From Pseudooceanicola endophyticus (GTDB taxonomy: Bacteria > Pseudomonadota > Alphaproteobacteria > Rhodobacterales > Rhodobacteraceae): DNA of 64,000 bases. Location of the stretch: NCBI RefSeq assembly GCF_018760365.1, contig NZ_JAHIAB010000010.1, positions 1 to 64,000 on the forward strand. The letters run 5' to 3'. The position numbers were made by a program, and so were the translations under genes. Below the pieces are notes generated by a model, which worked only from the letters and a program-made list of their open reading frames with translations, searched no databases and was not told where the DNA came from. Positions 1-64,000 of this stretch are shown here, in pieces (position 1 is the stretch's first letter; the number at the start of each line of letters is the position of its first letter).

Positions 1-231
1 ACCTGATCTGCGGATCCCATCAGGGCCAGCGGTGTGAACCGCGCAAACAGGCCGGACACAAGACCGCTTCTGAAAAGGTACACGAGATCATTTACGACTT
101 GCTATGCGGGGGCCATCCACACAGGACCTTCGCCAAGTTTGGTTTTCCGCAGCGCAGCAGGTCACTGGCGTTAGATATTGAAGCGAAAAGAATTCGGCGA
201 CGCACCCAATTTGGGAAAGTCGACCCGCCAG
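1..231. other. gene-free left edge of the window
   Basis: No reading frame here has convincing coding character and I see no strong repeat or hairpin. It lies downstream of the leftward DprA-like gene, so it may hold that operon's terminator or the start of the next gene further left, but nothing specific can be supported. Confidence 0.4.
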
Positions 232-1581
232 TCAGCTTTTACCTTCAAAGAGGGAAGTTTGCCGCTGCTCGACAGATACTGACTGATATTGAACAGGCTT
301 GCTGAGTTTCTTTATATGACCATCCGACGTGCCCCGTTTCAGCCAAGCATTCACCTGCACTTTCTCCAACTCCAAATGCGCAGCGATATCCTCGATCTTC
401 ATTGGTGCATCAATGGTCAGCACTCGTACCCGCCGCAAAAACAGGTTGTAGAATTCGTTCACAGGTTCTGAAGTAAAGTTATCCGCTTCGTCTTGAGCCA
501 AGGGATCACTTGAGGACAACAAATTGGCAGCTCCATCTTTACGCACTGCAGAAGTCGCCATCCCAAGTTCCATCGCGGTTTCAGTCGCTGTATTCTCGGT
601 CTCGAATTGCAGTAGTGGAAGCCCCGCTTCTTCGGGCGCAGCATGCTCTCCCGGATCCCCTTCCCACAAGGTTGAAAACGTCGGCATATCCTGCGGAAAC
701 CAGCGCGCGCCCATTTTGACGAGGGCTGCGTTGCCGGATGCCGAGTCGCCCTTAGGTTGCACCCAAAGTGGCACCCATCCGTTCTTTAGGTTTTCGCTCG
801 CGCCAGCCCATGTGCCCCCCTTGTCGGGCGTGCTGTTCACTACTGCAGCAGCATCAGACAGGCAGTAGATATACTTATTCCGCGCCATGGCATTACCCAC
901 GTTGAAGCCTGCCTCAGGGTTGAACGGCGAGACCAAGGCCAGATCACCAGAGAGCAGGTACTTGCGAAATTTGGCAGATGTCGCCGCACGGAGTAGACTA
1001 TCAGCCATCACTCCGATTGATGTGCCCTCACTCTCTAGGGCGCCGATCATTGCGCTTTCGTCCACGCCGCGGGCACCGCCGGAAATTACGGAGAGCCCCT
1101 GGTTGGCTGCGGATCGGGCAAGGCTCGTTGAGAACTTGAGGTCAGCCTCGCTGGCATCACGGGAGCCCACTACCGCAACGCCGCCTTTATTGAGAAGCGC
1201 TCTGTTGCCACAACCGAAGAAAACCGGAGGAGAGTCGAGGCGCAGCTTGCGCTTCAGCCTTTCCGGATAGTCGGTTTCGGATCGGGTCACGATCCAGAGC
1301 CCGGCCCGCTGCCATTTTTCCAAGGCCAGGCCTAGGGCTCCGCCGCGATCCAGAAGGCCTTCGATCCTTTGCAGGGTGACGGTACGGTCCATCCAGCCGG
1401 AAAGAAGAGATCGCGGGTCTCCCTTGAGGAGTCGCGATGGCTCAAGCTCATGATCCTTCAGCCAGCGAGCAAAGCGTCCCCATTCCTTGACAGAAAGCGG
1501 TTTGGTGCCTGTCTTGCCAAAGGGTACAGTGAGGAGAAGCACCGCTTGGATGTGGGAGTTTATGTTCAATCTAGGCCCCAA
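232..1581 (-). CDS. DprA/Smf-like SLOG-fold protein (putative defense component)
   Basis: This 449-aa protein belongs to the DNA-processing protein A superfamily. A Rossmann-like SLOG core runs from about residue 133 (GGVAVVGSR) through VISGGARGVDESA (166-177) to the GTWAGA segment near 256-261. A winged-helix-like segment lies near the C terminus. Authentic DprA loads RecA on incoming single strands during transformation. This copy sits next to a RecQ helicase with a phosphoribosyltransferase tail, on a mobile element, which points instead to genome conflict. Its frame overlaps the end of the helicase gene by 11 nt, so the two are probably translationally coupled. The start is a TTG; a second TTG 12 nt further in, preceded by GGGG, is an alternative. 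Confidence 0.75.
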   Translation of the reverse strand: MGPRLNINSHIQAVLLLTVPFGKTGTKPLSVKEWGRFARWLKDHELEPSRLLKGDPRSLLSGWMDRTVTLQRIEGLLDRGGALGLALEKWQRAGLWIVTRSETDYPERLKRKLRLDSPPVFFGCGNRALLNKGGVAVVGSRDASEADLKFSTSLARSAANQGLSVISGGARGVDESAMIGALESEGTSIGVMADSLLRAATSAKFRKYLLSGDLALVSPFNPEAGFNVGNAMARNKYIYCLSDAAAVVNSTPDKGGTWAGASENLKNGWVPLWVQPKGDSASGNAALVKMGARWFPQDMPTFSTLWEGDPGEHAAPEEAGLPLLQFETENTATETAMELGMATSAVRKDGAANLLSSSDPLAQDEADNFTSEPVNEFYNLFLRRVRVLTIDAPMKIEDIAAHLELEKVQVNAWLKRGTSDGHIKKLSKPVQYQSVSVEQRQTSLFEGKS

Positions 1582-3670
1582 TGCTCGATGTCGTAAGAGC
1601 GAAAGGCCAAACTACTCCACTGCCGGCGTGCCGAAGAAGCGCAGCGGTAATCGTAAGCGTCCAAGCAGAGTCGACGACATCATCGACCAGCAACACGGGT
1701 CCGGTTGGCACCGGCCCGTCGATCCCGAATACGCCGTCAAGGTTGCTACACTGATGAAATCTGTTCTGCTGCATTTTCTGTGGTTCGTTTGCCTTGACCT
1801 TACCTACCACCGGTTCGAACGGAAGTCCCAGTGCATTAGCGAGACGGTGGGCAAAGTCGGGAACTAGATTGGGATGGTTCAATGAAGGCACGCAGGTCAC
1901 CCAGGCCGGTCTTGGCGTGGGCTGCCAGCGATCATTCAGCATCTCGACGACTGCATAGACCAGCTCGTCTCGGAAGTGGCCGGTGTGCTTGTCATCTGCC
2001 ACCAACTGCCCCCAGCCGGCATCGCCCCATCTCGACAGGATCCGACCGGTTTCGGCGCGAAGATGCTCGGGTATGTTTCCAGTTAGACCGTACTCCGGGA
2101 ACGCACCTCGCGCGACCTGTTTCTTGCACTGCAGCTCAAGCTCGGCCTGACGCAGATACCGCGTGGCGGCGATCGCTGTCACTCGGGTGAAATCCTGCGC
2201 CACGATGGGTCGACCTAAGCATCCGGAACATTTGCCACATGGTTTGGGATCTGCGTCGTCCAGCGCTTCTGCGAGGAACTCCATAAGGCAGCCTTCATGG
2301 GCGACGTATCGGCGTACTTCGTCCCATTCCTCTTCACGCTGGCCTGTCAGCCTCTCTAACTTCTCATGATCCATCCGGTAGGGAACCGGTGTCCTTTGCC
2401 ATTGTGAGCCCGACTTCAATATCGGCGCCGGGTTTTCCACAGAAAGGAATTTCAGAACCTGCTCAATCTGCTTGCTTCTGAGGTTGACGGCCTCTTCGAG
2501 CTGGCGAGTAGTCAGGCCGTCACTTTCCTCAAGCTCACTAAGTATCGCGCGAACCCACGTTTCTTTGGGAAAGGCGCTTCTTCTGAAAAATTCATGAATT
2601 TTGGCATCTTCTTCCCCTGACATCAGAATGCCAACTGCATGGTCTATCGCGCGTCCCGCTCGACCGACCTGTTGATAGTAGGCGACGATGGATCCAGGCG
2701 CCTGGTAGTGTACGACGAAGCCTAGGTCCGGCTTGTCATAGCCCATACCGAGCGCCGTCGTCGCGACCAGCACCTTAATTTCATTTCTCAGAAGCTGCTG
2801 CTCGAGGTGCTGCCGGAACGCGTCGGAGCCTTCAAAGCCGTCACCATCCACTCCTCCGAAATATGCACGAGATTCAATCCCATGAGACTGCAGCCAGTCG
2901 GCAACCTGTTTTGCATCTCGCTTCGTGAGCGTATAAACGATGCCGGTTCCGGGCAGTGCAGGTACGTGCTCTGCGAGCCAGGCCAATCGTTCAGCCTGAG
3001 TCGGTAGCTGTATGTTTTGCAGAGCGAGACTGCTCCTCATCAGGCTTCCGCGCTGAATGCCAATATCCCCGAGCTGGCTTTGAACATCTTCGACCACACG
3101 ATTGTTGGCGGTCGCCGTGGTGCCGAGGATCGGCACGTTGGACGGCATGCGCTGCAAGATGTTGACGAGGCGGCGATAGTCCGGGCGGAAATCGTGGCCC
3201 CAATCGGAAATGCAATGCGCCTCGTCCACCACGAGCAGGCCAATCCGCTCTGCGATAGGCAGTAGAACGTTCCCAACGAACTCTTCGTTGGCGAGGCGCT
3301 CCGGTGACACGAGCAGTGCATCTACTTCGTTCCTGCGAACGGCACGCTCGATTTCAGGCCAAGCTTCTCGATTGGTCGAGTTGACTGTGAACGCGCGGAT
3401 CCCGAGTCTCTCTGCGGCTTCGATTTGATTTCGCATCAAAGCGAGAAGTGGGGAAACGATAAGGGTCGGTCCGCGTCCCCGGTCGCGAAGGATCCGTGTC
3501 GAGAGGAAGTACACCGAGCTCTTGCCCCATCCGGTTCGCTGCACCACGAGCAGTCGTTCCCGCCGGTTCACCAAAGCATCAATAGCCTCCCACTGCCCAT
3601 CACGAAACTCGACGTTGCTTTTGCCTAGTGCGATCTTGAGGAGTTTGAGAGCATTAATCTTGTCTGTCAA
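1571..3670 (-). CDS. RecQ-family DNA helicase with C-terminal phosphoribosyltransferase domain
   Basis: The 699-aa protein has a complete RecQ helicase core: a Q-type motif at 21-27, Walker A (TGWGKS) at about 46-51, DEAH at 149-152, GTTATA at 183-188, motif VI (QQVGRAGRA) at about 333-341, and a RecQ zinc-binding site of one Cys near 461 plus CxxCxxC at 478-484. Instead of an HRDC domain the C terminus ends in a PRTase-like domain with the PRPP-loop signature VLLVDDVVDSAWT near residue 660. It should unwind DNA using ATP; the PRTase substrate is unknown. The start is TTG with AGGA 6 nt upstream. Together with the overlapping DprA-like gene it forms a two-gene operon that I infer is a defense module. 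Confidence 0.85.
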   Translation of the reverse strand: MTDKINALKLLKIALGKSNVEFRDGQWEAIDALVNRRERLLVVQRTGWGKSSVYFLSTRILRDRGRGPTLIVSPLLALMRNQIEAAERLGIRAFTVNSTNREAWPEIERAVRRNEVDALLVSPERLANEEFVGNVLLPIAERIGLLVVDEAHCISDWGHDFRPDYRRLVNILQRMPSNVPILGTTATANNRVVEDVQSQLGDIGIQRGSLMRSSLALQNIQLPTQAERLAWLAEHVPALPGTGIVYTLTKRDAKQVADWLQSHGIESRAYFGGVDGDGFEGSDAFRQHLEQQLLRNEIKVLVATTALGMGYDKPDLGFVVHYQAPGSIVAYYQQVGRAGRAIDHAVGILMSGEEDAKIHEFFRRSAFPKETWVRAILSELEESDGLTTRQLEEAVNLRSKQIEQVLKFLSVENPAPILKSGSQWQRTPVPYRMDHEKLERLTGQREEEWDEVRRYVAHEGCLMEFLAEALDDADPKPCGKCSGCLGRPIVAQDFTRVTAIAATRYLRQAELELQCKKQVARGAFPEYGLTGNIPEHLRAETGRILSRWGDAGWGQLVADDKHTGHFRDELVYAVVEMLNDRWQPTPRPAWVTCVPSLNHPNLVPDFAHRLANALGLPFEPVVGKVKANEPQKMQQNRFHQCSNLDGVFGIDGPVPTGPVLLVDDVVDSAWTLTITAALLRHAGSGVVWPFALTTSSIGA

Positions 3671-4092
3671 AGGTCAGTCCTATGTCAATTAAGTGAAGGC
3701 GCACCCCGAAAGGAAGGCTCCTCATTATGATTTAATATCTTACCTGTCAGATTGTGCCAGATATTTGATTTCGCCAAGAAAAATCTGAAATCCCTTTTCT
3801 CTGATATCGTGATAAGTTTGTATTGAAGGTGGTCAGGCTATCGAATGTCACCTCAGTGAGGTTCTCTGTTTTTTGTTATGAGACCCTTGGGTCGCAATTG
3901 GTGAGTGCCGTTCTAGCGCTTTGTGCCACGACCGTCCGCTTCGTGATCGTACGTGGACGGCGCAGCGAAGGTCGGCTCTCCGCCCTCCTGCTTTGCACTA
4001 TGCCGCGCCGAGGGCAGCGATGCGGAGGGTCCCGACCCTCCTGGGGGATGAGCCGGATGTAGCAATGAGTCGGCAGACCCTTGATTATGGTA

Positions 4093-4169
4093 CCCTAGAG
4101 GTGGCCCGTAGGGATGATAATCTATGAATTTCATTGATCAGATATCATCTTACCGGCCACCCCAGAGGG
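4093..4169. repeat. long imperfect inverted repeat
   Basis: The arms 4093-4123 and 4140-4169 are complementary over about 30 positions with a few mismatches. Paired blocks include CCCT/AGGG, GGTGGCC/GGCCACC and GATGATA/TATCATC, around a loop of about 16 nt. The structure resembles the termini of a small palindromic or MITE-like element, or a very long transcribed hairpin. No terminal direct duplication is visible. Confidence 0.55.
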
Positions 4170-4221
4170 ATCAGACAGGGTCTTATATCTGCCCTACGGG
4201 CTACCTTCCAAGTTACCCATA

Positions 4222-4240
4222 TATGTGCGGAGGGACTTTC
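4222..4240. repeat. 19-bp direct repeat, copy 1
   Basis: TATGTGCGGAGGGACTTTC occurs here in the spacer just past the stop codon of the zinc-finger gene, and again at 4348-4366 inside the coding end of that gene. The spacing is 126 bp. It may record a partial duplication of the gene's 3' end. Confidence 0.6.
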
Positions 4241-4245
4241 TGGTG

Positions 4246-4872
4246 CTAGACAGCGCATTGGGTCCGTTCCTGTGCTTGACCCGTTGGGAAGCGCCGACGA
4301 AGCTCGGCCAAGGTGATCCTCTCAAACACCTCGGGGGTCTCCTCATGTATGTGCGGAGGGACTTTCACAACGCAGGGAGGCTGTCCGGTTGTGAACTTGC
4401 GCCTAGCCGGTTTGCCATCATCTAGGATCGTGCTCCGAATGCTTGCACCATACTCTTCCCAGCAGAACGCATTCATGAACTTAGCTAGGTTTAGTTTTCC
4501 ACGGTCTGATTTCTGCAAGCCCTTTTTAGACCCGCAATCTGGCTTGAGTAGAGAGGGGTCGGTGAGGATGTTTCTCAGGGCAGCGTCGGGGCCAGACGCG
4601 GCTTCGAGGATAGTCTGCGCCATATGACGCTGCTCATGGCTCGATAGTCGATACAGGTCACGGAAGAGCCATGCCGCCCGCCCGTAGTGCCGCTTCGCCC
4701 GCTCCTTGCCTTCGATCTTGCGAGACCCGCGATTGCTGTTCCTGCTGGCAACCCGAGCGCACGCCTTGGAGCAATACCGCTTGTCCTTTCGGGTCTTCTC
4801 AAAGTCTGCCCCACAAGTCGCGCAGAGGAACTCCCCTGCGCAAACTTGAAATAGCCCTTTGGCAGCGCTCAC
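4246..4872 (-). CDS. hypothetical protein with N-terminal Cys4 zinc finger
   Basis: A 208-aa protein of unknown function. Near residues 17-40 it has CATCGADF followed by YCSKAC, a CxxC-x(n)-CxxxC arrangement typical of a small treble-clef or zinc-ribbon finger, then a basic stretch rich in Arg and Lys. The rest is not recognisable. The GTG start overlaps the TGA of the RNase HI gene (GTGA), so the two are translationally coupled. A nucleic-acid-binding partner of the RNase H is a reasonable guess, but only a guess. Confidence 0.6.
   Translation of the reverse strand: MSAAKGLFQVCAGEFLCATCGADFEKTRKDKRYCSKACARVASRNSNRGSRKIEGKERAKRHYGRAAWLFRDLYRLSSHEQRHMAQTILEAASGPDAALRNILTDPSLLKPDCGSKKGLQKSDRGKLNLAKFMNAFCWEEYGASIRSTILDDGKPARRKFTTGQPPCVVKVPPHIHEETPEVFERITLAELRRRFPTGQAQERTQCAV
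4348..4366. repeat. 19-bp direct repeat, copy 2
   Basis: This is the second, identical copy of the repeat at 4222-4240. It lies within the C-terminal coding part of the zinc-finger gene, where it encodes part of a VKVPPHIH segment read on the minus strand. Confidence 0.6.
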
Positions 4873-5375
4873 TCGCCTGCATCCCGCATGAGTTTTGCTC
4901 GCCTGCGACTGGCCCGCTCGGCGGCTTCCTTTGCCAGCTGGTCTACACGCTCATGTTCCGGGTCTCTCGAATGAGCGGCGACCTCCTGAAACGCAACGTC
5001 ACGTGTCACCATTAGATTAGCGATGGTTTCCCATTTCTCTCGGTTCTTGACGCCTTTGCCCTTCGTCGTCTTCCATCCATTCTGGGCCCACCTTGCCATG
5101 TCTTTTTCACAGCCGTTCTTGACGTACTCGCTGTCCAAGAAGATCAATACTCTTACGCCTTCTGGGGTTGCCTTGAGCGCATTGATCACGGCCTGCATCT
5201 CGGCGATATTGTTGGTGGTGTCGAGGCTCTGATTGCTCGCCTCTACGGGTGCAGTTCCGTCTGGCTTGTGAAGGCGATAAGCGCAGCCTCCTGGTCCGGG
5301 ATTCGGCTGGCAGCTACCGTCTGTGACAGCCACGTAGGTTCCAGCGGCCAGGGCCGATTTCATAAGATCGTCCAT
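4869..5375 (-). CDS. rnhA: ribonuclease HI
   Basis: The 168-aa protein has the RNase HI fold and its four acidic catalytic residues: Asp in TDGSCQPNPGPGG near residue 19, Glu in NNIAEMQAV near 59, Asp in LDSEYV near 81, and Asp in RVDQLAKEAA near 144. It should cleave the RNA strand of RNA-DNA hybrids in the cytoplasm. Length is normal for the family. The start has AAGGAG 7 nt upstream. It heads a two-gene operon with the zinc-finger protein. Being on a mobile element, it is more likely an accessory enzyme than the host's housekeeping copy. Confidence 0.9.
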   Translation of the reverse strand: MDDLMKSALAAGTYVAVTDGSCQPNPGPGGCAYRLHKPDGTAPVEASNQSLDTTNNIAEMQAVINALKATPEGVRVLIFLDSEYVKNGCEKDMARWAQNGWKTTKGKGVKNREKWETIANLMVTRDVAFQEVAAHSRDPEHERVDQLAKEAAERASRRRAKLMRDAGE

Positions 5376-5887
5376 TCGACGACTCCTTGATCTTGAGATT
5401 GTTGGGGTGGTTTCAGGTGGAGAACTGCGTTCTCACCCCGCTGCCGTGCTGTTTGACGAGGGCGGGGGTAGGAATTCTCCGTCCATATAGGGCAACCCAA
5501 CCCGTAGGCCGCCAGCGCCTGTTCTGTGGGACACTGGCCGCCCCAAGAAGCGGGGAAGCAAGACCCACCCGCGCCCTGCAAGGCCACCTGACAGCCCGAA
5601 AGGTAACCGGTGGGTCTTTTCTATGATCTCGGCTCCTGGCCCCCCAGCGGCTCCCCCTCGCGCTCCCAGAGCGACGTATGCCCCCCTGGTCCGGACTGAA
5701 GTCTGAGCGGCAGAAACGGGTTCGCCTGCGAGGCGTCGCCTGGGGGCACCTCACAGGAGCCTGAGGCGTTCGGTTAGCCTACCCAGTCAGAAGCCCTTAC
5801 CGGCTTTCCGGGACTAGCTCTCGCGCTCCAAGAACCATCGGAAGGGCGCGAAGGTCCCTGAGAATATCTCATGTAGCCCCTTCCGCG
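5376..5887. other. gene-free spacer between the RNase H operon and the BRO fragment
   Basis: Several frames stay open here by chance but none shows recognisable protein character. It must contain the leftward promoter for the RNase HI operon. I see no strong hairpin terminator or repeat. Confidence 0.4.
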
Positions 5888-6103
5888 TTACACGCTGACG
5901 TTCATCGCTGCCAAGCGGTTGAGCCATTGGGTGGTCCCGGCGGAAAGGTTCATCCCCAATGCATTCCAAACGTCCTTGGCGACGAACCACGGATCTCCCT
6001 CAAGGGTAACCACGCGGATGCTGCTGCCGTTGAATTCGAAGAGTTTCAGTTCGCTGGTCAGCCCTGCTTCTTGCCGTTGACGATTTCCCGTCCCTTCCGA
6101 CAC
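5888..6103 (-). pseudogene. BRO-N domain fragment (antirepressor remnant)
   Basis: The frame (71 aa) contains LKLFEFNGSSIRVV followed by DPWFVAKDV, the start of a BRO-N domain as found in phage antirepressors. It stops after about 50 residues of what is normally a domain of 90-100 residues, and there is no second domain. The only start is a GTG with a purine-rich box almost touching it. I read this as the broken remains of a phage antirepressor gene, though a short functional protein cannot be excluded. Confidence 0.5.
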
Positions 6104-6164
6104 TCCCCTTCAGCAGGGCAGCAAGACAGATAGGAGGCATGAATGGCTCCGCATGGCAGCGCTC

Positions 6165-6830
6165 CTAGCTGGCACCCTCCAGTCGCTCGATCACGCGTTT
6201 CACCTGAGATGCCTGCCACTTCCCGCCCCTCGCGGTTGGCACTCCGGAACTGTTCAGGGTTGCCGCGATCTCTCTGAGGGTGGCCCCTTGGCTCCTCAGG
6301 GGCAGGACGATCCCGGCGACCCTTTCGGCCCCTTGCTGCGCCTGCGCCTTCAGCGCCTTGTTCCGGGCTTTCGTGGCATCCCGCTCTCCCCCGAGCCTCA
6401 CGCCCCGCGCCTTCGCCTCGCCCAGCGCGGCCTTGGTCCTGAGGGAAATGAACTCCCGCTCCTGTTCGGCCAGGGCGGCGTAGATATGAAGCTGGAACTT
6501 GTCGGCATGGGGCATGGCAGCGACCCGAAGCTGCACCCGCTTGTCATCCATCAGGGTTGCAACGAAAGACACTTTGCGGCTCAGCCGGTCCAGCTTTGCC
6601 AGGAGCAGTTCGGCACCCGTCTTCCTGACGATGTCCAGCGCCTTGGAAAGCTCCGGGCGGTCATCTGCTTTGCCGGTCTCCACCTCGGTGAACTCTGCCA
6701 GGACCTCAAAGGGCTCCTCTGCGTAGGCGTCCAGAAAGATGTTGATGTCGCGTTCCTGCGCCGCAAGACCCAACCCGGACCGCCCCTGCTCTGCGGTGCT
6801 GACACGCTTGTAGATGACGAACTGGCGCAT
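6165..6830 (-). CDS. serine recombinase (resolvase family)
   Basis: This 221-aa protein is a small serine recombinase. The catalytic Ser is in YKRVSTAEQGRSGLGL near the N terminus, the conserved LLLAKLDRLSR helix follows near residue 78, and AALAEQEREFISLRTKAAL is the long helix leading to a C-terminal helix-turn-helix (REIAATLNSSGVPTARGGKW). I placed the start at the internal ATG with GGGAG about 10 nt upstream; an upstream ATG at 6884 would add 18 residues with no ribosome site and would overlap a likely promoter. It probably resolves or inverts DNA of the element. Confidence 0.85.
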   Translation of the reverse strand: MRQFVIYKRVSTAEQGRSGLGLAAQERDINIFLDAYAEEPFEVLAEFTEVETGKADDRPELSKALDIVRKTGAELLLAKLDRLSRKVSFVATLMDDKRVQLRVAAMPHADKFQLHIYAALAEQEREFISLRTKAALGEAKARGVRLGGERDATKARNKALKAQAQQGAERVAGIVLPLRSQGATLREIAATLNSSGVPTARGGKWQASQVKRVIERLEGAS

Positions 6831-6862
6831 AGTGCAGGGTCTCCCTATCGGCTTACCTTCAG

Positions 6863-6891
6863 GCATATTCCCCACATGTTGCAAATGTCAA
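6863..6891 (-). promoter_or_regulatory. putative promoter of the serine recombinase
   Basis: On the minus strand TTGACA (6891-6886) is followed after 17 nt by ATATGC (6868-6863), about 33 nt before the chosen ATG. The -35 box is a consensus match, the -10 box is weak. It supports the shorter start of the recombinase. Confidence 0.35.
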
Positions 6892-7095
6892 CGTTGGTTG
6901 TGAATGTTACAAAGCAGATTAGCCCCCTTCGCTCCGAATCTGAGGGGGCAGTCGCTTGGCTTTAGAAAAGACCCTGCATCATTTTGGAACTGCTCCGCCT
7001 CGCCCGGCAATCCGCTGAAGCTAGGGCGGACGGGGGGTAAATCCCGCAGCGCCTTTCCAAGGAAGGGCTTTCGAATTTTTGCCCCAAATTCGCCC

Positions 7096-8526
7096 TCAGC
7101 TCCCCGACGGGGACCCGAACAGGTCGAACAGACCACCCCTTTTCAGCGCCTGCTCAATGTACTCGGCCTGACGCTCAAGCATCACGTCCTCACCGTAGTC
7201 ATCGGCAGACCCGCCTTCCCCGTATCCATGCCCGAAGATCCGCACCTGGAAGCTCTTCGGCGCGACCCAGCGGAGCTGCTCCTTCAGGGTATGCCTGAGC
7301 GAGTACGGCACTTTCACCGTCTTCTCCCACGCTCCGGCAGCCTTCATCTGTTTCACGAGCGCCGCCGAAAGGCTGTTGCTGCTGCCGTGTTCGGCATAGC
7401 GAGGGAAGATCGGGGCATCCGGATCCTCGATGGAGTCCAAGCGCCTCTGCATCATGGCACGGGCAGCGCCCACGAGCGGGATGCTCCGGGGTCTCTCTCC
7501 GGTCTTCAGGCGGCGCTTCCGGTTCGCCTTCACCTCGAAATAGGCAACGTCTCCGCCTGTGGAGACCTCTCGCCGGAGAATGCCCCTGGCCTCATTCGGG
7601 CCAACACCACAGAACGTCATGAGCAGCCAGATGTCCCTCAGGTCGTCGTTGCTGGCCCGCAGCTTCCGGACCACGGCAGCAACCTCCTCCGCGCTAAGGG
7701 GCTTCCTCTTGGCCTCTCCTGCGGTTCCATCGTCCTGGGGCATCTCCACATCCTCGAACGGATTGGACCAGTGCTTCATGCCGAACCGCTTCTTGCCGTG
7801 GTTCAGCACGGCGTTCAGGATGTTGAACCGCTTCTCAAGCGTCGAGATTGCATTCCCCTTGTCGCGCATGACATTCCGGAAGGCATAGGCATCCTCCTCG
7901 GTCAGCGAGATGACCGTTGGGGCCTCTCTTCCGGTCACCTCCTCCACTGCTCGAACGACAAGGTTCACCTGCTTTTCGAGATCGTTGTATGTGGCTCTGC
8001 CCTCACGGTCTCGCAGATACTCCCGCGCGAAATCCTTAAGGGTCGCGGCGGGTTTCTCGATGCCGGACGCCTGGGCTTCAAGGAGAAGGTCGAAGGATGT
8101 CTTCGCGGGCCTGTTCGCAAGTTTCGCAGCCCGTTGTTGTGGCGTCAGCTGAGAGGCCTCGGTCTGGATAGCCTGCGTGAAAGCTTGGAAACGCGCTTGC
8201 TCGGCTTCCATGTCCACCGGACCGATCCGGACATCCGAAGGCTTTGCCAAGCCATGCTCGATAGCGGCCTTCTGCGCCATCTCCCATTTGATCTGATCGC
8301 CGGAAACTGCCGTCTTCCGGGCAGCCATGGCTTCGAACCTCTGGTGCTCGATATCGTAGTTCCTGAGATAGACCTCAGGGTCTTTCGACTTCAGGGACCA
8401 CTCGACGGCTGACCGCCCAAAGACATTTCTCAGACCCTCGGGGACACGTCTACGGTACTTGGCATTTGCCGTCCCCGTCGGCGGTTTCAGGTGCTTTCTT
8501 TCCAAGACGACTCTCATCCCCGCCAC
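7096..8526 (-). CDS. tyrosine site-specific integrase of the left element
   Basis: A 476-aa tyrosine recombinase. Residues 1-60 resemble the arm-binding N-terminal domain of phage integrases, a SAM-like core-binding domain lies near 190-270, and the catalytic domain follows: PYSLRHTLKEQL (second Arg), FGHGYGEGG (His) and the distal Tyr in SADDYGE. The usual first catalytic Arg is not obvious; the expected place reads GVGPNEA. The gene ends the left element and lies about 70 bp from the attachment core, reading away from it. It should catalyse integration of the left element into the 3' end of tRNA-Thr. Confidence 0.85.
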   Translation of the reverse strand: MAGMRVVLERKHLKPPTGTANAKYRRRVPEGLRNVFGRSAVEWSLKSKDPEVYLRNYDIEHQRFEAMAARKTAVSGDQIKWEMAQKAAIEHGLAKPSDVRIGPVDMEAEQARFQAFTQAIQTEASQLTPQQRAAKLANRPAKTSFDLLLEAQASGIEKPAATLKDFAREYLRDREGRATYNDLEKQVNLVVRAVEEVTGREAPTVISLTEEDAYAFRNVMRDKGNAISTLEKRFNILNAVLNHGKKRFGMKHWSNPFEDVEMPQDDGTAGEAKRKPLSAEEVAAVVRKLRASNDDLRDIWLLMTFCGVGPNEARGILRREVSTGGDVAYFEVKANRKRRLKTGERPRSIPLVGAARAMMQRRLDSIEDPDAPIFPRYAEHGSSNSLSAALVKQMKAAGAWEKTVKVPYSLRHTLKEQLRWVAPKSFQVRIFGHGYGEGGSADDYGEDVMLERQAEYIEQALKRGGLFDLFGSPSGS

Positions 8527-8533
8527 ACTCCAA

Positions 8534-8551
8534 TGTGTAGCGTTTGTGTAG
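8534..8551. promoter_or_regulatory. putative integrase arm-type sites of the left element
   Basis: TGTGTAG occurs twice, at 8534-8540 and 8545-8551, one helical turn apart, between the integrase gene and the attachment core. This is the usual place for integrase arm sites. The sequence differs from the arm-type repeats of the neighbouring prophage. Confidence 0.45.
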
Positions 8552-8598
8552 TGGTTTCCCCACCAACACCATGAAAATCAAGCGATTTCAATAAGAAA

Positions 8599-8646
8599 TG
8601 GTGCCCCCACACGGACTCGAACCGCGGACCCACTGATTACAAATCA
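8599..8646. repeat. attachment core (tRNA-Thr 3' end), left prophage junction
   Basis: Forty-eight bases are identical to 52910-52957, the 3' two thirds of tRNA-Thr including CCA, TPsiC arm and part of the anticodon arm. Only the 3' part of the tRNA is present, so this is not a functional gene. It is the junction shared by the left element and the prophage. Confidence 0.9.
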
Positions 8647-8679
8647 ATATCCCGCGTGAAGATCAGAGTAAAATCAGGA

Positions 8680-8700
8680 CGTTGCGTAACGCCGTTGTGT
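8680..8700. promoter_or_regulatory. putative prophage integrase arm-type sites, left end
   Basis: CGTTGCGT (8680-8687) and CGTTGTGT (8693-8700) are, in reverse complement, close to or identical with the ACACAACG repeats at the right end of the prophage (52848-52884). Their inverted orientation about the core is what arm sites on the two sides of an integrated phage should show. Confidence 0.55.
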
Positions 8701-8715
8701 CGAAACTTCGAAACT

Positions 8716-8755
8716 CACCCGATCCAGCATGGTTCAAGGACCACGGGATCGGGTG
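8716..8755 (+). promoter_or_regulatory. leader hairpin before the first rightward prophage gene
   Basis: CACCCGATCC (8716-8725) and GGATCGGGTG (8746-8755) are perfect inverted repeats around a 20-nt loop. They are followed by a CCACAACAG box that starts about 22 nt before the ATG at 8781. The box and its distance to the start resemble the leader at 37085-37128, but the loop lacks the CCGAAAC sequence. Confidence 0.5.
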
Positions 8756-8780
8756 AAACCACAACAGCGGGAGACCACCC

Positions 8781-9254
8781 ATGGACCTGTCCGACCACCA
8801 CCTTTGCGCGAACTGCGGGGAGGCTGCGTTCTACGATGCGACCATCACGGACCCGGCCTATCTGGCCATGTCCGACGAGACCGAGACGACGGCACCCCTC
8901 GCCGTTCTCGCCCTCTGCCCGGCCTGCGCGAAGACCCACGAACTGATCGTCGTGCGCCGCGAGACCGATGACGAGGAGATCGGCACCTGCGAAAGCTGCT
9001 CCCGGCGCGTGGCCGCGGGCGAGCCGCACACCTTCGGCTCTGATCACGAGGTCCTGCTCTGCGGCAAGTGCTCTCCCACCTGGCAGGATCTGCAGAGCGA
9101 CCCGGAGACGTTCGCGATATTGGACGAGCTGCTGACGCGCGAGCAGGCCGACCGCGCCGTTGCCCACCACCTGGCCGGCGGCGGCAAGCTCACCGACAGC
9201 ATGGCGACGCCCTCCGGCATGGCCGACCTGAAGATCGAGGTGGACCAGGCATGA
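8781..9254 (+). CDS. phage protein with four CxxC knuckles
   Basis: A 157-aa protein of unknown function. It has CANC near residue 9, CPAC near 47, CESC near 70 and CGKC near 93, which suggests two Cys4 zinc ribbons in the first 100 residues, followed by a short helical tail. It is the first gene of a rightward five-gene run at the left end of the prophage. The stop overlaps the next start (ATGA), indicating coupled translation. Confidence 0.65.
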   Translation: MDLSDHHLCANCGEAAFYDATITDPAYLAMSDETETTAPLAVLALCPACAKTHELIVVRRETDDEEIGTCESCSRRVAAGEPHTFGSDHEVLLCGKCSPTWQDLQSDPETFAILDELLTREQADRAVAHHLAGGGKLTDSMATPSGMADLKIEVDQA

Positions 9255-9460
9255 ACATCATCAACAAAACGATCCCGCTCACCGAAGCCATCATGGGGCT
9301 TCTCCCTCATCAACGGAAGCGCCTCACGGCCCAATGGGAACCGTTCCAGCAGGCCGGCATCGAGCGCGCTGTTATCCGTTATGACGGCTGGGAGATCGCG
9401 GTGGTCGAGCCGACGCCGGAGTTCGTCAGATTCTGTGCACAGCGGGGAGTGGTGGCATGA
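9251..9460 (+). CDS. small hypothetical phage protein
   Basis: A 69-aa protein starting MNIINKTIPLTEAIMG. It begins at an ATGA overlap with the upstream zinc-knuckle gene and ends in an ATGA overlap with the downstream gene. This tight packing is the main evidence that it is real. No domain is recognised. Confidence 0.6.
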   Translation: MNIINKTIPLTEAIMGLLPHQRKRLTAQWEPFQQAGIERAVIRYDGWEIAVVEPTPEFVRFCAQRGVVA

Positions 9461-10146
9461 AGATCTTCGAGCACACCTCACGCGAACGCGGCATGTGGCG
9501 CGGCTGGTTCAAGAACGGCCAGAGCCTCGAAATCACCTGGTGGAAGACGTGTGTCGGCCTGCGCTTCGGGCAACATGGCAGAAGCAAGCACATCTGGATC
9601 GGGCTTGGCTTCGTCCAGGCGTTCATTCCTCGCGGTGTCGATGACCAGCACGAGTATTTCGGCGAGGAACCCGACTGGGGCCTCGATATCTCCCGCGAGT
9701 TCGGGATCGTCTGGACATGGAACCGCTATCGCAAGTCCTGGGACTGGCCGTTCCACGTCATCCTTCTCTCTGCCGATTACGAAACCGAGGGCGGCGGCTG
9801 GGCCGATATCTACGCCAAGAACGAGACCAAGACCGGCGAGGAATGGGTGCGCCGACCCGGCGCCAAGCGGGAAACCTACCCCTATCGCTATGTGCTTCGC
9901 AGCGGTCAGGTCCAGGAGCGCAACGCCACCATCACCAAGGAGCGCTGGTCACGCGGCCGCCACATCCTGAGCCGCCTCGGCTGGCCCGCGCGGGTGACTT
10001 ACAGAATTGACGTGAAATTCGACGGCGAGGTCGGCGAGCGCACCGGCTCCTGGAAGGGCGGAACCATCGGCTGCAGCTACGAGATGCTGCCCGGGGAGAC
10101 CCCGGAGCAAACCCTGCGGCGCATGGAGCGGGAAAGGAAATTCTGA
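9457..10146 (+). CDS. hypothetical phage protein
   Basis: A 229-aa protein rich in Trp and Tyr (for example WRGWFKNG, WWKTCVGLRF, WTWNRYRKSWDW), with no membrane segment or signal peptide. It probably has a beta-rich fold. I do not recognise a family. Start and stop both overlap the neighbours by a few bases, so it is part of the same rightward operon. Confidence 0.65.
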   Translation: MKIFEHTSRERGMWRGWFKNGQSLEITWWKTCVGLRFGQHGRSKHIWIGLGFVQAFIPRGVDDQHEYFGEEPDWGLDISREFGIVWTWNRYRKSWDWPFHVILLSADYETEGGGWADIYAKNETKTGEEWVRRPGAKRETYPYRYVLRSGQVQERNATITKERWSRGRHILSRLGWPARVTYRIDVKFDGEVGERTGSWKGGTIGCSYEMLPGETPEQTLRRMERERKF

Positions 10147-10877
10147 TGATGGAAGAAGCAATCGCAGCCCTGTCGGCCAAGCTGAAAGAGCTTTCCGCTG
10201 AGGATCTGGCGATGACCTTTGCCTTCATGATTAAGTCGACGGACGGCGCTCTGGTGCTGGCGGATAGCCTCGCGGCCGAGACCCTGCGCGCCGACCAGGC
10301 AGAGCGCAGAGAGCGTGCGCTCAAGGACAGCACGGCGGAACTGCGCGATGCGCTGCGGGAACTCAACGCCCTGCGCGCCGAGAACGAACGCCTGCGTGCG
10401 GCCCCGGCTGGCATGTGGGTGAAGCAGTGGGAATTTGATGCCCCGTATTCTCTCGTACGGACCGAAGGGTTAGGAGGAGTTTGGTTTGGGCTGTCCGCAC
10501 ACGGCGTACGCACTGCATCATTTTCTGTCGCATCATGGGGCAGTGAGCAAGCCTGCATCGAAGCCGCATGGCACCATGCTTATGGGTTTCCAGTAGACCG
10601 CTCCGCACCCGACCTGATCCCCCGCGCCGAGGCGCTGGCGATGGTGGCGGCGGACCGAACGGAGAACTGTGTGATCTGTATCGGGTCCGGTAAGGATGCG
10701 GCTGGGGACGACTGCGACCATGGGCTGACCACTGACGCCCGCGCCGCCCTTAACGCCATGATCGCGAAGGCAGTTGCCGAAGAGCGCGAGGCATGCGTGC
10801 GCAGGGTGGTGGACTACCTAATCCCGCTCGGCCGGCTCGACAGCAAGCTCTATGCCGTGATCCGTGACCAGAAGTAG
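10146..10877 (+). CDS. hypothetical phage protein with N-terminal coiled coil
   Basis: A 243-aa protein. Residues about 1-85 form a predicted helical and coiled-coil segment (RDALRELNALRAENERLR). The middle resembles a small alpha/beta domain, and CVICIGSGKDAAGDDCDHG near residue 175 contains Cys and His residues that might bind metal. Two-part proteins with such an N-terminal heptad region are common in phage accessory regions. It starts in a TGATG overlap with the upstream gene. Confidence 0.6.
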   Translation: MMEEAIAALSAKLKELSAEDLAMTFAFMIKSTDGALVLADSLAAETLRADQAERRERALKDSTAELRDALRELNALRAENERLRAAPAGMWVKQWEFDAPYSLVRTEGLGGVWFGLSAHGVRTASFSVASWGSEQACIEAAWHHAYGFPVDRSAPDLIPRAEALAMVAADRTENCVICIGSGKDAAGDDCDHGLTTDARAALNAMIAKAVAEEREACVRRVVDYLIPLGRLDSKLYAVIRDQK

Positions 10878-11099
10878 ATGGAGCGCTTCGGAATTTTGAG
10901 CCGCAATGCCTTGGCAGCAGCTATGATGGAGATTGCCAGCGACAATTGGGCCGGGGACATGCCGCTCATGTCCATTGAGGATCGAAAGAAGGTCAGCTCC
11001 GCCAATCTATCGCGGGAAGAGATCGAGGAGCGTAACCGCGCCAAGAGCCGGCAGGAAAGACGCCAGATCGAGCGCTTGAGGCGCAAGGGTAGAGCCTGA
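10878..11099 (+). CDS. small basic hypothetical phage protein
   Basis: A 73-aa protein with a very basic, helical C terminus (RNRAKSRQERRQIERLRRKG). The ATG follows the upstream stop with no gap. It is the last gene of the rightward run and ends a few bases before a terminator hairpin. Nucleic-acid binding is plausible from charge alone. Confidence 0.55.
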   Translation: MERFGILSRNALAAAMMEIASDNWAGDMPLMSIEDRKKVSSANLSREEIEERNRAKSRQERRQIERLRRKGRA

Positions 11100-11105
11100 A
11101 ACGAA

Positions 11106-11133
11106 AAGGCCCCGGTCGCAATGCCGGGGCCTT
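11106..11133 (-). terminator. intrinsic terminator of the leftward late operon
   Basis: A perfect 10-bp GC-rich stem (11106-11115 with 11124-11133, loop of 8 nt) is followed on the minus strand by TTTTCGTTT. It lies between the convergent ends of the rightward run (stop at 11099) and the late operon (stop at 11153). On the plus strand the T-tract is poor, so it should mainly end leftward transcription. Confidence 0.8.
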
Positions 11134-11152
11134 CTGCTGTCTGGAGGGGCGC

Positions 11153-11662
11153 TCAGGCGATCGAGAAGGCCGCCACCCGCGCGGTGTAGCTGGCGCCGGC
11201 GATCAGCGTGTCGGTCACGTTGTAGACCTTGAAGCTGATGGTGTCGGCCGCCGAGATCCAGGCGCCCTGCAGGATCAGCCCGTCCGGCAGCGCCTCGGTC
11301 AGCGCCGCCTGCAGGTGCATCGCCGTGGTGGCGCCGGTCAGGGTGGCCGTCACGGTCTGGGCCGTCAGGGTGTCGGTGTCCGCCAGGGTCACGGTCACGC
11401 TGCCGGCGTACAGGTTGGTGATCGTCTTGCCGGAGAGGAACTGCAGGCTGGTGATGATCGCGGTCTGCGCCGTCAGGTTGGTGATCGTGCTAGTGGTGAA
11501 GTTGGCGGCCGCGCCCTTGATCGCGATATCGAAGGCGGCCAGGAAATTCGCGACCGTCACCTTCCCCCCGGCATCGAGGCTCTGGCAAAACATCACCATC
11601 AGATCGCTGGTGCTGAGATCGCCCGACCCGATCACGGTTGCGATTTCGTCAATCTCCGGCAT
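11153..11662 (-). CDS. hypothetical late protein, possible virion component
   Basis: A 169-aa protein, the last gene of the late operon after holin. It is rich in Thr, Ala and Val in repeating beta-like patterns (TITNLTAQTAIITSLQFLSG), with no Cys and no signal peptide. Composition suits a beta-structured virion or fibre-associated protein, but no family is recognised. Confidence 0.55.
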   Translation of the reverse strand: MPEIDEIATVIGSGDLSTSDLMVMFCQSLDAGGKVTVANFLAAFDIAIKGAAANFTTSTITNLTAQTAIITSLQFLSGKTITNLYAGSVTVTLADTDTLTAQTVTATLTGATTAMHLQAALTEALPDGLILQGAWISAADTISFKVYNVTDTLIAGASYTARVAAFSIA

Positions 11663-11683
11663 GGCCGCTCTCCTTCTTCTCGA

Positions 11684-12049
11684 TCAGGCTGCTGTGGGCG
11701 TCGTCGAGCCCAGCACGTCGTTCAACTTGGACTGGATCAGCTTCTGCAAGATCCCTTCGCTGGGCTGCAGGGTGGCGATGGCATCGGGAACGCTCGCCTT
11801 CACGTAGTCCAGGACGGGGCCGTAGATGGCGGACGGATTGTCGATCTTGCCGTCCTTGGCATAGTCGACCAGCGCGGCCTTGACGCCAGACAGGATGGCA
11901 GAATGCAGGTCGGCCTGCGCCTTGGCCTGCAGGGTGATGCCAATGTAATCCTTGGCCAGCTTGGCGCCGTATCCCAGCAGGGCGGTGATGACGGTGCCCA
12001 GCAGGTATAGGATCAGCGGCATGGCAAAGTTCAGTGCGATGGCATTCAT
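11684..12049 (-). CDS. putative holin (LLH-like)
   Basis: A 121-aa protein with one N-terminal membrane segment (about residues 8-27, FAMPLILYLLGTVITALLGYG) followed by a long amphipathic, mostly helical cytoplasmic region. This matches the layout of the LLH family of phage holins. It lies directly downstream of the endolysin gene. It would form the membrane lesions that release the endolysin or trigger lysis timing. Confidence 0.6.
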   Translation of the reverse strand: MNAIALNFAMPLILYLLGTVITALLGYGAKLAKDYIGITLQAKAQADLHSAILSGVKAALVDYAKDGKIDNPSAIYGPVLDYVKASVPDAIATLQPSEGILQKLIQSKLNDVLGSTTPTAA

Positions 12050-12084
12050 GATGGGTCCTCCGAATGCGTGTGGTGGGGTGGTAG

Positions 12085-12783
12085 TCAGGCGGCCAGCAGG
12101 ACGCCCCAGGTGGCCGGGCCGACGATCCCGTCGGGCAGCAAGCGGCGTGCGGTCTGGAAGGCCTCGACAGCATCCTCGGTCTGGCGCCCGAAGAGGCCAT
12201 CAGCCGCGCCCACATCGAAGCCAGCAGAGGCCAGAAGGGTCTGCAGCTCGGGCACCGGATCGCCGGAGGAGCCGCGGCGCAGGGTGCGGCGGGTGTCGGG
12301 CTGCAGCGCGGCCAGATATTCGGTGGCGAGGGCCGCAATGTCGGCCGCGCGGTCGGTGCCGTTGATGACATGCCGCGCGCCCTCGAAGTCGCAGCGGGTG
12401 GCCGAGACGTAATCCGTCAGCTTCTTGCCGGTGAACCAGCCTTCCATGCTGCCATGCACCAGGATCTTCACCGCGGCATCGGGCTCCATCACCGCATCCG
12501 GGTCAGTCAGGAAATCCATGTCGAGCTTCTGGCCGGCGCTGATGTAGTTGGCCTCCCAGGTCAGCTGCACGAGGCCGCGGCCATACCAGGGGTAATAGCG
12601 CAGCTTCTCCCGGTAGGCCTCGGCTTTGCTGCCGAGGTAATAGGCCTCGCGCACGGGTTCGAGGCTCGCGGCGGTCTCCCAGGCGGCGGTGGCCAGCAGG
12701 TATGCCGTCTGCGCCGTCGTGCAGCCATAGGCCTCGGCCACGGCACGGATCTCCGGGGTCAGGCCGATCTTCAGGTCGGTCAT
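12085..12783 (-). CDS. endolysin: GH19-like muramidase with peptidoglycan-binding domain
   Basis: The 232-aa protein has an N-terminal lysozyme/chitinase-like domain of the GH19 type: a likely catalytic Glu near 36 in ATAAWETAAS, and YGRGLVQLTWEANY near 67-80, a hallmark of phage GH19 endolysins. Residues about 165-232 form a PG_binding_1 domain (GDPVPELQTLLASAGF, DGLFGRQTEDAVEAFQ). It should degrade the cell wall at the end of the lytic cycle. There is no signal peptide, so it needs the holin encoded downstream. Its ATG overlaps the stop of the upstream membrane-protein gene. Confidence 0.85.
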   Translation of the reverse strand: MTDLKIGLTPEIRAVAEAYGCTTAQTAYLLATAAWETAASLEPVREAYYLGSKAEAYREKLRYYPWYGRGLVQLTWEANYISAGQKLDMDFLTDPDAVMEPDAAVKILVHGSMEGWFTGKKLTDYVSATRCDFEGARHVINGTDRAADIAALATEYLAALQPDTRRTLRRGSSGDPVPELQTLLASAGFDVGAADGLFGRQTEDAVEAFQTARRLLPDGIVGPATWGVLLAA

Positions 12784-13451
12784 GGATTGCTCCTTGCGGC
12801 ATCGGCCGCGGCTTGGGTGGGGAAGATCGTGAAGCGGTCCCGGGGGCTGTTGAACGAGATCGGATCTTCGTCCGGCTCGGTCCCGGGGCAGTTCGTGTAA
12901 AATGCTTCGAACGTGAAATCGGCCTCAGGCTCCAGGCCGGTCGGCGTCATGAGGGTGATCTCGACGTCCTCCCAGGTCGGCCCCATGTTGCGGCCGCTCG
13001 GCTGGTCCAGGCGCCGGGCCCCGACGAAGCTATCGGATCTCGGGTTGATGAAGCCCCATTGGATGGAGCCCCGGACGATCCTGCAGGACAGCGCGGCTTC
13101 CAGGCGGCGCAGGCGGACCCGGATCTGGCAGGGCTGCCCCTCAACGCAGTAGCCCCGCACCGGTGCGGTGTTGAAGGTCGACATCTCGAAGACGGCCTCG
13201 GGTTGCTTCAGCCGGCGCACGTCGGCGGCCAGGGCGGCTTGGCGCGCGCTGATCGTGTCGATCTTGGCGTCGATCTGGCCGAGGGCCTGAGGGCTGTCCC
13301 AGATCGCGACGGCGCGGTCCCGCACCGGCTCGAACACCACGGCGACGATCGCGCCGAAGACGGCCAGCAGCAGCCAGTCCATGGCCTTGGTCCAGAGGCG
13401 CTCCAGGAACCAGGTGCGGCGGGGGATCTGCTTTCCGTTCGCGTCGGTCAT
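12780..13451 (-). CDS. single-pass membrane protein of the lysis region
   Basis: A 223-aa protein with a short cytoplasmic N terminus, one membrane segment (about residues 25-43, AMDWLLLAVFGAIVAVVFEP), a short coiled coil and a periplasmic domain with Cys residues (RGYCVEGQPCQIRVR). The start was set at the internal ATG preceded by GAGGGTG; a longer frame adds 20 residues that read through the tailspike gene end. Its position before endolysin and holin suggests a role in lysis, perhaps spanin-like, but I do not recognise the family. Confidence 0.6.
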   Translation of the reverse strand: MTDANGKQIPRRTWFLERLWTKAMDWLLLAVFGAIVAVVFEPVRDRAVAIWDSPQALGQIDAKIDTISARQAALAADVRRLKQPEAVFEMSTFNTAPVRGYCVEGQPCQIRVRLRRLEAALSCRIVRGSIQWGFINPRSDSFVGARRLDQPSGRNMGPTWEDVEITLMTPTGLEPEADFTFEAFYTNCPGTEPDEDPISFNSPRDRFTIFPTQAAADAARSNP

Positions 13452-13458
13452 GTCACCC

Positions 13459-15870
13459 TCACCAGCTCGACAGCGCGACGCGCTTCCAGGTGTCTTCGTC
13501 GGTGCACGCATAGAAATAATTGTCGTCGGCGCTCATTTCCCCAATTCGACCATTCGATCCTGCATCAGTGGGGGGCGTGTCCCTCCACATGCCGGCCTGA
13601 ATTGCAGTCCCATCACTCAGGGCCGCGCCGATACGGCGGAGGTCATTCACGACGTAAGAAGCGCCAGGGGTAAGCGTTGATGGATAGGCCGTGGAAGCGA
13701 ACACAGCTGCCGACTGCAATGCCAGCCACCCGGTGGTTCCGGTCCCGCCCTTCTTCGTGAAGACCTGGTCGCTGTCGTTCTCGCCCGGCGATTGATCCTT
13801 CTTCAGGTAGATCGACCCCGCAGGAGCCGCGATGGACCCCTCGGGATGGCCAGTTCCGGAGATCAGCCACGGGCTGTCTGCATCGGTCCCAAGACGGATG
13901 ACCGAAAAGACGCCGGGCAGTGCTGCCAATGCGGCCATCGCACCGGCCGCCTTGGCCGTAGCCGCGCTGTCAATCGAGGTCGTCACATTCGACGGCATTT
14001 CCGCGATGATCGGCCCCGTGACGTTCGGCCCGATCACAAGATCGGTGCCGCTGGTCGACATCTGCGCCCAGCTGGATTTCACACGACCAGCGTTGTTGAC
14101 GACGAAGGTATCCCCGGCCCCGGAGGTCACGTCCCCTGACACGACAATTTCTGCAGGCGCCTTTACATCGGTCGAGGAGTAGACGGGATCGCCGTCTTCA
14201 TCTGTCGTCCAGATGTCGGTGCTGGCGCCGTTCATCTCCAGACCGGGCTGCCCTGCGATGGTCGAATTGAACTTCGCCGCATGCCATTGGCAGGACGAAA
14301 CCCAACCGGTCATCCGCGCCATGGGGCTGGTATGGCCTCCGCTGGCGGAGGAATTGATCGCGTGGAAAAGCGGGAGAAGCATATCCACCCGCCTGATCGC
14401 GTTTCCTGCGATGGGCACGGTGCCGGTTGCCAAGCCCATGTTGGCCCGGTTGAAGTTATGTCCGATGTGAAGACCGACGAAATACGGGTAGACGATCCTC
14501 GGACCAAAGAAATTGCACAGGTTCGTGCCGTCGCCGATGCCCCAGGTGTCGATAACCACGGCGGGATGCGGATCGGTGGTATCCGAACCGTCTCCACCGC
14601 CCCGGCTCTCGATGCTGTAGAAATCGCACTCGCGGATGTAGCAGGCGGCGTCATTGCCCTCAGAATTGACGCCGTTGTAGTGGCCGAAATGGAAGTGTGT
14701 GCCGCGCAGACCCTCGATGTAGATGTCGTACCAGGCCATCCGGTCATTGCGACCCGTGCAGCGGATACCGTGCTGAAGGCCCGCAAGATCTCGCTGCGAG
14801 CGGATGGAGAAGTCCCGCAGCATGACCCCCGCATTGTCCTTGGTCAGATCAGGGACAGAACCGCCATTGTCAGTACCAATGAAATTCGTCTCCAGCAGCT
14901 CGATCACAGGACTGCCCAGGAAATCGGAGGCCGGCTTCAGGACCGATTGCCGCTTGCCAGCACCGCGGATCGAAATCGCCTCGGTGATCAGCAGGGTGTC
15001 CTCAGTCACGAAGGTTCCCGGCGGCAGGAACACCTCGCCACCGCCAGCCTCCTGGGCACGGGACACGGCGCGCAGAAGGGCGGTCGTGTCATCGGTCAGG
15101 CCGCGCTTGAAGGCCGCCACGTTGAAGGACCAGCGATCACGGGGCCGGACATAGAGCGGCACGCCCAGTCCGGTCGCGTTGTCCGGATCATCCTCAGTCT
15201 CGGGAGCGACCTCGTAGCTGAACTGCTCCGACCGCGTGCGGACATAGTTTCCGGCGGCGACCTGCCCCTCACCAGCCTCAAAGGTGATCGAGGTGTCGGC
15301 CTCAACTGCCGCAACATCATCCAGCCAGACGCCCTCATAGAGCGCAGCCTGTCCTGCAGAAATCTTAGCCGCTTCGGCATTTCCTTGGGCTCCGGAGATC
15401 TCGTCAGCGGATGGGCCATCAATGTAGCCGCCCCGATCCTCGTCCCAGATCGGCGCCCGGCCGCTGCTGGGCGCATAGGGCGCTTGGTTCGAGAAGGTCT
15501 GCAGGCCGCGCTTCGCCCAGCTCCGCGCCTCCGAGACCATTGCCGTGACGCGCGCCAGCTCGACGTTCAGCTTGTCGGTCAGGGTCGGCTCGGTATAGCC
15601 GTAGTCGTTGCCGCGCGCCGTGGACATGTCCCCGAAGAGGTCGATCACGGTGCCGATCGGCAGATCCTCGTCAAACAGGATCGTCGCGTCGTCGGTGTAG
15701 TTGTCCGAGAAATTTGCCGTGATTGTGTAGCCGGTCGTCACCGAGTCCTTGTCGATAAAGACCGCGACGGCGTCGCTTTCAAAGAGGCGGAAACCAACCT
15801 CGAACGGCCCGGCAGAGGCGGCCGCCAAGGTGATGGTGTTGATGCGGGGCGTGGAGGGAACCGTGACCAT
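13459..15870 (-). CDS. tailspike / tail fibre with pectate-lyase-like beta-helix
   Basis: An 803-aa late protein. The first ~170 residues look like the virion-attachment domain of podoviral tail fibres. A pectate lyase superfamily beta-helix begins near residue 260 (TDDTTALLRAVSRAQ, GGGEVFLPPGTFVTEDTL, ISIRGAGKRQSVLKP). The C terminus has a small repeat-like module ending in YFYACTDEDTWKRVAL. It should recognise, and possibly depolymerise, a surface polysaccharide of the host. It follows the internal virion protein genes and precedes the lysis genes. Confidence 0.8.
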   Translation of the reverse strand: MVTVPSTPRINTITLAAASAGPFEVGFRLFESDAVAVFIDKDSVTTGYTITANFSDNYTDDATILFDEDLPIGTVIDLFGDMSTARGNDYGYTEPTLTDKLNVELARVTAMVSEARSWAKRGLQTFSNQAPYAPSSGRAPIWDEDRGGYIDGPSADEISGAQGNAEAAKISAGQAALYEGVWLDDVAAVEADTSITFEAGEGQVAAGNYVRTRSEQFSYEVAPETEDDPDNATGLGVPLYVRPRDRWSFNVAAFKRGLTDDTTALLRAVSRAQEAGGGEVFLPPGTFVTEDTLLITEAISIRGAGKRQSVLKPASDFLGSPVIELLETNFIGTDNGGSVPDLTKDNAGVMLRDFSIRSQRDLAGLQHGIRCTGRNDRMAWYDIYIEGLRGTHFHFGHYNGVNSEGNDAACYIRECDFYSIESRGGGDGSDTTDPHPAVVIDTWGIGDGTNLCNFFGPRIVYPYFVGLHIGHNFNRANMGLATGTVPIAGNAIRRVDMLLPLFHAINSSASGGHTSPMARMTGWVSSCQWHAAKFNSTIAGQPGLEMNGASTDIWTTDEDGDPVYSSTDVKAPAEIVVSGDVTSGAGDTFVVNNAGRVKSSWAQMSTSGTDLVIGPNVTGPIIAEMPSNVTTSIDSAATAKAAGAMAALAALPGVFSVIRLGTDADSPWLISGTGHPEGSIAAPAGSIYLKKDQSPGENDSDQVFTKKGGTGTTGWLALQSAAVFASTAYPSTLTPGASYVVNDLRRIGAALSDGTAIQAGMWRDTPPTDAGSNGRIGEMSADDNYFYACTDEDTWKRVALSSW

Positions 15871-15910
15871 GCCGGCACCATCGCGGGCACCGGCATTTCC
15901 ACGAATGCAC

Positions 15911-18373
15911 CTAGAACGGCGACAGGGAGCCCGAGGGCCACAGTTCGGCGTTACCGTAGTCCTTCAGGCGCTTCTTGGCCTCCTGCTGCATGACAGTTGC
16001 AGCGTCGGGATCCAGCAGCAACTGCATCTGATCCCAGACCAGGCGGTCCATGGCCGCGCGCGTCGGCCAGTACGTGGTGCCAGGAGCATTGCGGGCCAGG
16101 AATTTCGTCACGTCCCGGCCGAGGTTCATATCCTTGCCCTGCATCGCATCGGCCATGTTGCCGAAGGTCAGCATTCCGAGGTCACCCCCGAACGAGATGA
16201 CCGGGCCCGCGAAGTAGCCAGACAGCCCGCCGCCAAGGCGCGTAGTCGAAGAGGACAGAAGATCCCCGACGATACCGGCCCCTCCGCCCTGCAGCGCCGC
16301 CGCGCCCCAGAAGTTCACATTGTCCATCGGCCGCGGCTCGTTCCCCTTTGCCAGCTCCTTCAGCTGGATGCCGACCGCGCCCATGAAGGTGAAGCCCGCC
16401 AGCCCGGCCGCGACATACTGGGCACGGCCCTGCCCGGTCGGAATGGACTGGATCTGGCGCCATTGGTTGATGCTGAACGTCAGCGGATAGCTCTTGTAGG
16501 TCGCGAGAGAGCGCAGAACCTCCCCCGGCAAGGACCCGGGCGCGCTGGTGCCAAGCACTCGCGCGCGCATCTCGTAGCTGTTCGAGGGCACGGCTACCTC
16601 TGTCAGCTCCTGGGCATAGCCGTCGATGGTCAGCGCGATGCGCTCTGCCACCTCTGGCTTGATCCCGGCATCTACCGCGGCCCGGCGCCAGTAGCTCGGC
16701 GATGCGAACCTCGCCCCGTCCTTGGTCCGGAAATGCAGGGCCGTGTCCGAGAACATCGCCCAGTCTGCATCGGAAATCCCCCGGGCGCGCAGGGCGTCCC
16801 CGATCGGGCCCAGGTCTGCGAGCGTCTTTGCCCCGGCCAGCTGCCCAGCGAATTCCATATTGAAGGCGGTGCGCGCCATGTCAGTCCAGAAGGACAGCCC
16901 CTGGGCCCGCATGACGAAGGAGGACAGGCGCTCAGCCCAGTCCGCCACCGGCGCCTCGCCCAGATAGCGCAGCATCGTGTTCCCGGCATCGGCCAGGGTG
17001 TCCGCGACATAGCCCATCCGGGCGGCCTCGGCCCGGGATACCCCGCTGGCCATGAGTGCGATGTGCCGCGACACGACGTTGGCCGGGTTCATGCCCACGC
17101 TCTGCGCGGCCAGGGACATAGCCACGCTGTCAGATCCAGAGACCAGCATGGCAGAGCCGAGATGGGCAGAAGACAGCACCTGACGCACCCCACCGAAGAA
17201 CTTGGCTGCCAGCTCGTTCTGCGGGGTGTTCGCGGCGCCGGAGATGTGATCCAGCATCGCGCGCGACAGCTTGGCATTCGACTTCAGCTTGGCCTCGGCC
17301 TTCAGGTCACCGGCCACGCGCTTGGAGGCGTGATTGATCAGGTTCTCCAGGCCCAGATTGTGCGACGGCCCGAGCACCCGCATCATGGCAATGTCCCGCG
17401 CCATCCGGTGCAGGTGGCCGACGATCGAGCCGAACGGGTCAGAGACCCCGAAGCGCTCATTGTAGGCCATCCAATCGTCTGCCGACTTGAAATGCAGGAC
17501 CCGGCTTTCCGAGTAGCGCCGATGCAGCGCCTGGCCGTTCTGCATCCCCCAGGACACGTCGCGCTTCACCCAGCCGTCCGACTCTATGTTGTCGAAGATC
17601 TCTTTCAGGAAGCCCCGTTGAACCTCCAGCGGCGGCGGCGTTCCGTCTGCAGAGAACGGTTTGCCGGTCCAGAAATTCTCGATCCGATCCCAGGCCAGGC
17701 GCGGCGCGGTCTCGTCGAACCATGCCTGAAATGCCTGCTCTGGTGTCTCGCCGGCTTGCATGATCCGCACCCGGTCATGGCGGTGCGCGAGGCCGAAATC
17801 ATCCAGCTTGCCGATGTTGCCTCCGGCCGCGTTGAAGAGCTGTCTGGACCGCTCGAAGGTCTCGCCGACCGCCTTGGCCATGGCCGCCGCCGTCTCGTCC
17901 CCAGAGGCCTCGCCGTGCAGCTCCCGCAGGATGTTCTTCAGCTGCGCCACGTTGCGCACGTTGCCCGCGAGGTTGCGCGCGTGCTTTTGCAGGAACGCCC
18001 CCATCATGCCGTTGAACTGACGCATGAGGGCCGATTGGAGGCCTACCACCGTGTCGACCTGCGTCCCGGATGCGCGGGAACCTTCCAGCACCCGCAGCGG
18101 CACCTCCTCCGGCTTTCCTGCGCGCGCCACCACCAGCGAATTGCGCCGCTCGACCGTGATCTGCGCCATCAGCGTGTTGCGCTCGCTCTGCAGCTTCCGG
18201 CGCAGCAGGCGCCTCACGTCGTCGCCCGCCATCTGCTCGGCCTGGTGCCGGGGCCAGCCCTGACGCTCGAACCGATCTGCGAACTCCTGCCACATGTCGG
18301 CCGCCAGGCGCGCGCGCTCCTGGTGCTTGGTGTCGTCCTGCCCCTTGCCCGTGATGCACTGTGCGAAGGTCAT
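15911..18373 (-). CDS. large internal virion protein
   Basis: An 820-aa, mostly helical protein in the position of T7 gp16-like DNA-ejection proteins. There are coiled-coil regions near the N terminus (MAGDDVRRLLRRKLQSERN) and Ala/Gly-rich hydrophobic stretches near residues 650-760 (YVAAGLAGFTFMGAVGIQ) that could insert into the host membrane during ejection. No catalytic domain is recognised. The start lies 2 nt after the stop of the preceding gene. Confidence 0.65.
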   Translation of the reverse strand: MTFAQCITGKGQDDTKHQERARLAADMWQEFADRFERQGWPRHQAEQMAGDDVRRLLRRKLQSERNTLMAQITVERRNSLVVARAGKPEEVPLRVLEGSRASGTQVDTVVGLQSALMRQFNGMMGAFLQKHARNLAGNVRNVAQLKNILRELHGEASGDETAAAMAKAVGETFERSRQLFNAAGGNIGKLDDFGLAHRHDRVRIMQAGETPEQAFQAWFDETAPRLAWDRIENFWTGKPFSADGTPPPLEVQRGFLKEIFDNIESDGWVKRDVSWGMQNGQALHRRYSESRVLHFKSADDWMAYNERFGVSDPFGSIVGHLHRMARDIAMMRVLGPSHNLGLENLINHASKRVAGDLKAEAKLKSNAKLSRAMLDHISGAANTPQNELAAKFFGGVRQVLSSAHLGSAMLVSGSDSVAMSLAAQSVGMNPANVVSRHIALMASGVSRAEAARMGYVADTLADAGNTMLRYLGEAPVADWAERLSSFVMRAQGLSFWTDMARTAFNMEFAGQLAGAKTLADLGPIGDALRARGISDADWAMFSDTALHFRTKDGARFASPSYWRRAAVDAGIKPEVAERIALTIDGYAQELTEVAVPSNSYEMRARVLGTSAPGSLPGEVLRSLATYKSYPLTFSINQWRQIQSIPTGQGRAQYVAAGLAGFTFMGAVGIQLKELAKGNEPRPMDNVNFWGAAALQGGGAGIVGDLLSSSTTRLGGGLSGYFAGPVISFGGDLGMLTFGNMADAMQGKDMNLGRDVTKFLARNAPGTTYWPTRAAMDRLVWDQMQLLLDPDAATVMQQEAKKRLKDYGNAELWPSGSLSPF

Positions 18374-18375
18374 GT

Positions 18376-20577
18376 TCAGCTCCTGTTGGGGGCGCAGAAT
18401 TCTGCGAGGGCCACGAATTCCTGCTCGTCATCCATTTCGTCCAGCCAGCGCGAGGCCGGCATGGTGCGCGTCTGGCCGTCCGGCCCCGGCATGGTCACGT
18501 CGAAATCATCGGCTTCCCGATACAGGTTCACGGATCCGTATGCTGACGGGTCAAATTCCTTCTGCACGGTGAACCCCTGATCGACTGTCTGATCAGCATA
18601 ATCAGCGTGAAACATCGGATCATCCCTGGGAATGTCGATGTACCATACTTCATCGGCTCGACCGCCCCCACCACGCTGAGCTGACCACCCCTTGGCATTC
18701 TCAAAACTTGATGTGAACCATCTTGCGCCACCGGAATCTCCGTCATGACCACCATGGTACATCCGCACCATACCGGGAGCAGGTTCTTCCGTACCTCTGA
18801 TCTCTTCACGCAACGCCTCAGCAGCATGCGAGTTCAGCGCGTCCACCTCCGGGTTGGCGCTGCCTTCATCGAACATGTCGAGCTGAGATCTGGCGTTCAT
18901 GTCGAAGGCGCCAAACTCGGCTGCCGCGTCGTCGGCCTCGATCGGATCCAGCATTCGTGGCGTGAGGTCGTTCAGCGGCACGACGCGGCCCCTGGGACCA
19001 GCCCCGAGATCATCCGGGCCCAGATCTGGCCCGCCCACGCCGGCCGGGTCCGCGAAGAACTGCTCCATCAGGCGATCCACCTCGCCCATGTCGCGGGGGC
19101 GCGGCGGGAGATCCTGGGCCTCCGGAAGACCATCGCCTGCACGGAAGGCTCGGCCAACAGCCGCGGCCATGTCGCGCATCTTCTCGTCCACCTGCACGAT
19201 GGCCCGGCGCAGCTCCTTGGTGTCGGGGGTCTCCCGGCGCTTCGGTGTGGCGCGCACCTCCTCAAGGTCCGCCTGCATGTCGCGAATTTTCGACCGGATT
19301 TTCGCTTTGGGTCCCTTGCCTTGCGTGATCCGCAGATCCTCTTTCGCCTGCGCAATCCCGCGCTCGATCCTGCCGGCCATGCCCTCGATCTCGGCATCCT
19401 GCCGGTCCATGAGATCGGAGAGCCAGCGCCGGTACGAGGCGCGCCGCGTGGACAGCTGCTCGTACTGGGACATGGTGACGGGGTCGGCCATCCGGGCGGC
19501 CTGGTAGCGCGCGTTCGAAGTCACTGCCGCCTGCGTGTCGAACCGTACCGGGGAGGTTTCCCACGGCAAGGAGGCATCAGCCGTTCTGGAGATTCCCGAC
19601 AGCTCCGGCATATCCCGCTCGGGCGGCAAAACCTGCCCATAGATCGGGGTCTGCCGTTCCCGAGGCATCCAGGCAGGCAGCTGGCGGCCCGCGTCATCTG
19701 CACCCTGCGGCATCTCAGCGCTGACCGGGTCCGGGCGCATGGGGGTGCCGGTGGTCATCGCATCCTCGGCAGCATCGACCACGGCCTTGTCCTCGATCGG
19801 CAGATTGCCGCGGCGCACCCGGATGTACTGCATCGCGCGATCATATCCGGTCGAGACCTGGGCCCGGCCCGCCCGGGTCAGAACCTTTGCGCCACCCGCG
19901 ACCGCCCCGCCGAAGACTGCCCCGAGCGCGATCTGCGACACAGGGTTGGGATCGGGAATATCGAGGTACTCGGCCATGTCGTACTGGCGCGGCAGCATGA
20001 AGATCTCGCCCAAGGCGCCCATGCCCGCCTCCCGGGCGATGGTCCGGGCAATCGAGACCTCGCCACCGCCGACCAGCATCGTCGCAAGGCTGAACGGGTC
20101 CGAGATTGCGGCGGCGCCGCGGCCGAAGAAATTCGCCACCGTTTCACCATGGCGCATGTAGCGCATGGTCTGGAGGGCATCGGCATAGCGCGCCTGGTAT
20201 CGGTCCTTCACCTGCGCTTCCAGCTGATCACGATCGGTCGGAAGATCTGGCAGACCAGAACTGCCGGCGAGGCCAAAAAGCGCATCCGTCCGCCAGTTTT
20301 TGCTGGCCTGGTCATTGCGGCGCCGCGCCGTGCCCCGCGCAGCATCCGCCTGGGCAATGGCATCTTCGACAGCAGCGTCACCGAGCTTCTTGCGAAGGCT
20401 GCTTTCCATGTCCTGCAGGACGCCATTGCGGATGCCGGCGCGCTGGTCCCAGGCATCCGTTTCCATCTGCTCGGCCGTGAACGCCGCGCTCAGCCCCTCC
20501 AGAAAGCCGGCAGGCCCGCGCTCGGGGCGACGGGCCTTCATGTCCGGGATCTTCGCTCCTTCGCTTGGAATGAACAT
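18376..20577 (-). CDS. internal virion protein with C-terminal ART-like domain
   Basis: A 733-aa late protein between two other presumed ejection proteins. It has a hydrophobic Gly/Ala segment near residues 165-250 and a long basic coiled-coil region near 390-460. The C-terminal region (about 603-690) contains VRMYHGGHDGDSGGARWFTS, AKGWSAQRG and DEVWYIDIPRDDP, a pattern resembling ADP-ribosyltransferase-fold domains found as effectors in phage polyvalent proteins. If that is right, an enzyme may enter the cell with the DNA. The ART call is inference from pattern only. Confidence 0.6.
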   Translation of the reverse strand: MFIPSEGAKIPDMKARRPERGPAGFLEGLSAAFTAEQMETDAWDQRAGIRNGVLQDMESSLRKKLGDAAVEDAIAQADAARGTARRRNDQASKNWRTDALFGLAGSSGLPDLPTDRDQLEAQVKDRYQARYADALQTMRYMRHGETVANFFGRGAAAISDPFSLATMLVGGGEVSIARTIAREAGMGALGEIFMLPRQYDMAEYLDIPDPNPVSQIALGAVFGGAVAGGAKVLTRAGRAQVSTGYDRAMQYIRVRRGNLPIEDKAVVDAAEDAMTTGTPMRPDPVSAEMPQGADDAGRQLPAWMPRERQTPIYGQVLPPERDMPELSGISRTADASLPWETSPVRFDTQAAVTSNARYQAARMADPVTMSQYEQLSTRRASYRRWLSDLMDRQDAEIEGMAGRIERGIAQAKEDLRITQGKGPKAKIRSKIRDMQADLEEVRATPKRRETPDTKELRRAIVQVDEKMRDMAAAVGRAFRAGDGLPEAQDLPPRPRDMGEVDRLMEQFFADPAGVGGPDLGPDDLGAGPRGRVVPLNDLTPRMLDPIEADDAAAEFGAFDMNARSQLDMFDEGSANPEVDALNSHAAEALREEIRGTEEPAPGMVRMYHGGHDGDSGGARWFTSSFENAKGWSAQRGGGGRADEVWYIDIPRDDPMFHADYADQTVDQGFTVQKEFDPSAYGSVNLYREADDFDVTMPGPDGQTRTMPASRWLDEMDDEQEFVALAEFCAPNRS

Positions 20578-23195
20578 CAGCGGCCCCTTTCTGCCAGCTT
20601 GCGCATGTCGAAGATGAAGACGTTGCCCGCCTCGTTCTCTACGTCCGTGCCGCCCATGACCTCGATCCGGTACAGGCCATCAAGGATTTGTCCGGTCGCA
20701 TCCGTGATCGGGACAAATTTGGCGCTCTGCAGCTGCCGCATGCTGATGGGCTGACCATTGTAGGACGGCGTGCTGCCGTTCAGTCCACCCCACAGATCGG
20801 GATCGCCGGGAATAGACCGGGATGCCCCGACCTCGCGCCCAGCGATTGGCGGCGCTCCCCTTCCAGGGAGGATCTGATCGACCGCCTGCTTGATACCCGC
20901 CTCAACATCCTTCGGCGAGATGCCAGGCGGCAGGAGCGTCTGGTGACCGTTCACCTCCTGCACGCCGCCCGTGGCCGTCGTGCCATATCGACCGCTGCGG
21001 CGCTGCTCAAACCCGAGCGCCTGCTGGAGGCTGGAGGCCATGAGCTTTTTGGCATCATCGCTGGTCGGATCCACGCCCTTCGCGTCCACCGCGTAGAGCG
21101 CCTTGGCAGTCTTCAGCGTGGCGCCCATGGCATAGGCCGCCGGGCCCAGGGCATCGACGATTTCCGGGCTGATGGAGGCGACAGACGCGGCCTTCGGTGG
21201 CAGCATGACCTGACCCTGCTCGATCATCTGCTGGCCGACCAGAGCCTTTTGCGCGAGGTCATCACCGACCCCGGCTGCCATCAGGCCGCCGACATGCTGC
21301 GTCACGTCGTCCGCCTTCACCTCCTTGAGCGCGGCGCCCGCATCCTCCTTGAAGCCTGCCACGAACAGCTTGGCCAGGGCCGCCTTCGCCGCCGGATCAG
21401 CACCATCGGCGAAATGCGGCGTCAGCAGCTTCACCTCTGCATCAGACAGGAAGATCGGAACTGCCGTGTAGCCCTCGGCCTGCATCTTCTTGGCATAGTC
21501 ACGGCGCGCGGTCATGGCCGCAATCGTGGCGCCCGGGTCGCTCATGTCGGACGGCAGCGTGGGGGGCTTCTGGTCGTCCGGCATGAAGTCGGAGAAGTAC
21601 TGGATCGGGTCCTTGTCCAGCGCCGCCGTCATGCTTGTGTCGACCGACTTCATGGCCTTCAGGAGATCCGGCTCGTAGCCGTAATGCAGCGTGCGCTGCT
21701 GCTCTCCCTCGATGATCGCCTTCCGCTCTGCCGGCAGCATGGAACGGAAATCCGGCATTGCATCCCGGAGCTGGATCTTCGCCGCGGCCTCGCGCGCCTT
21801 GTCTGGCTGCAAGGACCAGACGCCCTTGTCATCGAGGAGCGCTTCATCGGCCGCGTGCTGGCCGTTCTCGGCTGCCGAGATCACGCCATCCAGCTTCTTC
21901 CCGATCTCTGTCTTGTAGGCCGTCGCGCGGGTGTTCTCGATCTTCTGGGCGCCCTTGATCGAACCCAGGATCACGTTTTCGGACTGGGCTCGGGTCCAGC
22001 CGATGCCCGGCAGAGCCTCGCGGTTCACCAGCAGATCCTCCAGACGGGAACGGGCGGCCTGCGCCGCCTCGTTGTTGCCGGAGGCCAGCGCCTCGGAATA
22101 CTGCGTCGACCACCTGTCCACGAGCGCCGCGCTGGCATTGTCGGCCCGCTTGCGGGTGTCGGACTGCTTCTCCTCGACCATCCCGATGTAGCTCTGCTGC
22201 ATCTCGCGTTCGAGGTTCAGCCGCAGATCGGCGCGCATCTGCTCCGGCGCGCCTTTGACCGCCTGATCCACATAGCCCTGGGCCGCTTGGCGGAAGCCTT
22301 CCGGATCCAGAGGAAACTGCGTGGCGAACGCGGCGAAGTCCTGCCCGGCGGCGTTGTTCATCTCGGCGAGGTAGGCCGAAGCCGCCGCGGCATTGTGGGC
22401 GCGCAGCATGGGGCCGGACAGCGGCGAGTACAGGCGCGGCTCGACCGCGCCGTCGCGCGTCTTCACCAGGACCGGCTCCTGCGCCGGCGGCTGCCCGCCG
22501 CCCCCGCTCATTTCCTGCACCGCGGCTGCGAGATCCTCGTCGCTGACGTTCTTCAGCCCCTCCCAGGTCTGCCGCAGGCGCGCCATCTTCCCTTCCAGCG
22601 TCAGCGGCCCGGCCGTGGCCTGGCGTGCCAGATGGTCGATGATCGCCCCCTGCGTGGCCGCGTTGAAGGGCGTGGTGTCCGGAAGGCCAAGCTGGGACGC
22701 CGCCGCGCCAAGCGTCGTGCCCACGACCTGACCGCGCCCCATGGGCGTGGCTACGCGACCGACCTGACCCTTGACCCATTGGCCATATTCACCGTCCGGC
22801 GCCGCGAATTTCTTCGCCTCGCCGATGGTCATCTTTGAAACGTCAACCCCGGCGAACTTTCCGCCGGGGGCCTGGGAATTGCCGAAGAGGGTGCTGTATC
22901 CGCCCCCGCCCTCGGTCCTGTCGATCAGGCCGAGCAGTTTCGAGCTGGTGCCGTCGCCACCGGGCACGCCGGGGTAGGAGAACGTCGCACGGTTGTTGCC
23001 CATCTGCTGGCGGGCGTACTGGCTCCATTCCTCGGTGGTCTTCTGCCGGTCCATCTCCGCGACGCCGGGGGCAAACTGCTCGTAGGCAGTCTTTGCAATG
23101 TCGGCCAGGGCAGCGAAGGTCATCCCGCCGGATTCGCCGACCTGCCGGAAATTGGACTTCGGATCGGCACGCACGATGCGTCGGATTTCAGCCAT
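20577..23195 (-). CDS. internal virion protein with N-terminal lysozyme-like domain
   Basis: An 872-aa late protein. Residues about 85-195 resemble a muramidase/transglycosylase fold: LLGLIDRTEGGGGYSTLFG with a candidate catalytic Glu, then MTIGEAKKFA and GRGQVVGTTLGAAASQLG. The remainder is helical. In T7-like phages a transglycosylase on an internal core protein opens the peptidoglycan for DNA entry, and I infer the same role here. The stop overlaps the start of the next gene by one base. Confidence 0.7.
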   Translation of the reverse strand: MAEIRRIVRADPKSNFRQVGESGGMTFAALADIAKTAYEQFAPGVAEMDRQKTTEEWSQYARQQMGNNRATFSYPGVPGGDGTSSKLLGLIDRTEGGGGYSTLFGNSQAPGGKFAGVDVSKMTIGEAKKFAAPDGEYGQWVKGQVGRVATPMGRGQVVGTTLGAAASQLGLPDTTPFNAATQGAIIDHLARQATAGPLTLEGKMARLRQTWEGLKNVSDEDLAAAVQEMSGGGGQPPAQEPVLVKTRDGAVEPRLYSPLSGPMLRAHNAAAASAYLAEMNNAAGQDFAAFATQFPLDPEGFRQAAQGYVDQAVKGAPEQMRADLRLNLEREMQQSYIGMVEEKQSDTRKRADNASAALVDRWSTQYSEALASGNNEAAQAARSRLEDLLVNREALPGIGWTRAQSENVILGSIKGAQKIENTRATAYKTEIGKKLDGVISAAENGQHAADEALLDDKGVWSLQPDKAREAAAKIQLRDAMPDFRSMLPAERKAIIEGEQQRTLHYGYEPDLLKAMKSVDTSMTAALDKDPIQYFSDFMPDDQKPPTLPSDMSDPGATIAAMTARRDYAKKMQAEGYTAVPIFLSDAEVKLLTPHFADGADPAAKAALAKLFVAGFKEDAGAALKEVKADDVTQHVGGLMAAGVGDDLAQKALVGQQMIEQGQVMLPPKAASVASISPEIVDALGPAAYAMGATLKTAKALYAVDAKGVDPTSDDAKKLMASSLQQALGFEQRRSGRYGTTATGGVQEVNGHQTLLPPGISPKDVEAGIKQAVDQILPGRGAPPIAGREVGASRSIPGDPDLWGGLNGSTPSYNGQPISMRQLQSAKFVPITDATGQILDGLYRIEVMGGTDVENEAGNVFIFDMRKLAERGR

Positions 23196-23197
23196 GG

Positions 23198-23614
23198 TCA
23201 GCTTCCCATCATCTGGTAGAGGTCAAACATAGACTGGCCGCCCTTGGCCATCTTGGTGATGAACCCGAGGCGCCCGGCCTGCATCGCATTTCGGCCCTTC
23301 CGCGCAGAATCCCAAGAGGACTGCATCTCGTTGCCGAACTGGATGCGTCGCTCCCGATCGCGCGTCGTGCGCAGCTCCTGCATCATTTCGAAGGTGCCGA
23401 CCCCTGGCTGATCTCCGTTCGCGGCCATGGCCGTGCGCATAGACCCTAGCTCCGACGACAGGCTCTGCCGCGCCGTGGTGTCCGTCTGCAGCGCACGCGT
23501 CCGACCGATGTAGGAATTGATTTCCGAGTTCTGCTTTTCGGCCTTGGCTTGTCCCAGAAGACTAGCTGCCGATGCTCCAGCCCCGACGACCTGCGCTGCT
23601 GCTGCTGCTTCCAT
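23198..23614 (-). CDS. internal virion protein, T7 gp14-like
   Basis: A 138-aa Ala-rich helical protein (AAAAAQVVGAGASAASLLG at the N terminus, then a helical region with RDRERRIQFGNEM). Size, composition and position between tail tubular B and the larger internal proteins match the gp14 family of virion core proteins, which form part of the ejection channel in the outer membrane. Its start overlaps the stop of tail tubular protein B by one base. Confidence 0.7.
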   Translation of the reverse strand: MEAAAAAQVVGAGASAASLLGQAKAEKQNSEINSYIGRTRALQTDTTARQSLSSELGSMRTAMAANGDQPGVGTFEMMQELRTTRDRERRIQFGNEMQSSWDSARKGRNAMQAGRLGFITKMAKGGQSMFDLYQMMGS

Positions 23615-25794
23615 CAGACCTTTACCTCCTGCCCGAGTGCCAGAACCGTGAACGGCCCCGGGATGTTTTTGATGACTGCCATATCGGGATGGTCACGACG
23701 ACCTGCCACCATGACGCGATAGACCTGGTCGCGCTGCGGCGGATCAACCGACAGGTCATCCCCAAAGCTGTAGCCGCCCAGGCTCCTGGTGTACCCGTTG
23801 GCGCGGATCTGGAGCGCGACCCGGCCCTGCATCGAAACCAGGAAGCGCGTTACCCGCGTCGGACGCATGCCGGAGCGCGGGCTATCCGTGGCCTCGGCCG
23901 GCCACGGCGAGACCTCGGCCGAGTAGTTCAGGCCGATCTGCCTCTGGCCCTCGAAGCCCGGGTTCGTGACCAACTCGCCGCTGTCGTTGACCTCGAATTC
24001 GCCGACATAGGCCACGCCGCGCAGAATGCTCACGGTGAGCCCGGGCAGGTGCGTCGGATTACCTTGAGAGATGATGACCGAATCTCCGCCGATCGTCAGC
24101 TCCTCGCCGTTGATCAGCACCACCGACGGGTCCAGCCCCTCGGACGTGTCCTTGGCCGAGTCCAGGTAGATGCCCGTGTCGAACCGTTCCAGCATGCGCA
24201 CGGTGCCGGTTGCCACATCGCGATCCACCATGGCCCAGTAGGTGTCGAACATCGGGAAGACGTTGATGAAGGTCCCCTGGGTATCCCACGGCGCGAAGCT
24301 CACGGTCTCCTCGCCGAAGGTCGTCGACCAGCTGACTGCAGCCAGCGTGCCGTCCGCGTTGACCACGAACAGGTATTTCTCGGCCTGAGGCGAATTGATG
24401 GCCGGGCCGCAGAGCGCGACCGGACTGTTAACCAGCTGGTTGTGATAGAGGGTCAGCGGCGTGATCGACCATTTCAGGTAGGAGCTACCCGAGAGCGTGG
24501 CGGCCGAGATGCCCTCGCCGTTGCTTTCCACGAATACCACGCTGTCATCGACCAGGACAGGCGGGATCGAGCTGGCGCCGCGCTTGTCGAACTTGATCGC
24601 GTTGAAGGTCGAGGGGGTCAGAACGCCGTTGTCGCGCACGTTCACCCAGTAGCAGCCGCGGTCGGACAGGAGCAGGAGATCGTTGGCGCTGATCGCGTGC
24701 AGGAACCGCGGGGAGTCGTCGCCGACCTCGCGCACGATCGCATCATCGTCTTCGGTTCCAACATCGAAGTTCTGGATGCTGGCAGCGTTCGAGACCGCGA
24801 CCACGCTGGGCGCATCTGGAAAGTCGATCAGGATCAGCCGGCCGGCAACGGCTGTCGCCGCCCGGGGCCAGCCATGCACCTGCGACATTAACTGCTCATC
24901 CCAGATGGTCGAGGCCAGAGGGTCGATCTCGGTCACGGCCGTGATCTCCGACGAATAGTCGTCAGAGGCCAGATATTCGTCCGTCTCCGGGCCCTCATAA
25001 TAGGCTGTCGTCACCACATCGACGGTATTGGCCGACGTGTCCACAGCGATGATGATGCCCTGGTAATTCGTGTCCCGCGATGTGACTGCCTCGCCCACGC
25101 GGAAATCGGCTGCGTCGGAGACCTTGATCCTGTAGCTCGGGGGGAGCTTGCTGATCACAGTGCCCTGAATGATCTGGGAGGTCACATAGGCATCAACGCG
25201 GATCTCGCGCTGGCCATATCGGATGTAGGTGCCGACATGATCGGCCGTGAACACCGCGGCATCGGCTTCGACGGTGATCTCCCCCTCCCGCGCCGACGGC
25301 GTGATTGAGGTGGATTTATTGAAGACCCAGTACGGCTGATAGCGCTCGCCGCCTGGCGCCTCCTCGAACAGCCATTCGTCGATCGACCAGGACCCGCTGC
25401 TGTAGACGAGCTTGTAGATGCCGGTTTCGGGGTCACCGATCAGCGTTTCCTGGCGGAACGGCAAAACCCACAGGTTCTCGGCCGCGCTCCACGGCACATC
25501 GGTCAGCGTGACCAGCGTGCCGGCGGTCTCGTTCAGGATCAGCGCCTGGTCATCCAGCAGCGCCACGCCAAAGCGCAGCCCGTCCGCCGGTTGAACCTCG
25601 AAGATCTTCTGCGTCTGCAGGTGCCGCATGAAGAACAGGCCGGGCCGGGCTGTCAGAACGTTGGTCGCCAGTCGGCGCATGTTGCGGGCCGACTTCACGG
25701 ACCGCGAACGGATCTCGCTGTCGGCCGCCTCCAGGAGATCGGACCGCGTCTCCATGAAAGAGAAATCCCGCTGCCAGATGGTCTTTTTAGCCAC
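23614..25794 (-). CDS. tail tubular protein B (tail nozzle)
   Basis: A 726-aa beta-rich protein starting VAKKTIWQRDFSFMETRSD. Pattern (ARNMRRLATNVLTARPGLFF near residue 40, GRLILIDFPDAPSVVAVSN in the middle), length and position after tail tubular A match T7 gp12-like nozzle proteins. I chose a GTG start at 25794, which overlaps the stop of tail tubular A by 8 nt and has GAGG 7 nt upstream. The frame is open further upstream, but those residues are only a shadow of the A gene. Confidence 0.8.
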   Translation of the reverse strand: MAKKTIWQRDFSFMETRSDLLEAADSEIRSRSVKSARNMRRLATNVLTARPGLFFMRHLQTQKIFEVQPADGLRFGVALLDDQALILNETAGTLVTLTDVPWSAAENLWVLPFRQETLIGDPETGIYKLVYSSGSWSIDEWLFEEAPGGERYQPYWVFNKSTSITPSAREGEITVEADAAVFTADHVGTYIRYGQREIRVDAYVTSQIIQGTVISKLPPSYRIKVSDAADFRVGEAVTSRDTNYQGIIIAVDTSANTVDVVTTAYYEGPETDEYLASDDYSSEITAVTEIDPLASTIWDEQLMSQVHGWPRAATAVAGRLILIDFPDAPSVVAVSNAASIQNFDVGTEDDDAIVREVGDDSPRFLHAISANDLLLLSDRGCYWVNVRDNGVLTPSTFNAIKFDKRGASSIPPVLVDDSVVFVESNGEGISAATLSGSSYLKWSITPLTLYHNQLVNSPVALCGPAINSPQAEKYLFVVNADGTLAAVSWSTTFGEETVSFAPWDTQGTFINVFPMFDTYWAMVDRDVATGTVRMLERFDTGIYLDSAKDTSEGLDPSVVLINGEELTIGGDSVIISQGNPTHLPGLTVSILRGVAYVGEFEVNDSGELVTNPGFEGQRQIGLNYSAEVSPWPAEATDSPRSGMRPTRVTRFLVSMQGRVALQIRANGYTRSLGGYSFGDDLSVDPPQRDQVYRVMVAGRRDHPDMAVIKNIPGPFTVLALGQEVKV

Positions 25795-26374
25795 GGCGGA
25801 ACCTCGCGGCCGCGATGCGGCTCTCGCGATGCAGGTCGTCCCGCTTCCGTGCTTTCGAGGAGACGGTGCGCGCGCGCTGGAAGCTGGCCTCGGCCATCTG
25901 CTCCATGGCCGTGCCGCTCTCGTCGTCCATCCGCAAGAGGACGGCCTCCAGCTTCGCACGGACGCCAGCGGCAAAGTTCGCTCCCCAGAGCGCCGGGTCC
26001 TGCGAAATAAGCACCTCGGCATAGCACCCGTCAGCGGCATCGAGGTAGACGTAGCTGTCGTCGCTCGACCAGTCGGGGAAGCATCTCCCGCCGGAGTCGT
26101 TCAGGGTCCAGACATGGCGCACATGCAGCCCCGCCGACGGGATGCGATAGCCATCCGAGAACCCGAACTTCCCGTCGATCCGGGTCAGCAGGCGCTCTTC
26201 GCTGCGGGTGAAATTGTAGTGCCCGTCCTCCAGCTCTGCCTCGATGATCAAGGGCCAGTTTTCGAGGAGCGCGAGGGCTTCCGGGCTGCCGTCATATGGC
26301 GACGACAGCTTTTCGACCCCTTGGGCGGTGAGGGCGGCATTCATGATGCCGAGCATGGAGAATGTGTTGGCCAT
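25787..26374 (-). CDS. tail tubular protein A (head-tail adaptor, T7 gp11-like)
   Basis: A 195-aa protein starting MANTFSMLGIMNAALTAQG. The helical N terminus with ALALLENWPLIIEAELEDG, the basic turn and the following SDGYRIPSAGLHVRHVWTL match the gp11-like adaptor family that joins portal and nozzle in podoviruses. It is the first gene downstream of a terminator, so it may also have its own promoter in the 26375-26420 interval. Confidence 0.75.
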   Translation of the reverse strand: MANTFSMLGIMNAALTAQGVEKLSSPYDGSPEALALLENWPLIIEAELEDGHYNFTRSEERLLTRIDGKFGFSDGYRIPSAGLHVRHVWTLNDSGGRCFPDWSSDDSYVYLDAADGCYAEVLISQDPALWGANFAAGVRAKLEAVLLRMDDESGTAMEQMAEASFQRARTVSSKARKRDDLHRESRIAAARFRRG

Positions 26375-26420
26375 GGCCGGACTATCCCGGCGGCCTGGGG
26401 CTTCTCACATGCACGGCACG

Positions 26421-26447
26421 AAAAAGGGGGCGCCCGAAGGCACCCCC
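26421..26447 (-). terminator. intrinsic terminator after the capsid genes
   Basis: On the minus strand a 9-bp GC stem (26447-26439 with 26434-26426, one G-T pair) closed by a TTCG tetraloop is followed by five Ts. It lies between the SAP-like gene and tail tubular A, dividing the late operon. It may reduce expression of the tail genes relative to capsid. Confidence 0.8.
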
Positions 26448-26480
26448 TGGACCTGACCCTGAGATCCCAGGGAGGTTCGG

Positions 26481-26837
26481 TCAGGTCGTCTCGTCGTCGT
26501 CCACGATGTCGATTTCGGCCAGCTTGGTCTCGATGACCTTGATGACCTCCGACTTTTTCATCTGCTTCTCGGTCTTCACGCCGAGCGAAACCATCATCAG
26601 CTTCAGGTCCTGCAGATCCATTTCCGCCAGCTTCGGCGCGCTCACAGTCGCCGCGGTGGCGGTGGCCGAGGCCTCGGGCTGGATGCGGTACATGCCGCCC
26701 GAGTGCCGGATGTTGTGGATGGCGGTCTGGTAGGTCACGGTCTTCGCGCCGGCCTTCTCGATCGCCGAGTATTCGGCCTTCTGGGTTGCGTTCGGCTTGA
26801 AGTCCGGGTTCGCCTCGATCTTCACCATCTTGGGCAT
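26481..26837 (-). CDS. hypothetical protein with SAP/HeH-like C-terminal motif
   Basis: A 118-aa protein. The last 45 residues (LAEMDLQDLKLMMVSLGVKT followed by MKKSEVIKVIETKLAEI) form two short helices like a HeH/LEM or SAP motif, which often binds DNA or serves as a peptide-binding tail. It lies between the presumed capsid cement gene and the terminator. Such small proteins in this place often belong to head completion. Confidence 0.55.
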   Translation of the reverse strand: MPKMVKIEANPDFKPNATQKAEYSAIEKAGAKTVTYQTAIHNIRHSGGMYRIQPEASATATAATVSAPKLAEMDLQDLKLMMVSLGVKTEKQMKKSEVIKVIETKLAEIDIVDDDETT

Positions 26838-27271
26838 CAGCAGATCTCCTTGGTGATGAAGGCGCCGAACGTGATCGAGGGGCTGGTGCCCTCCACGTCC
26901 AGGTGCAGGTCGATGTACTGGAACGCCGTCTGCTGGCGCTCCGTCCGGGCCCGCATCACGTAGCGGTCACCGGCGACGGTATCGACGGTCTCGATGGGGA
27001 CGGTGCCAGCGTCGCCCAGCTCCAGCGTGTCGAGGATCCGCGCATCCGACCGGTCGGAGACGTTCGAGCCCACCAGGCGGAAGGTGTAGGTTTCGTCACC
27101 GGCCGAGACCTTGCAGGCCTCGATATCGATGACGCATGCGATATCGGTGATCGCGGCGTCGCCCTGGTCGTGCTGGGTGCCGATGTAGGCGTCGGCGGTG
27201 ACGGCGGCCAGGCCGATTTCGCGCTTGATCAGGCCAACGGCGGCGTCGATCGCGAAAGTCTTGCTGCTCAT
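26837..27271 (-). CDS. probable capsid cement/decoration protein (Bbp16-like)
   Basis: A 144-aa beta-rich protein directly downstream of the major capsid protein. Segments such as VGSNVSDRSDARILDT, GDRYVMRART and YIDLHLDVEGTSPSITFG resemble the cement protein family of BPP-1-like podoviruses (Bbp16). It should stabilise the expanded head. Position, size and pattern agree, but I could not run an alignment. Its stop overlaps the start of the SAP-like gene by one base. Confidence 0.6.
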   Translation of the reverse strand: MSSKTFAIDAAVGLIKREIGLAAVTADAYIGTQHDQGDAAITDIACVIDIEACKVSAGDETYTFRLVGSNVSDRSDARILDTLELGDAGTVPIETVDTVAGDRYVMRARTERQQTAFQYIDLHLDVEGTSPSITFGAFITKEIC

Positions 27272-27281
27272 GATGCGCTCC

Positions 27282-28247
27282 TCACTTCACGATTGCGGCG
27301 TTGGTGACCGAGGACATGCGCAGGGCCGAGAACGGGTCCTCGACGCAGATGCCGCAGTCATGCTCGATATTGACGCGCATGTAGACGCCGTCCTGCAGCA
27401 GGCCGAAGTCGGTCACTTCCATCGGCGCGGTTTCGAGGCCGCAGACGCCGTCCTCGCCGAAGCGGACGACGTAGATGGACGAGGTCACGGCCGAGCCGCC
27501 GCCATAGGCGACTTCATCGAACGGGATGAATTCCCCGAAGGGCGAAATCCCGTAGCCCGTGAAGATCGGCAGGTCGCCGTAGCGGGTGATCGGCCGGCCC
27601 ATCTCGTCCTTGTCGAGGGTGATGTAGCCACCGATGTTGGTGTCCCGCTGCGCGGCGGCGAAGCGATCCTTGATGGCCTTGGGCATGATCAGCGCGTTCG
27701 GATCGTTCACCAGGCCGATGGCCCGGTCCAGCTGCGCCAGCGACAGCGCACCGCCGCCCGAAGCCTCGCTGTTTGCCAGGATGCGGCTGCGGTAGTTGGT
27801 GCCGTCCACCGAGCCGCCCACGGCCGCCAGGCGCGCCTTCAGGCCGGTGTATTCGCGCGGCGACGATTGGTTGTCGCCGTCGATGAAGGTGTCAGCCCAG
27901 ACCTTGGCCTTTTTCTTGATCGACATGCGTTCGTCGATCGTGCGGCGGCCGGATCCATGGCGGCGCACCAGCGCGCGGTCCACATCGACGTTGCCGGCGA
28001 TCGGGAACACCTGCTCGACGCGGTCGTTCAGCAGGCCGTGGCCTTCTCCGGGCAGCTCGTTGATCGCGCGGAAGCCCATGTTGTCGGGCAGCGCGGCCTC
28101 TTCCTGGTAGCGGTAGACGCCGCCGGGCGCGGGCTTGAAGGGGAGAAGGGACATGAAGTCCAGCATCTCCGGGAAGAGTTCGATGATGGCCCGACGTTTG
28201 TCGTCCTCAGCGAAGGTCTTCGCGTATTCGATCAGGGTTTGAACCAT
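27282..28247 (-). CDS. major capsid protein
   Basis: A 321-aa protein with the layout of podoviral major capsid proteins. It has an N-terminal helical arm (MVQTLIEYAKTFAEDDKRRA), a GSGRRTIDERMSIKKKA stretch and a central helix (LSLAQLDRAIGLVNDPNALI) ending in the typical MPKAIKDRF. It lies between scaffold and cement genes. HK97 fold is expected from the family but cannot be read directly from sequence. Confidence 0.85.
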   Translation of the reverse strand: MVQTLIEYAKTFAEDDKRRAIIELFPEMLDFMSLLPFKPAPGGVYRYQEEAALPDNMGFRAINELPGEGHGLLNDRVEQVFPIAGNVDVDRALVRRHGSGRRTIDERMSIKKKAKVWADTFIDGDNQSSPREYTGLKARLAAVGGSVDGTNYRSRILANSEASGGGALSLAQLDRAIGLVNDPNALIMPKAIKDRFAAAQRDTNIGGYITLDKDEMGRPITRYGDLPIFTGYGISPFGEFIPFDEVAYGGGSAVTSSIYVVRFGEDGVCGLETAPMEVTDFGLLQDGVYMRVNIEHDCGICVEDPFSALRMSSVTNAAIVK

Positions 28248-28264
28248 TGGGGGTTATGCTCCTT

Positions 28265-29044
28265 TCAGCCGCGTTCGTTGATTGCCGCGAGACGCGACGA
28301 CCCGAATTTCCCCGTCATGTCGGCCCCGGGCTGGGAGGGCTGAGCGGACTTCATACTGCGGGGGTTCAGGAGGGTTTCGAGGGCCCGCAGCGTCTTGGCG
28401 CCGTAGGTCATGCCCTTCAGAGCAGCGGCGAGATCGGCCGGCAGCTTGGCGTCGATGGCGCGCTGCACGGTCGCGACACGCGCGCTCCGGGCTGCCTCAT
28501 TCCCGCCCAGGGTCTCGAATTCGGCGGTCTGCGCGGCATAGGTCTTGGCGAACTTGGCCGCCTCGTATTTCTGAAGCAGACCCATGACCTGTCCGCCGGC
28601 CGTCGCGGGCATGTTGTTGTCTTTCAGGAACTGGCCCAGTTCGCCGACGATCGGCTGCATGGCCTCGTCTTCCAGGTCGATGTTGATCTCGACGCCCTCG
28701 GGAAGCTCGATGCCCAGATCGAAGTCCTCCGGCAGGGTGAAGTCGTAGTTGCCATCCTCGGGCACGGTGGCCAGGGCTTCATCCCGGCGCGCGAGATCCG
28801 CGACGAGGGCCTGATAGTGCTCGCCGAAGCGGGCAATGTCGGGCTCGCCGTCCGTGCGGAAATCGTCGCCGATGAAGGAGAAATCGGGGGCGGCCGGCGG
28901 GTCTGCGGGCGGATCGCCGGCGCCCGGGGCCGCGGGCGGATCGCCGGCCGGCGGGGGATCACCCGCGCCCGGGGCGCCCTCGCCCTCCGGGGCCCATACC
29001 ACCATGGGCCGAAGAAATTGCATCCAGAACGGTGTCCGTTTCAT
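28265..29044 (-). CDS. capsid scaffolding protein
   Basis: A 259-aa acidic, helical protein with a Pro/Ala/Gly-rich low-complexity N terminus (GAPGAGDPPPAGDPP) and a basic C terminus, directly upstream of the major capsid gene. That is the place and composition of scaffold proteins. The ATG at 29044 has AGGAGG 10 nt upstream. Its first 86 nt overlap the end of the preceding gene in another frame, an unusually long overlap. Confidence 0.7.
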   Translation of the reverse strand: MKRTPFWMQFLRPMVVWAPEGEGAPGAGDPPPAGDPPAAPGAGDPPADPPAAPDFSFIGDDFRTDGEPDIARFGEHYQALVADLARRDEALATVPEDGNYDFTLPEDFDLGIELPEGVEINIDLEDEAMQPIVGELGQFLKDNNMPATAGGQVMGLLQKYEAAKFAKTYAAQTAEFETLGGNEAARSARVATVQRAIDAKLPADLAAALKGMTYGAKTLRALETLLNPRSMKSAQPSQPGADMTGKFGSSRLAAINERG

Positions 29045-29321
29045 CGCTCATAATCCTCCTGAGATCGAGGGCGATGAAACGCTGGGCATTGATTGCATCC
29101 AATGCACGGGGATCTGCGAGCGGATCGAGGATGAAAAGTGTCGTCGATTTTTCCAGCAGATCCATAAGGATAGCACCGTCGTCCGTATTCAGCAGCCGCT
29201 GCACCGTGCGTAGGGCAGCGCGGGCGCGCGTCCGGATTTCAGGATCCTCATGCTGCAGGAAAGGGCGGAGGTATTGCAGGATCGGTCCGCTCTTGGCGAA
29301 CATGGTGGGCAGCTTTTCCAT
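28959..29321 (-). CDS. hypothetical protein between portal and scaffold
   Basis: A 120-aa helical protein starting MEKLPTMFAKSGPILQYL. I placed the start at the ATG preceded by AGGAGA; a longer frame would overlap the portal gene. Residues to about 95 look like a compact helical domain (EDPEIRTRARAALRTVQRLL). The last part overlaps the scaffold gene and is Gly/Arg-rich, so the true C terminus may be dispensable. No family recognised. Confidence 0.55.
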   Translation of the reverse strand: MEKLPTMFAKSGPILQYLRPFLQHEDPEIRTRARAALRTVQRLLNTDDGAILMDLLEKSTTLFILDPLADPRALDAINAQRFIALDLRRIMSDETDTVLDAISSAHGGMGPGGRGRPGRG

Positions 29322-29331
29322 GCCGGTCTCC

Positions 29332-30825
29332 TTATTGCTGGGCGCCATCGACCGGCTGCTGCTCCTTGCGAAGCACGGTCAGCTCGTCACCCGAGGCGCG
29401 GACGATGTTCTTGAAGGTGTTGACCGGGTCGATGAACGAGCCCACCTGGTCCTGGAAGACGCTGAACGCCATGTCGAGGTTCGACCGCGCCACCATCACC
29501 TGGTCCTGGTTCTGGGCCTTCTGCATGGGCGAGATCGGCTGCAGCGTCAGGATGTGGTCGTTCAGGGTCAGCGTATCCTCGAGCTCGCCGGCCTCGACCG
29601 CCAGGTATTCAAAGCGCTGCACCAGGGGAGCGATCATCTCGGTCCACAGCGGCGCAGAGGGCTTGCCGAGCCGCTTCTGCACATCGCGGCGCTGATCAGC
29701 CCATTGCGTGGCCGAGGGAGGCGTGTCGCCCTTCTGGCGCGGGCCGTCCTGGTAGAAGGCGCGGCGCAGGCGCTCGGTAAAGCCCTCCTCGGTGTAGAAC
29801 CCCATGTCGAGGTTGGCGCCCTTCTGCAGCTCGTAGATCTGGTCGCGCGTGAACCCGCGGCTGGCCGGATATGCGGTCCCTGGCACCAGCCCTTCGGACA
29901 TGTCGAGGAACCCGTCATCCGGGTAGATCAGCGTGTTCTGCAGGGAATCATCGAGGTTGGTCAGCACCACCTCGTCGATCTTGTCGAGTGTGCGCATGTC
30001 CGGCAGGGCCTTCCATCCCGCGCCGCGGCCCCAGGGGCGCCCGACCTGCGGATTGAACCGGCCGACCAGCAGCGGACAGGTCCCGTTCAGATCCCCGATG
30101 ATCTCGGCCTCCATGACCCCGATTTCGTCGACCGTGATCTCGGCCTTCCACATCGGGCGGGCCGGGTCGGACCAGTCGACCCAGAAGCCCCAGCAGACCT
30201 TGGCAACTGTCCCGGGCTTGCCCATCTTCGCGGTCAGCCGCGGGTCGCTCAGGTCCACCTCCCAGCCGGCGAAGAGCGCCTTCAGCGTGTCGGCTGCGAC
30301 CCACTGTTCCCGGAAGCGATCAAGCAGCCCCATGTAGCCCGGCGTGATCAGCAGCTCATGCGGCGGCACCGGCTCGACATAGACGGCCTGCTGCATGTGC
30401 CCCTGCTGAACCCACAGGGCCGGCGTGCCGTGAGAGGCCGCCTCGAATCCCCATTGAGGTGCGATATCGTAATAGTTCGACGCGCTGATCTTCTCGGCCA
30501 GGAACTGCTCCCGCCCCTCCACCATATCCTTCGCGCTGTCGACCATATCCTCGGGCACCGGCGCCGTGACGAGGAAGTTCGTCCACATTGCTTCCGACGG
30601 GGTGAAGAAGTTCACGAAGTCGCCGGCCAGGTCCGTGGCCAGCTCCTCGGGCAGCGAATGGAAGGTCTCGGCTTCCGTGATGGTCTTGGAGTTGCGTCTC
30701 GAGAAGTCGTTCTCCCGCTGCGGCGCGCAGAAATGGAAGATCTCCTCGATGTAGGGCCGCGCCGCGTCACGCCACCGCTTTGCGGCAGCGTATCGCGTGC
30801 TGAAGTCCTTGGAGGGCTTCTTCAT
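29332..30825 (-). CDS. portal / head-tail connector protein (T7-like)
   Basis: A 497-aa protein of the podoviral head-tail connector family. The N terminus (RWRDAARPYIEEIFHFCAPQ), HSLPEELATDLAGDFVNFFTP, VPPHELLITPGY and FYQDGPRQKGDTPPSATQ follow the family pattern. Twelve copies should form the portal ring through which DNA is packaged and ejected. The start overlaps the stop of a 53-aa gene (ATGA). Confidence 0.85.
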   Translation of the reverse strand: MKKPSKDFSTRYAAAKRWRDAARPYIEEIFHFCAPQRENDFSRRNSKTITEAETFHSLPEELATDLAGDFVNFFTPSEAMWTNFLVTAPVPEDMVDSAKDMVEGREQFLAEKISASNYYDIAPQWGFEAASHGTPALWVQQGHMQQAVYVEPVPPHELLITPGYMGLLDRFREQWVAADTLKALFAGWEVDLSDPRLTAKMGKPGTVAKVCWGFWVDWSDPARPMWKAEITVDEIGVMEAEIIGDLNGTCPLLVGRFNPQVGRPWGRGAGWKALPDMRTLDKIDEVVLTNLDDSLQNTLIYPDDGFLDMSEGLVPGTAYPASRGFTRDQIYELQKGANLDMGFYTEEGFTERLRRAFYQDGPRQKGDTPPSATQWADQRRDVQKRLGKPSAPLWTEMIAPLVQRFEYLAVEAGELEDTLTLNDHILTLQPISPMQKAQNQDQVMVARSNLDMAFSVFQDQVGSFIDPVNTFKNIVRASGDELTVLRKEQQPVDGAQQ

Positions 30826-30983
30826 TTGGACCTCGAAAACATCGACGGCAGCCCATAGACCGACGCGACATCCCCCTGCAGGTCCTTGGCCGTGCTCTTT
30901 GCCGCCTTCAGGCTTTCGGCATTGGCGATACGGCGCTGGCGCAGGCGGTCAGCCTTTGCCTCCGGGTCTTCTTTCGGTGTCAT
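30822..30983 (-). CDS. small basic protein coupled to portal
   Basis: A 53-aa reading frame starting MTPKEDPEAKADRLRQRR and ending SMFSRSK. Its ATG has GGAG about 8 nt upstream and its stop overlaps the portal start (ATGA), so it fits the packed late operon. The N-terminal half is basic and helical. Similar very small proteins precede the portal gene in other podoviruses. No function assigned. Confidence 0.65.
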   Translation of the reverse strand: MTPKEDPEAKADRLRQRRIANAESLKAAKSTAKDLQGDVASVYGLPSMFSRSK

Positions 30984-31368
30984 GGATGATCTCCGCTCCG
31001 TTTTTCAGCAACATGCGGCGCAGGCCGCCCGGGCCGAATGCACGTCTTCCGACCAGGTGCGCGCATTGGCTCGCGCAGTTCATGCCGAGATGCAGGGGAA
31101 CGCGCAGCTGGCGGTCATCCGGCGCGATCTTGAGGATCAGCTGGCAGGTCTCGAGCCGGGCCACCATCTGGTCCTCGACCTCGTCGTGCAGGTGCGTGAT
31201 CAGGATGCGCGTTCCGGCGCCGCGCGGGTCGAAGAAGATCCAGGTGTCGTCTGCCGTGTACCCCCAGGCCTCGACATGACCGAAGATCGTCCGCAGCGAC
31301 GCACCTGCCCGCAGGTCCCGAAGGCTGGCCGGCGCGTGGAAGCCGAAATACCACTCCAGGACCTTCAT
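30949..31368 (-). CDS. conserved hypothetical phage protein downstream of terminase
   Basis: A 139-aa protein with an alpha/beta N-terminal half (HVEAWGYTADDTWIFFDPRG) and a C-terminal segment MNCASQCAHLVGRRAFGPGG preceding a small basic helix. The Cys pair and GxxAFGPGGLRRML pattern recur, as far as I recall, in proteins next to podoviral terminases, possibly a cysteine-protease-like fold. Function is unknown. It overlaps terminase by 4 nt upstream and the 53-aa gene by 35 nt downstream. Confidence 0.55.
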   Translation of the reverse strand: MKVLEWYFGFHAPASLRDLRAGASLRTIFGHVEAWGYTADDTWIFFDPRGAGTRILITHLHDEVEDQMVARLETCQLILKIAPDDRQLRVPLHLGMNCASQCAHLVGRRAFGPGGLRRMLLKNGAEIIHDTERRPGGKG

Positions 31369-32912
31369 CCCCGCTCCCTCCGCAGGTTCGGACGGGACCG
31401 CTTGTTCCGCACGGGCTTGGGCCGCTCAGCTGCCTTGTTCGCCACCAGCGCGCGGCCCTCGCCCCCGCCCAGCAGCCCGTTCTCCATCGCATCGACGACG
31501 TGCGAATAGCTGTTCTTGACCGGGCGCGGCGAATAGAGGCCCGGGCGCCCCTTGATCTTGGCGTAGTGGTAGCCCCCGGCCATGCCCCGCTTCAGGATGG
31601 GGCACCGCGTCGGGTTGAGCTTCAGACCCACCCGCTTTTCCAGGACGCCCTCCACGGTCGAGCGCCGCAGCTCTGGGTTGTTGTCCGTCGTCGCCGGCAT
31701 GACCCGCATTCCGTGCGCCAGGAAAACGTCGAACGCGGTCGTCTCGGTCGCCTGCGTCCCGTCGGCGCCCCGGGGATCGCCCCAGAATTCCACCTCCTGC
31801 CCCGGATACCACCGCGCCAGGTGCGCCTTCACCCGCGGAGCGAACAGCTGCGCGCTCTCGTTGTCGCCGATCAGCTCCGAATGCGCGGTCCAGAGGCCAT
31901 TGGCGTGCTGCAGGAAGACGGCGGCCGGGTCGCGGCCGAAGTCCAGCCCCACGACGATCGACAGCTCGCGGATCGGGTCCATGTCGGCCGGGTGGACGTG
32001 ATCGACCTCCGAGAACGTCGGATAGACCGGCTTGCCCTCCATGTGCAGGCCGACCTTGTTCAGCACCCGCCGGTCGATCCAGCTCTTCGGCTTGCCCTGG
32101 ATCTTCTCCAGATAGGTCTCGCGCAGATTGTTCTGGTTCTCGGCCTTCGGGTTGCGCCGGTAGACCGGCTTGCCGTCCTTGATCTCCTCGATCAGCCCGG
32201 GCGGCTGCACGAAGAACACCCAGTCGGCCGGCTTCTGGTAGGTCAGCTTCTCGTCGTCCGACATCTCGGCCGGCAGCGGAATGTCCCCGCGCATGTAGGG
32301 CACCCAATGCCCCTCGACCGGCGCGTTCATGTCCAGCATCCCGCCGAACCACGTCGCCCCGGGCCCGTTCTTCATCGACGGATACCGCGCGCACCGCGAC
32401 AGCAGCTCGTCGATCACCGCCTTCTCGAAGAACTGCCCCTCGTTCACGAAGAACCCCGTGATCTCGTAAGAAGCCAGCACGCTCTCGGCCACATCCGGAT
32501 CCGGCAGCGCCAGGAAGATCACCTCGCAATCCACGCGCGTCCCGTCACCCGACGGATGCGGCCGCGGCCCGCCCTCGCGAACGTCGATCAGCTTGTGGAA
32601 CATCGGCTCCGACCGGATCAGCGGCCCCCAATACTCCTCCGGGAACCAGTCCAGCCAGGTCTTCACCGTCGTCTCGCGCAGGTTCTTGTAGGTGTCCCGC
32701 GACACGATCCACCGCGTCCGCCGCACCCCGTCCAGATCTGGCTCCTGCTCACAGGCCATCGCCCAGATCCGCATGAGCGATGCCGACGACGTGCCAGACC
32801 CGATCGGCCCCTGGATCAGCGCCATCTTCGCCCGAGACCAGAAATAGTCCTCCAGCACCGCCCCGTCCGGGATGTAGACCTGATTGCCCCGCGGAGTGAC
32901 AGGAAGCGCCAT
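31365..32912 (-). CDS. terL: terminase large subunit
   Basis: The 515-aa protein has the ATPase domain in the first half and the RNase H-like nuclease in the second. The P-loop reads GPIGSGTSS at residues 35-43, with Thr where Lys is usual, and the expected Walker B region reads ITGFFVNEGQFF. The nuclease domain begins near 320 with VVGLDFGRDPAAVF, whose Asp is the first metal ligand. It should package DNA into heads and cut the concatemer. It is preceded by the presumed small-subunit region and followed by a 4-nt overlap with the next gene. Confidence 0.85.
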   Translation of the reverse strand: MALPVTPRGNQVYIPDGAVLEDYFWSRAKMALIQGPIGSGTSSASLMRIWAMACEQEPDLDGVRRTRWIVSRDTYKNLRETTVKTWLDWFPEEYWGPLIRSEPMFHKLIDVREGGPRPHPSGDGTRVDCEVIFLALPDPDVAESVLASYEITGFFVNEGQFFEKAVIDELLSRCARYPSMKNGPGATWFGGMLDMNAPVEGHWVPYMRGDIPLPAEMSDDEKLTYQKPADWVFFVQPPGLIEEIKDGKPVYRRNPKAENQNNLRETYLEKIQGKPKSWIDRRVLNKVGLHMEGKPVYPTFSEVDHVHPADMDPIRELSIVVGLDFGRDPAAVFLQHANGLWTAHSELIGDNESAQLFAPRVKAHLARWYPGQEVEFWGDPRGADGTQATETTAFDVFLAHGMRVMPATTDNNPELRRSTVEGVLEKRVGLKLNPTRCPILKRGMAGGYHYAKIKGRPGLYSPRPVKNSYSHVVDAMENGLLGGGEGRALVANKAAERPKPVRNKRSRPNLRRERG

Positions 32913-32915
32913 GCC

Positions 32916-33146
32916 TCAGTCCTCCTCGGTCAGGATGCGGAACTTGGCATCTTCCATCGAGCCGACCAGTTCCATCATGCCCATCCCGCAATGCAGATGG
33001 TTTCGAACCTCGTCACGACCGATGGAAAAAATTGACACACACCGCTGCGGATGGGAACGGGCAAATTCCAGCGCGTCCTCCAGCAGCTGGATCACATCCT
33101 CTGCCATCGCGTCCTCAATCGTCGCCAGCGCTCTCAGCTCTGCCAT
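32916..33146 (-). CDS. small hypothetical protein before terminase
   Basis: A 76-aa helical protein starting MAELRALATIEDAMAEDV. GGGAG lies about 8 nt upstream of this ATG, so the 16 extra residues of the longer open frame are unlikely. It ends 3 nt before the terminase start. Acidic and helical composition; no family recognised. Confidence 0.5.
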   Translation of the reverse strand: MAELRALATIEDAMAEDVIQLLEDALEFARSHPQRCVSIFSIGRDEVRNHLHCGMGMMELVGSMEDAKFRILTEED

Positions 33147-33452
33147 CTCACATGCTCCCGGGATCAGAATTCTCCCCAGGACCATCAGGCACACCCGAAA
33201 ACCCTCACATGCACCGGCAAAGGTCAGATAATATTTTTGAATTTTTTCAGATGATTAAGCTGCCGCGAGGGGGGAGGTCGACTAACCAAATCGCGCGACC
33301 GATTTTCAACCCCACCCCCCTTCGATCGAGGCCCCCACCCCCCTTTCCCGGGAGCGGAACATATGCGGAACATGACCCCGCAGAGGTCTCGCGGCCTGCC
33401 TGTTGTGACGCGCATTCATCACAACAGATCACGCAAGACATTGATACCTTTG
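33147..33452. other. gene-free spacer in the packaging region
   Basis: I see no gene here. It contains an A/T-rich patch near 33225-33250 and long C-rich tracts near 33310-33350. A spacer between terminase small and large subunit genes is a plausible place for a packaging (pac/cos) or late promoter site, but no motif supports either. Confidence 0.35.
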
Positions 33453-33926
33453 CTATTCTCCTTCGTGATCACCTGATCCATCATCAGAGGACACCGAGAT
33501 TTCGACCACGCGAGAGCCTGGGCGCACAAACTCGTAACCCCCTGCGCCACCGTTGTTTATCTGCACCGCGACAGCCGGTCCGGCGGGCTCGCGCCTGAGA
33601 AACTCGACCATTCTCGCTCTCACCTGCTTGTTGTCTGTCTGGTCGAGGAGTTCCCTTGCGACCTCCAGGGCGCGGGCTTCATGGACCTTTTTCATGGTCT
33701 CGATGCGCTGGACGTATTGGGCTTTGATGTCGTCGAAGAGGGCTTGGACGTGCGGTTGCTTGCGGGCCTTGTGGATGCCTGCCTCCGACATCCCTGCTTC
33801 GCGGGCACAGTCGGCCCACGGCTTCGCCGTCTCTACCTTGAGCTCTAGTGCTTTACGCACCTTGGGGCTTATGCGGCGCTTACGGGGGGCGGGGGCGCCC
33901 TCTTGTGCTGTCTGTAGCTGGGTCAT
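33453..33926 (-). CDS. putative terminase small subunit
   Basis: A 157-aa protein starting MTQLQTAQEGAPAPRKRR. It has a basic N terminus and a helix-turn-helix (KPWADCAREAGMSEAGIHKA) near residues 35-55, then a helical oligomerisation region (ETMKKVHEARALEVARELL) and a flexible acidic tail. This layout and its place at the head of the late operon match small terminase subunits, which bind the packaging site. I rejected 33 upstream residues of Pro-rich frame. No clear ribosome site is visible. Confidence 0.6.
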   Translation of the reverse strand: MTQLQTAQEGAPAPRKRRISPKVRKALELKVETAKPWADCAREAGMSEAGIHKARKQPHVQALFDDIKAQYVQRIETMKKVHEARALEVARELLDQTDNKQVRARMVEFLRREPAGPAVAVQINNGGAGGYEFVRPGSRVVEISVSSDDGSGDHEGE

Positions 33927-34059
33927 GTGTGGACGGTACGAGAGGGGGGAGGGAGGGGGGAATGCACGGTGGGGGAGCGTGGGGCCCTCTGTGTCGGGTG
34001 CTGGGCTGGGGCTAGGGCCGGGCACAAGCCAGAGGGGAACATTTTTTTACATCCCCTCA

Positions 34060-34088
34060 TTGACGGCGGAAAGCGAATCTCCTACCTT
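34060..34088 (+). promoter_or_regulatory. putative promoter of the rightward small-gene region
   Basis: TTGACG (34060-34065), 17-nt spacer, TACCTT (34083-34088). The spacing is ideal and the -35 box differs from consensus at one position. It lies directly before two hairpin elements and the first small gene at 34168. Confidence 0.5.
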
Positions 34089-34095
34089 CTGTCTT

Positions 34096-34115
34096 GTCGG
34101 GACCGAAACCCTGAC
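34096..34115 (+). promoter_or_regulatory. CCGAAAC-loop hairpin 1a
   Basis: Stem GTCGGG/CCTGAC (one G-T pair) with loop ACCGAAAC. It is the first of two tandem copies before the gene at 34168. Confidence 0.65.
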
Positions 34116-34120
34116 CCACC

Positions 34121-34140
34121 GCCCGGACCGAAACCCGGGC
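34121..34140 (+). promoter_or_regulatory. CCGAAAC-loop hairpin 1b
   Basis: Perfect stem GCCCGG/CCGGGC with loop ACCGAAAC, followed by CCCACAAAGA at 34143-34152, 25 nt before the ATG at 34168. Confidence 0.75.
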
Positions 34141-34167
34141 TTCCCACAAAGAACCGAGGATCCACAG

Positions 34168-34344
34168 ATGACCATCGCCAAGACCATCGAGACCGCCCGC
34201 CAGCACCTGACCAACGGCAATGCGGGCGCCTATGCCCGGATCATGTCGGGCGCCGTGCGGGCCGCCGCCTCCGACCGGGCCGCCAACGCCTACCGCGCCG
34301 CGATGAAGGCCGACGGGTTCGACGCTCTCGCCGCCCAGGCCTGA
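34168..34344 (+). CDS. small hypothetical phage protein
   Basis: A 58-aa Ala-rich helical protein (MTIAKTIETARQHLTNGNAG). A GAGGA ribosome site precedes the ATG, and the CCGAAAC hairpin and CCCACAAAGA box stand upstream. After its stop a two-tier stem-loop (34348-34383: outer ACTGG/CCAGT, inner CGGCC/GGCCG) separates it from the next leader. Function unknown. Confidence 0.6.
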   Translation: MTIAKTIETARQHLTNGNAGAYARIMSGAVRAAASDRAANAYRAAMKADGFDALAAQA

Positions 34345-34347
34345 CCT

Positions 34348-34383
34348 ACTGGTGACGGCCTCCCCCCGGGGGCCGCATCCAGT
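34348..34383 (+). promoter_or_regulatory. two-tier stem-loop after the 58-aa gene
   Basis: Outer stem ACTGG (34348-34352)/CCAGT (34379-34383) encloses an inner 8-bp stem (34356-34363/34368-34375). It starts 4 nt after the stop codon. It may act as a terminator or 3'-end stabiliser, although no T-tract follows. Confidence 0.5.
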
Positions 34384-34395
34384 GCGCCAGGCACT

Positions 34396-34417
34396 CCCTT
34401 GGTCCGAAACCCAGGGG
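34396..34417 (+). promoter_or_regulatory. CCGAAAC-loop hairpin 2
   Basis: Seven-pair stem CCCTTGG/CCAGGGG (one T-G) with loop TCCGAAAC, followed by CCCACAGAGA at 34421-34430, 25 nt before the ATG at 34446. Confidence 0.75.
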
Positions 34418-34445
34418 CTTCCCACAGAGAGAAGGGCTTTCCCCC

Positions 34446-34571
34446 ATGTTTATCCTGCAAGCGCAGATTGATGGCGCTTGGGTCGATCAGCACGACGACC
34501 CGCGCCCCTATGCTCAGATCAACCTGTTCGCCGCCCCCCGGGGCGCGTGGACCCGGCTTCGCCGCGTTTGA
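34446..34571 (+). CDS. 41-aa hypothetical phage protein
   Basis: A 41-aa frame starting MFILQAQIDGAWVDQHDD and ending TRLRRV. It begins exactly where the repeated leader (hairpin 2, CCCACAGAGA, purine-rich ribosome site) predicts a start, and the next two-tier stem-loop begins one base after its stop. That context, rather than its sequence, is the evidence that it is real. No function assigned. Confidence 0.55.
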   Translation: MFILQAQIDGAWVDQHDDPRPYAQINLFAAPRGAWTRLRRV

Positions 34572-34612
34572 CCTACCGCAGCGCCGCCCCGGGCGGGCGG
34601 CGTCACCGTAGG
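34572..34612 (+). promoter_or_regulatory. two-tier stem-loop after the 41-aa gene
   Basis: Outer stem CCTAC (34572-34576)/GTAGG (34608-34612) encloses inner CGCCGCCC (34582-34589)/GGGCGGCG (34595-34602). It starts immediately after the TGA. Confidence 0.5.
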
Positions 34613-34624
34613 CCAGAGCCTGCG

Positions 34625-34644
34625 CCCCGGTCCGAAACCCGGGG
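34625..34644 (+). promoter_or_regulatory. CCGAAAC-loop hairpin 3
   Basis: Perfect stem CCCCGG/CCGGGG with loop TCCGAAAC, followed by ACCACAGAGA at 34650-34659, 24 nt before the ATG at 34674. Confidence 0.75.
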
Positions 34645-34673
34645 TTCACACCACAGAGACAAGGAACCACCCC

Positions 34674-35555
34674 ATGAGCTTCCATCGTTACATGCGCGGA
34701 ATGAGCAACGGCGGCGTCATCTCGGCCCGCACCGGCGAAGTCCTGAGCAATGAGGAACTGCAGAAGGTCGTGCCGTCGATCTTCGCGACCGAGGCCCACG
34801 AAAGCCGCTCTGCGCGCTTCGCGCCGATCCCCACCGCTTCCGTGCTGGACGGCCTGCGGGCGGAAGGCTTCGACCCGTTCTTCGCGCAGCAGGCCCGTAC
34901 CCGCATCGAGGGCAAGCAGGAGTTCACGAAGCACATGCTGCGCCTGCGTCACCGCAGCCTGGCACGGGCCAATGGCGAGGCCTTCGAAGTCATCCTGGTG
35001 AATGCCAATGACGGCACCAGCTCCTACCAGATGCTGCCCGGGTTCTTCCGCTTCGTCTGCGCCAACGGCCTGATGGTCGGCGACACCTTCGAAGAGGTGA
35101 AGGTCCGCCATACCGGCGACGCGGTGCATGAGGTCATCGAGGGCGCTTATCGGGTGTTGGAAGAGGCGCCGCGCGTCACGGCGCAGGTAGACGCCTTCAA
35201 GGGCCTGACGCTGAACCAGGACGAACAGCGGGCCTTTGCGGAGGCCGCGCATATCCTGCGCTTCCCCACCGCGCACCCCGAGCAGATCGAAGAGGCCAAG
35301 CCCGCGCCGATCACCGCTGAAATGCTCCTCCGGCCCCGCCGGCGCGATGACCTGGCCGAAAATCTTTGGACCACCTTCAACGTGGTTCAGGAAAACGTCA
35401 TCCGTGGCGGCCAACGCAGCCGGGTCCGCGACGCCAACAACCAGATCCGCAACGTGTCGTCCCGCGCGGTGAAGGGCATCGACCAGAACAAGGCGCTGAA
35501 CCGGGCCCTCTGGACGCTGGCCGAACGCATGACCGAGTTGAAGGGCGCGGCCTGA
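34674..35555 (+). CDS. DUF932-family phage/plasmid protein
   Basis: A 293-aa protein of the DUF932 type found on phages and plasmids. Recognisable parts are the N terminus with TEAHESRSARFAPIPTASVL, RIEGKQEFTKHMLRLRHR near residue 75, and PGFFRFVCANGLMVGDTFEE near 120-140, the usual hallmark. Biochemical function is not established. It is the largest gene of the small-gene region and carries leader hairpin 3 upstream. Confidence 0.8.
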   Translation: MSFHRYMRGMSNGGVISARTGEVLSNEELQKVVPSIFATEAHESRSARFAPIPTASVLDGLRAEGFDPFFAQQARTRIEGKQEFTKHMLRLRHRSLARANGEAFEVILVNANDGTSSYQMLPGFFRFVCANGLMVGDTFEEVKVRHTGDAVHEVIEGAYRVLEEAPRVTAQVDAFKGLTLNQDEQRAFAEAAHILRFPTAHPEQIEEAKPAPITAEMLLRPRRRDDLAENLWTTFNVVQENVIRGGQRSRVRDANNQIRNVSSRAVKGIDQNKALNRALWTLAERMTELKGAA

Positions 35556-35596
35556 CCCACCGGTGACCGCCCCCACGCGGGGCGGCATCCCGTGGG
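35556..35596 (+). promoter_or_regulatory. two-tier stem-loop after the DUF932 gene
   Basis: Outer stem CCCAC (35556-35560)/GTGGG (35592-35596) encloses inner CCGCCCC (35567-35573)/GGGGCGG (35579-35585). It starts right after the TGA, as in the other spacers. Confidence 0.5.
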
Positions 35597-35608
35597 CCAT
35601 GCCTACGA

Positions 35609-35628
35609 CGCCCGACCGAAACCGGACG
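35609..35628 (+). promoter_or_regulatory. CCGAAAC-loop hairpin 4
   Basis: Stem CGCCCG/CGGACG (one mismatch) with loop ACCGAAAC, followed by CCCACAGAGA at 35637-35646, 24 nt before the ATG at 35661. Confidence 0.65.
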
Positions 35629-35660
35629 AGATCTATCCCACAGAGACAGGAGGACGACCC

Positions 35661-35834
35661 ATGCCCGTGACCCGCTACGATTATGCGACCGGCTACCGAT
35701 CGCGCGAGGCGGCCCAGGAGAGCCTTGAGGACGGATTTGCCTCTGGCGACGTGATGGAAGGGGAGCGCCCCCGCATTGAGCCCTATCGCAACGCGCGCGG
35801 CCTGCGCCGCTACAAGATCACGCTGGAGAGCTGA
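35661..35834 (+). CDS. small hypothetical phage protein
   Basis: A 57-aa protein (MPVTRYDYATGYRSREAAQE, ending YKITLES) with an AGGAGG ribosome site. It reads like a small alpha/beta domain. It shares an operon with the methyltransferase-like gene, which starts 4 nt after its stop and has no hairpin leader of its own. Confidence 0.6.
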   Translation: MPVTRYDYATGYRSREAAQESLEDGFASGDVMEGERPRIEPYRNARGLRRYKITLES

Positions 35835-35837
35835 TCC

Positions 35838-36521
35838 ATGCAGCTGGCTTTCTCCTTCATCGCAGAGCGGCCCATGCGCGTCCTGGTCGCGTGCGAATGC
35901 TCCGGCGTGGTGCGCCGCGCCTTCGACCGCCTGGGGCACGACGCCTGGTCCTGCGACCTGAAGCCCGCCGAGGACCGGAGCAACCGGCACCTGGTCTGCG
36001 ACGTGCGCGACGTTCTGGCCGACGGCTGGGACCTCATGGCGGTGATGCACCCGCCCTGCACCAGGCTCTGCAACAGCGGCGTGCGCTGGCTGACCACGCC
36101 GCCCCCAGGGCGGACCCTGGCCGAAATGTGGCAGGAGCTGGACGACGGCGCGGCGCTGTTCTCCGACTGCTGGAACGCGCCAATTCCCCGGATCGCGGTC
36201 GAGAACCCCGTGATGCACCGCCATGCGAAAGAGCGCATCCGGGGTTATGAGCCCTTCGCGCAAACTGTGCAGCCCTGGCATTTCGGGACCGAGGAGGACG
36301 GGCCGGACAATGAGCGCAAGCGCACCTGCTTCTGGCTGAAGGGCCTGCCGCCCCTGAAGGCAACCGGCACCCTGGACGGCACCACGGCGCGCGACAGCGT
36401 CCACAAGGCCAGCCCGGGCGCCAAGCGCGCCACCGAGCGCAGCCGGTTCTTTCCCGGGATCGCCGACGCCATGGCGGCACAGTGGGGCGGCTACGCCCAT
36501 AGCGCCGCGCTGGCGGCCTGA
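35838..36521 (+). CDS. DNA cytosine methyltransferase-like protein
   Basis: A 227-aa protein related to phage proteins usually annotated as cytosine-5 methyltransferases. MRVLVACECSGVVRRAFDRL near the N terminus resembles SAM-binding motif I, and MHPPCTRLCNSGVRWL (about 70-85) contains the PPC of the catalytic motif IV. AVENPVMHRHAKERI (about 118-132) resembles the ENV region. The usual C-terminal target-recognition domain is missing or very reduced, so a nucleotide-modifying or other role is also possible. Two starts are usable (35838 and the ATG at 35874). Confidence 0.6.
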   Translation: MQLAFSFIAERPMRVLVACECSGVVRRAFDRLGHDAWSCDLKPAEDRSNRHLVCDVRDVLADGWDLMAVMHPPCTRLCNSGVRWLTTPPPGRTLAEMWQELDDGAALFSDCWNAPIPRIAVENPVMHRHAKERIRGYEPFAQTVQPWHFGTEEDGPDNERKRTCFWLKGLPPLKATGTLDGTTARDSVHKASPGAKRATERSRFFPGIADAMAAQWGGYAHSAALAA

Positions 36522-36560
36522 CGCATCGCCTGCGGCCCTGCGGGGCCCCAGCACCATGCG
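36522..36560 (+). promoter_or_regulatory. two-tier stem-loop after the methyltransferase-like gene
   Basis: Outer stem CGCAT (36522-36526)/ATGCG (36556-36560) encloses a 5-bp inner stem (36534-36538/36543-36547). It starts right after the TGA. Confidence 0.45.
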
Positions 36561-36570
36561 CCAGCATGAC

Positions 36571-36590
36571 CAGGCCTCCGAAACGGCCTG
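36571..36590 (+). promoter_or_regulatory. CCGAAAC-loop hairpin 5
   Basis: Perfect stem CAGGCC/GGCCTG with loop TCCGAAAC, followed by CCCACAGAGA at 36597-36606, 23 nt before the ATG at 36620. Confidence 0.75.
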
Positions 36591-36619
36591 ATAGACCCCA
36601 CAGAGAGAGGGAATTTCCC

Positions 36620-37030
36620 ATGTCAAACTTCTCGGAACACCAGGCAGAGCAGGACGCGCTGACGGCGCGCTATGATGATCTGTCGCCCATTGGAAACCTG
36701 GCCCATACCCTCGGCGCCGGTATCAGCACCTGCGAGGACGAGGCCGCCGCGCTGGCCTATTGCGCAGAGCGTCAAGACAAAATGGATGCCGCCGAACTGC
36801 GGATCTTCGACGAAGCCCGCGCCGATGCAAACGAGGATACGGCGCGGGCCATGCTCAGCGAACAGGAGCTGGCCACCGTTCTCGCTGCTCTTCGGTTCTA
36901 CCAGGAGAAGGGCATGGGGGACCCGGAGAACCGGAGCGACGCCATCCACGAAATTGCCACCGACTGCGGCAGCTGCATCAGCCTCGACGCGAGCGGAATT
37001 GATGATCTTTGCGAGAAGCTGAACTCCTGA
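36620..37030 (+). CDS. hypothetical acidic phage protein
   Basis: A 136-aa acidic helical protein starting MSNFSEHQAEQDALTARY. The start is set by the leader (hairpin 5 and the box) and a purine-rich AGAGGGAA site; 18 more residues of open frame lie inside the leader and are rejected. No family recognised. Confidence 0.6.
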   Translation: MSNFSEHQAEQDALTARYDDLSPIGNLAHTLGAGISTCEDEAAALAYCAERQDKMDAAELRIFDEARADANEDTARAMLSEQELATVLAALRFYQEKGMGDPENRSDAIHEIATDCGSCISLDASGIDDLCEKLNS

Positions 37031-37041
37031 CGCACCGGCAG

Positions 37042-37080
37042 AGGGGGCGCGCCGGTTATGCCGGCAAAGCTGCGCCCCCT
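37042..37080 (+). promoter_or_regulatory. two-tier stem-loop after the 136-aa gene
   Basis: Outer 9-bp stem AGGGGGCGC (37042-37050)/GCGCCCCCT (37072-37080) encloses inner GCCGG (37051-37055)/CCGGC (37061-37065). It precedes hairpin 6 by only 4 nt. Confidence 0.55.
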
Positions 37081-37084
37081 TCCC

Positions 37085-37104
37085 CGTGCGACCGAAACCG
37101 CACG
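37085..37104 (+). promoter_or_regulatory. CCGAAAC-loop hairpin 6
   Basis: Perfect stem CGTGCG/CGCACG with loop ACCGAAAC, followed by the variant box TCCACAACGA at 37105-37114, 23 nt before the ATG at 37128. Confidence 0.75.
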
Positions 37105-37127
37105 TCCACAACGAAAGGAACCCTCCC

Positions 37128-37367
37128 ATGATCAAGCTCTATCTCTTCGCGCGTGGCCGCTGGTCGCCCTGCCACTATGTCGCCTCTATCACCGCGGCGC
37201 CGGCGCTGTCCGTCCTGCTGTGCCAGGAGCCCCGCCAGCCCGGGCCGGAGGTGACGCTGGATGCCCTGCGCAATCTGCTGCCCGAGGCCTGCGCCTCCAT
37301 CCCCGAGGTGACCGGCTTCCGCATCGAGCAAGGTGATTTCGTCCACGAGGAGGACCTGGCGGCATGA
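37128..37367 (+). CDS. small hypothetical phage protein
   Basis: A 79-aa protein starting MIKLYLFARGRWSPCHYV, with a likely beta-hairpin N terminus and a helical remainder. AAAGGAA precedes the start. No family recognised. The start fits the hairpin-box-ATG spacing of its neighbours. Confidence 0.6.
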   Translation: MIKLYLFARGRWSPCHYVASITAAPALSVLLCQEPRQPGPEVTLDALRNLLPEACASIPEVTGFRIEQGDFVHEEDLAA

Positions 37368-37442
37368 GTGGCCGGGGTACTGGTGGCGGCAACCTTCTGG
37401 CGGCAATGTGCGAGCAACCTTAGTCCATAGGAGGCAGCACCC

Positions 37443-37697
37443 ATGCTAGACACCCCCGCCGTTCGGAAAATGTCTGACGACGAACTTGCCCAGGCAGCGA
37501 GCAATTGTGCCGAGAACAGTATGAACCGCTGGAAAACCGATGCTGAGTTCAAGCGGCGCGAAATGCTGCTGCAACGCGACGTCGCGAAGGCACAGATCAG
37601 CGCGACCTGGTGGACCCGGGCATCGGCGATTGCTGTGGCGGTGTCGGTCGTTGTCACTGCACTGGGCATTCTCATTGAGAGGTTCGCCGGGCAGTGA
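37443..37697 (+). CDS. small membrane protein with C-terminal anchor
   Basis: An 84-aa protein: a helical soluble part (DELAQAASNCAENSMNRW, FKRREMLLQRDVAKAQ) and a C-terminal membrane segment (about residues 60-79, ASAIAVAVSVVVTALGILI). AGGAGG precedes the ATG. This gene lacks a CCGAAAC leader. A tail-anchored phage protein of unknown role. Confidence 0.6.
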   Translation: MLDTPAVRKMSDDELAQAASNCAENSMNRWKTDAEFKRREMLLQRDVAKAQISATWWTRASAIAVAVSVVVTALGILIERFAGQ

Positions 37698-37701
37698 TAG
37701 T

Positions 37702-37745
37702 GCGCCCTTGCCATCCCCTTGCGGGGCCGAAACAGGCAAGGGCGC
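37702..37745 (+). promoter_or_regulatory. variant leader: stem-loop containing GCCGAAAC (copy 7)
   Basis: A perfect 11-bp outer stem (37702-37712/37735-37745) encloses CCCC/GGGG, and GCCGAAAC (37726-37733) lies partly in the internal loop on the 3' side rather than in a terminal octaloop. CCCACAAAGA follows at 37750-37759. Here the stop-codon stem-loop and the leader element appear fused. Confidence 0.5.
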
Positions 37746-37785
37746 GTGTCCCACAAAGAAAGGACGAGGGGGAACCTAGATCCCA

Positions 37786-38097
37786 ATGGAAACTTTTGCA
37801 ATGAGAACCGCTCAGGAGATCAGGAGCTTGGACCCGGAGGCGCGCGGCGCGCTGCTGAAGGACCTGGCCGCCGAGGTGTTCTCCGGTCCCGCCCTCGTCA
37901 GCCGCCTCACCGAGGCCCTGGACATCACCCGGCAGAGCTGGGCGCGCTGGCTGCGAGAGCCCGACAAGATCCCGGCCTGGCCGATCCTGCTCTTGCAGGA
38001 ATGGGCCTTCCGGAAGCGGCTTAGCGCGGATCTCGGCCGCCTGCCTTTCGACGCCGATCCCGCTCGTTCTGGAACCGACGCCCCCGACGTCCCGTAA
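37786..38097 (+). CDS. small helical protein, possible DNA-binding regulator
   Basis: A 103-aa protein. Residues about 38-65 (RLTEALDITRQSWARWLREP) resemble a helix-turn-helix like those of phage Cro or YdaS proteins. An internal ATG at 37801 is an alternative start. The gene converges with, and overlaps by 77 nt, the leftward XRE gene at 38021-38524, so transcription of one could interfere with the other. Confidence 0.5.
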   Translation: METFAMRTAQEIRSLDPEARGALLKDLAAEVFSGPALVSRLTEALDITRQSWARWLREPDKIPAWPILLLQEWAFRKRLSADLGRLPFDADPARSGTDAPDVP

Positions 38098-38524
38098 GGC
38101 TGCGGGTGTCGCAGATCATGCGCATGGTGACCGGCGGAAGCTCTGCCGGTCTCAGCACCACGTCGAAGCCCAGCGTGTTCGCCCAGATCACGAAGGTCTC
38201 CAGGTTCGGCACCTTGTCGCTGTCGTCCCGCTCGATCTTCGCCAGGTGATCCTTCGTCAGGCCGGCGGCGTCTTCCACCTCGGCAATGTTCAGGCGCAGA
38301 TCTTCCCGGCGCTCCCGCAGGAACCGGCGGGCCGCGTCGAAGGTGGTGGCACGGAAATCCATCTGCACCCGGTCATTGATGCGCGGCGGCACGCTGCCGG
38401 AACTGCGGATCCTCGCACGCATGCCGCAGCCCGCCTCGGGGCACCGCACGATGCAGGAGCCCTCTTCCACCGCCTCGATGACCCAGCCCTGTTCTTGCGC
38501 GAGCTTGAGGAATTTCTGATCCAT
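38021..38524 (-). CDS. XRE-family regulator with N-terminal Cys motif
   Basis: A 167-aa protein. It begins with a small domain containing CIVRCPEAGC near residues 24-33, followed by a classic HTH_3 segment (LNIAEVEDAAGLTKDHLAKI) near 95-120, and a basic tail. It should bind DNA. It is the last gene of the leftward replication operon rather than part of the immunity switch, so it may control late or replication genes. Its 3' end overlaps a convergent gene. Confidence 0.7.
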   Translation of the reverse strand: MDQKFLKLAQEQGWVIEAVEEGSCIVRCPEAGCGMRARIRSSGSVPPRINDRVQMDFRATTFDAARRFLRERREDLRLNIAEVEDAAGLTKDHLAKIERDDSDKVPNLETFVIWANTLGFDVVLRPAELPPVTMRMICDTRSLTGRRGRRFQNERDRRRKAGGRDPR

Positions 38525-38542
38525 GCGGTTTCCTTTCTCGGC

Positions 38543-38704
38543 TCAGTCCCAGACGTAATCGGCGTAGGACCGATAGACCATCACGCCCTCGCCGGTCTCG
38601 GGGTTCACGGCCCACCAGCGGCGCGGCGGATCCCCCTCACCCTGCCAGCACTGCCACGGCTCCAGCTTGTCAGGCTGGTACTTGCTCAGGTCTTCGTCGG
38701 TCAC
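38543..38704 (-). CDS. 53-aa hypothetical phage protein
   Basis: A small protein starting VTDEDLSKYQPDKLEPWQ and ending YADYVWD. The GTG start overlaps the TGA of the helicase gene (GTGA), supporting coupled expression. Rich in Trp, Tyr and acidic residues; no family recognised. Confidence 0.55.
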   Translation of the reverse strand: MTDEDLSKYQPDKLEPWQCWQGEGDPPRRWWAVNPETGEGVMVYRSYADYVWD

Positions 38705-40095
38705 AGCGCCATCTCCTCTTGCGCGGCCAGGTCCCAGAACCGCGCCGTCGGCAGGTGGCACCCGACCATGGCCGTGGCCAGCCGCCCGTGCCGGTTCTTC
38801 CGCACGATCAGCTCGACCTTGTTCTTGCAGGCGGCCATGTCCGCTTCCCAGTCCAGCTGCGCATCGACGCTGACGCTGCCGTTCTTGTCCAGCTTGGGGC
38901 CCTCGCGCTCCAGCCAGTATTCCTCACGGTGGCAGAAGATCACCTGGTCGGCGTCGTTCTCCAGCTGGCCGGTCTCCTTGATATCCGAGAGCATCGGGCG
39001 CTTGTCGTCGCGATAGCCGATATCGCGCGAGAGCTGCACGAGGCCGATCACCGGCACGCCCAGCATGCCCGCCATGTGCTTCATCTGGATGGAGACCTCG
39101 GTCATCATCTCGTAGCGCTTGCCGCCCATGGCCCGGGCCAGCTGCACGTAGTCGATCACCACCAGCGACAGCGGCGCGCCGGGCCCGAATTCCCGGTTGA
39201 TGCGCCGGCAGGCCGCATGGATCGCCGGCACGTCCCGCACATGCTTCGGCACGATGCGCAGCGCGCCCTGGGCCGCCTGCAGCGCTCCTTCGGACCAGGC
39301 GCGGAAATCCTTCTCGGACATGTTGCCGGCATCACGCAGCGCGCTGTAGGGCACCCGGGAGAACGACGATGCGATGCGGGTGGCCAGCTCGCGGTGCGTC
39401 ATCTCCAGGGACACGAAGGCAACGCCCTGGCCGCCCCGGAAGGCGGCGTTCTTCGCGATCTCAAGCGCCACGCTGGTTTTCCCCATCGAGGTGGCCCCAC
39501 CAAGCAGGCAGAAGTCTCCCGGCGCCAGCCCTTTCAGGATTTCGTCCAGCGCGCGGATCCCGGTCTTGAAGAACGTCCGCTTGCCCTCGTAGACCTCCCG
39601 CGCGTCGGCGACAGCCTCCGTCATCGCCTTCAGCAGCGACACCGAGCTTTCCTCGTCTGCGCTCTCGGGCAGCGTCTGGAGCGCATGCATTAGGCGCAGC
39701 GCGACCTCCTGGGGCTCTGCCCCACCGGACAGCCCCTCCTGGGCTTGGAACGCCATGTCCGACAGCAGGCGCCGGCTGGCATCCGTCACCACGGCCCGGG
39801 CGTAGTGGCGGACCGAATGCGGCCCCACCCCGGCGCCGGCCAGCCGGGCCAGATAGGACGGTCCGCCCAGTTCCTTCAGCCCCTCGTCATTGGCCAGGGC
39901 CATCTTCATGGTCACCGGGCTGGCCAGGTGCCCCTTGGCGACCCGCCCCGTGATCCCCTCGAAGATCCGACGGTGCACCGGGTCGCAGAAATGCTCGGCC
40001 GTCAGGAAATCGCCCACCTGGTCCAGGCTGTCGTTGTTGACCAGCAGCGAGCCCAGCAGGACCTGCTCTGCCTCTGGCGTGTAAAATTCCGTCAT
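38701..40095 (-). CDS. replicative DNA helicase (DnaB family)
   Basis: A 464-aa DnaB-type helicase. The N-terminal DnaB domain covers about 1-140 (PEAEQVLLGSLLVNNDSLDQ), and the RecA-like motor follows. Walker A is GATSMGKTS at 200-208, VSLEMTHRELATRI is the conserved H1a region, LVVIDYVQL is Walker B, and IGLVQLSRDI is motif H3. It should unwind the phage fork, loaded by the initiator-like protein encoded just upstream. It ATGA-overlaps the preceding 52-aa gene. Confidence 0.9.
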   Translation of the reverse strand: MTEFYTPEAEQVLLGSLLVNNDSLDQVGDFLTAEHFCDPVHRRIFEGITGRVAKGHLASPVTMKMALANDEGLKELGGPSYLARLAGAGVGPHSVRHYARAVVTDASRRLLSDMAFQAQEGLSGGAEPQEVALRLMHALQTLPESADEESSVSLLKAMTEAVADAREVYEGKRTFFKTGIRALDEILKGLAPGDFCLLGGATSMGKTSVALEIAKNAAFRGGQGVAFVSLEMTHRELATRIASSFSRVPYSALRDAGNMSEKDFRAWSEGALQAAQGALRIVPKHVRDVPAIHAACRRINREFGPGAPLSLVVIDYVQLARAMGGKRYEMMTEVSIQMKHMAGMLGVPVIGLVQLSRDIGYRDDKRPMLSDIKETGQLENDADQVIFCHREEYWLEREGPKLDKNGSVSVDAQLDWEADMAACKNKVELIVRKNRHGRLATAMVGCHLPTARFWDLAAQEEMAL

Positions 40096-40250
40096 TTGCG
40101 GTTGCCCTTGTTCTTTGTGGCTTTGGCGATCAGGGCGCGCAGCAGGCGCGTCTCGATCTGGATTTTCTCGCCCGCGTCCCCGGGGACCTGTTTCGAAAGC
40201 CCCTCGATGACGTTCAGGTAGGTGTCGATCCGGGCGAGAAGGTCGGTCAT
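40092..40250 (-). CDS. 52-aa hypothetical protein between initiator and helicase genes
   Basis: A short helical protein starting MTDLLARIDTYLNVIEGL with a Lys-rich end (KATKNKGNRK). Both its start and its stop overlap the neighbouring genes in ATGA-type junctions, good evidence for a real gene in a coupled operon. Its place suggests a role in replication, perhaps as a helicase accessory, but there is no sequence proof. Confidence 0.6.
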   Translation of the reverse strand: MTDLLARIDTYLNVIEGLSKQVPGDAGEKIQIETRLLRALIAKATKNKGNRK

Positions 40251-41089
40251 CGCACCACCGGCTGCCAGCTCGGCGGGTCGAAGCGGCGCGCGCGATCGGC
40301 GCGGCTCACCTGCTGGGGATCTGCCATGCCCTTCAGCACGTCGTCCTCCCAGCGATCATCGTTCAGCCAGCCCTGCGGATGCTTGGCCGAGGGGCGGAAC
40401 TCTCCCGCCCGGGGCGGCGAGGACAGCCAGCTGGCGTAGAGGCGGGCGCCGCGGATGATCACCTCGGCCGGGGCCCTCTTCACCGCCTTGGCGAATGCTT
40501 TCCGCGCTGCTGGCTTGCCGGCCTTCTTCGGATAGGCCTGCCAGAATTCTTCGAAATGCTGATCCTCGGTCGGCGCCGGTGGCGCCTTATCCCCCTGGTC
40601 ATCCCCTGCGAACAGATCACGCTCCCCCTGAGGGGGTTGGGGGGTATTGGATGGTTCAATGGATGGTTCAATGGATGGTTTGGGTGAATCTGGTTCACCC
40701 CTACCCGTGAACGTGGTTCGCCCCTCCCCCTGAACCAGATTCACCCCGTGAACCTCGTTCACCCCTTTTTTGCGAGGCCGGCCACCGCCTTTTGTCGCGA
40801 TCTCGGGCAGCTGTTTCAGCACGTCGATGTTGATCCGGTATTCGACCGTATAGCCGTGCTCGCAGGGCCTCTGACCCACCTGCGAAACCAGCGCGTCAGC
40901 TTCCAGCTCGCCGATCACCTTCTGGACAGAACGCTTGCTCAGCTCCAGGTGCGCGGCAGCCGTCGCTTTGCTCATCCAGATCCCGCTTCCGTCATCGCTG
41001 GCGCGATCCGCCAGGTACAAAAGGACGGCCTTCTTTGTCGCCGAGCCGACGACCCGCCATTGGGCAAGGGTGTGGACGAAGTTGCTCAT
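40247..41089 (-). CDS. phage replication initiator-like protein
   Basis: A 280-aa protein. Residues 1-85 form a winged-helix domain (SKATAAAHLELSKRSVQKVI), the middle is low-complexity (PSIEPSIEPSNTP), and the C terminus (HFEEFWQAYPKKAGKPAARK, ending near DDRWEDDVLKG) matches the common C-terminal module of lambda O-like and Siphovirus replication proteins. It should bind the origin and recruit the DnaB-type helicase encoded downstream. Its own gene contains four iterons (40686-40766), as in lambda O. Confidence 0.75.
   Translation of the reverse strand: MSNFVHTLAQWRVVGSATKKAVLLYLADRASDDGSGIWMSKATAAAHLELSKRSVQKVIGELEADALVSQVGQRPCEHGYTVEYRINIDVLKQLPEIATKGGGRPRKKGVNEVHGVNLVQGEGRTTFTGRGEPDSPKPSIEPSIEPSNTPQPPQGERDLFAGDDQGDKAPPAPTEDQHFEEFWQAYPKKAGKPAARKAFAKAVKRAPAEVIIRGARLYASWLSSPPRAGEFRPSAKHPQGWLNDDRWEDDVLKGMADPQQVSRADRARRFDPPSWQPVVR
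40650..40682. repeat. 12-bp tandem repeat inside the initiator gene
   Basis: GGATGGTTCAAT occurs at 40650-40661 and 40662-40673 with a partial third copy to 40682. It is in frame and encodes the repeated Ile-Glu-Pro-Ser of the linker. It directly adjoins the iteron block. Confidence 0.7.
40686..40766. other. putative phage origin: four iterons in the initiator gene
   Basis: TGAANNNNNTTCRCCCC occurs four times in the same orientation, at 40686, 40709, 40732 and 40750 (17 bp each). The TGAA/TTCA core of each is an inverted repeat, except that the second reads TTCG. The first two steps are 23 bp and the last 18 bp. The 23-bp steps change the reading frame, so the repeats encode different residues; the conservation is therefore at DNA level. 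This is the expected form of an initiator-binding origin. Confidence 0.7.
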
Positions 41090-41640
41090 TTACCTGCTCT
41101 TTCAGTGAAATGTTCGGCCCCGAAGAGGCCTCCTGTGGGCACGCTCTGCGCCGCCCGAAGCGTCGCGCAGCCGAAATCCCAGATCGCCAAGGCATCGGCC
41201 TCGTCATCCGAGCGCGGCCGCCAGCCCAGCTGGTTGCAGCGACCGATGACCCGCTGCTTGATCGCATCCCGTGCCGCGCGCGCGTCAAGGCCGGGGAAGT
41301 CCTTCGCCACGAGATGCTTCCCGAGGAAATGCTTCCGGACGGACTGGATGCGCGCCTCACGCACCGGGATGCCCATATCTGCCACCGTGCCCGTGACGCA
41401 GGCCGCCAGCCCGATCAGGAAGGCGCTGGCCTTGGGGCCACCGATGGCCGCCTCGTAGAAGACATGATCCGGCTCGTATTTCTCCAGGAGGTGACGGGTC
41501 ACCTGCATGGCCTTGGCAAACCGGGCCGCTTCGGACTTGCCCCGTTTGCCAAGATCAATCGTTGTGGCCCGCGGGGTTTTCCCCGCGAGCCCGAAGGCGA
41601 CCCCCGTAGAGGTCGCGATATCGAAGGCCATCACCCTCAC
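41086..41640 (-). CDS. RuvC-like Holliday junction resolvase
   Basis: A 184-aa protein of the RNase H-like resolvase family common in phages. The acidic residues are in place: Asp7 in FDIATSTGVAFG, Glu near 63 in VFYEAAIGG, and DDEADALAIWDFG near 151 with the paired acidic residues. It should cleave branched DNA formed in replication and recombination before packaging. It overlaps the initiator gene by 4 nt and the upstream gene by 4 nt. Confidence 0.8.
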   Translation of the reverse strand: MRVMAFDIATSTGVAFGLAGKTPRATTIDLGKRGKSEAARFAKAMQVTRHLLEKYEPDHVFYEAAIGGPKASAFLIGLAACVTGTVADMGIPVREARIQSVRKHFLGKHLVAKDFPGLDARAARDAIKQRVIGRCNQLGWRPRSDDEADALAIWDFGCATLRAAQSVPTGGLFGAEHFTERAGK

Positions 41641-42170
41641 TTCTTCGCGCCGCCGCGCTTGCCCTTGATCGGCGTGACCTTCGTATCCTCGGTCTCCAGC
41701 TCGGCCAGGTGCGCCTCGAATTCGGCGGCCTCTTCGGCCAGCTCGGCATCTCCGGCGGGCACTTCGTCGCCCATCGGGATCTCGATCTCGTCGTCATCCC
41801 CTTCGCCCCAATCGGGATCCGGATCGAGGTCTTCGCCGTCCTCCTCGAAGTCGGCCGGATCGCCCAGGCCCAGCTCGCCGGTGCCCTGGCCCTGCACATG
41901 CGCCTCGACCATCGGCAGGCCCATCTTCAGCGACCGGATCACGTCCATCGCCTTCTGCTGGCCGTTCTTCTTCGGCAGCTTTTTCACGATGCTCTTCAGC
42001 CAGGAGAAGGCCTGTCCGTTCATCCCGGTCTCGTTCAGGAACTCGGTCAGCTTCGCGGCGCTCTCGCCAGCATCGCTCTGGCGGGCGTATTCCTCCCCCG
42101 AGCGCGCTTGGATCTGGCCAAGCAGTTCGTCGTGACCGAACTCGGGTTCGGAGTTAATCGGATCTTCCAT
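41637..42170 (-). CDS. acidic hypothetical protein, first gene of the replication operon
   Basis: A 177-aa protein. The first 90 residues are helical (LTEFLNETGMNGQAFSWLKS, then IVKKLPKKNGQQKAMDVIRS), the rest is very acidic (EEDGEDLDPDPDWGEGDDDE) with a short basic end. Acidic tails are common in single-strand-binding and DNA-mimic proteins, but no fold is recognised. Confidence 0.6.
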   Translation of the reverse strand: MEDPINSEPEFGHDELLGQIQARSGEEYARQSDAGESAAKLTEFLNETGMNGQAFSWLKSIVKKLPKKNGQQKAMDVIRSLKMGLPMVEAHVQGQGTGELGLGDPADFEEDGEDLDPDPDWGEGDDDEIEIPMGDEVPAGDAELAEEAAEFEAHLAELETEDTKVTPIKGKRGGAKK

Positions 42171-42357
42171 CTGGTGCTCCTTTCAGCTGATGGGTGTCGG
42201 ATCTCGCTCCGACGGGCGCCTGGTGACGACATCCAGTTCTCTTCACCGACCACGGCTGAATGTCGTCGTCGCAGCCTCAGCGAGCGGCTGAGAAAGCCCA
42301 GCGGTCGGTATTGCATTTTTCCGGGGTTCTGATTTCCTCGACCCAGGAGGACCGGGG

Positions 42358-42843
42358 ATGAAAAGAATCGTTCTGGCATTGGGAATTTCGGCGGCTGCCG
42401 CTGCACACGCCGAGGACTCCAGAAAGATCGGAGCTTGGAACTACTTGCCAGATCAGCAGGGCGAAATTTGGGAAACCATGGCTTCTGAAATACCCGCCTG
42501 CACAGGGGCTTTGGACCCCTCGGCTGTATTCGCCTTCACTTGCGAAAAGGGTGATCTCAATGTGGTAATCTCCACGAACTGCAAGATTCCAGCATCCATA
42601 GGAGATCGAATCCCAGTAACGATCGGATCTGATAACCTGAGCAAGAAGCGCCAATATAATATGACGATCACTGCCGAAAACACGTTCACTTCTGGAGGTG
42701 GATTTGGCCAACTGATCGCACAGCGGCTGGCAACCACCCATTATGCCCATGTTTCTGTTGGAGGTGCTGAGATGACCTTCAATTTCTACGGCCTGGACCG
42801 CGTCATTCTCGAGACAGACAACAGCTGCCTCCATTTCTACTGA
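42358..42843 (+). CDS. secreted/periplasmic protein, probable lysogenic-conversion gene
   Basis: A 161-aa protein with a clear signal peptide (MKRIVLALGISAAAAAHA, cleavage likely before EDS). The mature part has four Cys residues and ends in NSCLHFY. It is transcribed against the flanking leftward genes, and its base composition is lower in G+C than its neighbours, both typical of a moron inserted next to the immunity region. AGGAGG precedes the ATG. No family is recognised; it could modify the envelope of the lysogen. Confidence 0.7.
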   Translation: MKRIVLALGISAAAAAHAEDSRKIGAWNYLPDQQGEIWETMASEIPACTGALDPSAVFAFTCEKGDLNVVISTNCKIPASIGDRIPVTIGSDNLSKKRQYNMTITAENTFTSGGGFGQLIAQRLATTHYAHVSVGGAEMTFNFYGLDRVILETDNSCLHFY

Positions 42844-42872
42844 CGACGATCCATACCCCACCACCTGACACC

Positions 42873-43064
42873 TCAGGCATTCGACAAGTAGGACATGATC
42901 TTGCCTCTGGTGGACGAGCGAAGTTCGCGTCCGCGCTTGAGCGTCGTGACCAGCGCGGTATCGTTCAGCGCCAGGCGCCCGAAGTCCGTCAGGGTGATGC
43001 CCTTCGTCTCGCAGAACTTTTCGATCTTCTCGATGAGATCTTGCTCAGGGATGGTATCGAACAT
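42873..43064 (-). CDS. Cro-like small DNA-binding protein
   Basis: A 63-aa protein starting MFDTIPEQDLIEKIEKFC. GITLTDFGRLALNDTALVTT resembles the helix-turn-helix of XRE/Cro proteins. It is divergent from the CI-like gene across an 87-bp spacer with three operators. I set the start at the internal ATG with an AGAGGG ribosome site, since the upstream part of the open frame crosses the operators. Confidence 0.65.
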   Translation of the reverse strand: MFDTIPEQDLIEKIEKFCETKGITLTDFGRLALNDTALVTTLKRGRELRSSTRGKIMSYLSNA

Positions 43065-43091
43065 GACGCCCTCTCGCTGGAAGTTTCCAGT

Positions 43092-43121
43092 TTTGTACGC
43101 TGGGGACTTCCAATTGGTCAA
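43092..43121 (-). promoter_or_regulatory. leftward promoter of the Cro-like gene
   Basis: On the minus strand TTGACC (43121-43116), an 18-nt spacer and TACAAA (43097-43092). The middle operator lies in the spacer, so a bound repressor would block it. Confidence 0.55.
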
Positions 43122-43143
43122 GGCGCTTCTAAGTTGGTAAAAA
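43114..43143 (+). promoter_or_regulatory. rightward promoter of the CI-like gene
   Basis: TTGGTC (43114-43119), an 18-nt spacer and TAAAAA (43138-43143). The start of transcription would fall within a few bases of the ATG at 43152, suggesting a leaderless message, as for lambda cI from PRM. The third operator covers the -10 box. Confidence 0.4.
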
Positions 43144-43151
43144 CCAACGTT

Positions 43152-43478
43152 ATGGAACAACCTGATATGTCTGCAATTTTAGCAACCAACCTGCGGGCTC
43201 AGATGGAGCGCCGTAGCCTCAGCATGGCACAGCTGAGCAGGAAGGCAGGCACCAACGATACCGCCGTCTACGACATTCTGAAGCAGAGGACCCGCAGCCC
43301 GAAGCTCGACACGATTGCGAAGTTGGCGGACGCACTAGAGGTACGTGTCATTGACCTGCTGACCTCTGGAGATCGTAGTGCTGCCGAGCAAGAGATCCTG
43401 GCCATTTTTGAGCGGCTGAGCCCTCAGGACCAACAGCGACTTCTCCTCACTGCAAGGGCGTGGAAATCGACCTCCTAG
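43152..43478 (+). CDS. XRE-family phage repressor (CI-like)
   Basis: A 108-aa protein with an HTH_3 domain near residues 13-70 (RSLSMAQLSRKAGTNDTAVY, then KLDTIAKLADALEVRVIDLL) and a short helical C terminus. There is no S24 peptidase domain, so induction would not be by RecA-stimulated self-cleavage. It should bind the TGG-N6-CCA sites and keep the lytic operons off. No ribosome site precedes the ATG; it may be read leaderless, or start at the ATG at 43167. Confidence 0.75.
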   Translation: MEQPDMSAILATNLRAQMERRSLSMAQLSRKAGTNDTAVYDILKQRTRSPKLDTIAKLADALEVRVIDLLTSGDRSAAEQEILAIFERLSPQDQQRLLLTARAWKSTS

Positions 43479-43705
43479 GGATCTTTCACACCCCGAACAC
43501 AGCTGATGCAGCAGACCAGCACACAGATCGAGAATGACGCCGCCCGCCCGCTGCCCACCCGATGCTCGGACTCAGCGGGCGAAGCAATTCTCCCGAGAAC
43601 ACTTGCTAACCCAACAATATGAGCGTCAGAGAGCCCCGACAGGAGCGCCCTCATCTCTCGTATCCGATCTTCTTCAGATGAATTTTCCAGCATCACCAGA
43701 GGCAT
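43475..43705 (-). CDS. possible small protein convergent with the repressor gene
   Basis: A 76-aa frame starting MPLVMLENSSEEDRIREM. The first half looks helical (LSGLSDAHIVGLASVLGRI), the end has a hydrophobic Cys-rich segment (FSICVLVCCISCV). It overlaps the repressor gene by 4 nt at the 3' ends. There is no clear ribosome site, so it is uncertain; operator cluster 2 lies just upstream of it. Confidence 0.35.
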   Translation of the reverse strand: MPLVMLENSSEEDRIREMRALLSGLSDAHIVGLASVLGRIASPAESEHRVGSGRAASFSICVLVCCISCVRGVKDP

Positions 43706-43717
43706 AGCACTGCCGAC

Positions 43718-43791
43718 TGGAAGTTTCCAATTTTTTTCTTGATCACTGGAAATTACCAACGCATATTCACCCCACAAACTGGAAATAACCA
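43718..43791. promoter_or_regulatory. operator cluster 2 (three TGG-N6-CCA sites)
   Basis: TGGAAGTTTCCA (43718-43729), TGGAAATTACCA (43747-43758) and TGGAAATAACCA (43780-43791). The first is identical to a site in cluster 1. Together with the promoter at 43739-43767 they resemble the second operator region of a lambda-like switch. Confidence 0.75.
43739..43767 (+). promoter_or_regulatory. rightward early promoter
   Basis: TTGATC (43739-43744), a 17-nt spacer and CATATT (43762-43767). The second operator of cluster 2 fills the spacer. It should drive the operon starting at 43803. Confidence 0.55.
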
Positions 43792-43802
43792 GCGAGTCGG
43801 GT

Positions 43803-44117
43803 ATGAAAATGCAGAATGGCAGCACGCATCCAGCACCTTTTGCACAGGAGGTCTTCAGCGTGGACCCGTGGACCGTTTCCCGCGACGTGATGCAGGAACG
43901 CGGCCACCGGAAGCTGAATTTCTTCGCAACGCACCAGGAGCGGCCCGAGATCATCGACCTCGACGTGAGCCCCTATGAGGAGCTGTCCGTCGAGACCTTC
44001 AAACGCATGGTGGATCTGGGCTTCCCGTCGGGCGGCAACAGCCCCCTGCGGGCGGACCAGATCGAGCTGATGTGGTGGCGGAAGTTCGGCATCAAGCCGG
44101 ATCAGCCCGCCGCCTGA
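43803..44117 (+). CDS. hypothetical first gene of the rightward early operon
   Basis: A 104-aa protein starting MKMQNGSTHPAPFAQEVF. Segments such as WTVSRDVMQERGHRKLNFFA and FKRMVDLGFPSGG suggest a small helical fold. It follows the operator-controlled promoter directly, the place where phages often encode an anti-repressor or an early regulator. No family recognised. Confidence 0.55.
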   Translation: MKMQNGSTHPAPFAQEVFSVDPWTVSRDVMQERGHRKLNFFATHQERPEIIDLDVSPYEELSVETFKRMVDLGFPSGGNSPLRADQIELMWWRKFGIKPDQPAA

Positions 44118-44599
44118 CCCGAATAGCGCGCTGTCCCACGAAGTCCCGAGCGCGCTATGCCCCGGCCGGTTCCATCCCCAAGCGCCGGCCGGGGCCCCAA
44201 TACCCCCGCACCCTTTGTCTGCCTCGTAAGCGGGGGCCAGCTGGGGCGCAGGAGGCGCGTATCTGCCCGGCGCCGAATGTGCCCCAGCACCAGCACTCAC
44301 CGAGCGGTCGACCGAAACCGACCGCACAGACCCGGGCGCCCGCGGCAGACGCGATGGCGGGCGCCCTCCCTTTCCGTCGGGCGCTTTCCCGAGACCGTCG
44401 AGCACCGATCCCGCCAGCGCCAGAGAAGGCCCGCAGGGGCACGGCGCCAACCAAGGAGGACACCATGAAGTAAGCGCGATGCCCTGGCCGGAGGCGAAAG
44501 ACCCGGCGCGCCAGAGTGGCGTTCGACTTTGGTTGGCCGGCAGTCGCGGCATAGGGCTGCCGGCATTCCCAAGACGAACCTGACGAGGAGAACTGACCA
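44118..44599 (+). ncRNA. structured gene-free region, candidate non-coding RNA
   Basis: There is no convincing gene in these 480 nt although they are within an active operon. Four strong hairpins follow in tandem: 44123-44158 (10-bp stem), 44159-44195 (11-bp stem), 44304-44325 (7-bp stem with ACCGAAAC loop) and 44334-44366 (10-bp stem). Near the end a strong AAGGAGG precedes ATG-AAG-TAA at 44465-44473, a two-codon minigene. The region could be a long leader, a small RNA or an antitermination site. Confidence 0.45.
44304..44325 (+). promoter_or_regulatory. CCGAAAC-loop hairpin 8
   Basis: Perfect 7-bp stem GCGGTCG/CGACCGC with loop ACCGAAAC. It is 6.5 kb away from the other copies and in the same orientation. 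The box that follows (CGCACAGA) overlaps the stem, and no start codon lies at the usual distance. Confidence 0.7.
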
Positions 44600-45226
44600 A
44601 TGCCCGACAACAAGACCATCATCGACAGCGCAGACCTCATGGAAGTCGACGACGTCAACATCGACGAAGAGAGCTTCGCTGACCTGACCGCCACCAAACA
44701 GGCTGACCCCAGCACCATGGATTTCTACGTCCAGATGCGCGGCTACACCATGTCCGACTTCGAGACGATGGTTGTCCACGCGGCGGCTGCGCAGCTGATC
44801 TCCGGGCGCAATTTCCAGAGAGAGATCAAGGAAGAGGCCGCCGTCATCGCCACCAATAAGGTGACCGCCGAGCTGGAGAAGGCCACCAAGGACGTCATGT
44901 CCATCGTCGTCTCGAAGCGCGGCAAGGAGGATGTCACCCTGTCCCAGATGATCGGGATGGAGGCCAAGGACTATCTGACCCAGCTTGTTGATCCCTACAG
45001 CGGCGAGCCGAAGACTGATAACTGGGGCGCTCGCAACATCCCGCGCGTCCAATACCTCGCTGGCAAGTACCTCCGCGACCATTTCAAGGGCCAAATCGAC
45101 GGCGCCCTCAAAGATCTGATCTCCGAGGTGCGAGCCGAGATCTCCAAGCAGATCGCCGCCGCCATTGCCGCCGAGCGCGAGAAGTTCGCTCAGGCCATCG
45201 GCTACGAAATCAAGAAAACGCGCTGA
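44600..45226 (+). CDS. hypothetical phage protein of the recombination operon
   Basis: A 208-aa, mostly helical protein starting MPDNKTIIDSADLMEVDD. GAGGAGA precedes the ATG. The centre (FYVQMRGYTMSDFETMVVHA, SIVVSKRGKEDVTLSQMIG) and the charged C-terminal helix give no recognised family. It is the second gene of the rightward early operon. Confidence 0.6.
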   Translation: MPDNKTIIDSADLMEVDDVNIDEESFADLTATKQADPSTMDFYVQMRGYTMSDFETMVVHAAAAQLISGRNFQREIKEEAAVIATNKVTAELEKATKDVMSIVVSKRGKEDVTLSQMIGMEAKDYLTQLVDPYSGEPKTDNWGARNIPRVQYLAGKYLRDHFKGQIDGALKDLISEVRAEISKQIAAAIAAEREKFAQAIGYEIKKTR

Positions 45227-45238
45227 GGAGAAACCACC

Positions 45239-45505
45239 ATGTCCCTTACGCTCACGAGCCACATGCATGACTGCAAGAGCATCGGCGAGGCCATCGCCAA
45301 TGCGAACGCGCTGCTGGTCAAGACGCAGACCGAGCTTCAGCACACCCGCGAGGTGCTGGAGATGCTGCGGGAATACCAGCACCCGAAGCTGGTCATCCAG
45401 ACGACCTACAAGCACTGGCTGACCGAAGAGAAGGCCCTGCAGCCCGTCAAACTGATCGACGCCCAGATCGCCCGCATCAACACTCTGCTGGGGGATCGGG
45501 CATGA
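45239..45505 (+). CDS. hypothetical helical protein
   Basis: An 88-aa protein predicted to be nearly all helix (KTQTELQHTREVLEMLREY). GAGGAGA lies upstream of the ATG. Its stop overlaps the next start (ATGA). No family recognised. Confidence 0.55.
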   Translation: MSLTLTSHMHDCKSIGEAIANANALLVKTQTELQHTREVLEMLREYQHPKLVIQTTYKHWLTEEKALQPVKLIDAQIARINTLLGDRA

Positions 45506-46542
45506 CCGAGACCAAGGAGCTGATCACCCTTCCTGACGCGAAGGATCTGCCGGCCCTCTTCACCCAGGAGGGCAAGATCGCCGCGCTGGTCACCCGGATC
45601 GAGGAGGAGGTGAAATCCCACGCGATCGACGTGACCACCCCGCAGGGCCGCAAGCACGCTACCAGCCTGGCCGCCAAGGTCTCCAGCTCGAAGGTGCTGA
45701 TCGAGAACGCGGCCAAGGCCAAGACCGACGAATGGCGCCAGCAGACCGCCGCGGTGAACGAGGTGAAGAAGGACGCTGTGTCCCGCCTCGAAAAGCTGCG
45801 CGACGACACCACGGCGCCGGTGAAGGCCTGGGAAGAGGCCGAGGCCAGCCGGGTCCGCGAGATCCAGCAGCTGATGCTGACCTTCGACACCGACAAGCTG
45901 ACCGCGCTGGCGTCCGCTGACGAGATCAAGGCGCTGATCGTGCGGATCGAGGATCTGGCCGTGACCGAGGAGGTCTTCCAGGAATTCTCCGAAGAGGCCG
46001 AGGCCCTGAAGGGCGAGGCGCTGAAGAAGTACCGGGCCGACCTGCAGGTGGCAGAGCAGCGCGAGGCGCAGGCCCGCGAGCTGGAGGAGCTGCGGGCCGA
46101 GAAGGCACGCCGCGACGCCGAGGAGGCCGAGCGCTTGGCCAAGGAACAGGCCGAGCAGGAGAAGGCCGACCGCGAAGCCCTCGAAAAGGAACAGGCCGCC
46201 GCGCGCGAGAAAGAGCAGCGCGAGGCGCAGGAGCGCGCCCAGAAGGAGGCAGAGGAGCGGGTCCAGCAGCAGCAGAAGGAGGCCGAAGAGCGCCACCAGC
46301 GCGAGCTGGAAGTGGCCCGCGCCCGCGAGGAGCAGGCCGCGCAGCGGGAGCGCGACCGCATCGCCCGCGAGGCCAAGGCAAAGGAGGAGGCCGAGGCCGC
46401 CGCCCTGGCAGACGCGGAGAACCGGAAGCGCATCAAGGGGCAGATCAAGGACGCCTTGTCCAAGGTCGAGCCGCGCACCGTCGATGCCATGGTCGATGCG
46501 ATGATCGACGGCCAGATCCCGAATGTGAAGGTGACCCTGTGA
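45502..46542 (+). CDS. long coiled-coil phage protein
   Basis: A 346-aa protein. A helical N-terminal domain (1-190) is followed by about 120 residues of highly charged coiled coil (AEQEKADREALEKEQAAARE and similar), then a short C-terminal domain. Proteins of this design often lie just before the exonuclease/recombinase pair of phages. It may scaffold the recombination complex, but this is inference from neighbourhood. Confidence 0.6.
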   Translation: MTETKELITLPDAKDLPALFTQEGKIAALVTRIEEEVKSHAIDVTTPQGRKHATSLAAKVSSSKVLIENAAKAKTDEWRQQTAAVNEVKKDAVSRLEKLRDDTTAPVKAWEEAEASRVREIQQLMLTFDTDKLTALASADEIKALIVRIEDLAVTEEVFQEFSEEAEALKGEALKKYRADLQVAEQREAQARELEELRAEKARRDAEEAERLAKEQAEQEKADREALEKEQAAAREKEQREAQERAQKEAEERVQQQQKEAEERHQRELEVARAREEQAAQRERDRIAREAKAKEEAEAAALADAENRKRIKGQIKDALSKVEPRTVDAMVDAMIDGQIPNVKVTL

Positions 46543-47507
46543 CCATCGAGTTCCGCACCCTTGAGCCGGACGAGCTGATCACGGAACCCGGCTTCTACCG
46601 GATCAGCCTCGACCGGCACCACAACCTGCCCTGCGACGGCCCGAGCGTGACCAGCGGCGTGCTGCGGCGCATGGCAAAGTTCGCGCCGTCCAAGGTCTGG
46701 GCAAGGCACCCGCTGAACCCGGATCGGTTCGCCGACCCGGACAGCAGCGCCCTGCGCCTCGGCCGCGCCATGGCGGCCCTGGTCGAAGGCGGCGCGGAGG
46801 AGCTGCAGAAGCACTTCCAGGTGCTGCCCGACGACAAGCCCGCGCGCCCCACGAAAGCGCAGCTGCGCGCCCTGGCTCAGGGCCGGGAAACGCCGGCCGC
46901 GAAGAAGTCGATCGCCTTCTGGTCCAGCATCACCCGAGACGGCCGCGATATCCTCAGCGAGAGCGAATTCGAGCTGCTGGTGGGCATGGGCGCCGCGCTG
47001 GCGGCGGACCCGGCCGCAGCCTACGCCCTGGGCGGCGAGCCCGAGATCACCATGGCGTGGCAGGACGAGCGCACGGGCATCTGGTGCCTGTCCCGCCCGG
47101 ACAACCTGCGCGAGGACGGGCTGCTGTCCGACTACAAGAAGGTCAACACGCAGGGCCGCCCCTTCACCGGCGCCCTGGTCGACGACCTGATCGAGAAGCA
47201 CGGCTACCACATGCAGCTGGGCTTCGCGGACGAGGGCTGGGAGATCCTGACCGGCAACAAGCCGTCGCAGATCGGCCTGGTCGTCCAGGAGGATGACGCA
47301 CCCTACGACGTGATCCTGCGCGAGATCGAGGCCGAGGCAATCTCCATCGGCCGGTTCGAAAACCGCCAGGCCCTCAACCGCTTTTCCGAATGCCTCAACG
47401 CAGGCCGCTGGCCCGGCGCCGGCGAGCATGTCGGGGCCTACCGAATGAGCGAGTCATACCGGGAACGGATCCTCGCAGAAATGCAGACCGCCGGGGTGGC
47501 ACCGTGA
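46539..47507 (+). CDS. PD-(D/E)XK exonuclease (phage recombination)
   Basis: A 322-aa protein like the DUF3799/PDDEXK_1 phage nucleases. The catalytic pattern is visible in the middle: Glu in GEPEITMAWQDERTGIWCL, Asp in LSRPDNLREDG, and DYKKVNTQ with the D-x-K element, near residues 165-205. It should resect double-stranded ends to give the 3' single strands used by the RecT protein. The HNH-like gene is wedged between it and recT. Confidence 0.75.
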   Translation: MTIEFRTLEPDELITEPGFYRISLDRHHNLPCDGPSVTSGVLRRMAKFAPSKVWARHPLNPDRFADPDSSALRLGRAMAALVEGGAEELQKHFQVLPDDKPARPTKAQLRALAQGRETPAAKKSIAFWSSITRDGRDILSESEFELLVGMGAALAADPAAAYALGGEPEITMAWQDERTGIWCLSRPDNLREDGLLSDYKKVNTQGRPFTGALVDDLIEKHGYHMQLGFADEGWEILTGNKPSQIGLVVQEDDAPYDVILREIEAEAISIGRFENRQALNRFSECLNAGRWPGAGEHVGAYRMSESYRERILAEMQTAGVAP

Positions 47508-47977
47508 AGAAGGATATTTTCAACGCGTCCGTATGGAAAAGGGCAGGACATAGAGACCGTAGGGATTACATGCTGCGGCACCTTCCGGTCGAGGAGAGCG
47601 GAGACTGCCTGAACTGGCGCGGCAGGTTTACTCATAACACCCCGTGCCTTTACGACGGCAGATCCGAGGCATCAGCCAGGAGACGGATCTGGGAAGCATC
47701 CTATGGGATCATTCCGCTCAATCTGTTCGTGGGCACTATCTGCGGCAATGACCTGTGTGTCGAACCGCCTCACCTATGCCTTCGTCCAGTCGCTCAAGAT
47801 CAAGCGAAGACCGCCAAAAGGGACGGCAGCAACCGGTGCTTTGCGCACAAGCTTACCCTTCAGCAGCGCAGGACGGTTTTCGGTCTGATCAGATCTGGCG
47901 TGAACCAGAGCGACATCGCCGCGCAGTTCGGCATCTCCCAAGCCACCGTATCCCGCATCGGAAAGGAAAAACCATGA
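47504..47977 (+). CDS. HNH-like protein with C-terminal helix-turn-helix, probably degenerate homing endonuclease
   Basis: A 157-aa protein. The N-terminal part resembles HNH homing endonucleases of the CWxW...CVNPxHL type: DCLNWRGRFTHNTPCLYDG, then FVGTICGNDLCVEPPHL near 75-91. Where active enzymes have a DH pair before the first Cys, this one reads GT, so the catalytic His seems to be missing. A helix-turn-helix (VNQSDIAAQFGISQATVSRI) ends it. The GTG start overlaps the exonuclease stop, and the ATG of recT overlaps its stop. Lower G+C than its neighbours suggests later insertion. Confidence 0.6.
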   Translation: MKKDIFNASVWKRAGHRDRRDYMLRHLPVEESGDCLNWRGRFTHNTPCLYDGRSEASARRRIWEASYGIIPLNLFVGTICGNDLCVEPPHLCLRPVAQDQAKTAKRDGSNRCFAHKLTLQQRRTVFGLIRSGVNQSDIAAQFGISQATVSRIGKEKP

Positions 47978-48987
47978 ACGACCTCGTCACCTTCAAGCGC
48001 AACCTGGGCGACCTGATCGCGAAGAACGAGCTGGCCCTGCCCTCGAACGTGACCAGCGATGCCTTCCGCAACGCGGCCGTCATCGCGGCGCAGGACAACC
48101 CGAAGATCCTGACCTGCGACCAGGCGTCCGTCTTCAAGTCGATCCGCACGCTGGCCGCCGCCGGCCTGGTGCCTGATGGCCGCGAGGCCGCCCTGGTGCC
48201 CTTCCGCACCAAGGATGGCGAAAAGTGCCAGGCCATGCCCATGGTCTTCGGGCTGATCAAGATGGTCCGGCGCTCTGGCACCGTGAAGGACATCCGGGCC
48301 CATATCGTCTACCAGCGCGAGGTCGATGATGGCCGGTTCACCTATGTCGTGGGCGACGACGAGCGCCTTGAGCACAACCCCATCCTCTTCGGCGACAGGG
48401 GCCCGGCTGTCGGCACCTATGCGATCGCCACGCTGACCGACGGCAGCAAGGTGCGCGAGTTCATGGCGGCCGAAGACGTGGATAAGGTCCGCCGCGCCGG
48501 CTCTTCCCAGAAGGTCTACGAGAAGGGAAAGCGCCCGACCGTGTCCGAGCAACCGCTCGGCATCTGGAAGGACTGGTCCGAGGAGATGTGGAAGAAGACG
48601 GTGATCCGCCGCCTCTGCAAGCGCCTCGACATGTCCAGCGAGGACATGCGCCGCGTCATGGTCGACGAGGACAGCATCCGCCAGATCCGCGACATCACGC
48701 CTTCGGACGAGCCCAAGACCGGCTTTGCCGCCAAGGCCGCAGCCGCGCGCCAGCAGGCCGAAGAGCAGGATCAGCAGCAGGACGACGAGGGCGACACCAT
48801 CGAGGGCCAGGTCGCGGGCGACGATAGCGCGCCTGAGCCCGACCCCAACGCGCTCGAATTCGCCGAGGGCCGGACTGCGGCCGAGGGCGGCGAGGGCATG
48901 GATGCCTGCCCCTACGAGGACGGCCAGCAGCGCATGGACTGGACGGCGGGCTGGTTCGAGGCCCAGAGCAAGGAGGAAGAGGCATGA
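47974..48987 (+). CDS. recT: RecT-family single-strand annealing protein
   Basis: A 337-aa RecT protein. VFKSIRTLAAAGLVPDGREA near 50-70, MVFGLIKMVRRSG near 90 and KTVIRRLCKRLDMS near 215 follow the family pattern, and the C terminus is acidic and variable as usual (QDDEGDTIEGQVAG). It should anneal complementary single strands made by the exonuclease encoded upstream. The ATG overlaps the stop of the HNH-like gene. Confidence 0.85.
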   Translation: MNDLVTFKRNLGDLIAKNELALPSNVTSDAFRNAAVIAAQDNPKILTCDQASVFKSIRTLAAAGLVPDGREAALVPFRTKDGEKCQAMPMVFGLIKMVRRSGTVKDIRAHIVYQREVDDGRFTYVVGDDERLEHNPILFGDRGPAVGTYAIATLTDGSKVREFMAAEDVDKVRRAGSSQKVYEKGKRPTVSEQPLGIWKDWSEEMWKKTVIRRLCKRLDMSSEDMRRVMVDEDSIRQIRDITPSDEPKTGFAAKAAAARQQAEEQDQQQDDEGDTIEGQVAGDDSAPEPDPNALEFAEGRTAAEGGEGMDACPYEDGQQRMDWTAGWFEAQSKEEEA

Positions 48988-49307
48988 TCGAGTTTCGCGA
49001 AGGCGTGGAGATCGGGGGCGGCCCCTCGTCGCAGAAGATGGAGAGCATCTTCTATGCCGCTATCCAGGCGACGGTGCTGATGACGAACCAGCACCCCATG
49101 AGCGCCGCCGCCGGCCTGATCAAGATCGGCCTGACGATCATCGAGACCGCGGACAAGCAGGCAACCGACGACTTCGTCGCCTCTCTGCAGCGCCCCATGC
49201 CTATTCAGGGGGCGGAAGAGCTGGAGCAGTACATCGAGCACCAGAAGGCAATCATGCGGCGTCTGGTAAGCTCCTACGAGAAGCAGATCGCGGGGGGCCA
49301 GGCATGA
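48984..49307 (+). CDS. hypothetical phage protein
   Basis: A 107-aa helical protein (MIEFREGVEIGGGPSSQKME, AGLIKIGLTIIETADKQA). It starts in an ATGA overlap with recT and ends in one with the next gene. No family recognised. Confidence 0.55.
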   Translation: MIEFREGVEIGGGPSSQKMESIFYAAIQATVLMTNQHPMSAAAGLIKIGLTIIETADKQATDDFVASLQRPMPIQGAEELEQYIEHQKAIMRRLVSSYEKQIAGGQA

Positions 49308-49639
49308 TGACCTCCCTTCACCCCGAGGATGCCGCCAAGCAATGGCGCTGCCCTCTCGCCAAGACCTTCGGCGCGGCCAAGGTCACGGGATTCTGCGCCG
49401 GCGATGCCTGCGCCGTCTGGCGCTGGATGCCCATGTCGGCGAATGACCCGCGCTTTGTCTCGGCAGTCCAGCGCGAGATCGCCTCGCTCCAGGAAGCCAA
49501 CCCGAAGGCAACTAAGGTCGCCCTCCACAAGCAGGCCGTGGCGCGCGTCATGGCCGACCCCAACGCCTTCACCTTTCCGAACGAGACCGACCGCGGCTAC
49601 TGCGGCCTCGGCGGGCCGATCGAGGCCATGAAGAAATGA
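49304..49639 (+). CDS. hypothetical phage protein with Cys cluster
   Basis: A 111-aa protein starting MMTSLHPEDAAKQWRCPL. Cys residues at CPLAKTFG, GFCAGDACAVWRW and GYCGLGG could form a metal site, perhaps Fe-S or zinc. Coupled by short overlaps to its neighbours. No family recognised. Confidence 0.55.
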   Translation: MMTSLHPEDAAKQWRCPLAKTFGAAKVTGFCAGDACAVWRWMPMSANDPRFVSAVQREIASLQEANPKATKVALHKQAVARVMADPNAFTFPNETDRGYCGLGGPIEAMKK

Positions 49640-49881
49640 GGAAGGTGCGCAGGAGAACCAGGAAGGAATGGGCCGACGAAGAGATCCTGCAGGTCCTGCA
49701 CCTGCGCGATCACGACAAGCTGCCCATGCGCGACATCGCCACCAGCTTTGGCGTCTCCCGGGCGTCGATCATCGGCATGACCAATCGCATCTCGATCGAG
49801 CTGGAGCGCACGGATCCCGACGGAAACCAGAACGGCACCATGCCGCCCAAGTGGTGGCAGAACAGGATGGCGCACACATGA
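49636..49881 (+). CDS. GcrA-like helix-turn-helix protein
   Basis: An 81-aa protein with a single helix-turn-helix (ADEEILQVLHLRDHDKLP, MRDIATSFGVSRASIIGMTN). The pattern of W-x-D-E start and the recognition helix resembles the DNA-binding part of GcrA, the alphaproteobacterial cell-cycle regulator that works with sigma-70 at methylated sites. It lacks the longer C-terminal sigma-binding part. It may regulate phage or host promoters. Confidence 0.55.
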   Translation: MRKVRRRTRKEWADEEILQVLHLRDHDKLPMRDIATSFGVSRASIIGMTNRISIELERTDPDGNQNGTMPPKWWQNRMAHT

Positions 49882-50276
49882 TGACCGAGTTCCGCCCCCA
49901 CATGCTGCCCAAGGTGCGCTCGAAGCGCATCATGGCGGCACCGAACCTGATCCTGCAGCGCACCGGCATCATGATGCCCTGCACGCTGCGGATCGCCAGC
50001 TTCCTGGGCGAGCGCTGCTCTGACCCGGACACGAACGTCATGGCGCACCTGCGCGGCCCCGGAAAGGGCGTGTCAACGAAGGTCTCGGATCTGTCGGCCG
50101 TGTGCGCCTGCCACCGATGCCATCAGCTGCTGGACCAGCCCAGCCCGCGCGAACGAAAGGCGCTGGAGCTGTACCCGGCGGCAGTGTCCGACCGGATGCT
50201 GCAGGCGATCTTCGAGACGCAGGCGATCCTCGCGGCACACGAGATCATCACCATCCCCGATGCGGAGCTGATCTGA
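49878..50276 (+). CDS. YbcO/DUF1364-like putative nuclease
   Basis: A 132-aa protein. GIMMPCTLRIASFLGERC, NVMAHLRGPGKGVSTKVSD and SAVCACHRCHQLLDQ follow the DUF1364 (YbcO) layout with the zinc Cys residues and the AHL His of an HNH-like nuclease. Such proteins are common in the nin-like region of lambdoid phages. Coupled to the genes on both sides. Confidence 0.7.
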   Translation: MMTEFRPHMLPKVRSKRIMAAPNLILQRTGIMMPCTLRIASFLGERCSDPDTNVMAHLRGPGKGVSTKVSDLSAVCACHRCHQLLDQPSPRERKALELYPAAVSDRMLQAIFETQAILAAHEIITIPDAELI

Positions 50277-50464
50277 TGGCTGTGATTGACCTCGAAATGC
50301 AGATCCATGCGCAAACCCTGCGGTCTGTCCTCGTCAGCGATGACGGCGAGGAGGCCAACGCCGTCTGGCTGCCGCTGTCCCAGATCGAGCTGGTCCGCCG
50401 GCGCGGCGGCATCGCGATCGTCACCCTGCCGGAATGGCTGGCGATCGAGAAAGGCCTGGTCTGA
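50276..50464 (+). CDS. small hypothetical phage protein
   Basis: A 62-aa protein starting MAVIDLEMQIHAQTLRSV. It starts and ends in TGATG-type overlaps. The sequence has a short LPLSQIELVRR and a TLPEWLAIEKGL ending common among small phage proteins of unknown role. Confidence 0.55.
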   Translation: MAVIDLEMQIHAQTLRSVLVSDDGEEANAVWLPLSQIELVRRRGGIAIVTLPEWLAIEKGLV

Positions 50465-50604
50465 TGCGAGATGACCAAGACAACCCGATCACCGATGACG
50501 AAGAGACCGAGGACAGCGTGCTGGCTGGCATCGTCGTCATGATGACCTTCGTCGTAGCCGCGCTGCTGTGCGCGGTGGCAGAGCTGGGAGGCTGGCATGG
50601 CTGA
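50464..50604 (+). CDS. 46-aa single-pass membrane protein
   Basis: A short acidic N terminus (MRDDQDNPITDDEETEDS) is followed by one membrane segment (VLAGIVVMMTFVVAALLCAV). It begins in a TGATG overlap and overlaps the next gene by 8 nt. Function unknown. Confidence 0.5.
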   Translation: MRDDQDNPITDDEETEDSVLAGIVVMMTFVVAALLCAVAELGGWHG

Positions 50605-51259
50605 GAAACCGATTCCTTTCATCGGCCCGATGGTTCGCGCAATCCTCGAAGGCAGGAAGACGCAGACGCGCCGGGTCCTTGATGCGTGGTGCGATGAAGC
50701 GCCGGCGTTCATCTTTCGTGATGGCATCTATGCCTACGACGAGAACGATGCGGCCTATCATCTGCCGAAGACCCACAGCGTCGGTGACCTCCTGTGGGTC
50801 CGCGAGGCATGGAAGGCCTGCTCACAGATGGATGCCATCCCGCCGCGTGACATGTCTCCATACGAGCCCATCCGCTATGAGGCTGACGGCTTCATCCGTG
50901 AGCTTTCTTGCATGATGATCAAGCCTGGGCGCTTCCGGCCACCGATGTTTATGCCCCGGTGGGCCAGCCGCCTGACCCTGCGCGTCACCGATGTGCGCGT
51001 GCAACGGCTGCATGATATCAGCCAGGCTGACGCGGTGGCCGAGGGTGTGGAGCGAGTTTCTGTTGGGATTGAAACCCATTGGCGTGACTACTCTGGTGAT
51101 AGCCAGTTTGTCGGAGGTCCACGTTCGTCCTTCTGTACCCTCTGGGACAGCTTGAACGCCAAGCGCGGCTATGGTTGGGACGCGAACCCCTGGGTTGCCG
51201 CCTACAGCTTCGAGGTGATCCGCTGCAACATCGACAGATTGGAGCCGGTAAGCACCTGA
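50597..51259 (+). CDS. conserved phage protein of the ASCH-like group
   Basis: A 220-aa protein starting MAEKPIPFIGPMVRAILEGR with KTQTRR following. That start, LWVREAWKAC, FMPRWASRLTLRVTDVRVQRL and NPWVAAYSFEVI are the hallmarks of a common phage family thought to carry an ASCH-like RNA-binding fold. Biochemical role is not known. An GGGAGG ribosome site precedes it. Confidence 0.7.
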   Translation: MAEKPIPFIGPMVRAILEGRKTQTRRVLDAWCDEAPAFIFRDGIYAYDENDAAYHLPKTHSVGDLLWVREAWKACSQMDAIPPRDMSPYEPIRYEADGFIRELSCMMIKPGRFRPPMFMPRWASRLTLRVTDVRVQRLHDISQADAVAEGVERVSVGIETHWRDYSGDSQFVGGPRSSFCTLWDSLNAKRGYGWDANPWVAAYSFEVIRCNIDRLEPVST

Positions 51260-51306
51260 AAAGGTGCCTCATTAAAGGTCCAGAAAATTAACATGAGGGG
51301 GTCCAA

Positions 51307-51567
51307 ATGACTGACCACACGATGACCCGGGATGCTGCCTGTGGCAGCGCCCGATGGGCGGCGGGCTTCATGGGAATGAGCATCCGCACCTTCTACAGCA
51401 AGCGCCCGACCCTTGAAGCCAAGGGCTTCCCGCGCCCGGACCCCGTCCTGAACCTCTACATCAAGGCCGACGTGAAGGCCTGGCTGGAGAAACGCCGCCG
51501 CATCCAGGATTCGGATAAGGTGGTCGACGGCATCGAGAGACCGAGCATCAATCTCGACGCCCTCTGA
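51307..51567 (+). CDS. excisionase-like helix-turn-helix protein
   Basis: An 86-aa protein. WAAGFMGMSIRTFYSKRPTL resembles the first helices of AlpA/Xis-type winged helices, and YIKADVKAWLEKRR is the typical end. It lies directly before the integrase gene, which is the usual place of xis. It should bend DNA at the attachment site to favour excision. Confidence 0.65.
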   Translation: MTDHTMTRDAACGSARWAAGFMGMSIRTFYSKRPTLEAKGFPRPDPVLNLYIKADVKAWLEKRRRIQDSDKVVDGIERPSINLDAL

Positions 51568-51600
51568 TCCGCATGGTGCTCTAAGACGAAAGTGAACCTC

Positions 51601-52839
51601 ATGGCTTACAAGGAAGCCCTCTGGGATGGGTCCGACCCGTCCTATGCCCCAGGCGCGGTAAGGTCCCGCGACCTATGGTACTGGAAGCCCAGCACGAAAT
51701 TCCGCCAGCTGGGCTACCCCAAGACCTCTGTGCGGCTGACCGGCGCGCATGGCGATGGTCAGGATCTGGTCCGGGCCCGGGAATGCCGCGAGCTGACCCG
51801 CGAGATGCTGGCCCATTTCGGAGCAGGCATCGAGCAGCACGAGGTCGGCACCTGGGGCTGGCTGATCCACCGCTTCACGACCGACCGGCACAGCCCGATC
51901 CACGGCGTCAAGGCGAACACGCGCAGCAACTATGTCTGGATCCTCGATCGCTGGACCAAGGCCATCGGCTCCGTGCAGATCGCGAGCACGGATTACACGA
52001 CGATCTGCGACCTGCGCGACGGCATGAAGGCGAAGGGGCGCGATGCCGCCTACATCCACCGCATGTTCGAGCGCCTGCGCGCTGTCGCCAAATACGGCAA
52101 GCTGCTGAAGCACGCGCCGGCGCGCGAGGTTTCGGACATTCTGCGCGACATGCGCTTCCAGTCGCCGCCGCGCCGTTCGGTGACGCCCACGCGAGACCAG
52201 ATCCGCGCCATCGTCGACGAGGCGGACGCCCGCGGCATGTTCGGGTTCTCGACCGGGCTGCTGATCCAATGGGTTTTCTGCCTGCGCGCCGTCGATGTGC
52301 GGGGCCAATGGCTGGACTGTGATCCGAACGAGGGCGGCATCGTCCGCGAGCTTTCGCGCAACCGGAGCCAGATCGGGCTGCCGCAGAAATTCGAGCGCTG
52401 GCAGGACGGCCTGACCTGGGACATGCTGGATGACGGCCTGACCTATTTCGAGAAGGTCATCTCCAAAACCTCGAAGTCGATGCCCGACCCGATCCGGTTC
52501 GAGCTGACTGATGCGCCCGAGATCCGCGCGCGCCTGTCGATCCTCGCGCAGCGCGGCCGCATCGGCCCGGTGATCACCAGCGAGCGCACGGGCCTGCCCT
52601 ACAACACCCACAGCTGGAGCCAGGCCTACCGCCGGATCCGCAATGACCTGGGGCTGCCGGGTGACCTGACGATCATGGACACGCGCGCCGGCGCGCTGAC
52701 CGAGGCGAAGAACCTGGGCGTTGACCCCTACATCCTGCGGGATGCGGGCCAGCACCTGAACGTGACGACGACCGACCGCTATGCGCGTGGCCGGAACGAT
52801 TCCATCGCCAAGGTCGTCAAGCTCCGCAGCGGGGCCTGA
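51601..52839 (+). CDS. tyrosine integrase of the prophage
   Basis: A 412-aa tyrosine recombinase. The core-binding domain is near 65-165 (STDYTTICDLRDGMKAKGRD) and the catalytic domain follows. It has Arg in VFCLRAVDVRG near 225, Arg in MDTRAGALTEA near 360, His in DAGQHLNVTTTDRYARG and the nucleophile Tyr in DRY. Its 3' end lies about 70 bp from the tRNA-Thr core, with three arm-type repeats between. The GTG at 51592 is another possible start. It should integrate and excise the prophage. Confidence 0.85.
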   Translation: MAYKEALWDGSDPSYAPGAVRSRDLWYWKPSTKFRQLGYPKTSVRLTGAHGDGQDLVRARECRELTREMLAHFGAGIEQHEVGTWGWLIHRFTTDRHSPIHGVKANTRSNYVWILDRWTKAIGSVQIASTDYTTICDLRDGMKAKGRDAAYIHRMFERLRAVAKYGKLLKHAPAREVSDILRDMRFQSPPRRSVTPTRDQIRAIVDEADARGMFGFSTGLLIQWVFCLRAVDVRGQWLDCDPNEGGIVRELSRNRSQIGLPQKFERWQDGLTWDMLDDGLTYFEKVISKTSKSMPDPIRFELTDAPEIRARLSILAQRGRIGPVITSERTGLPYNTHSWSQAYRRIRNDLGLPGDLTIMDTRAGALTEAKNLGVDPYILRDAGQHLNVTTTDRYARGRNDSIAKVVKLRSGA

Positions 52840-52847
52840 GACCACCG

Positions 52848-52884
52848 ACACAACGGCGACACAACGCGCCCTGATGGCACAACG
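52848..52884. promoter_or_regulatory. putative prophage integrase arm-type sites, right end
   Basis: ACACAACG at 52848-52855 and 52859-52866 and GCACAACG at 52877-52884, all in the same orientation, between the integrase gene and the core. Related sites occur inverted at the left end (8680-8700). Confidence 0.6.
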
Positions 52885-52909
52885 AAATTCACGCTAAGTT
52901 ATTGATTTT

Positions 52910-52957
52910 TGGTGCCCCCACACGGACTCGAACCGCGGACCCACTGATTACAAATCA
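52910..52957. repeat. attachment core, right prophage junction
   Basis: This is the 48-bp direct repeat partner of 8599-8646. It lies within the intact tRNA-Thr gene, whose 3' end is thereby preserved. Confidence 0.9.
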
Positions 52958-52985
52958 GTTGCTCTACCAGCTGAGCTATAGGGGC
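52910..52985 (-). tRNA. tRNA-Thr (anticodon UGU)
   Basis: The cloverleaf is complete on the minus strand: acceptor GCCCCTA paired with TGGGGGC, D-arm GCTC...GAGC, anticodon stem ACTGA/TCAGT-like arm with loop TTTGTAA presenting TGT, T-loop GGTTCGAGTCC, discriminator A and encoded CCA. It is the integration site for the prophage and, by the left junction, also for the left element. Confidence 0.95.
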
Positions 52986-53041
52986 ACTCGATCTGCCGTT
53001 TACGCGGCTTGCGTGGGCCGATCAAGCCCAAAGCGGCGGGC

Positions 53042-54715
53042 TCAGCGGTGGGTCCGGGCCAGCCAGCCCACCGCGCACAGACCCACCGCGATCACCAGCA
53101 GCGCGGCCGGGGCCGCCTCGCCCAGCTGTTCAAGGCTGGCCTTCTCATGCACCCGCGTCGCCAGCGTGTCGTAATTGAAGGGCCGCAGCAGCAGCGTCGC
53201 CGGCAACTCCTTCACGCCATCGACGAAGACCAGCAGCAGCGCCGACACCAGAGAGCCCCTGATCAGCGGGAAATGCACCTCTCGCAGCACCTGCCCCCGA
53301 TTGCGCCCGAGCGAGCGCGCCGCCATCGGCAGGGAGGGCCGGATCCGCCCCATGGCACTGTCGGTGGCCCCCTGGGCAATGGCGAAAAAGCGCACGGAGT
53401 AGGCCAGCACCAGGGCAAAGCCGGTCCCCGTCAGCAAGAGCCCCGGATCGATGCCGGTCAGCGCGAACAGCCCGTCGGCCAGCCGGTGATCCAGCGCCGC
53501 CAGCGGCACCAGAATGCCGACCGCCAGCACCGCCCCCGGGGCGGCATAGCCGATGGTCGTCACCGGCATCAGCAGCCGCGGCAGCCGCGCCCCCGACAGC
53601 CGCACGCCGTAGACCAGGAACAGCGCCGCCGCCACCGTCACCACCGCCGCCAATCCGCAGACCGTCAGGGTGTGCACCAGCGCGCGCAGCAGCCCGGGAT
53701 CGGCCCAGCCCCCCTGCCGGCCCAGGGCATGGGACAGGATCACCGCACCGGGCAGCACGAAGCCCAGGGCGAAGGGCAGCGTGCAGGCCAGGCAGGCCAG
53801 CCCCCCGCGCCAGCCGCTCAGCCGCCGCTTCAGCACCGGGCGATGCCGGTTCGACAGCGCGTAGTAACGCAGCCGCCGGCGCGAGGTCTTCTCAAGCAGC
53901 ACCAGCGCCACCACCAGCCCCAGGATCACGCAGGCGATCTGCGCCGCGCCACCGGCATTGTAGCTTTGCAGCCAGACCGAGAAGATGCCCGTGGTCAGCG
54001 TCTGCACCGCGAAATAGCTGACCGTGCCATAGTCATTCACCGTCTCCATCATCACGATCGCCACCCCTGCGGCAATGGCCGGGCGCGCCATCGGCAGGCC
54101 CACCCTCACGAAACGCCGCCAGGGCCCCAGCCCCAGCGACATCGCCACTTCCTCTCCGCCGCCGGACTGTTCGCGGAAGGCGGCGCGGGCCAGCAGGTAG
54201 ACATAGGGATAAAGCGCCGCCGACAGCACCAGGATCGCCGCCCCGCGCGATCGGATCTCGGGGAAGGCATAGTCCCGCGCAGAGCTCCAACCGAAGAGAT
54301 GGCGCAGCCCGGTCTGCACCGGGCCGGCATATTCCAGGAAGTCGACCAGCGCATAGGCCCCGATATAGGCCGGGATCGCCAGCGGCAGCAGCAGCAGGTA
54401 TTCCAGCGCCCGCGCGCCCGGGAAGCGGTAGCGCGTCACCAGCCAGGCACAGCCGCTGCCCGCAACCCCGGTGATCGTCCCGACCGCCGCCATCAGCAGC
54501 AGCGAATTGCCCAGGTAGCGCGGCAGCGTGGTCGAGACCAGATGCGGCCAGATGTTGCGCTCGGGGTGCAGGGCGGTCCAGATCACCGCCGCGATCGGCG
54601 CCAGCACCACCAGCGCGATCAGCACCGCCCCCATCGACCAGGGCCCGCCGCCGCGCAGCCGCAGCCGTGCGCGCCAGCGGCCCGTTGTCGCAACCGTGCC
54701 GTCCTGTGCCTGCAT
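53042..54715 (-). CDS. iron(III)-type ABC transporter permease (fused, two permease domains)
   Basis: A 557-aa inner-membrane protein with about 12 membrane segments and two copies of the binding-protein-dependent permease domain, each with the cytoplasmic EAA-like loop (EEVAMSLGLGPWRRFVRVGL near 200, and AARSLGRNRGQVLREVHFPL near 465). This fused layout is that of FbpB/SfuB-type ferric iron permeases. The partner ATPase and binding protein are not in the window. I set the start at the ATG preceded by GGAGGGG. It is divergent from 54795. Confidence 0.8.
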   Translation of the reverse strand: MQAQDGTVATTGRWRARLRLRGGGPWSMGAVLIALVVLAPIAAVIWTALHPERNIWPHLVSTTLPRYLGNSLLLMAAVGTITGVAGSGCAWLVTRYRFPGARALEYLLLLPLAIPAYIGAYALVDFLEYAGPVQTGLRHLFGWSSARDYAFPEIRSRGAAILVLSAALYPYVYLLARAAFREQSGGGEEVAMSLGLGPWRRFVRVGLPMARPAIAAGVAIVMMETVNDYGTVSYFAVQTLTTGIFSVWLQSYNAGGAAQIACVILGLVVALVLLEKTSRRRLRYYALSNRHRPVLKRRLSGWRGGLACLACTLPFALGFVLPGAVILSHALGRQGGWADPGLLRALVHTLTVCGLAAVVTVAAALFLVYGVRLSGARLPRLLMPVTTIGYAAPGAVLAVGILVPLAALDHRLADGLFALTGIDPGLLLTGTGFALVLAYSVRFFAIAQGATDSAMGRIRPSLPMAARSLGRNRGQVLREVHFPLIRGSLVSALLLVFVDGVKELPATLLLRPFNYDTLATRVHEKASLEQLGEAAPAALLVIAVGLCAVGWLARTHR

Positions 54716-54794
54716 GTCCCCTCCGTCTTCTGAAACCGCTTGGTCTGCCGGGTTCCCAATGTATACCGGAGGTTGAGAGGAAGGAGAACGGCCC

Positions 54795-55682
54795 ATGCAG
54801 ATCGCCATCCATGCCGGGGTCCATGCCACGGACGAGGACCGCCTGGTCCGGGGCCTGCTGAAGAACCGCGAAGCCCTGGCCGGCGCCGGGATCTGCGTGC
54901 CCGGCCCCTCCCGCTACCGCCGCGCCCTGCGCGACGTGCTGCATGAGCTGACCCGCGCCGCGCCGCCCGAGGGCGCCAGGGAGGCGCTGCTGGCGCAGAT
55001 CGCCGAGGGCCCCGCCCCCGATCAGCGGCCCGAACGGCTGGTACTCTCGCACGAGAACCTCTTCTGCGTGCCGAAGCTGACGCTGCAGGACGCCCAGCTT
55101 TACCGCCAGGCCGAAAGCCGGCTGGCCGATCTGAGCGCGCTGTTTCCCGATGACCAGATCGAGCTGTTCCTGGGTCTGCGCAATCCCGCCTCCTGGATCC
55201 CGGAACTGTTCCGGCTGATCCCGGAAGAGGATTTCACCACCTTCCTCGGCGCCGTCGAGGTGCGGGAGCTGTTCTGGTCCGACCTGGTGCGCCGGCTGCG
55301 CGGAGCCGCCCCCGAGGTCCGCCTCACGGTCTGGTGCAACGAGGACACGCCGCTGATCTGGGGAGAGATCCTGCGCCGCATGACCGGTCTGCCCTCCGAG
55401 GCGCCGGTGGCCGGCGGCTGGGACATCCTGCGCGAGATCATGGCCCCCGAAGGGCTGACCCGGTTCCGCCAGTTCCTCGACACCCATCCCGGCATCGACG
55501 AGGCGCAGCGCCGCCGCGCCGCCGAGACGATCCTGGCCACCTATGCCATGCCCGAGGTGCTGACGCAGTCGATCGCCCTGCCCGGCTGGACACCGGAGCT
55601 GGTGGCAGAGCTGACGCAGCGCTACGAAGGGGATCTTGAGAATGTCGCCGCCATCGGCGGGGTGCACCTGATCCGGCCCTGA
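54795..55682 (+). CDS. conserved hypothetical protein
   Basis: A 295-aa soluble protein starting MQIAIHAGVHATDEDRLVRG, with AGGAAGGAG before the ATG. The N-terminal segment and the middle part resemble sulfotransferase-like proteins without a clear PAPS-binding loop. I do not recognise a defined family. It may share regulation with the divergent permease through the 79-bp spacer. Confidence 0.6.
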   Translation: MQIAIHAGVHATDEDRLVRGLLKNREALAGAGICVPGPSRYRRALRDVLHELTRAAPPEGAREALLAQIAEGPAPDQRPERLVLSHENLFCVPKLTLQDAQLYRQAESRLADLSALFPDDQIELFLGLRNPASWIPELFRLIPEEDFTTFLGAVEVRELFWSDLVRRLRGAAPEVRLTVWCNEDTPLIWGEILRRMTGLPSEAPVAGGWDILREIMAPEGLTRFRQFLDTHPGIDEAQRRRAAETILATYAMPEVLTQSIALPGWTPELVAELTQRYEGDLENVAAIGGVHLIRP

Positions 55683-55778
55683 GGCCGCCCGGGGTGCGGG
55701 CCGGGATTCGGAAATGGATCGGTCTATGGATCGTTCTCCGGGCCGGACCGGGACACGGATGCCCCGGCCCGGAAGGCC

Positions 55779-56045
55779 TCAGCTCATGCCGAGCGCTTCC
55801 ATGTACATTTCCAGCACCGCCTCTTCCTCGGCGATGTCGTTCTTGTCACGCTTGCGCAGCGCGATGATCTTGCGCATGACCTTGGTGTCGTAGCCACGGC
55901 CCTTGGCCTCGGCCATCACTTCCTTCTGCTGGTCGGCGATGTCCTTCTTTTCGGCCTCGAGCCGCTCGAAGCGTTCGACGAACTGGCGCAGTTCCCCCGC
56001 AGAGACGCGGTAGTTCGCCTCGGCCTGGCTTTCCTGTTCTTCCAT
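55779..56045 (-). CDS. gapR: GapR family nucleoid-associated protein (DUF2312/UPF0335)
   Basis: An 88-aa helical protein with the DUF2312 pattern: SAGELRQFVERFERLEAEKK, DQQKEVMAEAKGRGYDTK and IIALRKRDKNDIAEEEAV. GapR of Caulobacter binds overtwisted, A+T-rich DNA ahead of forks and is needed for replication and transcription. Length is normal. It is highly conserved in alphaproteobacteria and supports that assignment. Confidence 0.85.
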   Translation of the reverse strand: MEEQESQAEANYRVSAGELRQFVERFERLEAEKKDIADQQKEVMAEAKGRGYDTKVMRKIIALRKRDKNDIAEEEAVLEMYMEALGMS

Positions 56046-56196
56046 CGGGATCCCTCTCGTGCTTTTTCCGCCCTGGGCGGCAGGCCCTTTTGCTAGCCGC
56101 GCGGGCCTTCTGCCGCAAGAGGGGCCGGGCCGCTTGCATCACCGCGCCGGCTGCTTTACGCGCGATGCCGGAACAACCGGCGGCGGAGGGCACGCG

Positions 56197-56412
56197 ATGG
56201 AATGGCTGATCTGGATCGGGACCGCGATCTCGGCATGCGGGCTGGCGGGCCTTGTCTGGTCGATCGTCCGCGTCGCCCGCGCGAAACGCGCGCAGCTGGA
56301 GGATGCCGAGCTGCGCATCGCCATCCAGAAGGCGATGCCGCTGAACATGGGCGGCCTGTTCATGTCGGTGATCGGGCTGATGATGGTGATCCTCGGCATT
56401 TCGCTGAGCTGA
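56197..56412 (+). CDS. small membrane protein
   Basis: A 71-aa protein with two membrane segments (about residues 3-24, LIWIGTAISACGLAGLVWS, and 50-70, MGGLFMSVIGLMMVILGIS) joined by a charged loop. The start follows GGCGGAGGG. It is conserved-looking but I do not know its function. Confidence 0.6.
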   Translation: MEWLIWIGTAISACGLAGLVWSIVRVARAKRAQLEDAELRIAIQKAMPLNMGGLFMSVIGLMMVILGISLS

Positions 56413-56589
56413 TCGCCCCGCCCCCGGGCGCGACATTCTGACACAACCGCACAGAGCATCCCTTGGCGCGAAAACGCGCCAAGGGTGAGTCTTCCAGCCG
56501 GTCCGGACAGCGGCCCCGACCCGAATCACGAAATGTTACAGCGCAGCATTTTCCTGCGGCACTGCGGCAAAAGTCATTGGTATAACTAC

Positions 56590-56620
56590 AAAAAACCCGC
56601 CGAAGAAAATCTCCGGCGGG
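56590..56620 (-). terminator. intrinsic terminator of the 74-aa gene
   Basis: On the minus strand CCCGCCG (56620-56614) pairs with CGGCGGG (56602-56596) around an A/T-rich loop and is followed by six Ts. It lies about 50 nt after the stop of the gene at 56668. Confidence 0.8.
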
Positions 56621-56667
56621 GTCGCGATGGGTCACGCTGGCGCCCCGTTGCGGGGCGGCTCGCACTG

Positions 56668-56892
56668 TCAGATCGGCATATTGTCGAACCGGGATTCGAT
56701 CGCCTCGTTGGTCAGGTCCTCTTGCAGGCGCCGCAGATTGGGCGGCACGTTCAGGCCTTTCCTGGAAAAATCTCCAACAAGTTCATGGAGTTTCGTAAGG
56801 TGCTGATGCCGATTGCCCGGGCGGGTCCCCGCAATCAGGTCCGAGACATCGGCCAGTTTCCGGTGCAGTTCATTTGGGGTCGCTGTATTCAT
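56668..56892 (-). CDS. conserved hypothetical small protein
   Basis: A 74-aa protein starting MNTATPNELHRKLADVSD. A strong GGAGGAGAGAG ribosome site decides this start; the 77 extra residues upstream are not coding-like. It is helical and basic. Single-gene unit with its own terminator. No family recognised. Confidence 0.6.
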   Translation of the reverse strand: MNTATPNELHRKLADVSDLIAGTRPGNRHQHLTKLHELVGDFSRKGLNVPPNLRRLQEDLTNEAIESRFDNMPI

Positions 56893-57121
56893 GACTCTCT
56901 CCTCCGGAAGCCGCGAAGAAACCCTGGGCAGCGGAATGGCTGTCTGGTGCCCCTTCGCAATTTCATGCTGAAACCGGGCGCGTCTCCCATCGCGTTCCGG
57001 CTCCGTTTGACTATAACCAAAGTCGTAGATTGCGCCAAAGGAAATGACACCGGCCCCGCCCCCGGGCAGAGAGGTGCCGCTTCCCCGGCCCGCTGTCGCA
57101 CCGGCATTTAGGAGTTCCCGC

Positions 57122-57550
57122 ATGAACCTTCGTCAGATCACCCCGACCTACACCGTCTCTCCGCAGATCGAGCCCTCGGACCTGCCCGCGATCCGCGCGG
57201 CGGGCTTCGTGCGCGTCATCTGCAACCGCCCCGATGCAGAGAACCCGCCCTCGCACCAGGCCGCCGCCATGGCCGAGGCCGCCGAGGCCGCAGGGATCGA
57301 TTTCGTGGTGCTGCCGCTGACCCATGACACCATGACCCCCGAGAACGTCGCCCTCCAGATGGACCTGGCCGAAAACGCCGGCGGCCCGGTGCTGGCCTAT
57401 TGCGCCTCCGGCACGCGCTGTTCGGTGATCTGGTCCCTGGGCCAGGCGAGCCAGGGCACGGCCACGGCGGACGAGATCCTCGAAGCCACCGCCCGGGCCG
57501 GCTACGACCTGTCGGGCCTGCGCCCGCGCCTGATGCAGATCCTCGGCTGA
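57122..57550 (+). CDS. TIGR01244 family sulfurtransferase / phosphatase-like protein
   Basis: A 142-aa protein of the DUF442 family. The start MNLRQITPTYTVSPQIEPSD, the ICNRPDAENPP segment and YCASGTRCSVIWSL with the phosphatase-like C-x4-R loop are diagnostic. In proteobacteria such domains occur alone or fused to beta-lactamase-like (BLH) proteins of sulfide oxidation. Substrate not certain. AGGAG lies 8 nt before the ATG. Confidence 0.8.
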   Translation: MNLRQITPTYTVSPQIEPSDLPAIRAAGFVRVICNRPDAENPPSHQAAAMAEAAEAAGIDFVVLPLTHDTMTPENVALQMDLAENAGGPVLAYCASGTRCSVIWSLGQASQGTATADEILEATARAGYDLSGLRPRLMQILG

Positions 57551-57598
57551 CGCCAGGGTCCGGCGGCGTTTCGCGGTCGCGACGGTCGCAAAAGCACA

Positions 57599-57621
57599 AA
57601 GGCGCGGTCCTGCCGCGCCTT
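57599..57621. terminator. bidirectional terminator between convergent genes
   Basis: A 9-bp stem AAGGCGCGG/CCGCGCCTT with a 5-nt loop lies between the stops at 57550 (+) and 57704 (-). The minus-strand side is followed by TTTGTGCTTTT, the plus side has only a short T run. Confidence 0.7.
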
Positions 57622-57703
57622 CTTGCCGCCTCCGCCCCCGGATGCACCGGCGCAGGGCGCAGCCTTCCCGGGGTAACGGGTCTTCGCCGCAGGGGCAGTC
57701 CCC

Positions 57704-58888
57704 TTACTCGAGATCGGGCAGATCGCCGAGCGGCGCCAGGGACATGGCCGGGAAATCGTCGCCCTCGCCGCCCAGCTCGGGCAGGTCCGACAGGTCCGGC
57801 AGGTCGTCGAAGGCCATCGGCGCCATCGCCGGGGGCTCTTCCATCTCCATCTCCGGTTCCGGGTCCGGCTCCGGGTCGAAGGCGGGCGACATCGGCAGGT
57901 CCGGCAGGCCGGACTCCGCCTCGGAACTGTCGGAGGCGGACCAGTCCGCCCCGGAGAATCCCTCCCCGGGCCCGTCATCCCCGCCCGAAAGCAGGCTGCG
58001 CGCCTCCGCCAGTCCCGCCATGGTCAGCCGCACGGCGCGGAAACCGTTCATCTGCCCCAGTTTGACATGACCGATGCAATGCGGACGCCCTTCCTCGCCC
58101 AGCGTTTCCAGCCGGGTTTCGCCCAGGGCGGCGCGCGGCACCGGGATCAGGTCGCCGACCTTCAGCCGGCTCATGTCGCGCAGCGGCATCCGGGTGCGGT
58201 GCAGCACCGCCGAGATCGCCGCCGGCGCTGTCATCACCGCTTCGCCCAGGGTGCGCCCCTGATCCTCGCCCTCGTCATGGCCCAGAATGTCGCGCGGGCG
58301 CGGACGCTCGGGGAAGGCCATGCGGATGAAGCCGCTGCGGACACCGCCGAATTCGACCTCCAGCCGGAAGACGGTGAATTCCGCCGCATCCAGCGCCAGC
58401 CCCATCAGGCGCAGGTTCTCGATTCGCGAGCCGTAGTGGAAACCGGTCAGCCACCAGCTTTCACGGTCCCCCTCCAGCATCATCGAGACGCGCAGGAAGA
58501 TATCGTCCAGGAAGGGCGCCATCAGCGCGGCATCGGTGGAGGTGGGCTTGCGGGCGTCGGGTTCGGAATGGCTGACGTAGCCCATGGTGTTCTGCTCGAC
58601 CAGCGCCGAGGTCGCGGCCAGGTCCATCGCCACCACGCCCACGCACCGCTCCGGACCATCGGTCAGGATCAGCAGCATGTCGTCCGAGAAATGCTCTTTC
58701 AGACGGTCCGCCGGGACCACGTCCACCGCGGAGTCACGCACCACCAGTGCCAGCTCCAGCAGCTCATCGGCGCTTTTCGCCAGCGACAGGCGCAGCGCCT
58801 TGGCAGGCGACATAGCCCGCGCGAGGTGGACCTCACGTGCAGCGGACGCCTTTCTGCGCAGGACTGCATTGGACTTGCTGCTGGACAT
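57704..58888 (-). CDS. FliM/FliN-family (SpoA domain) protein with acidic tail
   Basis: A 394-aa protein. The N-terminal half resembles the FliM middle domain, and residues about 220-295 form a SpoA (FliN C-terminal) domain (APAAISAVLHRTRMPLRDM, LKVGDLIPVPRAALGETRLE, GHVKLGQMNGFRAVRLT). About 100 residues of acidic Pro/Leu-rich sequence with DLPDL-type repeats follow. It may be a divergent flagellar motor switch component; no other flagellar gene is in view. Starts at the internal ATG MSSSKSNAVL. Confidence 0.7.
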   Translation of the reverse strand: MSSSKSNAVLRRKASAAREVHLARAMSPAKALRLSLAKSADELLELALVVRDSAVDVVPADRLKEHFSDDMLLILTDGPERCVGVVAMDLAATSALVEQNTMGYVSHSEPDARKPTSTDAALMAPFLDDIFLRVSMMLEGDRESWWLTGFHYGSRIENLRLMGLALDAAEFTVFRLEVEFGGVRSGFIRMAFPERPRPRDILGHDEGEDQGRTLGEAVMTAPAAISAVLHRTRMPLRDMSRLKVGDLIPVPRAALGETRLETLGEEGRPHCIGHVKLGQMNGFRAVRLTMAGLAEARSLLSGGDDGPGEGFSGADWSASDSSEAESGLPDLPMSPAFDPEPDPEPEMEMEEPPAMAPMAFDDLPDLSDLPELGGEGDDFPAMSLAPLGDLPDLE

Positions 58889-58964
58889 TCTACTCCGCCA
58901 CCGCCACTCGCGGACAATCCCCTTCATCTAGGGGGGCGAAGGTTACCATTCGATTGAAGATCGC

Positions 58965-61652
58965 CTAGCGCGCCGCTTTTGCGCTGCGCCGCGGCACCGA
59001 GACCCGGAACGCCGCCCCGCCCTGGCCCGGAAGATAGGCGATGCTGCCACCCAGCCGCGCCAGGATCTCTCGGCAGATGGCCAGGCCCAGCCCCGCGCCG
59101 CCGGCCTTCTGCTCGCCCACCCGGGCGAATTTCTCAAAGATCACGGCCTGCTGGTCGCGCGGCACACCGCTGCCGTTGTCGATGAAGTCGATCCGCCAGG
59201 CCGCCCCCTCGGCCGAGACGGCGATGCGCAGCTCGGGCCGGGGGGCGTCGCAATACTTGCGGGCATTGGCGATCAGGTTGATGAAGACCTGGGTCAGCCG
59301 GTCGGCATCGGTCTCGACCAGGGCGCCCTCGGCGATGCGGTCGCGGTGGATGACCATCTCGGCCCCGTCCGAGCGGGTGGCGTCGATGGCGCGCTCCAGC
59401 ACCTCCGACAGGCGCACCGGCGCCAGCGCCAGCTGCACCTGACCGTTCTCCAGCACCGAGAGATCCAGCAGGTCGTCCAGCAGCCGGGTCAGCCGCAGCG
59501 CCTCGTCATGGATGATCCCGCCATAGCGCGCCTTCTGCGCCGCCGTCATCTCGGGCGTGTCGCGCAAGATCTCCGAGAAGGCCCGGATCGACGTCATCGG
59601 CGTGCGCAGCTCGTGGCTGATCTGGCTCAGGAAAGCGTCCTTCTGATGCGAGATCTGGGTCAGCGTCTCGTTCGCCTGGCGCAGCTGGCGGGCGGTGCGC
59701 ACCAGCTCGGCCGACTTGGCCTCAAGCTGGCTGGAATATTCCATGATCTGCGCGGTTTCATCCGCCACCGCCAGCAGGTCTTCGACCGAGACGGCTGCGC
59801 GCCCGACGATCTGGCTGACCATGGCATGGGCCGTCGCGGCGCCCACCGATCCGGACAATTCACGCTCCAGCCGCAGCAGGAAATCGGCAGAGGGCTCGGG
59901 CAGCACGCCCTTGACGCCCTGCCGCCCGGCCTCGTCCTGAAACAGCGCCTGCGCCTCGCGCGCGCCCAGCAGGCGCTGCGCCATGATCAGCAGGTCCTCG
60001 CTTTGCGCGGTGCCGCCCGACCAGCTGCGCGGGGTGCCGGAGTGCTGGAAGACATTGACGAACTGGGCGCCCTGAAGCCGCTCCATCGGGCTGGGGAAGG
60101 ACAGAAGGGAGCCCAGCGTGAAGACCAGCGCATTGAGCAGGATCGACCACAGCACACCGTGCACCAGCGGATCGAGGCCCGAGATCCCGAACAGCGCCTG
60201 GGGCCGCAGCCAGCCAAACCCCAGCGGCCCCTCGGCCAGCACTGCCTGCGACAGCACCACACCGTCGCCGAAAGAGGGCAGGAAGAGGCACCACAGCCAG
60301 ACCGCAAAGCCCGTGGCCAGCCCCGCCAGCGCCCCCACCCGGGTGGCGCCGCGCCAGAAGATGCCGCCCAGCATCGGCACCAGGAACTGCGCCACGCCGG
60401 AAAAGCTGATCAGGCCGATGGCCGCCAGCGCCGTGCCCCCGCCCGACAGGCGGTAGTACAGGTAGCCCAGGAACAGCACACCGATGATCGACACCCGCCG
60501 GGCGCTGATCACCACATGGCGCACATCCCCCGACACCATGGCCCCCTGCCCCGGCTGCATCTTCAGCCAGATCGGCATGACGATGTGATTGGACACCATG
60601 GTCGACAGCGCGATCGCCGCCACGATCACCATCGAGGTGGCCGAGGAGAAGCCGCCGATGAAGCTGAACACCGCAAGGCCGCTCTGCCCTTCCGACAAAG
60701 GCAGCGTCAGCACGAACATGTCGGGGTTGGAGCCCTCGGGCAGCAGGGTCAGCCCGGCCACCGCAATCGGCATGACGAACAGGCTCATGGCGATCATGTA
60801 GGCCGGAAAGGCCCAGGAGGCGGTGCGCAGGTGGCGCTCGTCCTCGTTTTCCACCACCAGGACCTGGAACATCCGCGGCAGGCACAGCAGTGCTGCCGCC
60901 GACAGGAAGATCAGCCCCGACCAGCGGCCATTGTCCATCTGCCACTGGCCAAGCGCGGCATGGGCGTCGATCCGCGCCAGCGTCTCCTCCAGCCCGCCGC
61001 CGATGCCCCAGACGGTAAAGATCCCCACCGCCAGCAGCGCGCAAAGCTTGACCACCGCCTCCACCGCGATGGCGATGACGACGCCGTGGTGACGTTCGTT
61101 GGCATCAAGGTTGCGGGTGCCGAACAGCACCGTGAAGGCCGCCAGCCCCGCCGCCACCCAGAGCGCGAGGGATTGCGTATCGGCGACCGCGCCGGGCCCC
61201 TCGGGGGCGGCGAAGATCGCAAAGCTCTGGGTCACCGATTGCAGTTGCAGCGCGATATAGGGCGTGGTGCCCACCACCGCGATCAGCGTCACCGCCACCG
61301 CCAGCAGGTTCGATTTCCCGAACCGGGACGAAATCAGGTCGGCAACGGAGGTGACCCGCTGGCTGCGTCCGATCCGCAGGATCTTCCTGAGGCCGACGAC
61401 CCAGCCGATCATCACCAGAGAGGGGCCGATGTAGATCGTCAGGTATTCCAGCCCCGAGCGCGCCGCATAGCCCACGGCGCCGTAGAACGTCCAGGCCGTG
61501 CAGTAGACCGAGAGCGACAGCGTGTAGACCATCGGCGCTTTCAGCCAGCCGCTGCGGCCCTGCCGCCCGGCGCGCTCTGCCGCGAAGGCGATCAGGAACA
61601 GGAAGGCCCCGTAGCAGATGCAGACCGCCGTCAGGACATTGAGAGAGACCAT
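58965..61652 (-). CDS. SSSF-type hybrid sensor histidine kinase (CbrA-like)
   Basis: An 895-aa membrane kinase. About 500 N-terminal residues form a sodium/solute symporter (SSS) domain with ~13 membrane segments, including the SVADLISSRFGKS motif. A linker coiled coil follows, then HisKA with the phospho-acceptor His in FLSQISHELRTPMTS near 680, and HATPase_c with N box LIANARKYCD and G boxes DNGSGVPRD and GGAGLGLAICRE. It probably couples transport or sensing of a carbon compound to signalling. It is followed downstream in the same operon by nothing; upstream lie a membrane protein and a receiver. Confidence 0.85.
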   Translation of the reverse strand: MVSLNVLTAVCICYGAFLFLIAFAAERAGRQGRSGWLKAPMVYTLSLSVYCTAWTFYGAVGYAARSGLEYLTIYIGPSLVMIGWVVGLRKILRIGRSQRVTSVADLISSRFGKSNLLAVAVTLIAVVGTTPYIALQLQSVTQSFAIFAAPEGPGAVADTQSLALWVAAGLAAFTVLFGTRNLDANERHHGVVIAIAVEAVVKLCALLAVGIFTVWGIGGGLEETLARIDAHAALGQWQMDNGRWSGLIFLSAAALLCLPRMFQVLVVENEDERHLRTASWAFPAYMIAMSLFVMPIAVAGLTLLPEGSNPDMFVLTLPLSEGQSGLAVFSFIGGFSSATSMVIVAAIALSTMVSNHIVMPIWLKMQPGQGAMVSGDVRHVVISARRVSIIGVLFLGYLYYRLSGGGTALAAIGLISFSGVAQFLVPMLGGIFWRGATRVGALAGLATGFAVWLWCLFLPSFGDGVVLSQAVLAEGPLGFGWLRPQALFGISGLDPLVHGVLWSILLNALVFTLGSLLSFPSPMERLQGAQFVNVFQHSGTPRSWSGGTAQSEDLLIMAQRLLGAREAQALFQDEAGRQGVKGVLPEPSADFLLRLERELSGSVGAATAHAMVSQIVGRAAVSVEDLLAVADETAQIMEYSSQLEAKSAELVRTARQLRQANETLTQISHQKDAFLSQISHELRTPMTSIRAFSEILRDTPEMTAAQKARYGGIIHDEALRLTRLLDDLLDLSVLENGQVQLALAPVRLSEVLERAIDATRSDGAEMVIHRDRIAEGALVETDADRLTQVFINLIANARKYCDAPRPELRIAVSAEGAAWRIDFIDNGSGVPRDQQAVIFEKFARVGEQKAGGAGLGLAICREILARLGGSIAYLPGQGGAAFRVSVPRRSAKAAR

Positions 61653-61978
61653 CAGCCCGCCTTTTCATCCGACCGCAGCGGCCGCCGGTTCGGCGCGTCT
61701 GCCGGCAGATCGCCGACGCCCGCGTCATAGGCCTCCAGCGCCTCGTCGGGCAGCCGCCGCACCAGCAGCGCCGAGGCCAGCGCCAGCCCCGCCCAGATCC
61801 CGAAGATGTAGAGGATCGCGCGCGAGGCCGGCACCCCTTGTTCGGGGCCCTGCGGCCAAAGCATCGGCACCCCCAGCAGCAGCACCCCCAGGAGCGGCAG
61901 CAGGCGGGCGGCATCGATCAGGCGCCGCCGCCGGTAGCTGCGGCGTTCCAGGAAGACCGGGCCGCGCGGCGGCCTCAT
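61652..61978 (-). CDS. small membrane protein of the kinase operon
   Basis: A 108-aa protein with two membrane segments (about 23-42, AARLLPLLGVLLLGVPMLWP, and 55-73, AILYIFGIWAGLALASALLV) and a charged tail. Its end overlaps the kinase start by one base and its start overlaps the response-regulator stop, so the three genes form one operon. Similar small proteins precede SSSF kinases elsewhere; role unknown. Confidence 0.65.
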   Translation of the reverse strand: MRPPRGPVFLERRSYRRRRLIDAARLLPLLGVLLLGVPMLWPQGPEQGVPASRAILYIFGIWAGLALASALLVRRLPDEALEAYDAGVGDLPADAPNRRPLRSDEKAG

Positions 61979-62343
61979 GCGCCGATCAGCGCATTCACCG
62001 CCTCCAGCACCTCGGCATTGGAAAACGGCTTGGTCATGAAATGGCTTGCCCCGGCCTCGCTCGCCAGGCGGCGTTCGCGGGCCTGGCCGCGGGCCGTCAG
62101 GATCAGCACCGGCAGGGCGCCGGTGGCGGCATCCGCGCGCAGATCGCGCAGGATGTCATAGCCCGAACGCCCGGGCAGCATCACGTCCAGGATCACCAGA
62201 TCGGGCTTGCGCGCCTGCACCGCCTCGACCGCATCGACACCGTTGGCATGGGTTGCCACGCGCCAGCCGTCGCGCGACAGGATGAAGCCGATGGCTTCGC
62301 TGATGTTCGGCTCGTCCTCGATGACAAGCACGGATTTGCCCAT
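61975..62343 (-). CDS. single-domain response regulator (CheY-like)
   Basis: A 122-aa receiver domain without output domain. Acidic pocket EDE near residues 9-11, phospho-acceptor Asp in DLVILDVMLPGRSGYD near 53, Thr in ILTARG and Lys in FMTKPFSN are all in place. It should be phosphorylated by the SSSF kinase encoded in the same operon and pass the signal by protein contact. Confidence 0.85.
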   Translation of the reverse strand: MGKSVLVIEDEPNISEAIGFILSRDGWRVATHANGVDAVEAVQARKPDLVILDVMLPGRSGYDILRDLRADAATGALPVLILTARGQARERRLASEAGASHFMTKPFSNAEVLEAVNALIGA

Positions 62344-62457
62344 TCGGTCCTCCCCTCCCTCCTGGCCAAGTCACACCGTTGTTACCAGCCCCGAGGCCGG
62401 TCGGGGAAGTCCCATATGCGGATCACGCGACATTTGCCGCAGATCAGGGAATGCCGG

Positions 62458-63783
62458 TCAGGGGACCTCGGCCAGGATCGAGGGATCGCGGCGGCCCCGG
62501 CACGCGGGCTTGGGGCAGATCCGGCAGGTGATGCCGATGCGCGGCAAGGTGGCGGCGGCCTCGATCCCGGGGGCGGGCTGGAACAGCATGTGCGCCTCGA
62601 ACATCGGTTCGCGGTTGGGCACCGGGGGACCGAAGGGCTGGGCGATGGCATGGATGCGGAACACCCGGTCGCTGCGCCCCGCCAGCCGCACCACCGAGGC
62701 CAGCGGCATCATCGGGCGGCTCAGCGCCTGGAACAGCGGCCAGAGCGGACAGGCGGCACCGAAACGCGGCAGGGCGAACCGCTCCAGCGGCTTGCGGAAG
62801 GTCAGCGTGCCAGAGGCGTCGCAGGCCACCAGCCCCGGCACCGGCTGGCCGACTTCTTCCCAGGCGGCTCGCGGCAGCGCCGCAAGGCGCCGCATCATCC
62901 GCGCCGGGTCCAGCCCGAAGCGCACCGCCAGCGCCCCGGGATCCAGCGGCCCCTTCGGCAGCGCCGCCGCCAGCCGGTCGGCGGGCAGCAGCGCGGCATC
63001 CCCGGCATAGCGTTCCAGCAGCCGCCGGGCCAGGCGCCGGGCAGTATCGGTGCCAAGGCGGGTTTCGCCTTCCAGCAGCGCATCGACGCTGCCGCCGGCT
63101 TCCAGCGCCGGGAAATGATGCTCATGGGCGGCCAGCCAGGCCTCCACCTCGTCCTCCGGCGTGGCAAGGTCGGCGGCCTGGGCCTCCTCGTCCTCAAGCT
63201 CGGCCACCAGGCGGCGGGCGCCCTCGGCCAGGCGGGCGCTGTCCTCGGCGATATTGCGGTGGAAGCGGTCGCGCCATTCGGGCTCCAGCGCGGTCTCGGC
63301 CACCAGGATCCCGGCGGCGGCATGGATGGCGGTCACGGTCGAAAGCACCTCGTGCAGCGAGGCCGCAAGATGGGGATCATGGCTCATCCGGTCGCTCAGC
63401 GCCTCGACGCTGCGCTCCAGCGCCGCCAGCCTGCGCCCCTGCGCCGAAACCACCCCAGCCCAGCCCGGGAAGCGCCCCGAGAATTCCTCGATCCGCTCCA
63501 GCTCGGCACCGGCCTGGGGCACCGAGGCGGCGGCCTGACGCAACCCGGCCAGCAGCGCGGCCTCTGCCCCCTCGCTCAGCGCCGAGGGTTCCACCCCCAG
63601 CGCCGCGGCGAGCGAGAGCAGAAGCTTGCCGCCGATTCTCCTGCGGTTGTGCTCGATCAGGTTGAGATAGGAGGCCGAGATCCCCGCCGCCCGCGCCAGA
63701 TCTGCCTGCTTCATCCCCAGATGCAGCCGCCGTTCCCGGATCCGGCTGCCCGTCAGGTCGAACCCGCGTCCCTCCCGTGGCAT
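62458..63783 (-). CDS. short-chain acyl-CoA responsive XRE regulator (PccR/ScfR-like)
   Basis: A 441-aa regulator. HTH_3 near residues 10-65 (LGMKQADLARAAGISASYLN), a long middle domain, and a C-terminal DUF2083-like domain with the Cys box CRICPKPACRGRRDPSI. This is the layout of RamB/PccR/ScfR proteins, which control propionyl- or acetyl-CoA pathway genes. I set the start at MPREGRGFDL; a few upstream codons are open. A palindrome in the upstream spacer may be its site. Confidence 0.75.
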   Translation of the reverse strand: MPREGRGFDLTGSRIRERRLHLGMKQADLARAAGISASYLNLIEHNRRRIGGKLLLSLAAALGVEPSALSEGAEAALLAGLRQAAASVPQAGAELERIEEFSGRFPGWAGVVSAQGRRLAALERSVEALSDRMSHDPHLAASLHEVLSTVTAIHAAAGILVAETALEPEWRDRFHRNIAEDSARLAEGARRLVAELEDEEAQAADLATPEDEVEAWLAAHEHHFPALEAGGSVDALLEGETRLGTDTARRLARRLLERYAGDAALLPADRLAAALPKGPLDPGALAVRFGLDPARMMRRLAALPRAAWEEVGQPVPGLVACDASGTLTFRKPLERFALPRFGAACPLWPLFQALSRPMMPLASVVRLAGRSDRVFRIHAIAQPFGPPVPNREPMFEAHMLFQPAPGIEAAATLPRIGITCRICPKPACRGRRDPSILAEVP

Positions 63784-63860
63784 GGCTTTTCCCTGTCCTT
63801 TCAATCCGTTTCTGCGACCGCGAATGAAGGAATTTACGACTTCCCCAAGGTCATGGTGAT

Positions 63861-63872
63861 TTTGTTTACAAA
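63861..63872. promoter_or_regulatory. possible regulator site upstream of the PccR-like gene
   Basis: TTTGTTTACAAA has inverted TTTG/CAAA arms and lies in an A/T-rich patch 78 bp upstream of the regulator start. RamB/PccR-type proteins often autoregulate through TTTG...CAAA-like sites, so this is a candidate operator, not a proven one. Confidence 0.3.
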
Positions 63873-63954
63873 AAAACCCTTCATTTCAAGTGTCTTGTTG
63901 CGTGATTTTCCATTTCCCTGCGATGATGTCTTTGCATCGCGGATCATGTGGGGA

Positions 63955-64000
63955 CATGGACCGCCTGCACGCGGCCCGGGCGGAGGAGGTCCGGTCGCAC
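63955..64000 (+). CDS. possible start of a rightward gene (cut by the window edge)
   Basis: An ATG at 63955 opens a frame MDRLHAARAEEVRSH that runs off the window. The divergent arrangement with a PccR-like regulator is where its target gene would be expected, but only 15 codons are visible and the ribosome site is poor. No identification is possible. Confidence 0.2.

Follow-up and report, generated by a model that had tools for sequence, protein, structure and literature searches.

A 64,000-nt stretch of Pseudooceanicola endophyticus DNA (hereafter the window) carries a prophage, which we call W, where small hairpins of one loop recur in front of small genes, and the question is what these hairpins do and what might read them. 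We examined them together with two related prophages, B and C, the latter from Oceanicola sp. S124, and a third lineage, D. The motif WCCGAAAC occurs 11 times in the window against 2.69 expected, a count reached in none of 100 shuffles, and the octaloop (A/T)CCGAAAC is carried on 5–7 bp stems by eight plus-strand copies, with one rearranged copy at 37727. The original prediction had placed all eight copies and the variant correctly, and both the motif count and the stem pairing confirm the octaloop hairpins, although the single mismatch that it gave to copy 4 belongs to the copy at 35609, which is fifth along the map. Counted on both strands of the window, CCGAAAC occurs 15 times: seven occurrences have at least six contiguous pairs around an 8-nt loop, the one at 35615 has three pairs, a mismatch and then two more pairs, the one at 37727 is the rearranged copy, and six have no stem of at least three pairs with such a loop. 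A G-U pair is required in two of the W stems (34096 and 34396).

Table 1. Hairpins, boxes and genes of the locus in W (positions in the window)
Feature	Position	Strand	Evidence or remark
Putative promoter TTGACG-17-TACCTT	34060..34088	+	Read from sequence and measured; 8/12 consensus bases; promoter scan found none here, the site scoring under its threshold
Hairpin 1, GTCGGG ACCGAAAC CCTGAC	34096..34115	+	Motif count, stem pairing, covariation; begins 7 nt past the -10 hexamer of the putative promoter
Hairpin 2, GCCCGG ACCGAAAC CCGGGC	34121..34140	+	Motif count, stem pairing, covariation
Box CCACAAAGA	34144..34152	+	
58-aa ORF	34168..34344	+	Family search without match
Hairpin 3, CCCTTGG TCCGAAAC CCAGGGG	34396..34417	+	Motif count, stem pairing, covariation
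Box CCACAGAGA	34422..34430	+	
41-aa ORF	34446..34571	+	Family search without convincing match
Hairpin 4, CCCCGG TCCGAAAC CCGGGG	34625..34644	+	Motif count, stem pairing, covariation
Box CCACAGAGA	34651..34659	+	
DUF932 protein	34674..35555	+	PF06067, phrog_12094
Hairpin 5, CGCCCG ACCGAAAC CGGACG	35609..35628	+	Stem pairing; one C-A mismatch
Box CCACAGAGA	35638..35646	+	
57-aa ORF	35661..35834	+	Orthologous leader has other genes behind it in B and C
DNA methyltransferase	35838..36521	+	phrog_757; 3 nt behind the 57-aa ORF; without own hairpin
Hairpin 6, CAGGCC TCCGAAAC GGCCTG	36571..36590	+	Motif count, stem pairing, covariation
Box CCACAGAGA	36598..36606	+	
136-aa ORF	36620..37030	+	Partial homologues near orthologous leaders in B, C, D
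Hairpin 7, CGTGCG ACCGAAAC CGCACG	37085..37104	+	Motif count, stem pairing, covariation
Box CCACAACGA	37106..37114	+	
79-aa ORF	37128..37367	+	80% identity to its counterparts in B and C
Rearranged copy: outer stem GCGCCCTTGCC/GGCAAGGGCGC, inner hairpin CCCC-TTGC-GGGG, then CCGAAAC (37727–37733)	37702..37745	+	
Box CCACAAAGA	37751..37759	+	
103-aa ORF	37786..38097	+	Behind the rearranged copy in W, B, C; ORF at its place in D without similarity (tblastn)
XRE/HTH_3 protein, arginine-rich tail (codons 38024–38101)	38021..38524	-	Weak reader candidate
Hairpin 8, GCGGTCG ACCGAAAC CGACCGC	44304..44325	+	Upstream of recombination genes; counterpart in B, C

The hairpins are real. Their stems had been claimed to change on both sides while staying complementary, and this is borne out: across the eight W copies 89.3% of 56 cells are paired, both sides have changed in 7/7 pairs, and the stem covariation score of 0.985 compares with 0.226 ± 0.083 in shuffled data and was reached in 0/500 shuffles. 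When W, B and C are taken together (14 distinct hairpins, 33 cells changed on both sides) the score is 0.852 against 0.199 ± 0.053, again with 0/500 shuffles reaching it. In a de novo control limited to strictly paired hairpins with 8-nt loops, at least three distinct-stem hairpins with a common loop were found in none of 238 viral loci (L067 and L290, which are copies of the studied prophages, were left out) as against four such hairpins in the window, and 20 shuffles of the 64 kb gave at most two distinct-stem hairpins per loop. With G-U pairs allowed, CCGAAAC has six distinct stems in the window and other 8-nt loops, its own antisense aside, have three at most; for loops of 6–7 nt, chance families of up to six arise in this GC-rich window. 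Predicted leader folds contain the hairpin for six of the eight copies, those at 35609 and 37085 failing to form, and leader folding energies range from unremarkable to moderate, with z from -0.6 to -3.0. A covariance model run on the host's own genome (5.2 Mb; 150 of 1526 first-look candidates scored) recovered the eight W copies at E ≤ 0.03, and a host-wide element was rejected on the same search, as the next match had an E-value of 0.78.

A constant place in the leader had also been proposed. This holds for six W copies, where the loop ends 29–38 nt before the start codon with a CCACARAGA-type box in between, but not for the copy at 34102 (the upstream half of a hairpin pair, 58 nt from the start codon), the rearranged copy (52 nt) or the copy at 44304, which has no start codon close downstream. 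The box reads CCACA(R)(A/C)GA at 7/7 gene leaders of W and CCACAGC(R)A at 6/6 gene leaders of B and 5/5 of C. A further box before dnaB (window position 40120, minus strand) matches and shows the same difference between phages, and was left uncounted because it lies inside a small conserved ORF. The hairpins of D are found on both strands, each sense to its own downstream gene. Where hairpins adjoin a promoter-like site (in W, by eye, and on the plus and minus strands of D) the distance from the -10 hexamer to the start of the hairpin is 7, 8 and 10 nt, and these three are predicted to sit near the 5′ end of the mRNA.

Orientation and distance bear on the idea of a single-stranded DNA function for the hairpins, be it in replication, in recombination or as hairpin promoters. 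The leaders are indeed sites of cassette exchange between relatives; however, both properties track the start codons, and in D do so on either strand, and no RNA polymerase or relaxase family was found among the 30 window proteins searched, a subset of the prophage's genes, so that we regard this idea as highly improbable. Another possibility is that nothing reads the hairpins, which would serve in mRNA stabilization or processing or carry a favoured loop, such as UNCG, on the antisense strand. Read on the minus strand, the loops of W include UUCG and those of B, C and D include UCCG, and the fold of this strand is slightly or clearly better in 12 of 17 hairpins, the two strands being about equal overall; the closeness of the first hairpins to predicted mRNA 5′ ends would fit as well, as would the single NCCGAAAC-loop hairpins that occur in other family genomes above the nominal rate. 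Counts of wobble pairs, three on the plus strand and two on the minus, are undecisive as a strand test. For UNCG-type loops, however, C-G is the stable closing pair, whereas the invariant flanks here would give U-G, and a loop kept for its stability is not expected to differ at all copies jointly. The copies are, moreover, sense to the following gene, and a consensus scan for intrinsic terminators (GC hairpin plus T-run) found none on either strand of 33900–37800, where shuffles average 2.2. We consider an unread hairpin rather unlikely.

The loop was said to be invariant, which is true within W, but its relatives read other loops. B and C have the same leaders as W and every copy found in them, the rearranged and distal ones included, reads CCGGAAC, and the loop of D is (C)CGGAAAC. 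Base 4 of the heptamer is A in 9/9 copies of W and G in 7/7 of B and 6/6 of C, with the rearranged copies included. Compensatory changes are seen at the orthologous sites 36571 (A-U to G-C) and 44304 (U-A to C-G), the C-A mismatch of W at 35609 is C-G in B and C, and the inner stem of the rearranged copy is CCCC/GGGG in W and CCTC/GAGG in D; in B and C the distal stem is shorter, at five pairs. Taken with the covariation in W, the compensatory changes and the uniform loop difference uphold the proposed selection on a folded hairpin. We also looked in related phages for what the original prediction had named as counting against it, and found that further copies exist and that their stems stay paired. 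The evolutionary sample is small, since the C hairpins are identical to their B counterparts and D-type contigs repeat the same stems, and the three loop types known come from few related phages. A further phage, E, keeps an operon at the same place with other upstream hairpins and without this one.

Because the stems differ between copies, the shared loop switch is not explicable by copying, and one co-evolving factor can explain it; the pattern suggests a dedicated viral factor as the reader of the loop. That factor could be a phage small RNA pairing with the loop as a kissing hairpin, for which a single mutation would switch all targets and so explain the shared switch. Outside the hairpins, however, the complement GTTTCGG occurs at two places in W (8–54 kb), both coding and without flanking stems, which makes a small RNA very unlikely.

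The observations at hand are a conserved loop, covarying stems, sense orientation, a narrow start-codon distance and a loop difference shared in relatives. The explanation that we favour, and to which we give about an even chance on this comparison of sequences, is that phage mRNAs carry the hairpins in their 5′ leaders as sense RNA operators, whose loop code is read by one phage-encoded RNA-binding factor. Acting in cis, each stem would display the loop, any pairing sequence would serve, and the loop heptamer would be the recognition code. The factor would read this code at every copy and set the expression (translation or mRNA fate) of the cistrons behind the hairpins, so that a single regulon would join the operon of small genes with the recombination genes, and, since one factor would read all copies, the code would drift as a unit between lineages (CCGAAAC, CCGGAAC, CCGGAAAC). 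We infer RNA as the active form, a protein as its reader and translation as the level of control.

A phage-encoded binding protein had been proposed from the start, and a binding factor encoded by the phage is still the best explanation; of the roles suggested for it, antitermination is less favoured and nothing was found for replication priming. The first interpretation is partly supported. Antitermination would make the copies sites like lambda nut/boxB, with a factor loading on RNA polymerase at the leader so that terminators are passed. A small hairpin with a purine-containing loop, copies near predicted transcript 5′ ends, a distal copy upstream of recombination genes and a candidate protein with an arginine-rich tail are all consistent with this. 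Lambda-type boxB follows boxA in transcription leaders, at one left and one right site, and has a pentaloop, with terminators further downstream, and N proteins bind through an arginine-rich peptide with a specificity that differs between phages. Here, by contrast, there are many sites with 7–9 nt loops, before start codons, with the conserved box downstream of the hairpin and an XRE-type candidate protein. Because the consensus scan of 33900–37800 found no terminator-like sites and the copies stand before successive cistrons, at a narrow start-codon distance that loading does not need, we judge antitermination unlikely.

The candidate reader is this XRE-type protein of 167 aa; in a scoring of 44 candidate ORFs, no 20-residue stretch was richer in arginine than the one in its tail. 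The tail is found in seven of eight hairpin phages (W, B, C, D, L411, L415 and L416) and is weak in E, which has the protein itself but lacks the hairpins. For the eighth, L417 (D-type hairpins; a 44.7 kb record of unknown completeness), the record shows only a distant homologue without the tail, and the protein is therefore a weak lead only. The codons for the tail overlap the end of an opposite-strand ORF in W, B and C, and the structure model is poor in the tail. An ASCH-like protein (50597–51259) occurs in all four of W, B, C and D, was not found in E and was seen in one of four further hairpin records, some of them perhaps fragments; it was rejected as reader because its similarity (W–C 67%, B–C 58%) departs from the loop type. 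A bolder version would have a single DNA-binding protein of XRE type, bearing an N-like arginine-rich tail, read RNA as well, with loop codes that are mutually orthogonal between lineages and a regulon that is phage-wide. It seems to us quite unlikely, the more so because the L417 record has the hairpins and lacks the tailed protein; if such orthogonal reading were true, coinfecting relatives would avoid cross-regulation and new cassettes would enter the regulon by inserting behind an existing leader.

In CsrA/RsmE sites and iron-responsive elements, too, a loop stays fixed while the stems vary; such sites stand in the leaders of many mRNAs and are bound by one protein, and their loop sequence is unrelated to that of W. 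CsrA/RsmE targets have GGA in the hairpin loop, which the W loop WCCGAAAC lacks, whereas the loops of B, C and D do contain it. With boxB the likeness would lie in a small hairpin recognized through its loop. One account of boxB and N in lambda and P22 describes a small hairpin with loop-specific protein contacts, and two P22 sites that differ at six stem positions (PMC6023938).

The start-associated sequences of cluster K mycobacteriophages (SAS, with the extended ESAS) had been offered as an analogy, and a good one: they appear to be the closest analogue, different in sequence. In the cluster K literature consulted, SAS is a short conserved sequence at the translation starts of many non-structural genes, defined as the 13-bp GGGATAGGAGCCC, and ESAS consists of inverted repeats of 17 bp, whose arms are conserved around a variable spacer, just upstream of a subset, the consensus of the repeat differing between subclusters. 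The arms are thus conserved there and the spacer varies, whereas here the arms vary yet pair and the loop is conserved; the box, CCACARAGA-like or CCACAGCRA, is likewise unrelated to the 13-bp sequence.

Beyond these phages, Rfam (release 15) at gathering scores matched only a tRNA in the window and no family on the hairpins, and at E ≤ 5 its two weak matches in 33500–45500 lay elsewhere. The covariance model matched 136 of 295 family genomes at E ≤ 0.5 and 17 of 294 other family genomes at E ≤ 0.01, for which nominal E-values predict about three, so that similar loops also occur outside the clustered system. Among 29 new loci made from the family-genome matches listed (L146–L174), 20 have an uninterrupted NCCGAAAC hairpin of at least five pairs, none has two hairpins and none has the box; a family-wide element was rejected, as the loci examined are single hairpins without box. 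A pair of weak matches (G142:C216) was fetched and is not the clustered system. DUF932 was rejected as a hairpin carrier, its leader being a different one without the hairpin in the four plasmid regions examined (387 plasmid records with a match), and relatives of the 136-aa protein gave one partial match (G244), with no such hairpins in 18 kb there. Among the best 80 of 584 terminase relatives, the loop search found clustered copies only in L323; L324 was read by eye in addition. Among the genomes searched, the clustered hairpin system was found only in a phage family, and the open-licence literature yielded no description of the motif.

Few hairpin/binder pairs are well known, boxB/N and the MS2 operator among them, and if a protein is the reader the present system would add a new pair with three natural loop types for comparison. 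It looks like natural RNA hairpin codes evolving within one phage family, and would offer a direct test case for how specificity changes jointly in an RNA-binding regulator and its more than five scattered targets. Leader identity among the relatives compared is 88–92% while the genes alongside are exchanged, and leaders that stay in this way may provide a route for foreign genes into phage regulation.

The hairpins of the original prediction, eight with a WCCGAAAC loop and one rearranged copy, were all confirmed in the window sequence as described. The heptamer CCGAAAC occurs 15 times on the two strands of the window, six of these being outside the hairpins and without a comparable stem. Among the eight copies, pairing is kept in 89.3% of 56 cells, both sides have changed somewhere at 7/7 stem pairs, and the covariation score was reached by none of 500 shuffles; shifting the partner column by one reduced pairing to 54% or less. 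The hairpins have no matching Rfam family, and at least three distinct-stem hairpins with a common 8-nt loop were found, under strict pairing, in none of 238 other viral loci.

The window lies within contig 2 of the 5.2 Mb genome, and gapped similarity to related prophages gives our prophage (W) an extent of about 9.4 to 53 kb, with a likely attachment site where the integrase gene adjoins a tRNA. The plus-strand operon of small genes is flanked by minus-strand terminase and structural genes and by a minus-strand replication operon encoding a DnaB-like helicase, a replication initiator and a RuvC-like resolvase; beyond lie a cI-like gene and plus-strand recombination genes, including an exonuclease.

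Positions of hairpins, genes and related elements
Feature	Record	Position	Strand
Conserved hairpin	window	34096	
Conserved hairpin	window	34121	
Conserved hairpin	window	34396	
Conserved hairpin	window	34625	
Conserved hairpin	window	35609	
Conserved hairpin	window	36571	
Conserved hairpin	window	37085	
Distal hairpin	window	44304	
Rearranged copy	window	37702-37745	
Upstream hairpins	window	34345-34446	
Upstream hairpins	window	34572-34674	
Upstream hairpins	window	35556-35661	
Upstream hairpins	window	36522-36620	
Small-gene operon	window	34168-38097	+
XRE-type protein	window	38021-38524	-
Box ahead of dnaB	window	40120	-
Fourth non-structural ORF	window	47755-48987	
Integrase	window	51592-52839	
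tRNA	window	52913-52985	
Divergent promoter	L323 (phage D)	7007-7035	+
Divergent promoter	L323 (phage D)	6973-6945	-
DUF932 leader	L122	near 5003	
DUF932 leader	L123	near 5005	
DUF932 leader	L125	near 5002	

The leaders fill intergenic gaps of approximately 100 nt and read, 5′ to 3′, GC-rich hairpin, loop-conserved hairpin, a short conserved box, purine-rich ribosome-binding region and start codon, with an extra second hairpin ahead of the loop-conserved one in three of five folded gaps. In the upstream stretches listed in the table, the GC-rich hairpin is often joined by a second with a GCCA-like loop. The box, CCACARAGA, is present in 7/7 W gene leaders with CCACAACGA counted as one. Predicted folds contain the hairpin for six of the eight copies (35609 and 37085 adopt other folds) and give the rearranged copy its described form; leader folding energies have z values of −0.6 to −3.0. 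By arithmetic from the coordinates, the start codon lies 23–32 nt downstream of the hairpin 3′ foot. As the upstream edge of a ribosome footprint falls at about this foot, a bound factor would flank the start site and not cover it. A scan of 33900-37800 returned no promoter-like or terminator-like sites; by eye we read TTGACG-17-TACCTT, which ends 7 nt ahead of the first hairpin. The methyltransferase gene begins 3 nt behind the preceding ORF and lacks its own hairpin; none is present at 37443.

A covariance model built from the eight W copies found no further copy in the same genome at E below 0.78 and, among 22 genus genomes, led to two related prophages, B and C. In addition, among 84,980 species genomes scanned, the 79-aa protein of the W operon matched only B and C, and its profile matched one of 394 family genomes, the W host itself. 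B has six hairpins and C five, plus a rearranged copy in each, in syntenic order that includes the distal copy. The heptamer is CCGGAAC at all of these copies, with an A ahead of it where the hairpin has the standard form, and the box at gene leaders is CCACAGCRA (6/6 in B, 5/5 in C), the distal copies having CCACAGCAG and CCACAGCTC. At five orthologous sites (35609, 36571, 37085, 44304 and the rearranged copy) a single heptamer base differs from W, always at the same position; assuming one random change per site over seven positions, the chance of five agreeing is 7 × (1/7)^5, about 4 in 10,000, a figure meant only as rough guidance. Had gene conversion spread the switch, the stems would have come along with it, yet they differ. 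Between W and B/C, compensatory changes convert A-U to G-C at 36571 and U-A to C-G at 44304, the W mismatch at 35609 is a C-G pair in B/C, and the distal stem has lost its two outer pairs in B/C. The covariation score of the 14 distinct hairpins was 0.852 versus 0.199 ± 0.053. The loop code differs between lineages as one unit. The box, with its lineage-specific difference, is also found directly ahead of dnaB in W and at the equivalent site in B and C, where it lacks a hairpin and lies within a small conserved ORF.

A terminase profile search, of which the best 80 of 584 viral contigs were taken, yielded a third lineage, phage D (L323). In D, (C)CGGAAAC-type hairpins precede three genes that lie on the plus strand when the record is oriented like the window; one of these hairpins is a rearranged copy whose inner stem has changed. 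A fourth hairpin stands on the opposite strand ahead of a divergent gene. Both divergent promoters pass the promoter scan, and their hairpins start 8 and 10 nt past the −10 hexamers. The two promoter spacers contain palindrome-like sequences that resemble each other (GGAAAC..GTTTCC); these may be a repressor operator with a half-site similar to D's RNA loop. A search with the D-type pattern returned seven contigs, five of them in the family (L412, which is D itself, L411, L415, L416 and L417) and two without such hairpins. In phage E (L324) the equivalent place is taken by an operon with upstream hairpins and no conserved ones; its GC-rich hairpin and GGGCCAGA sequence are kept.

With respect to strand, wobble pairs (3 versus 2) are not decisive, and the minus strand folds better for 12 of 17 hairpins, with loops containing UUCG or UCCG. 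Every copy with a close downstream gene is sense to that gene, in D on both strands, and this orientation favours a sense RNA.

The leaders resemble sockets, being kept while the gene behind them varies. At 35556 the leader shares 88% identity with that of B over 104 nt and 92% with that of C over 86 nt, and the genes behind it are different in each of W, B and C; in D-type contigs three different genes follow the first leader and four the divergent leader, and the gene behind the distal hairpin differs between B and C.

These loop-coded hairpin leaders are a real family, seen so far only in related phages. The best explanation is a regulon read by a single phage factor, to which, independently of any particular candidate, we give roughly an even chance. 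Comparison of the window ORFs with B, C, D and E by tblastn showed tail genes and four non-structural ORFs (the 136-aa protein, a 346-aa protein, an ASCH-like protein and a fourth listed in the table) to be present in B, C and D and not found in E. The ASCH-like protein was rejected as the reader, its similarity not tracking loop type. A weak candidate, the XRE-type protein, is present in all five phages. Its tail sequences are RRGRRFQNERDRRRK (W), RRGRRFENERRRR (B and C), ARQRRFRLERERRQQR (D, L415 and L416), ARQRRFRLERERRRQR (L411) and MRRHHFRVHGARRDPQDE (E). Among 44 candidate ORFs scored, it has the 20-residue stretch richest in arginine (nine arginines; next seven). In W, B and C the tail-coding stretch runs into the end of the ORF on the opposite strand; in D a 28-nt gap separates the two. 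In the AlphaFold model, which has a mean pLDDT of 65.9, the tail forms part of a long helix with low confidence (about 45–56). The tail resembles lambda N-type arginine-rich motifs. Excerpts of PMC6023938 describe loop-specific contacts of N proteins to boxB. Counting against the XRE protein, L417 keeps D-type hairpin leaders with other ORFs at the expected place of the gene (reverse strand, beyond the rearranged copy), and its 44,655-base, maybe incomplete, record contains one distant XRE homologue (E 8.6e-16) that lacks the tail. Searching 394 family genomes with the XRE profile added a single distant homologue (26% identity), which is tailless and has no hairpins in the surrounding 19.9 kb.

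As described in excerpts of PMC3203893 and PMC12699233, SAS/ESAS have placement and subcluster-specific repeats in common with our hairpins; their arms are conserved, unlike those here. For Oceanicola S124, the excerpted text of PMC5488378 mentions only a Mu-like remnant. Of 294 other genomes of the family, 17 gave a covariance-model match at E ≤ 0.01, approximately five times the nominal rate on rough E-values; none of 29 loci taken from this search has the box or clustering, and the loop alone is therefore not unique to the phage system, whose distinguishing marks are clustering, box, placement and the shared switch. Single GC-rich hairpins with loop GCCGAAAC and no box, in other family genomes (L149, L151, L152, L155 and L156), may be terminators when read on the opposite strand, where the loop is UUUCGG. 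Plasmid DUF932 genes of Cereibacter and Haematobacter are preceded by a conserved leader, roughly 130 nt long, which has a structured look, with an outer stem CATCCGCC/GGCGGATG and inner hairpins, and is a candidate for a separate RNA of its own.
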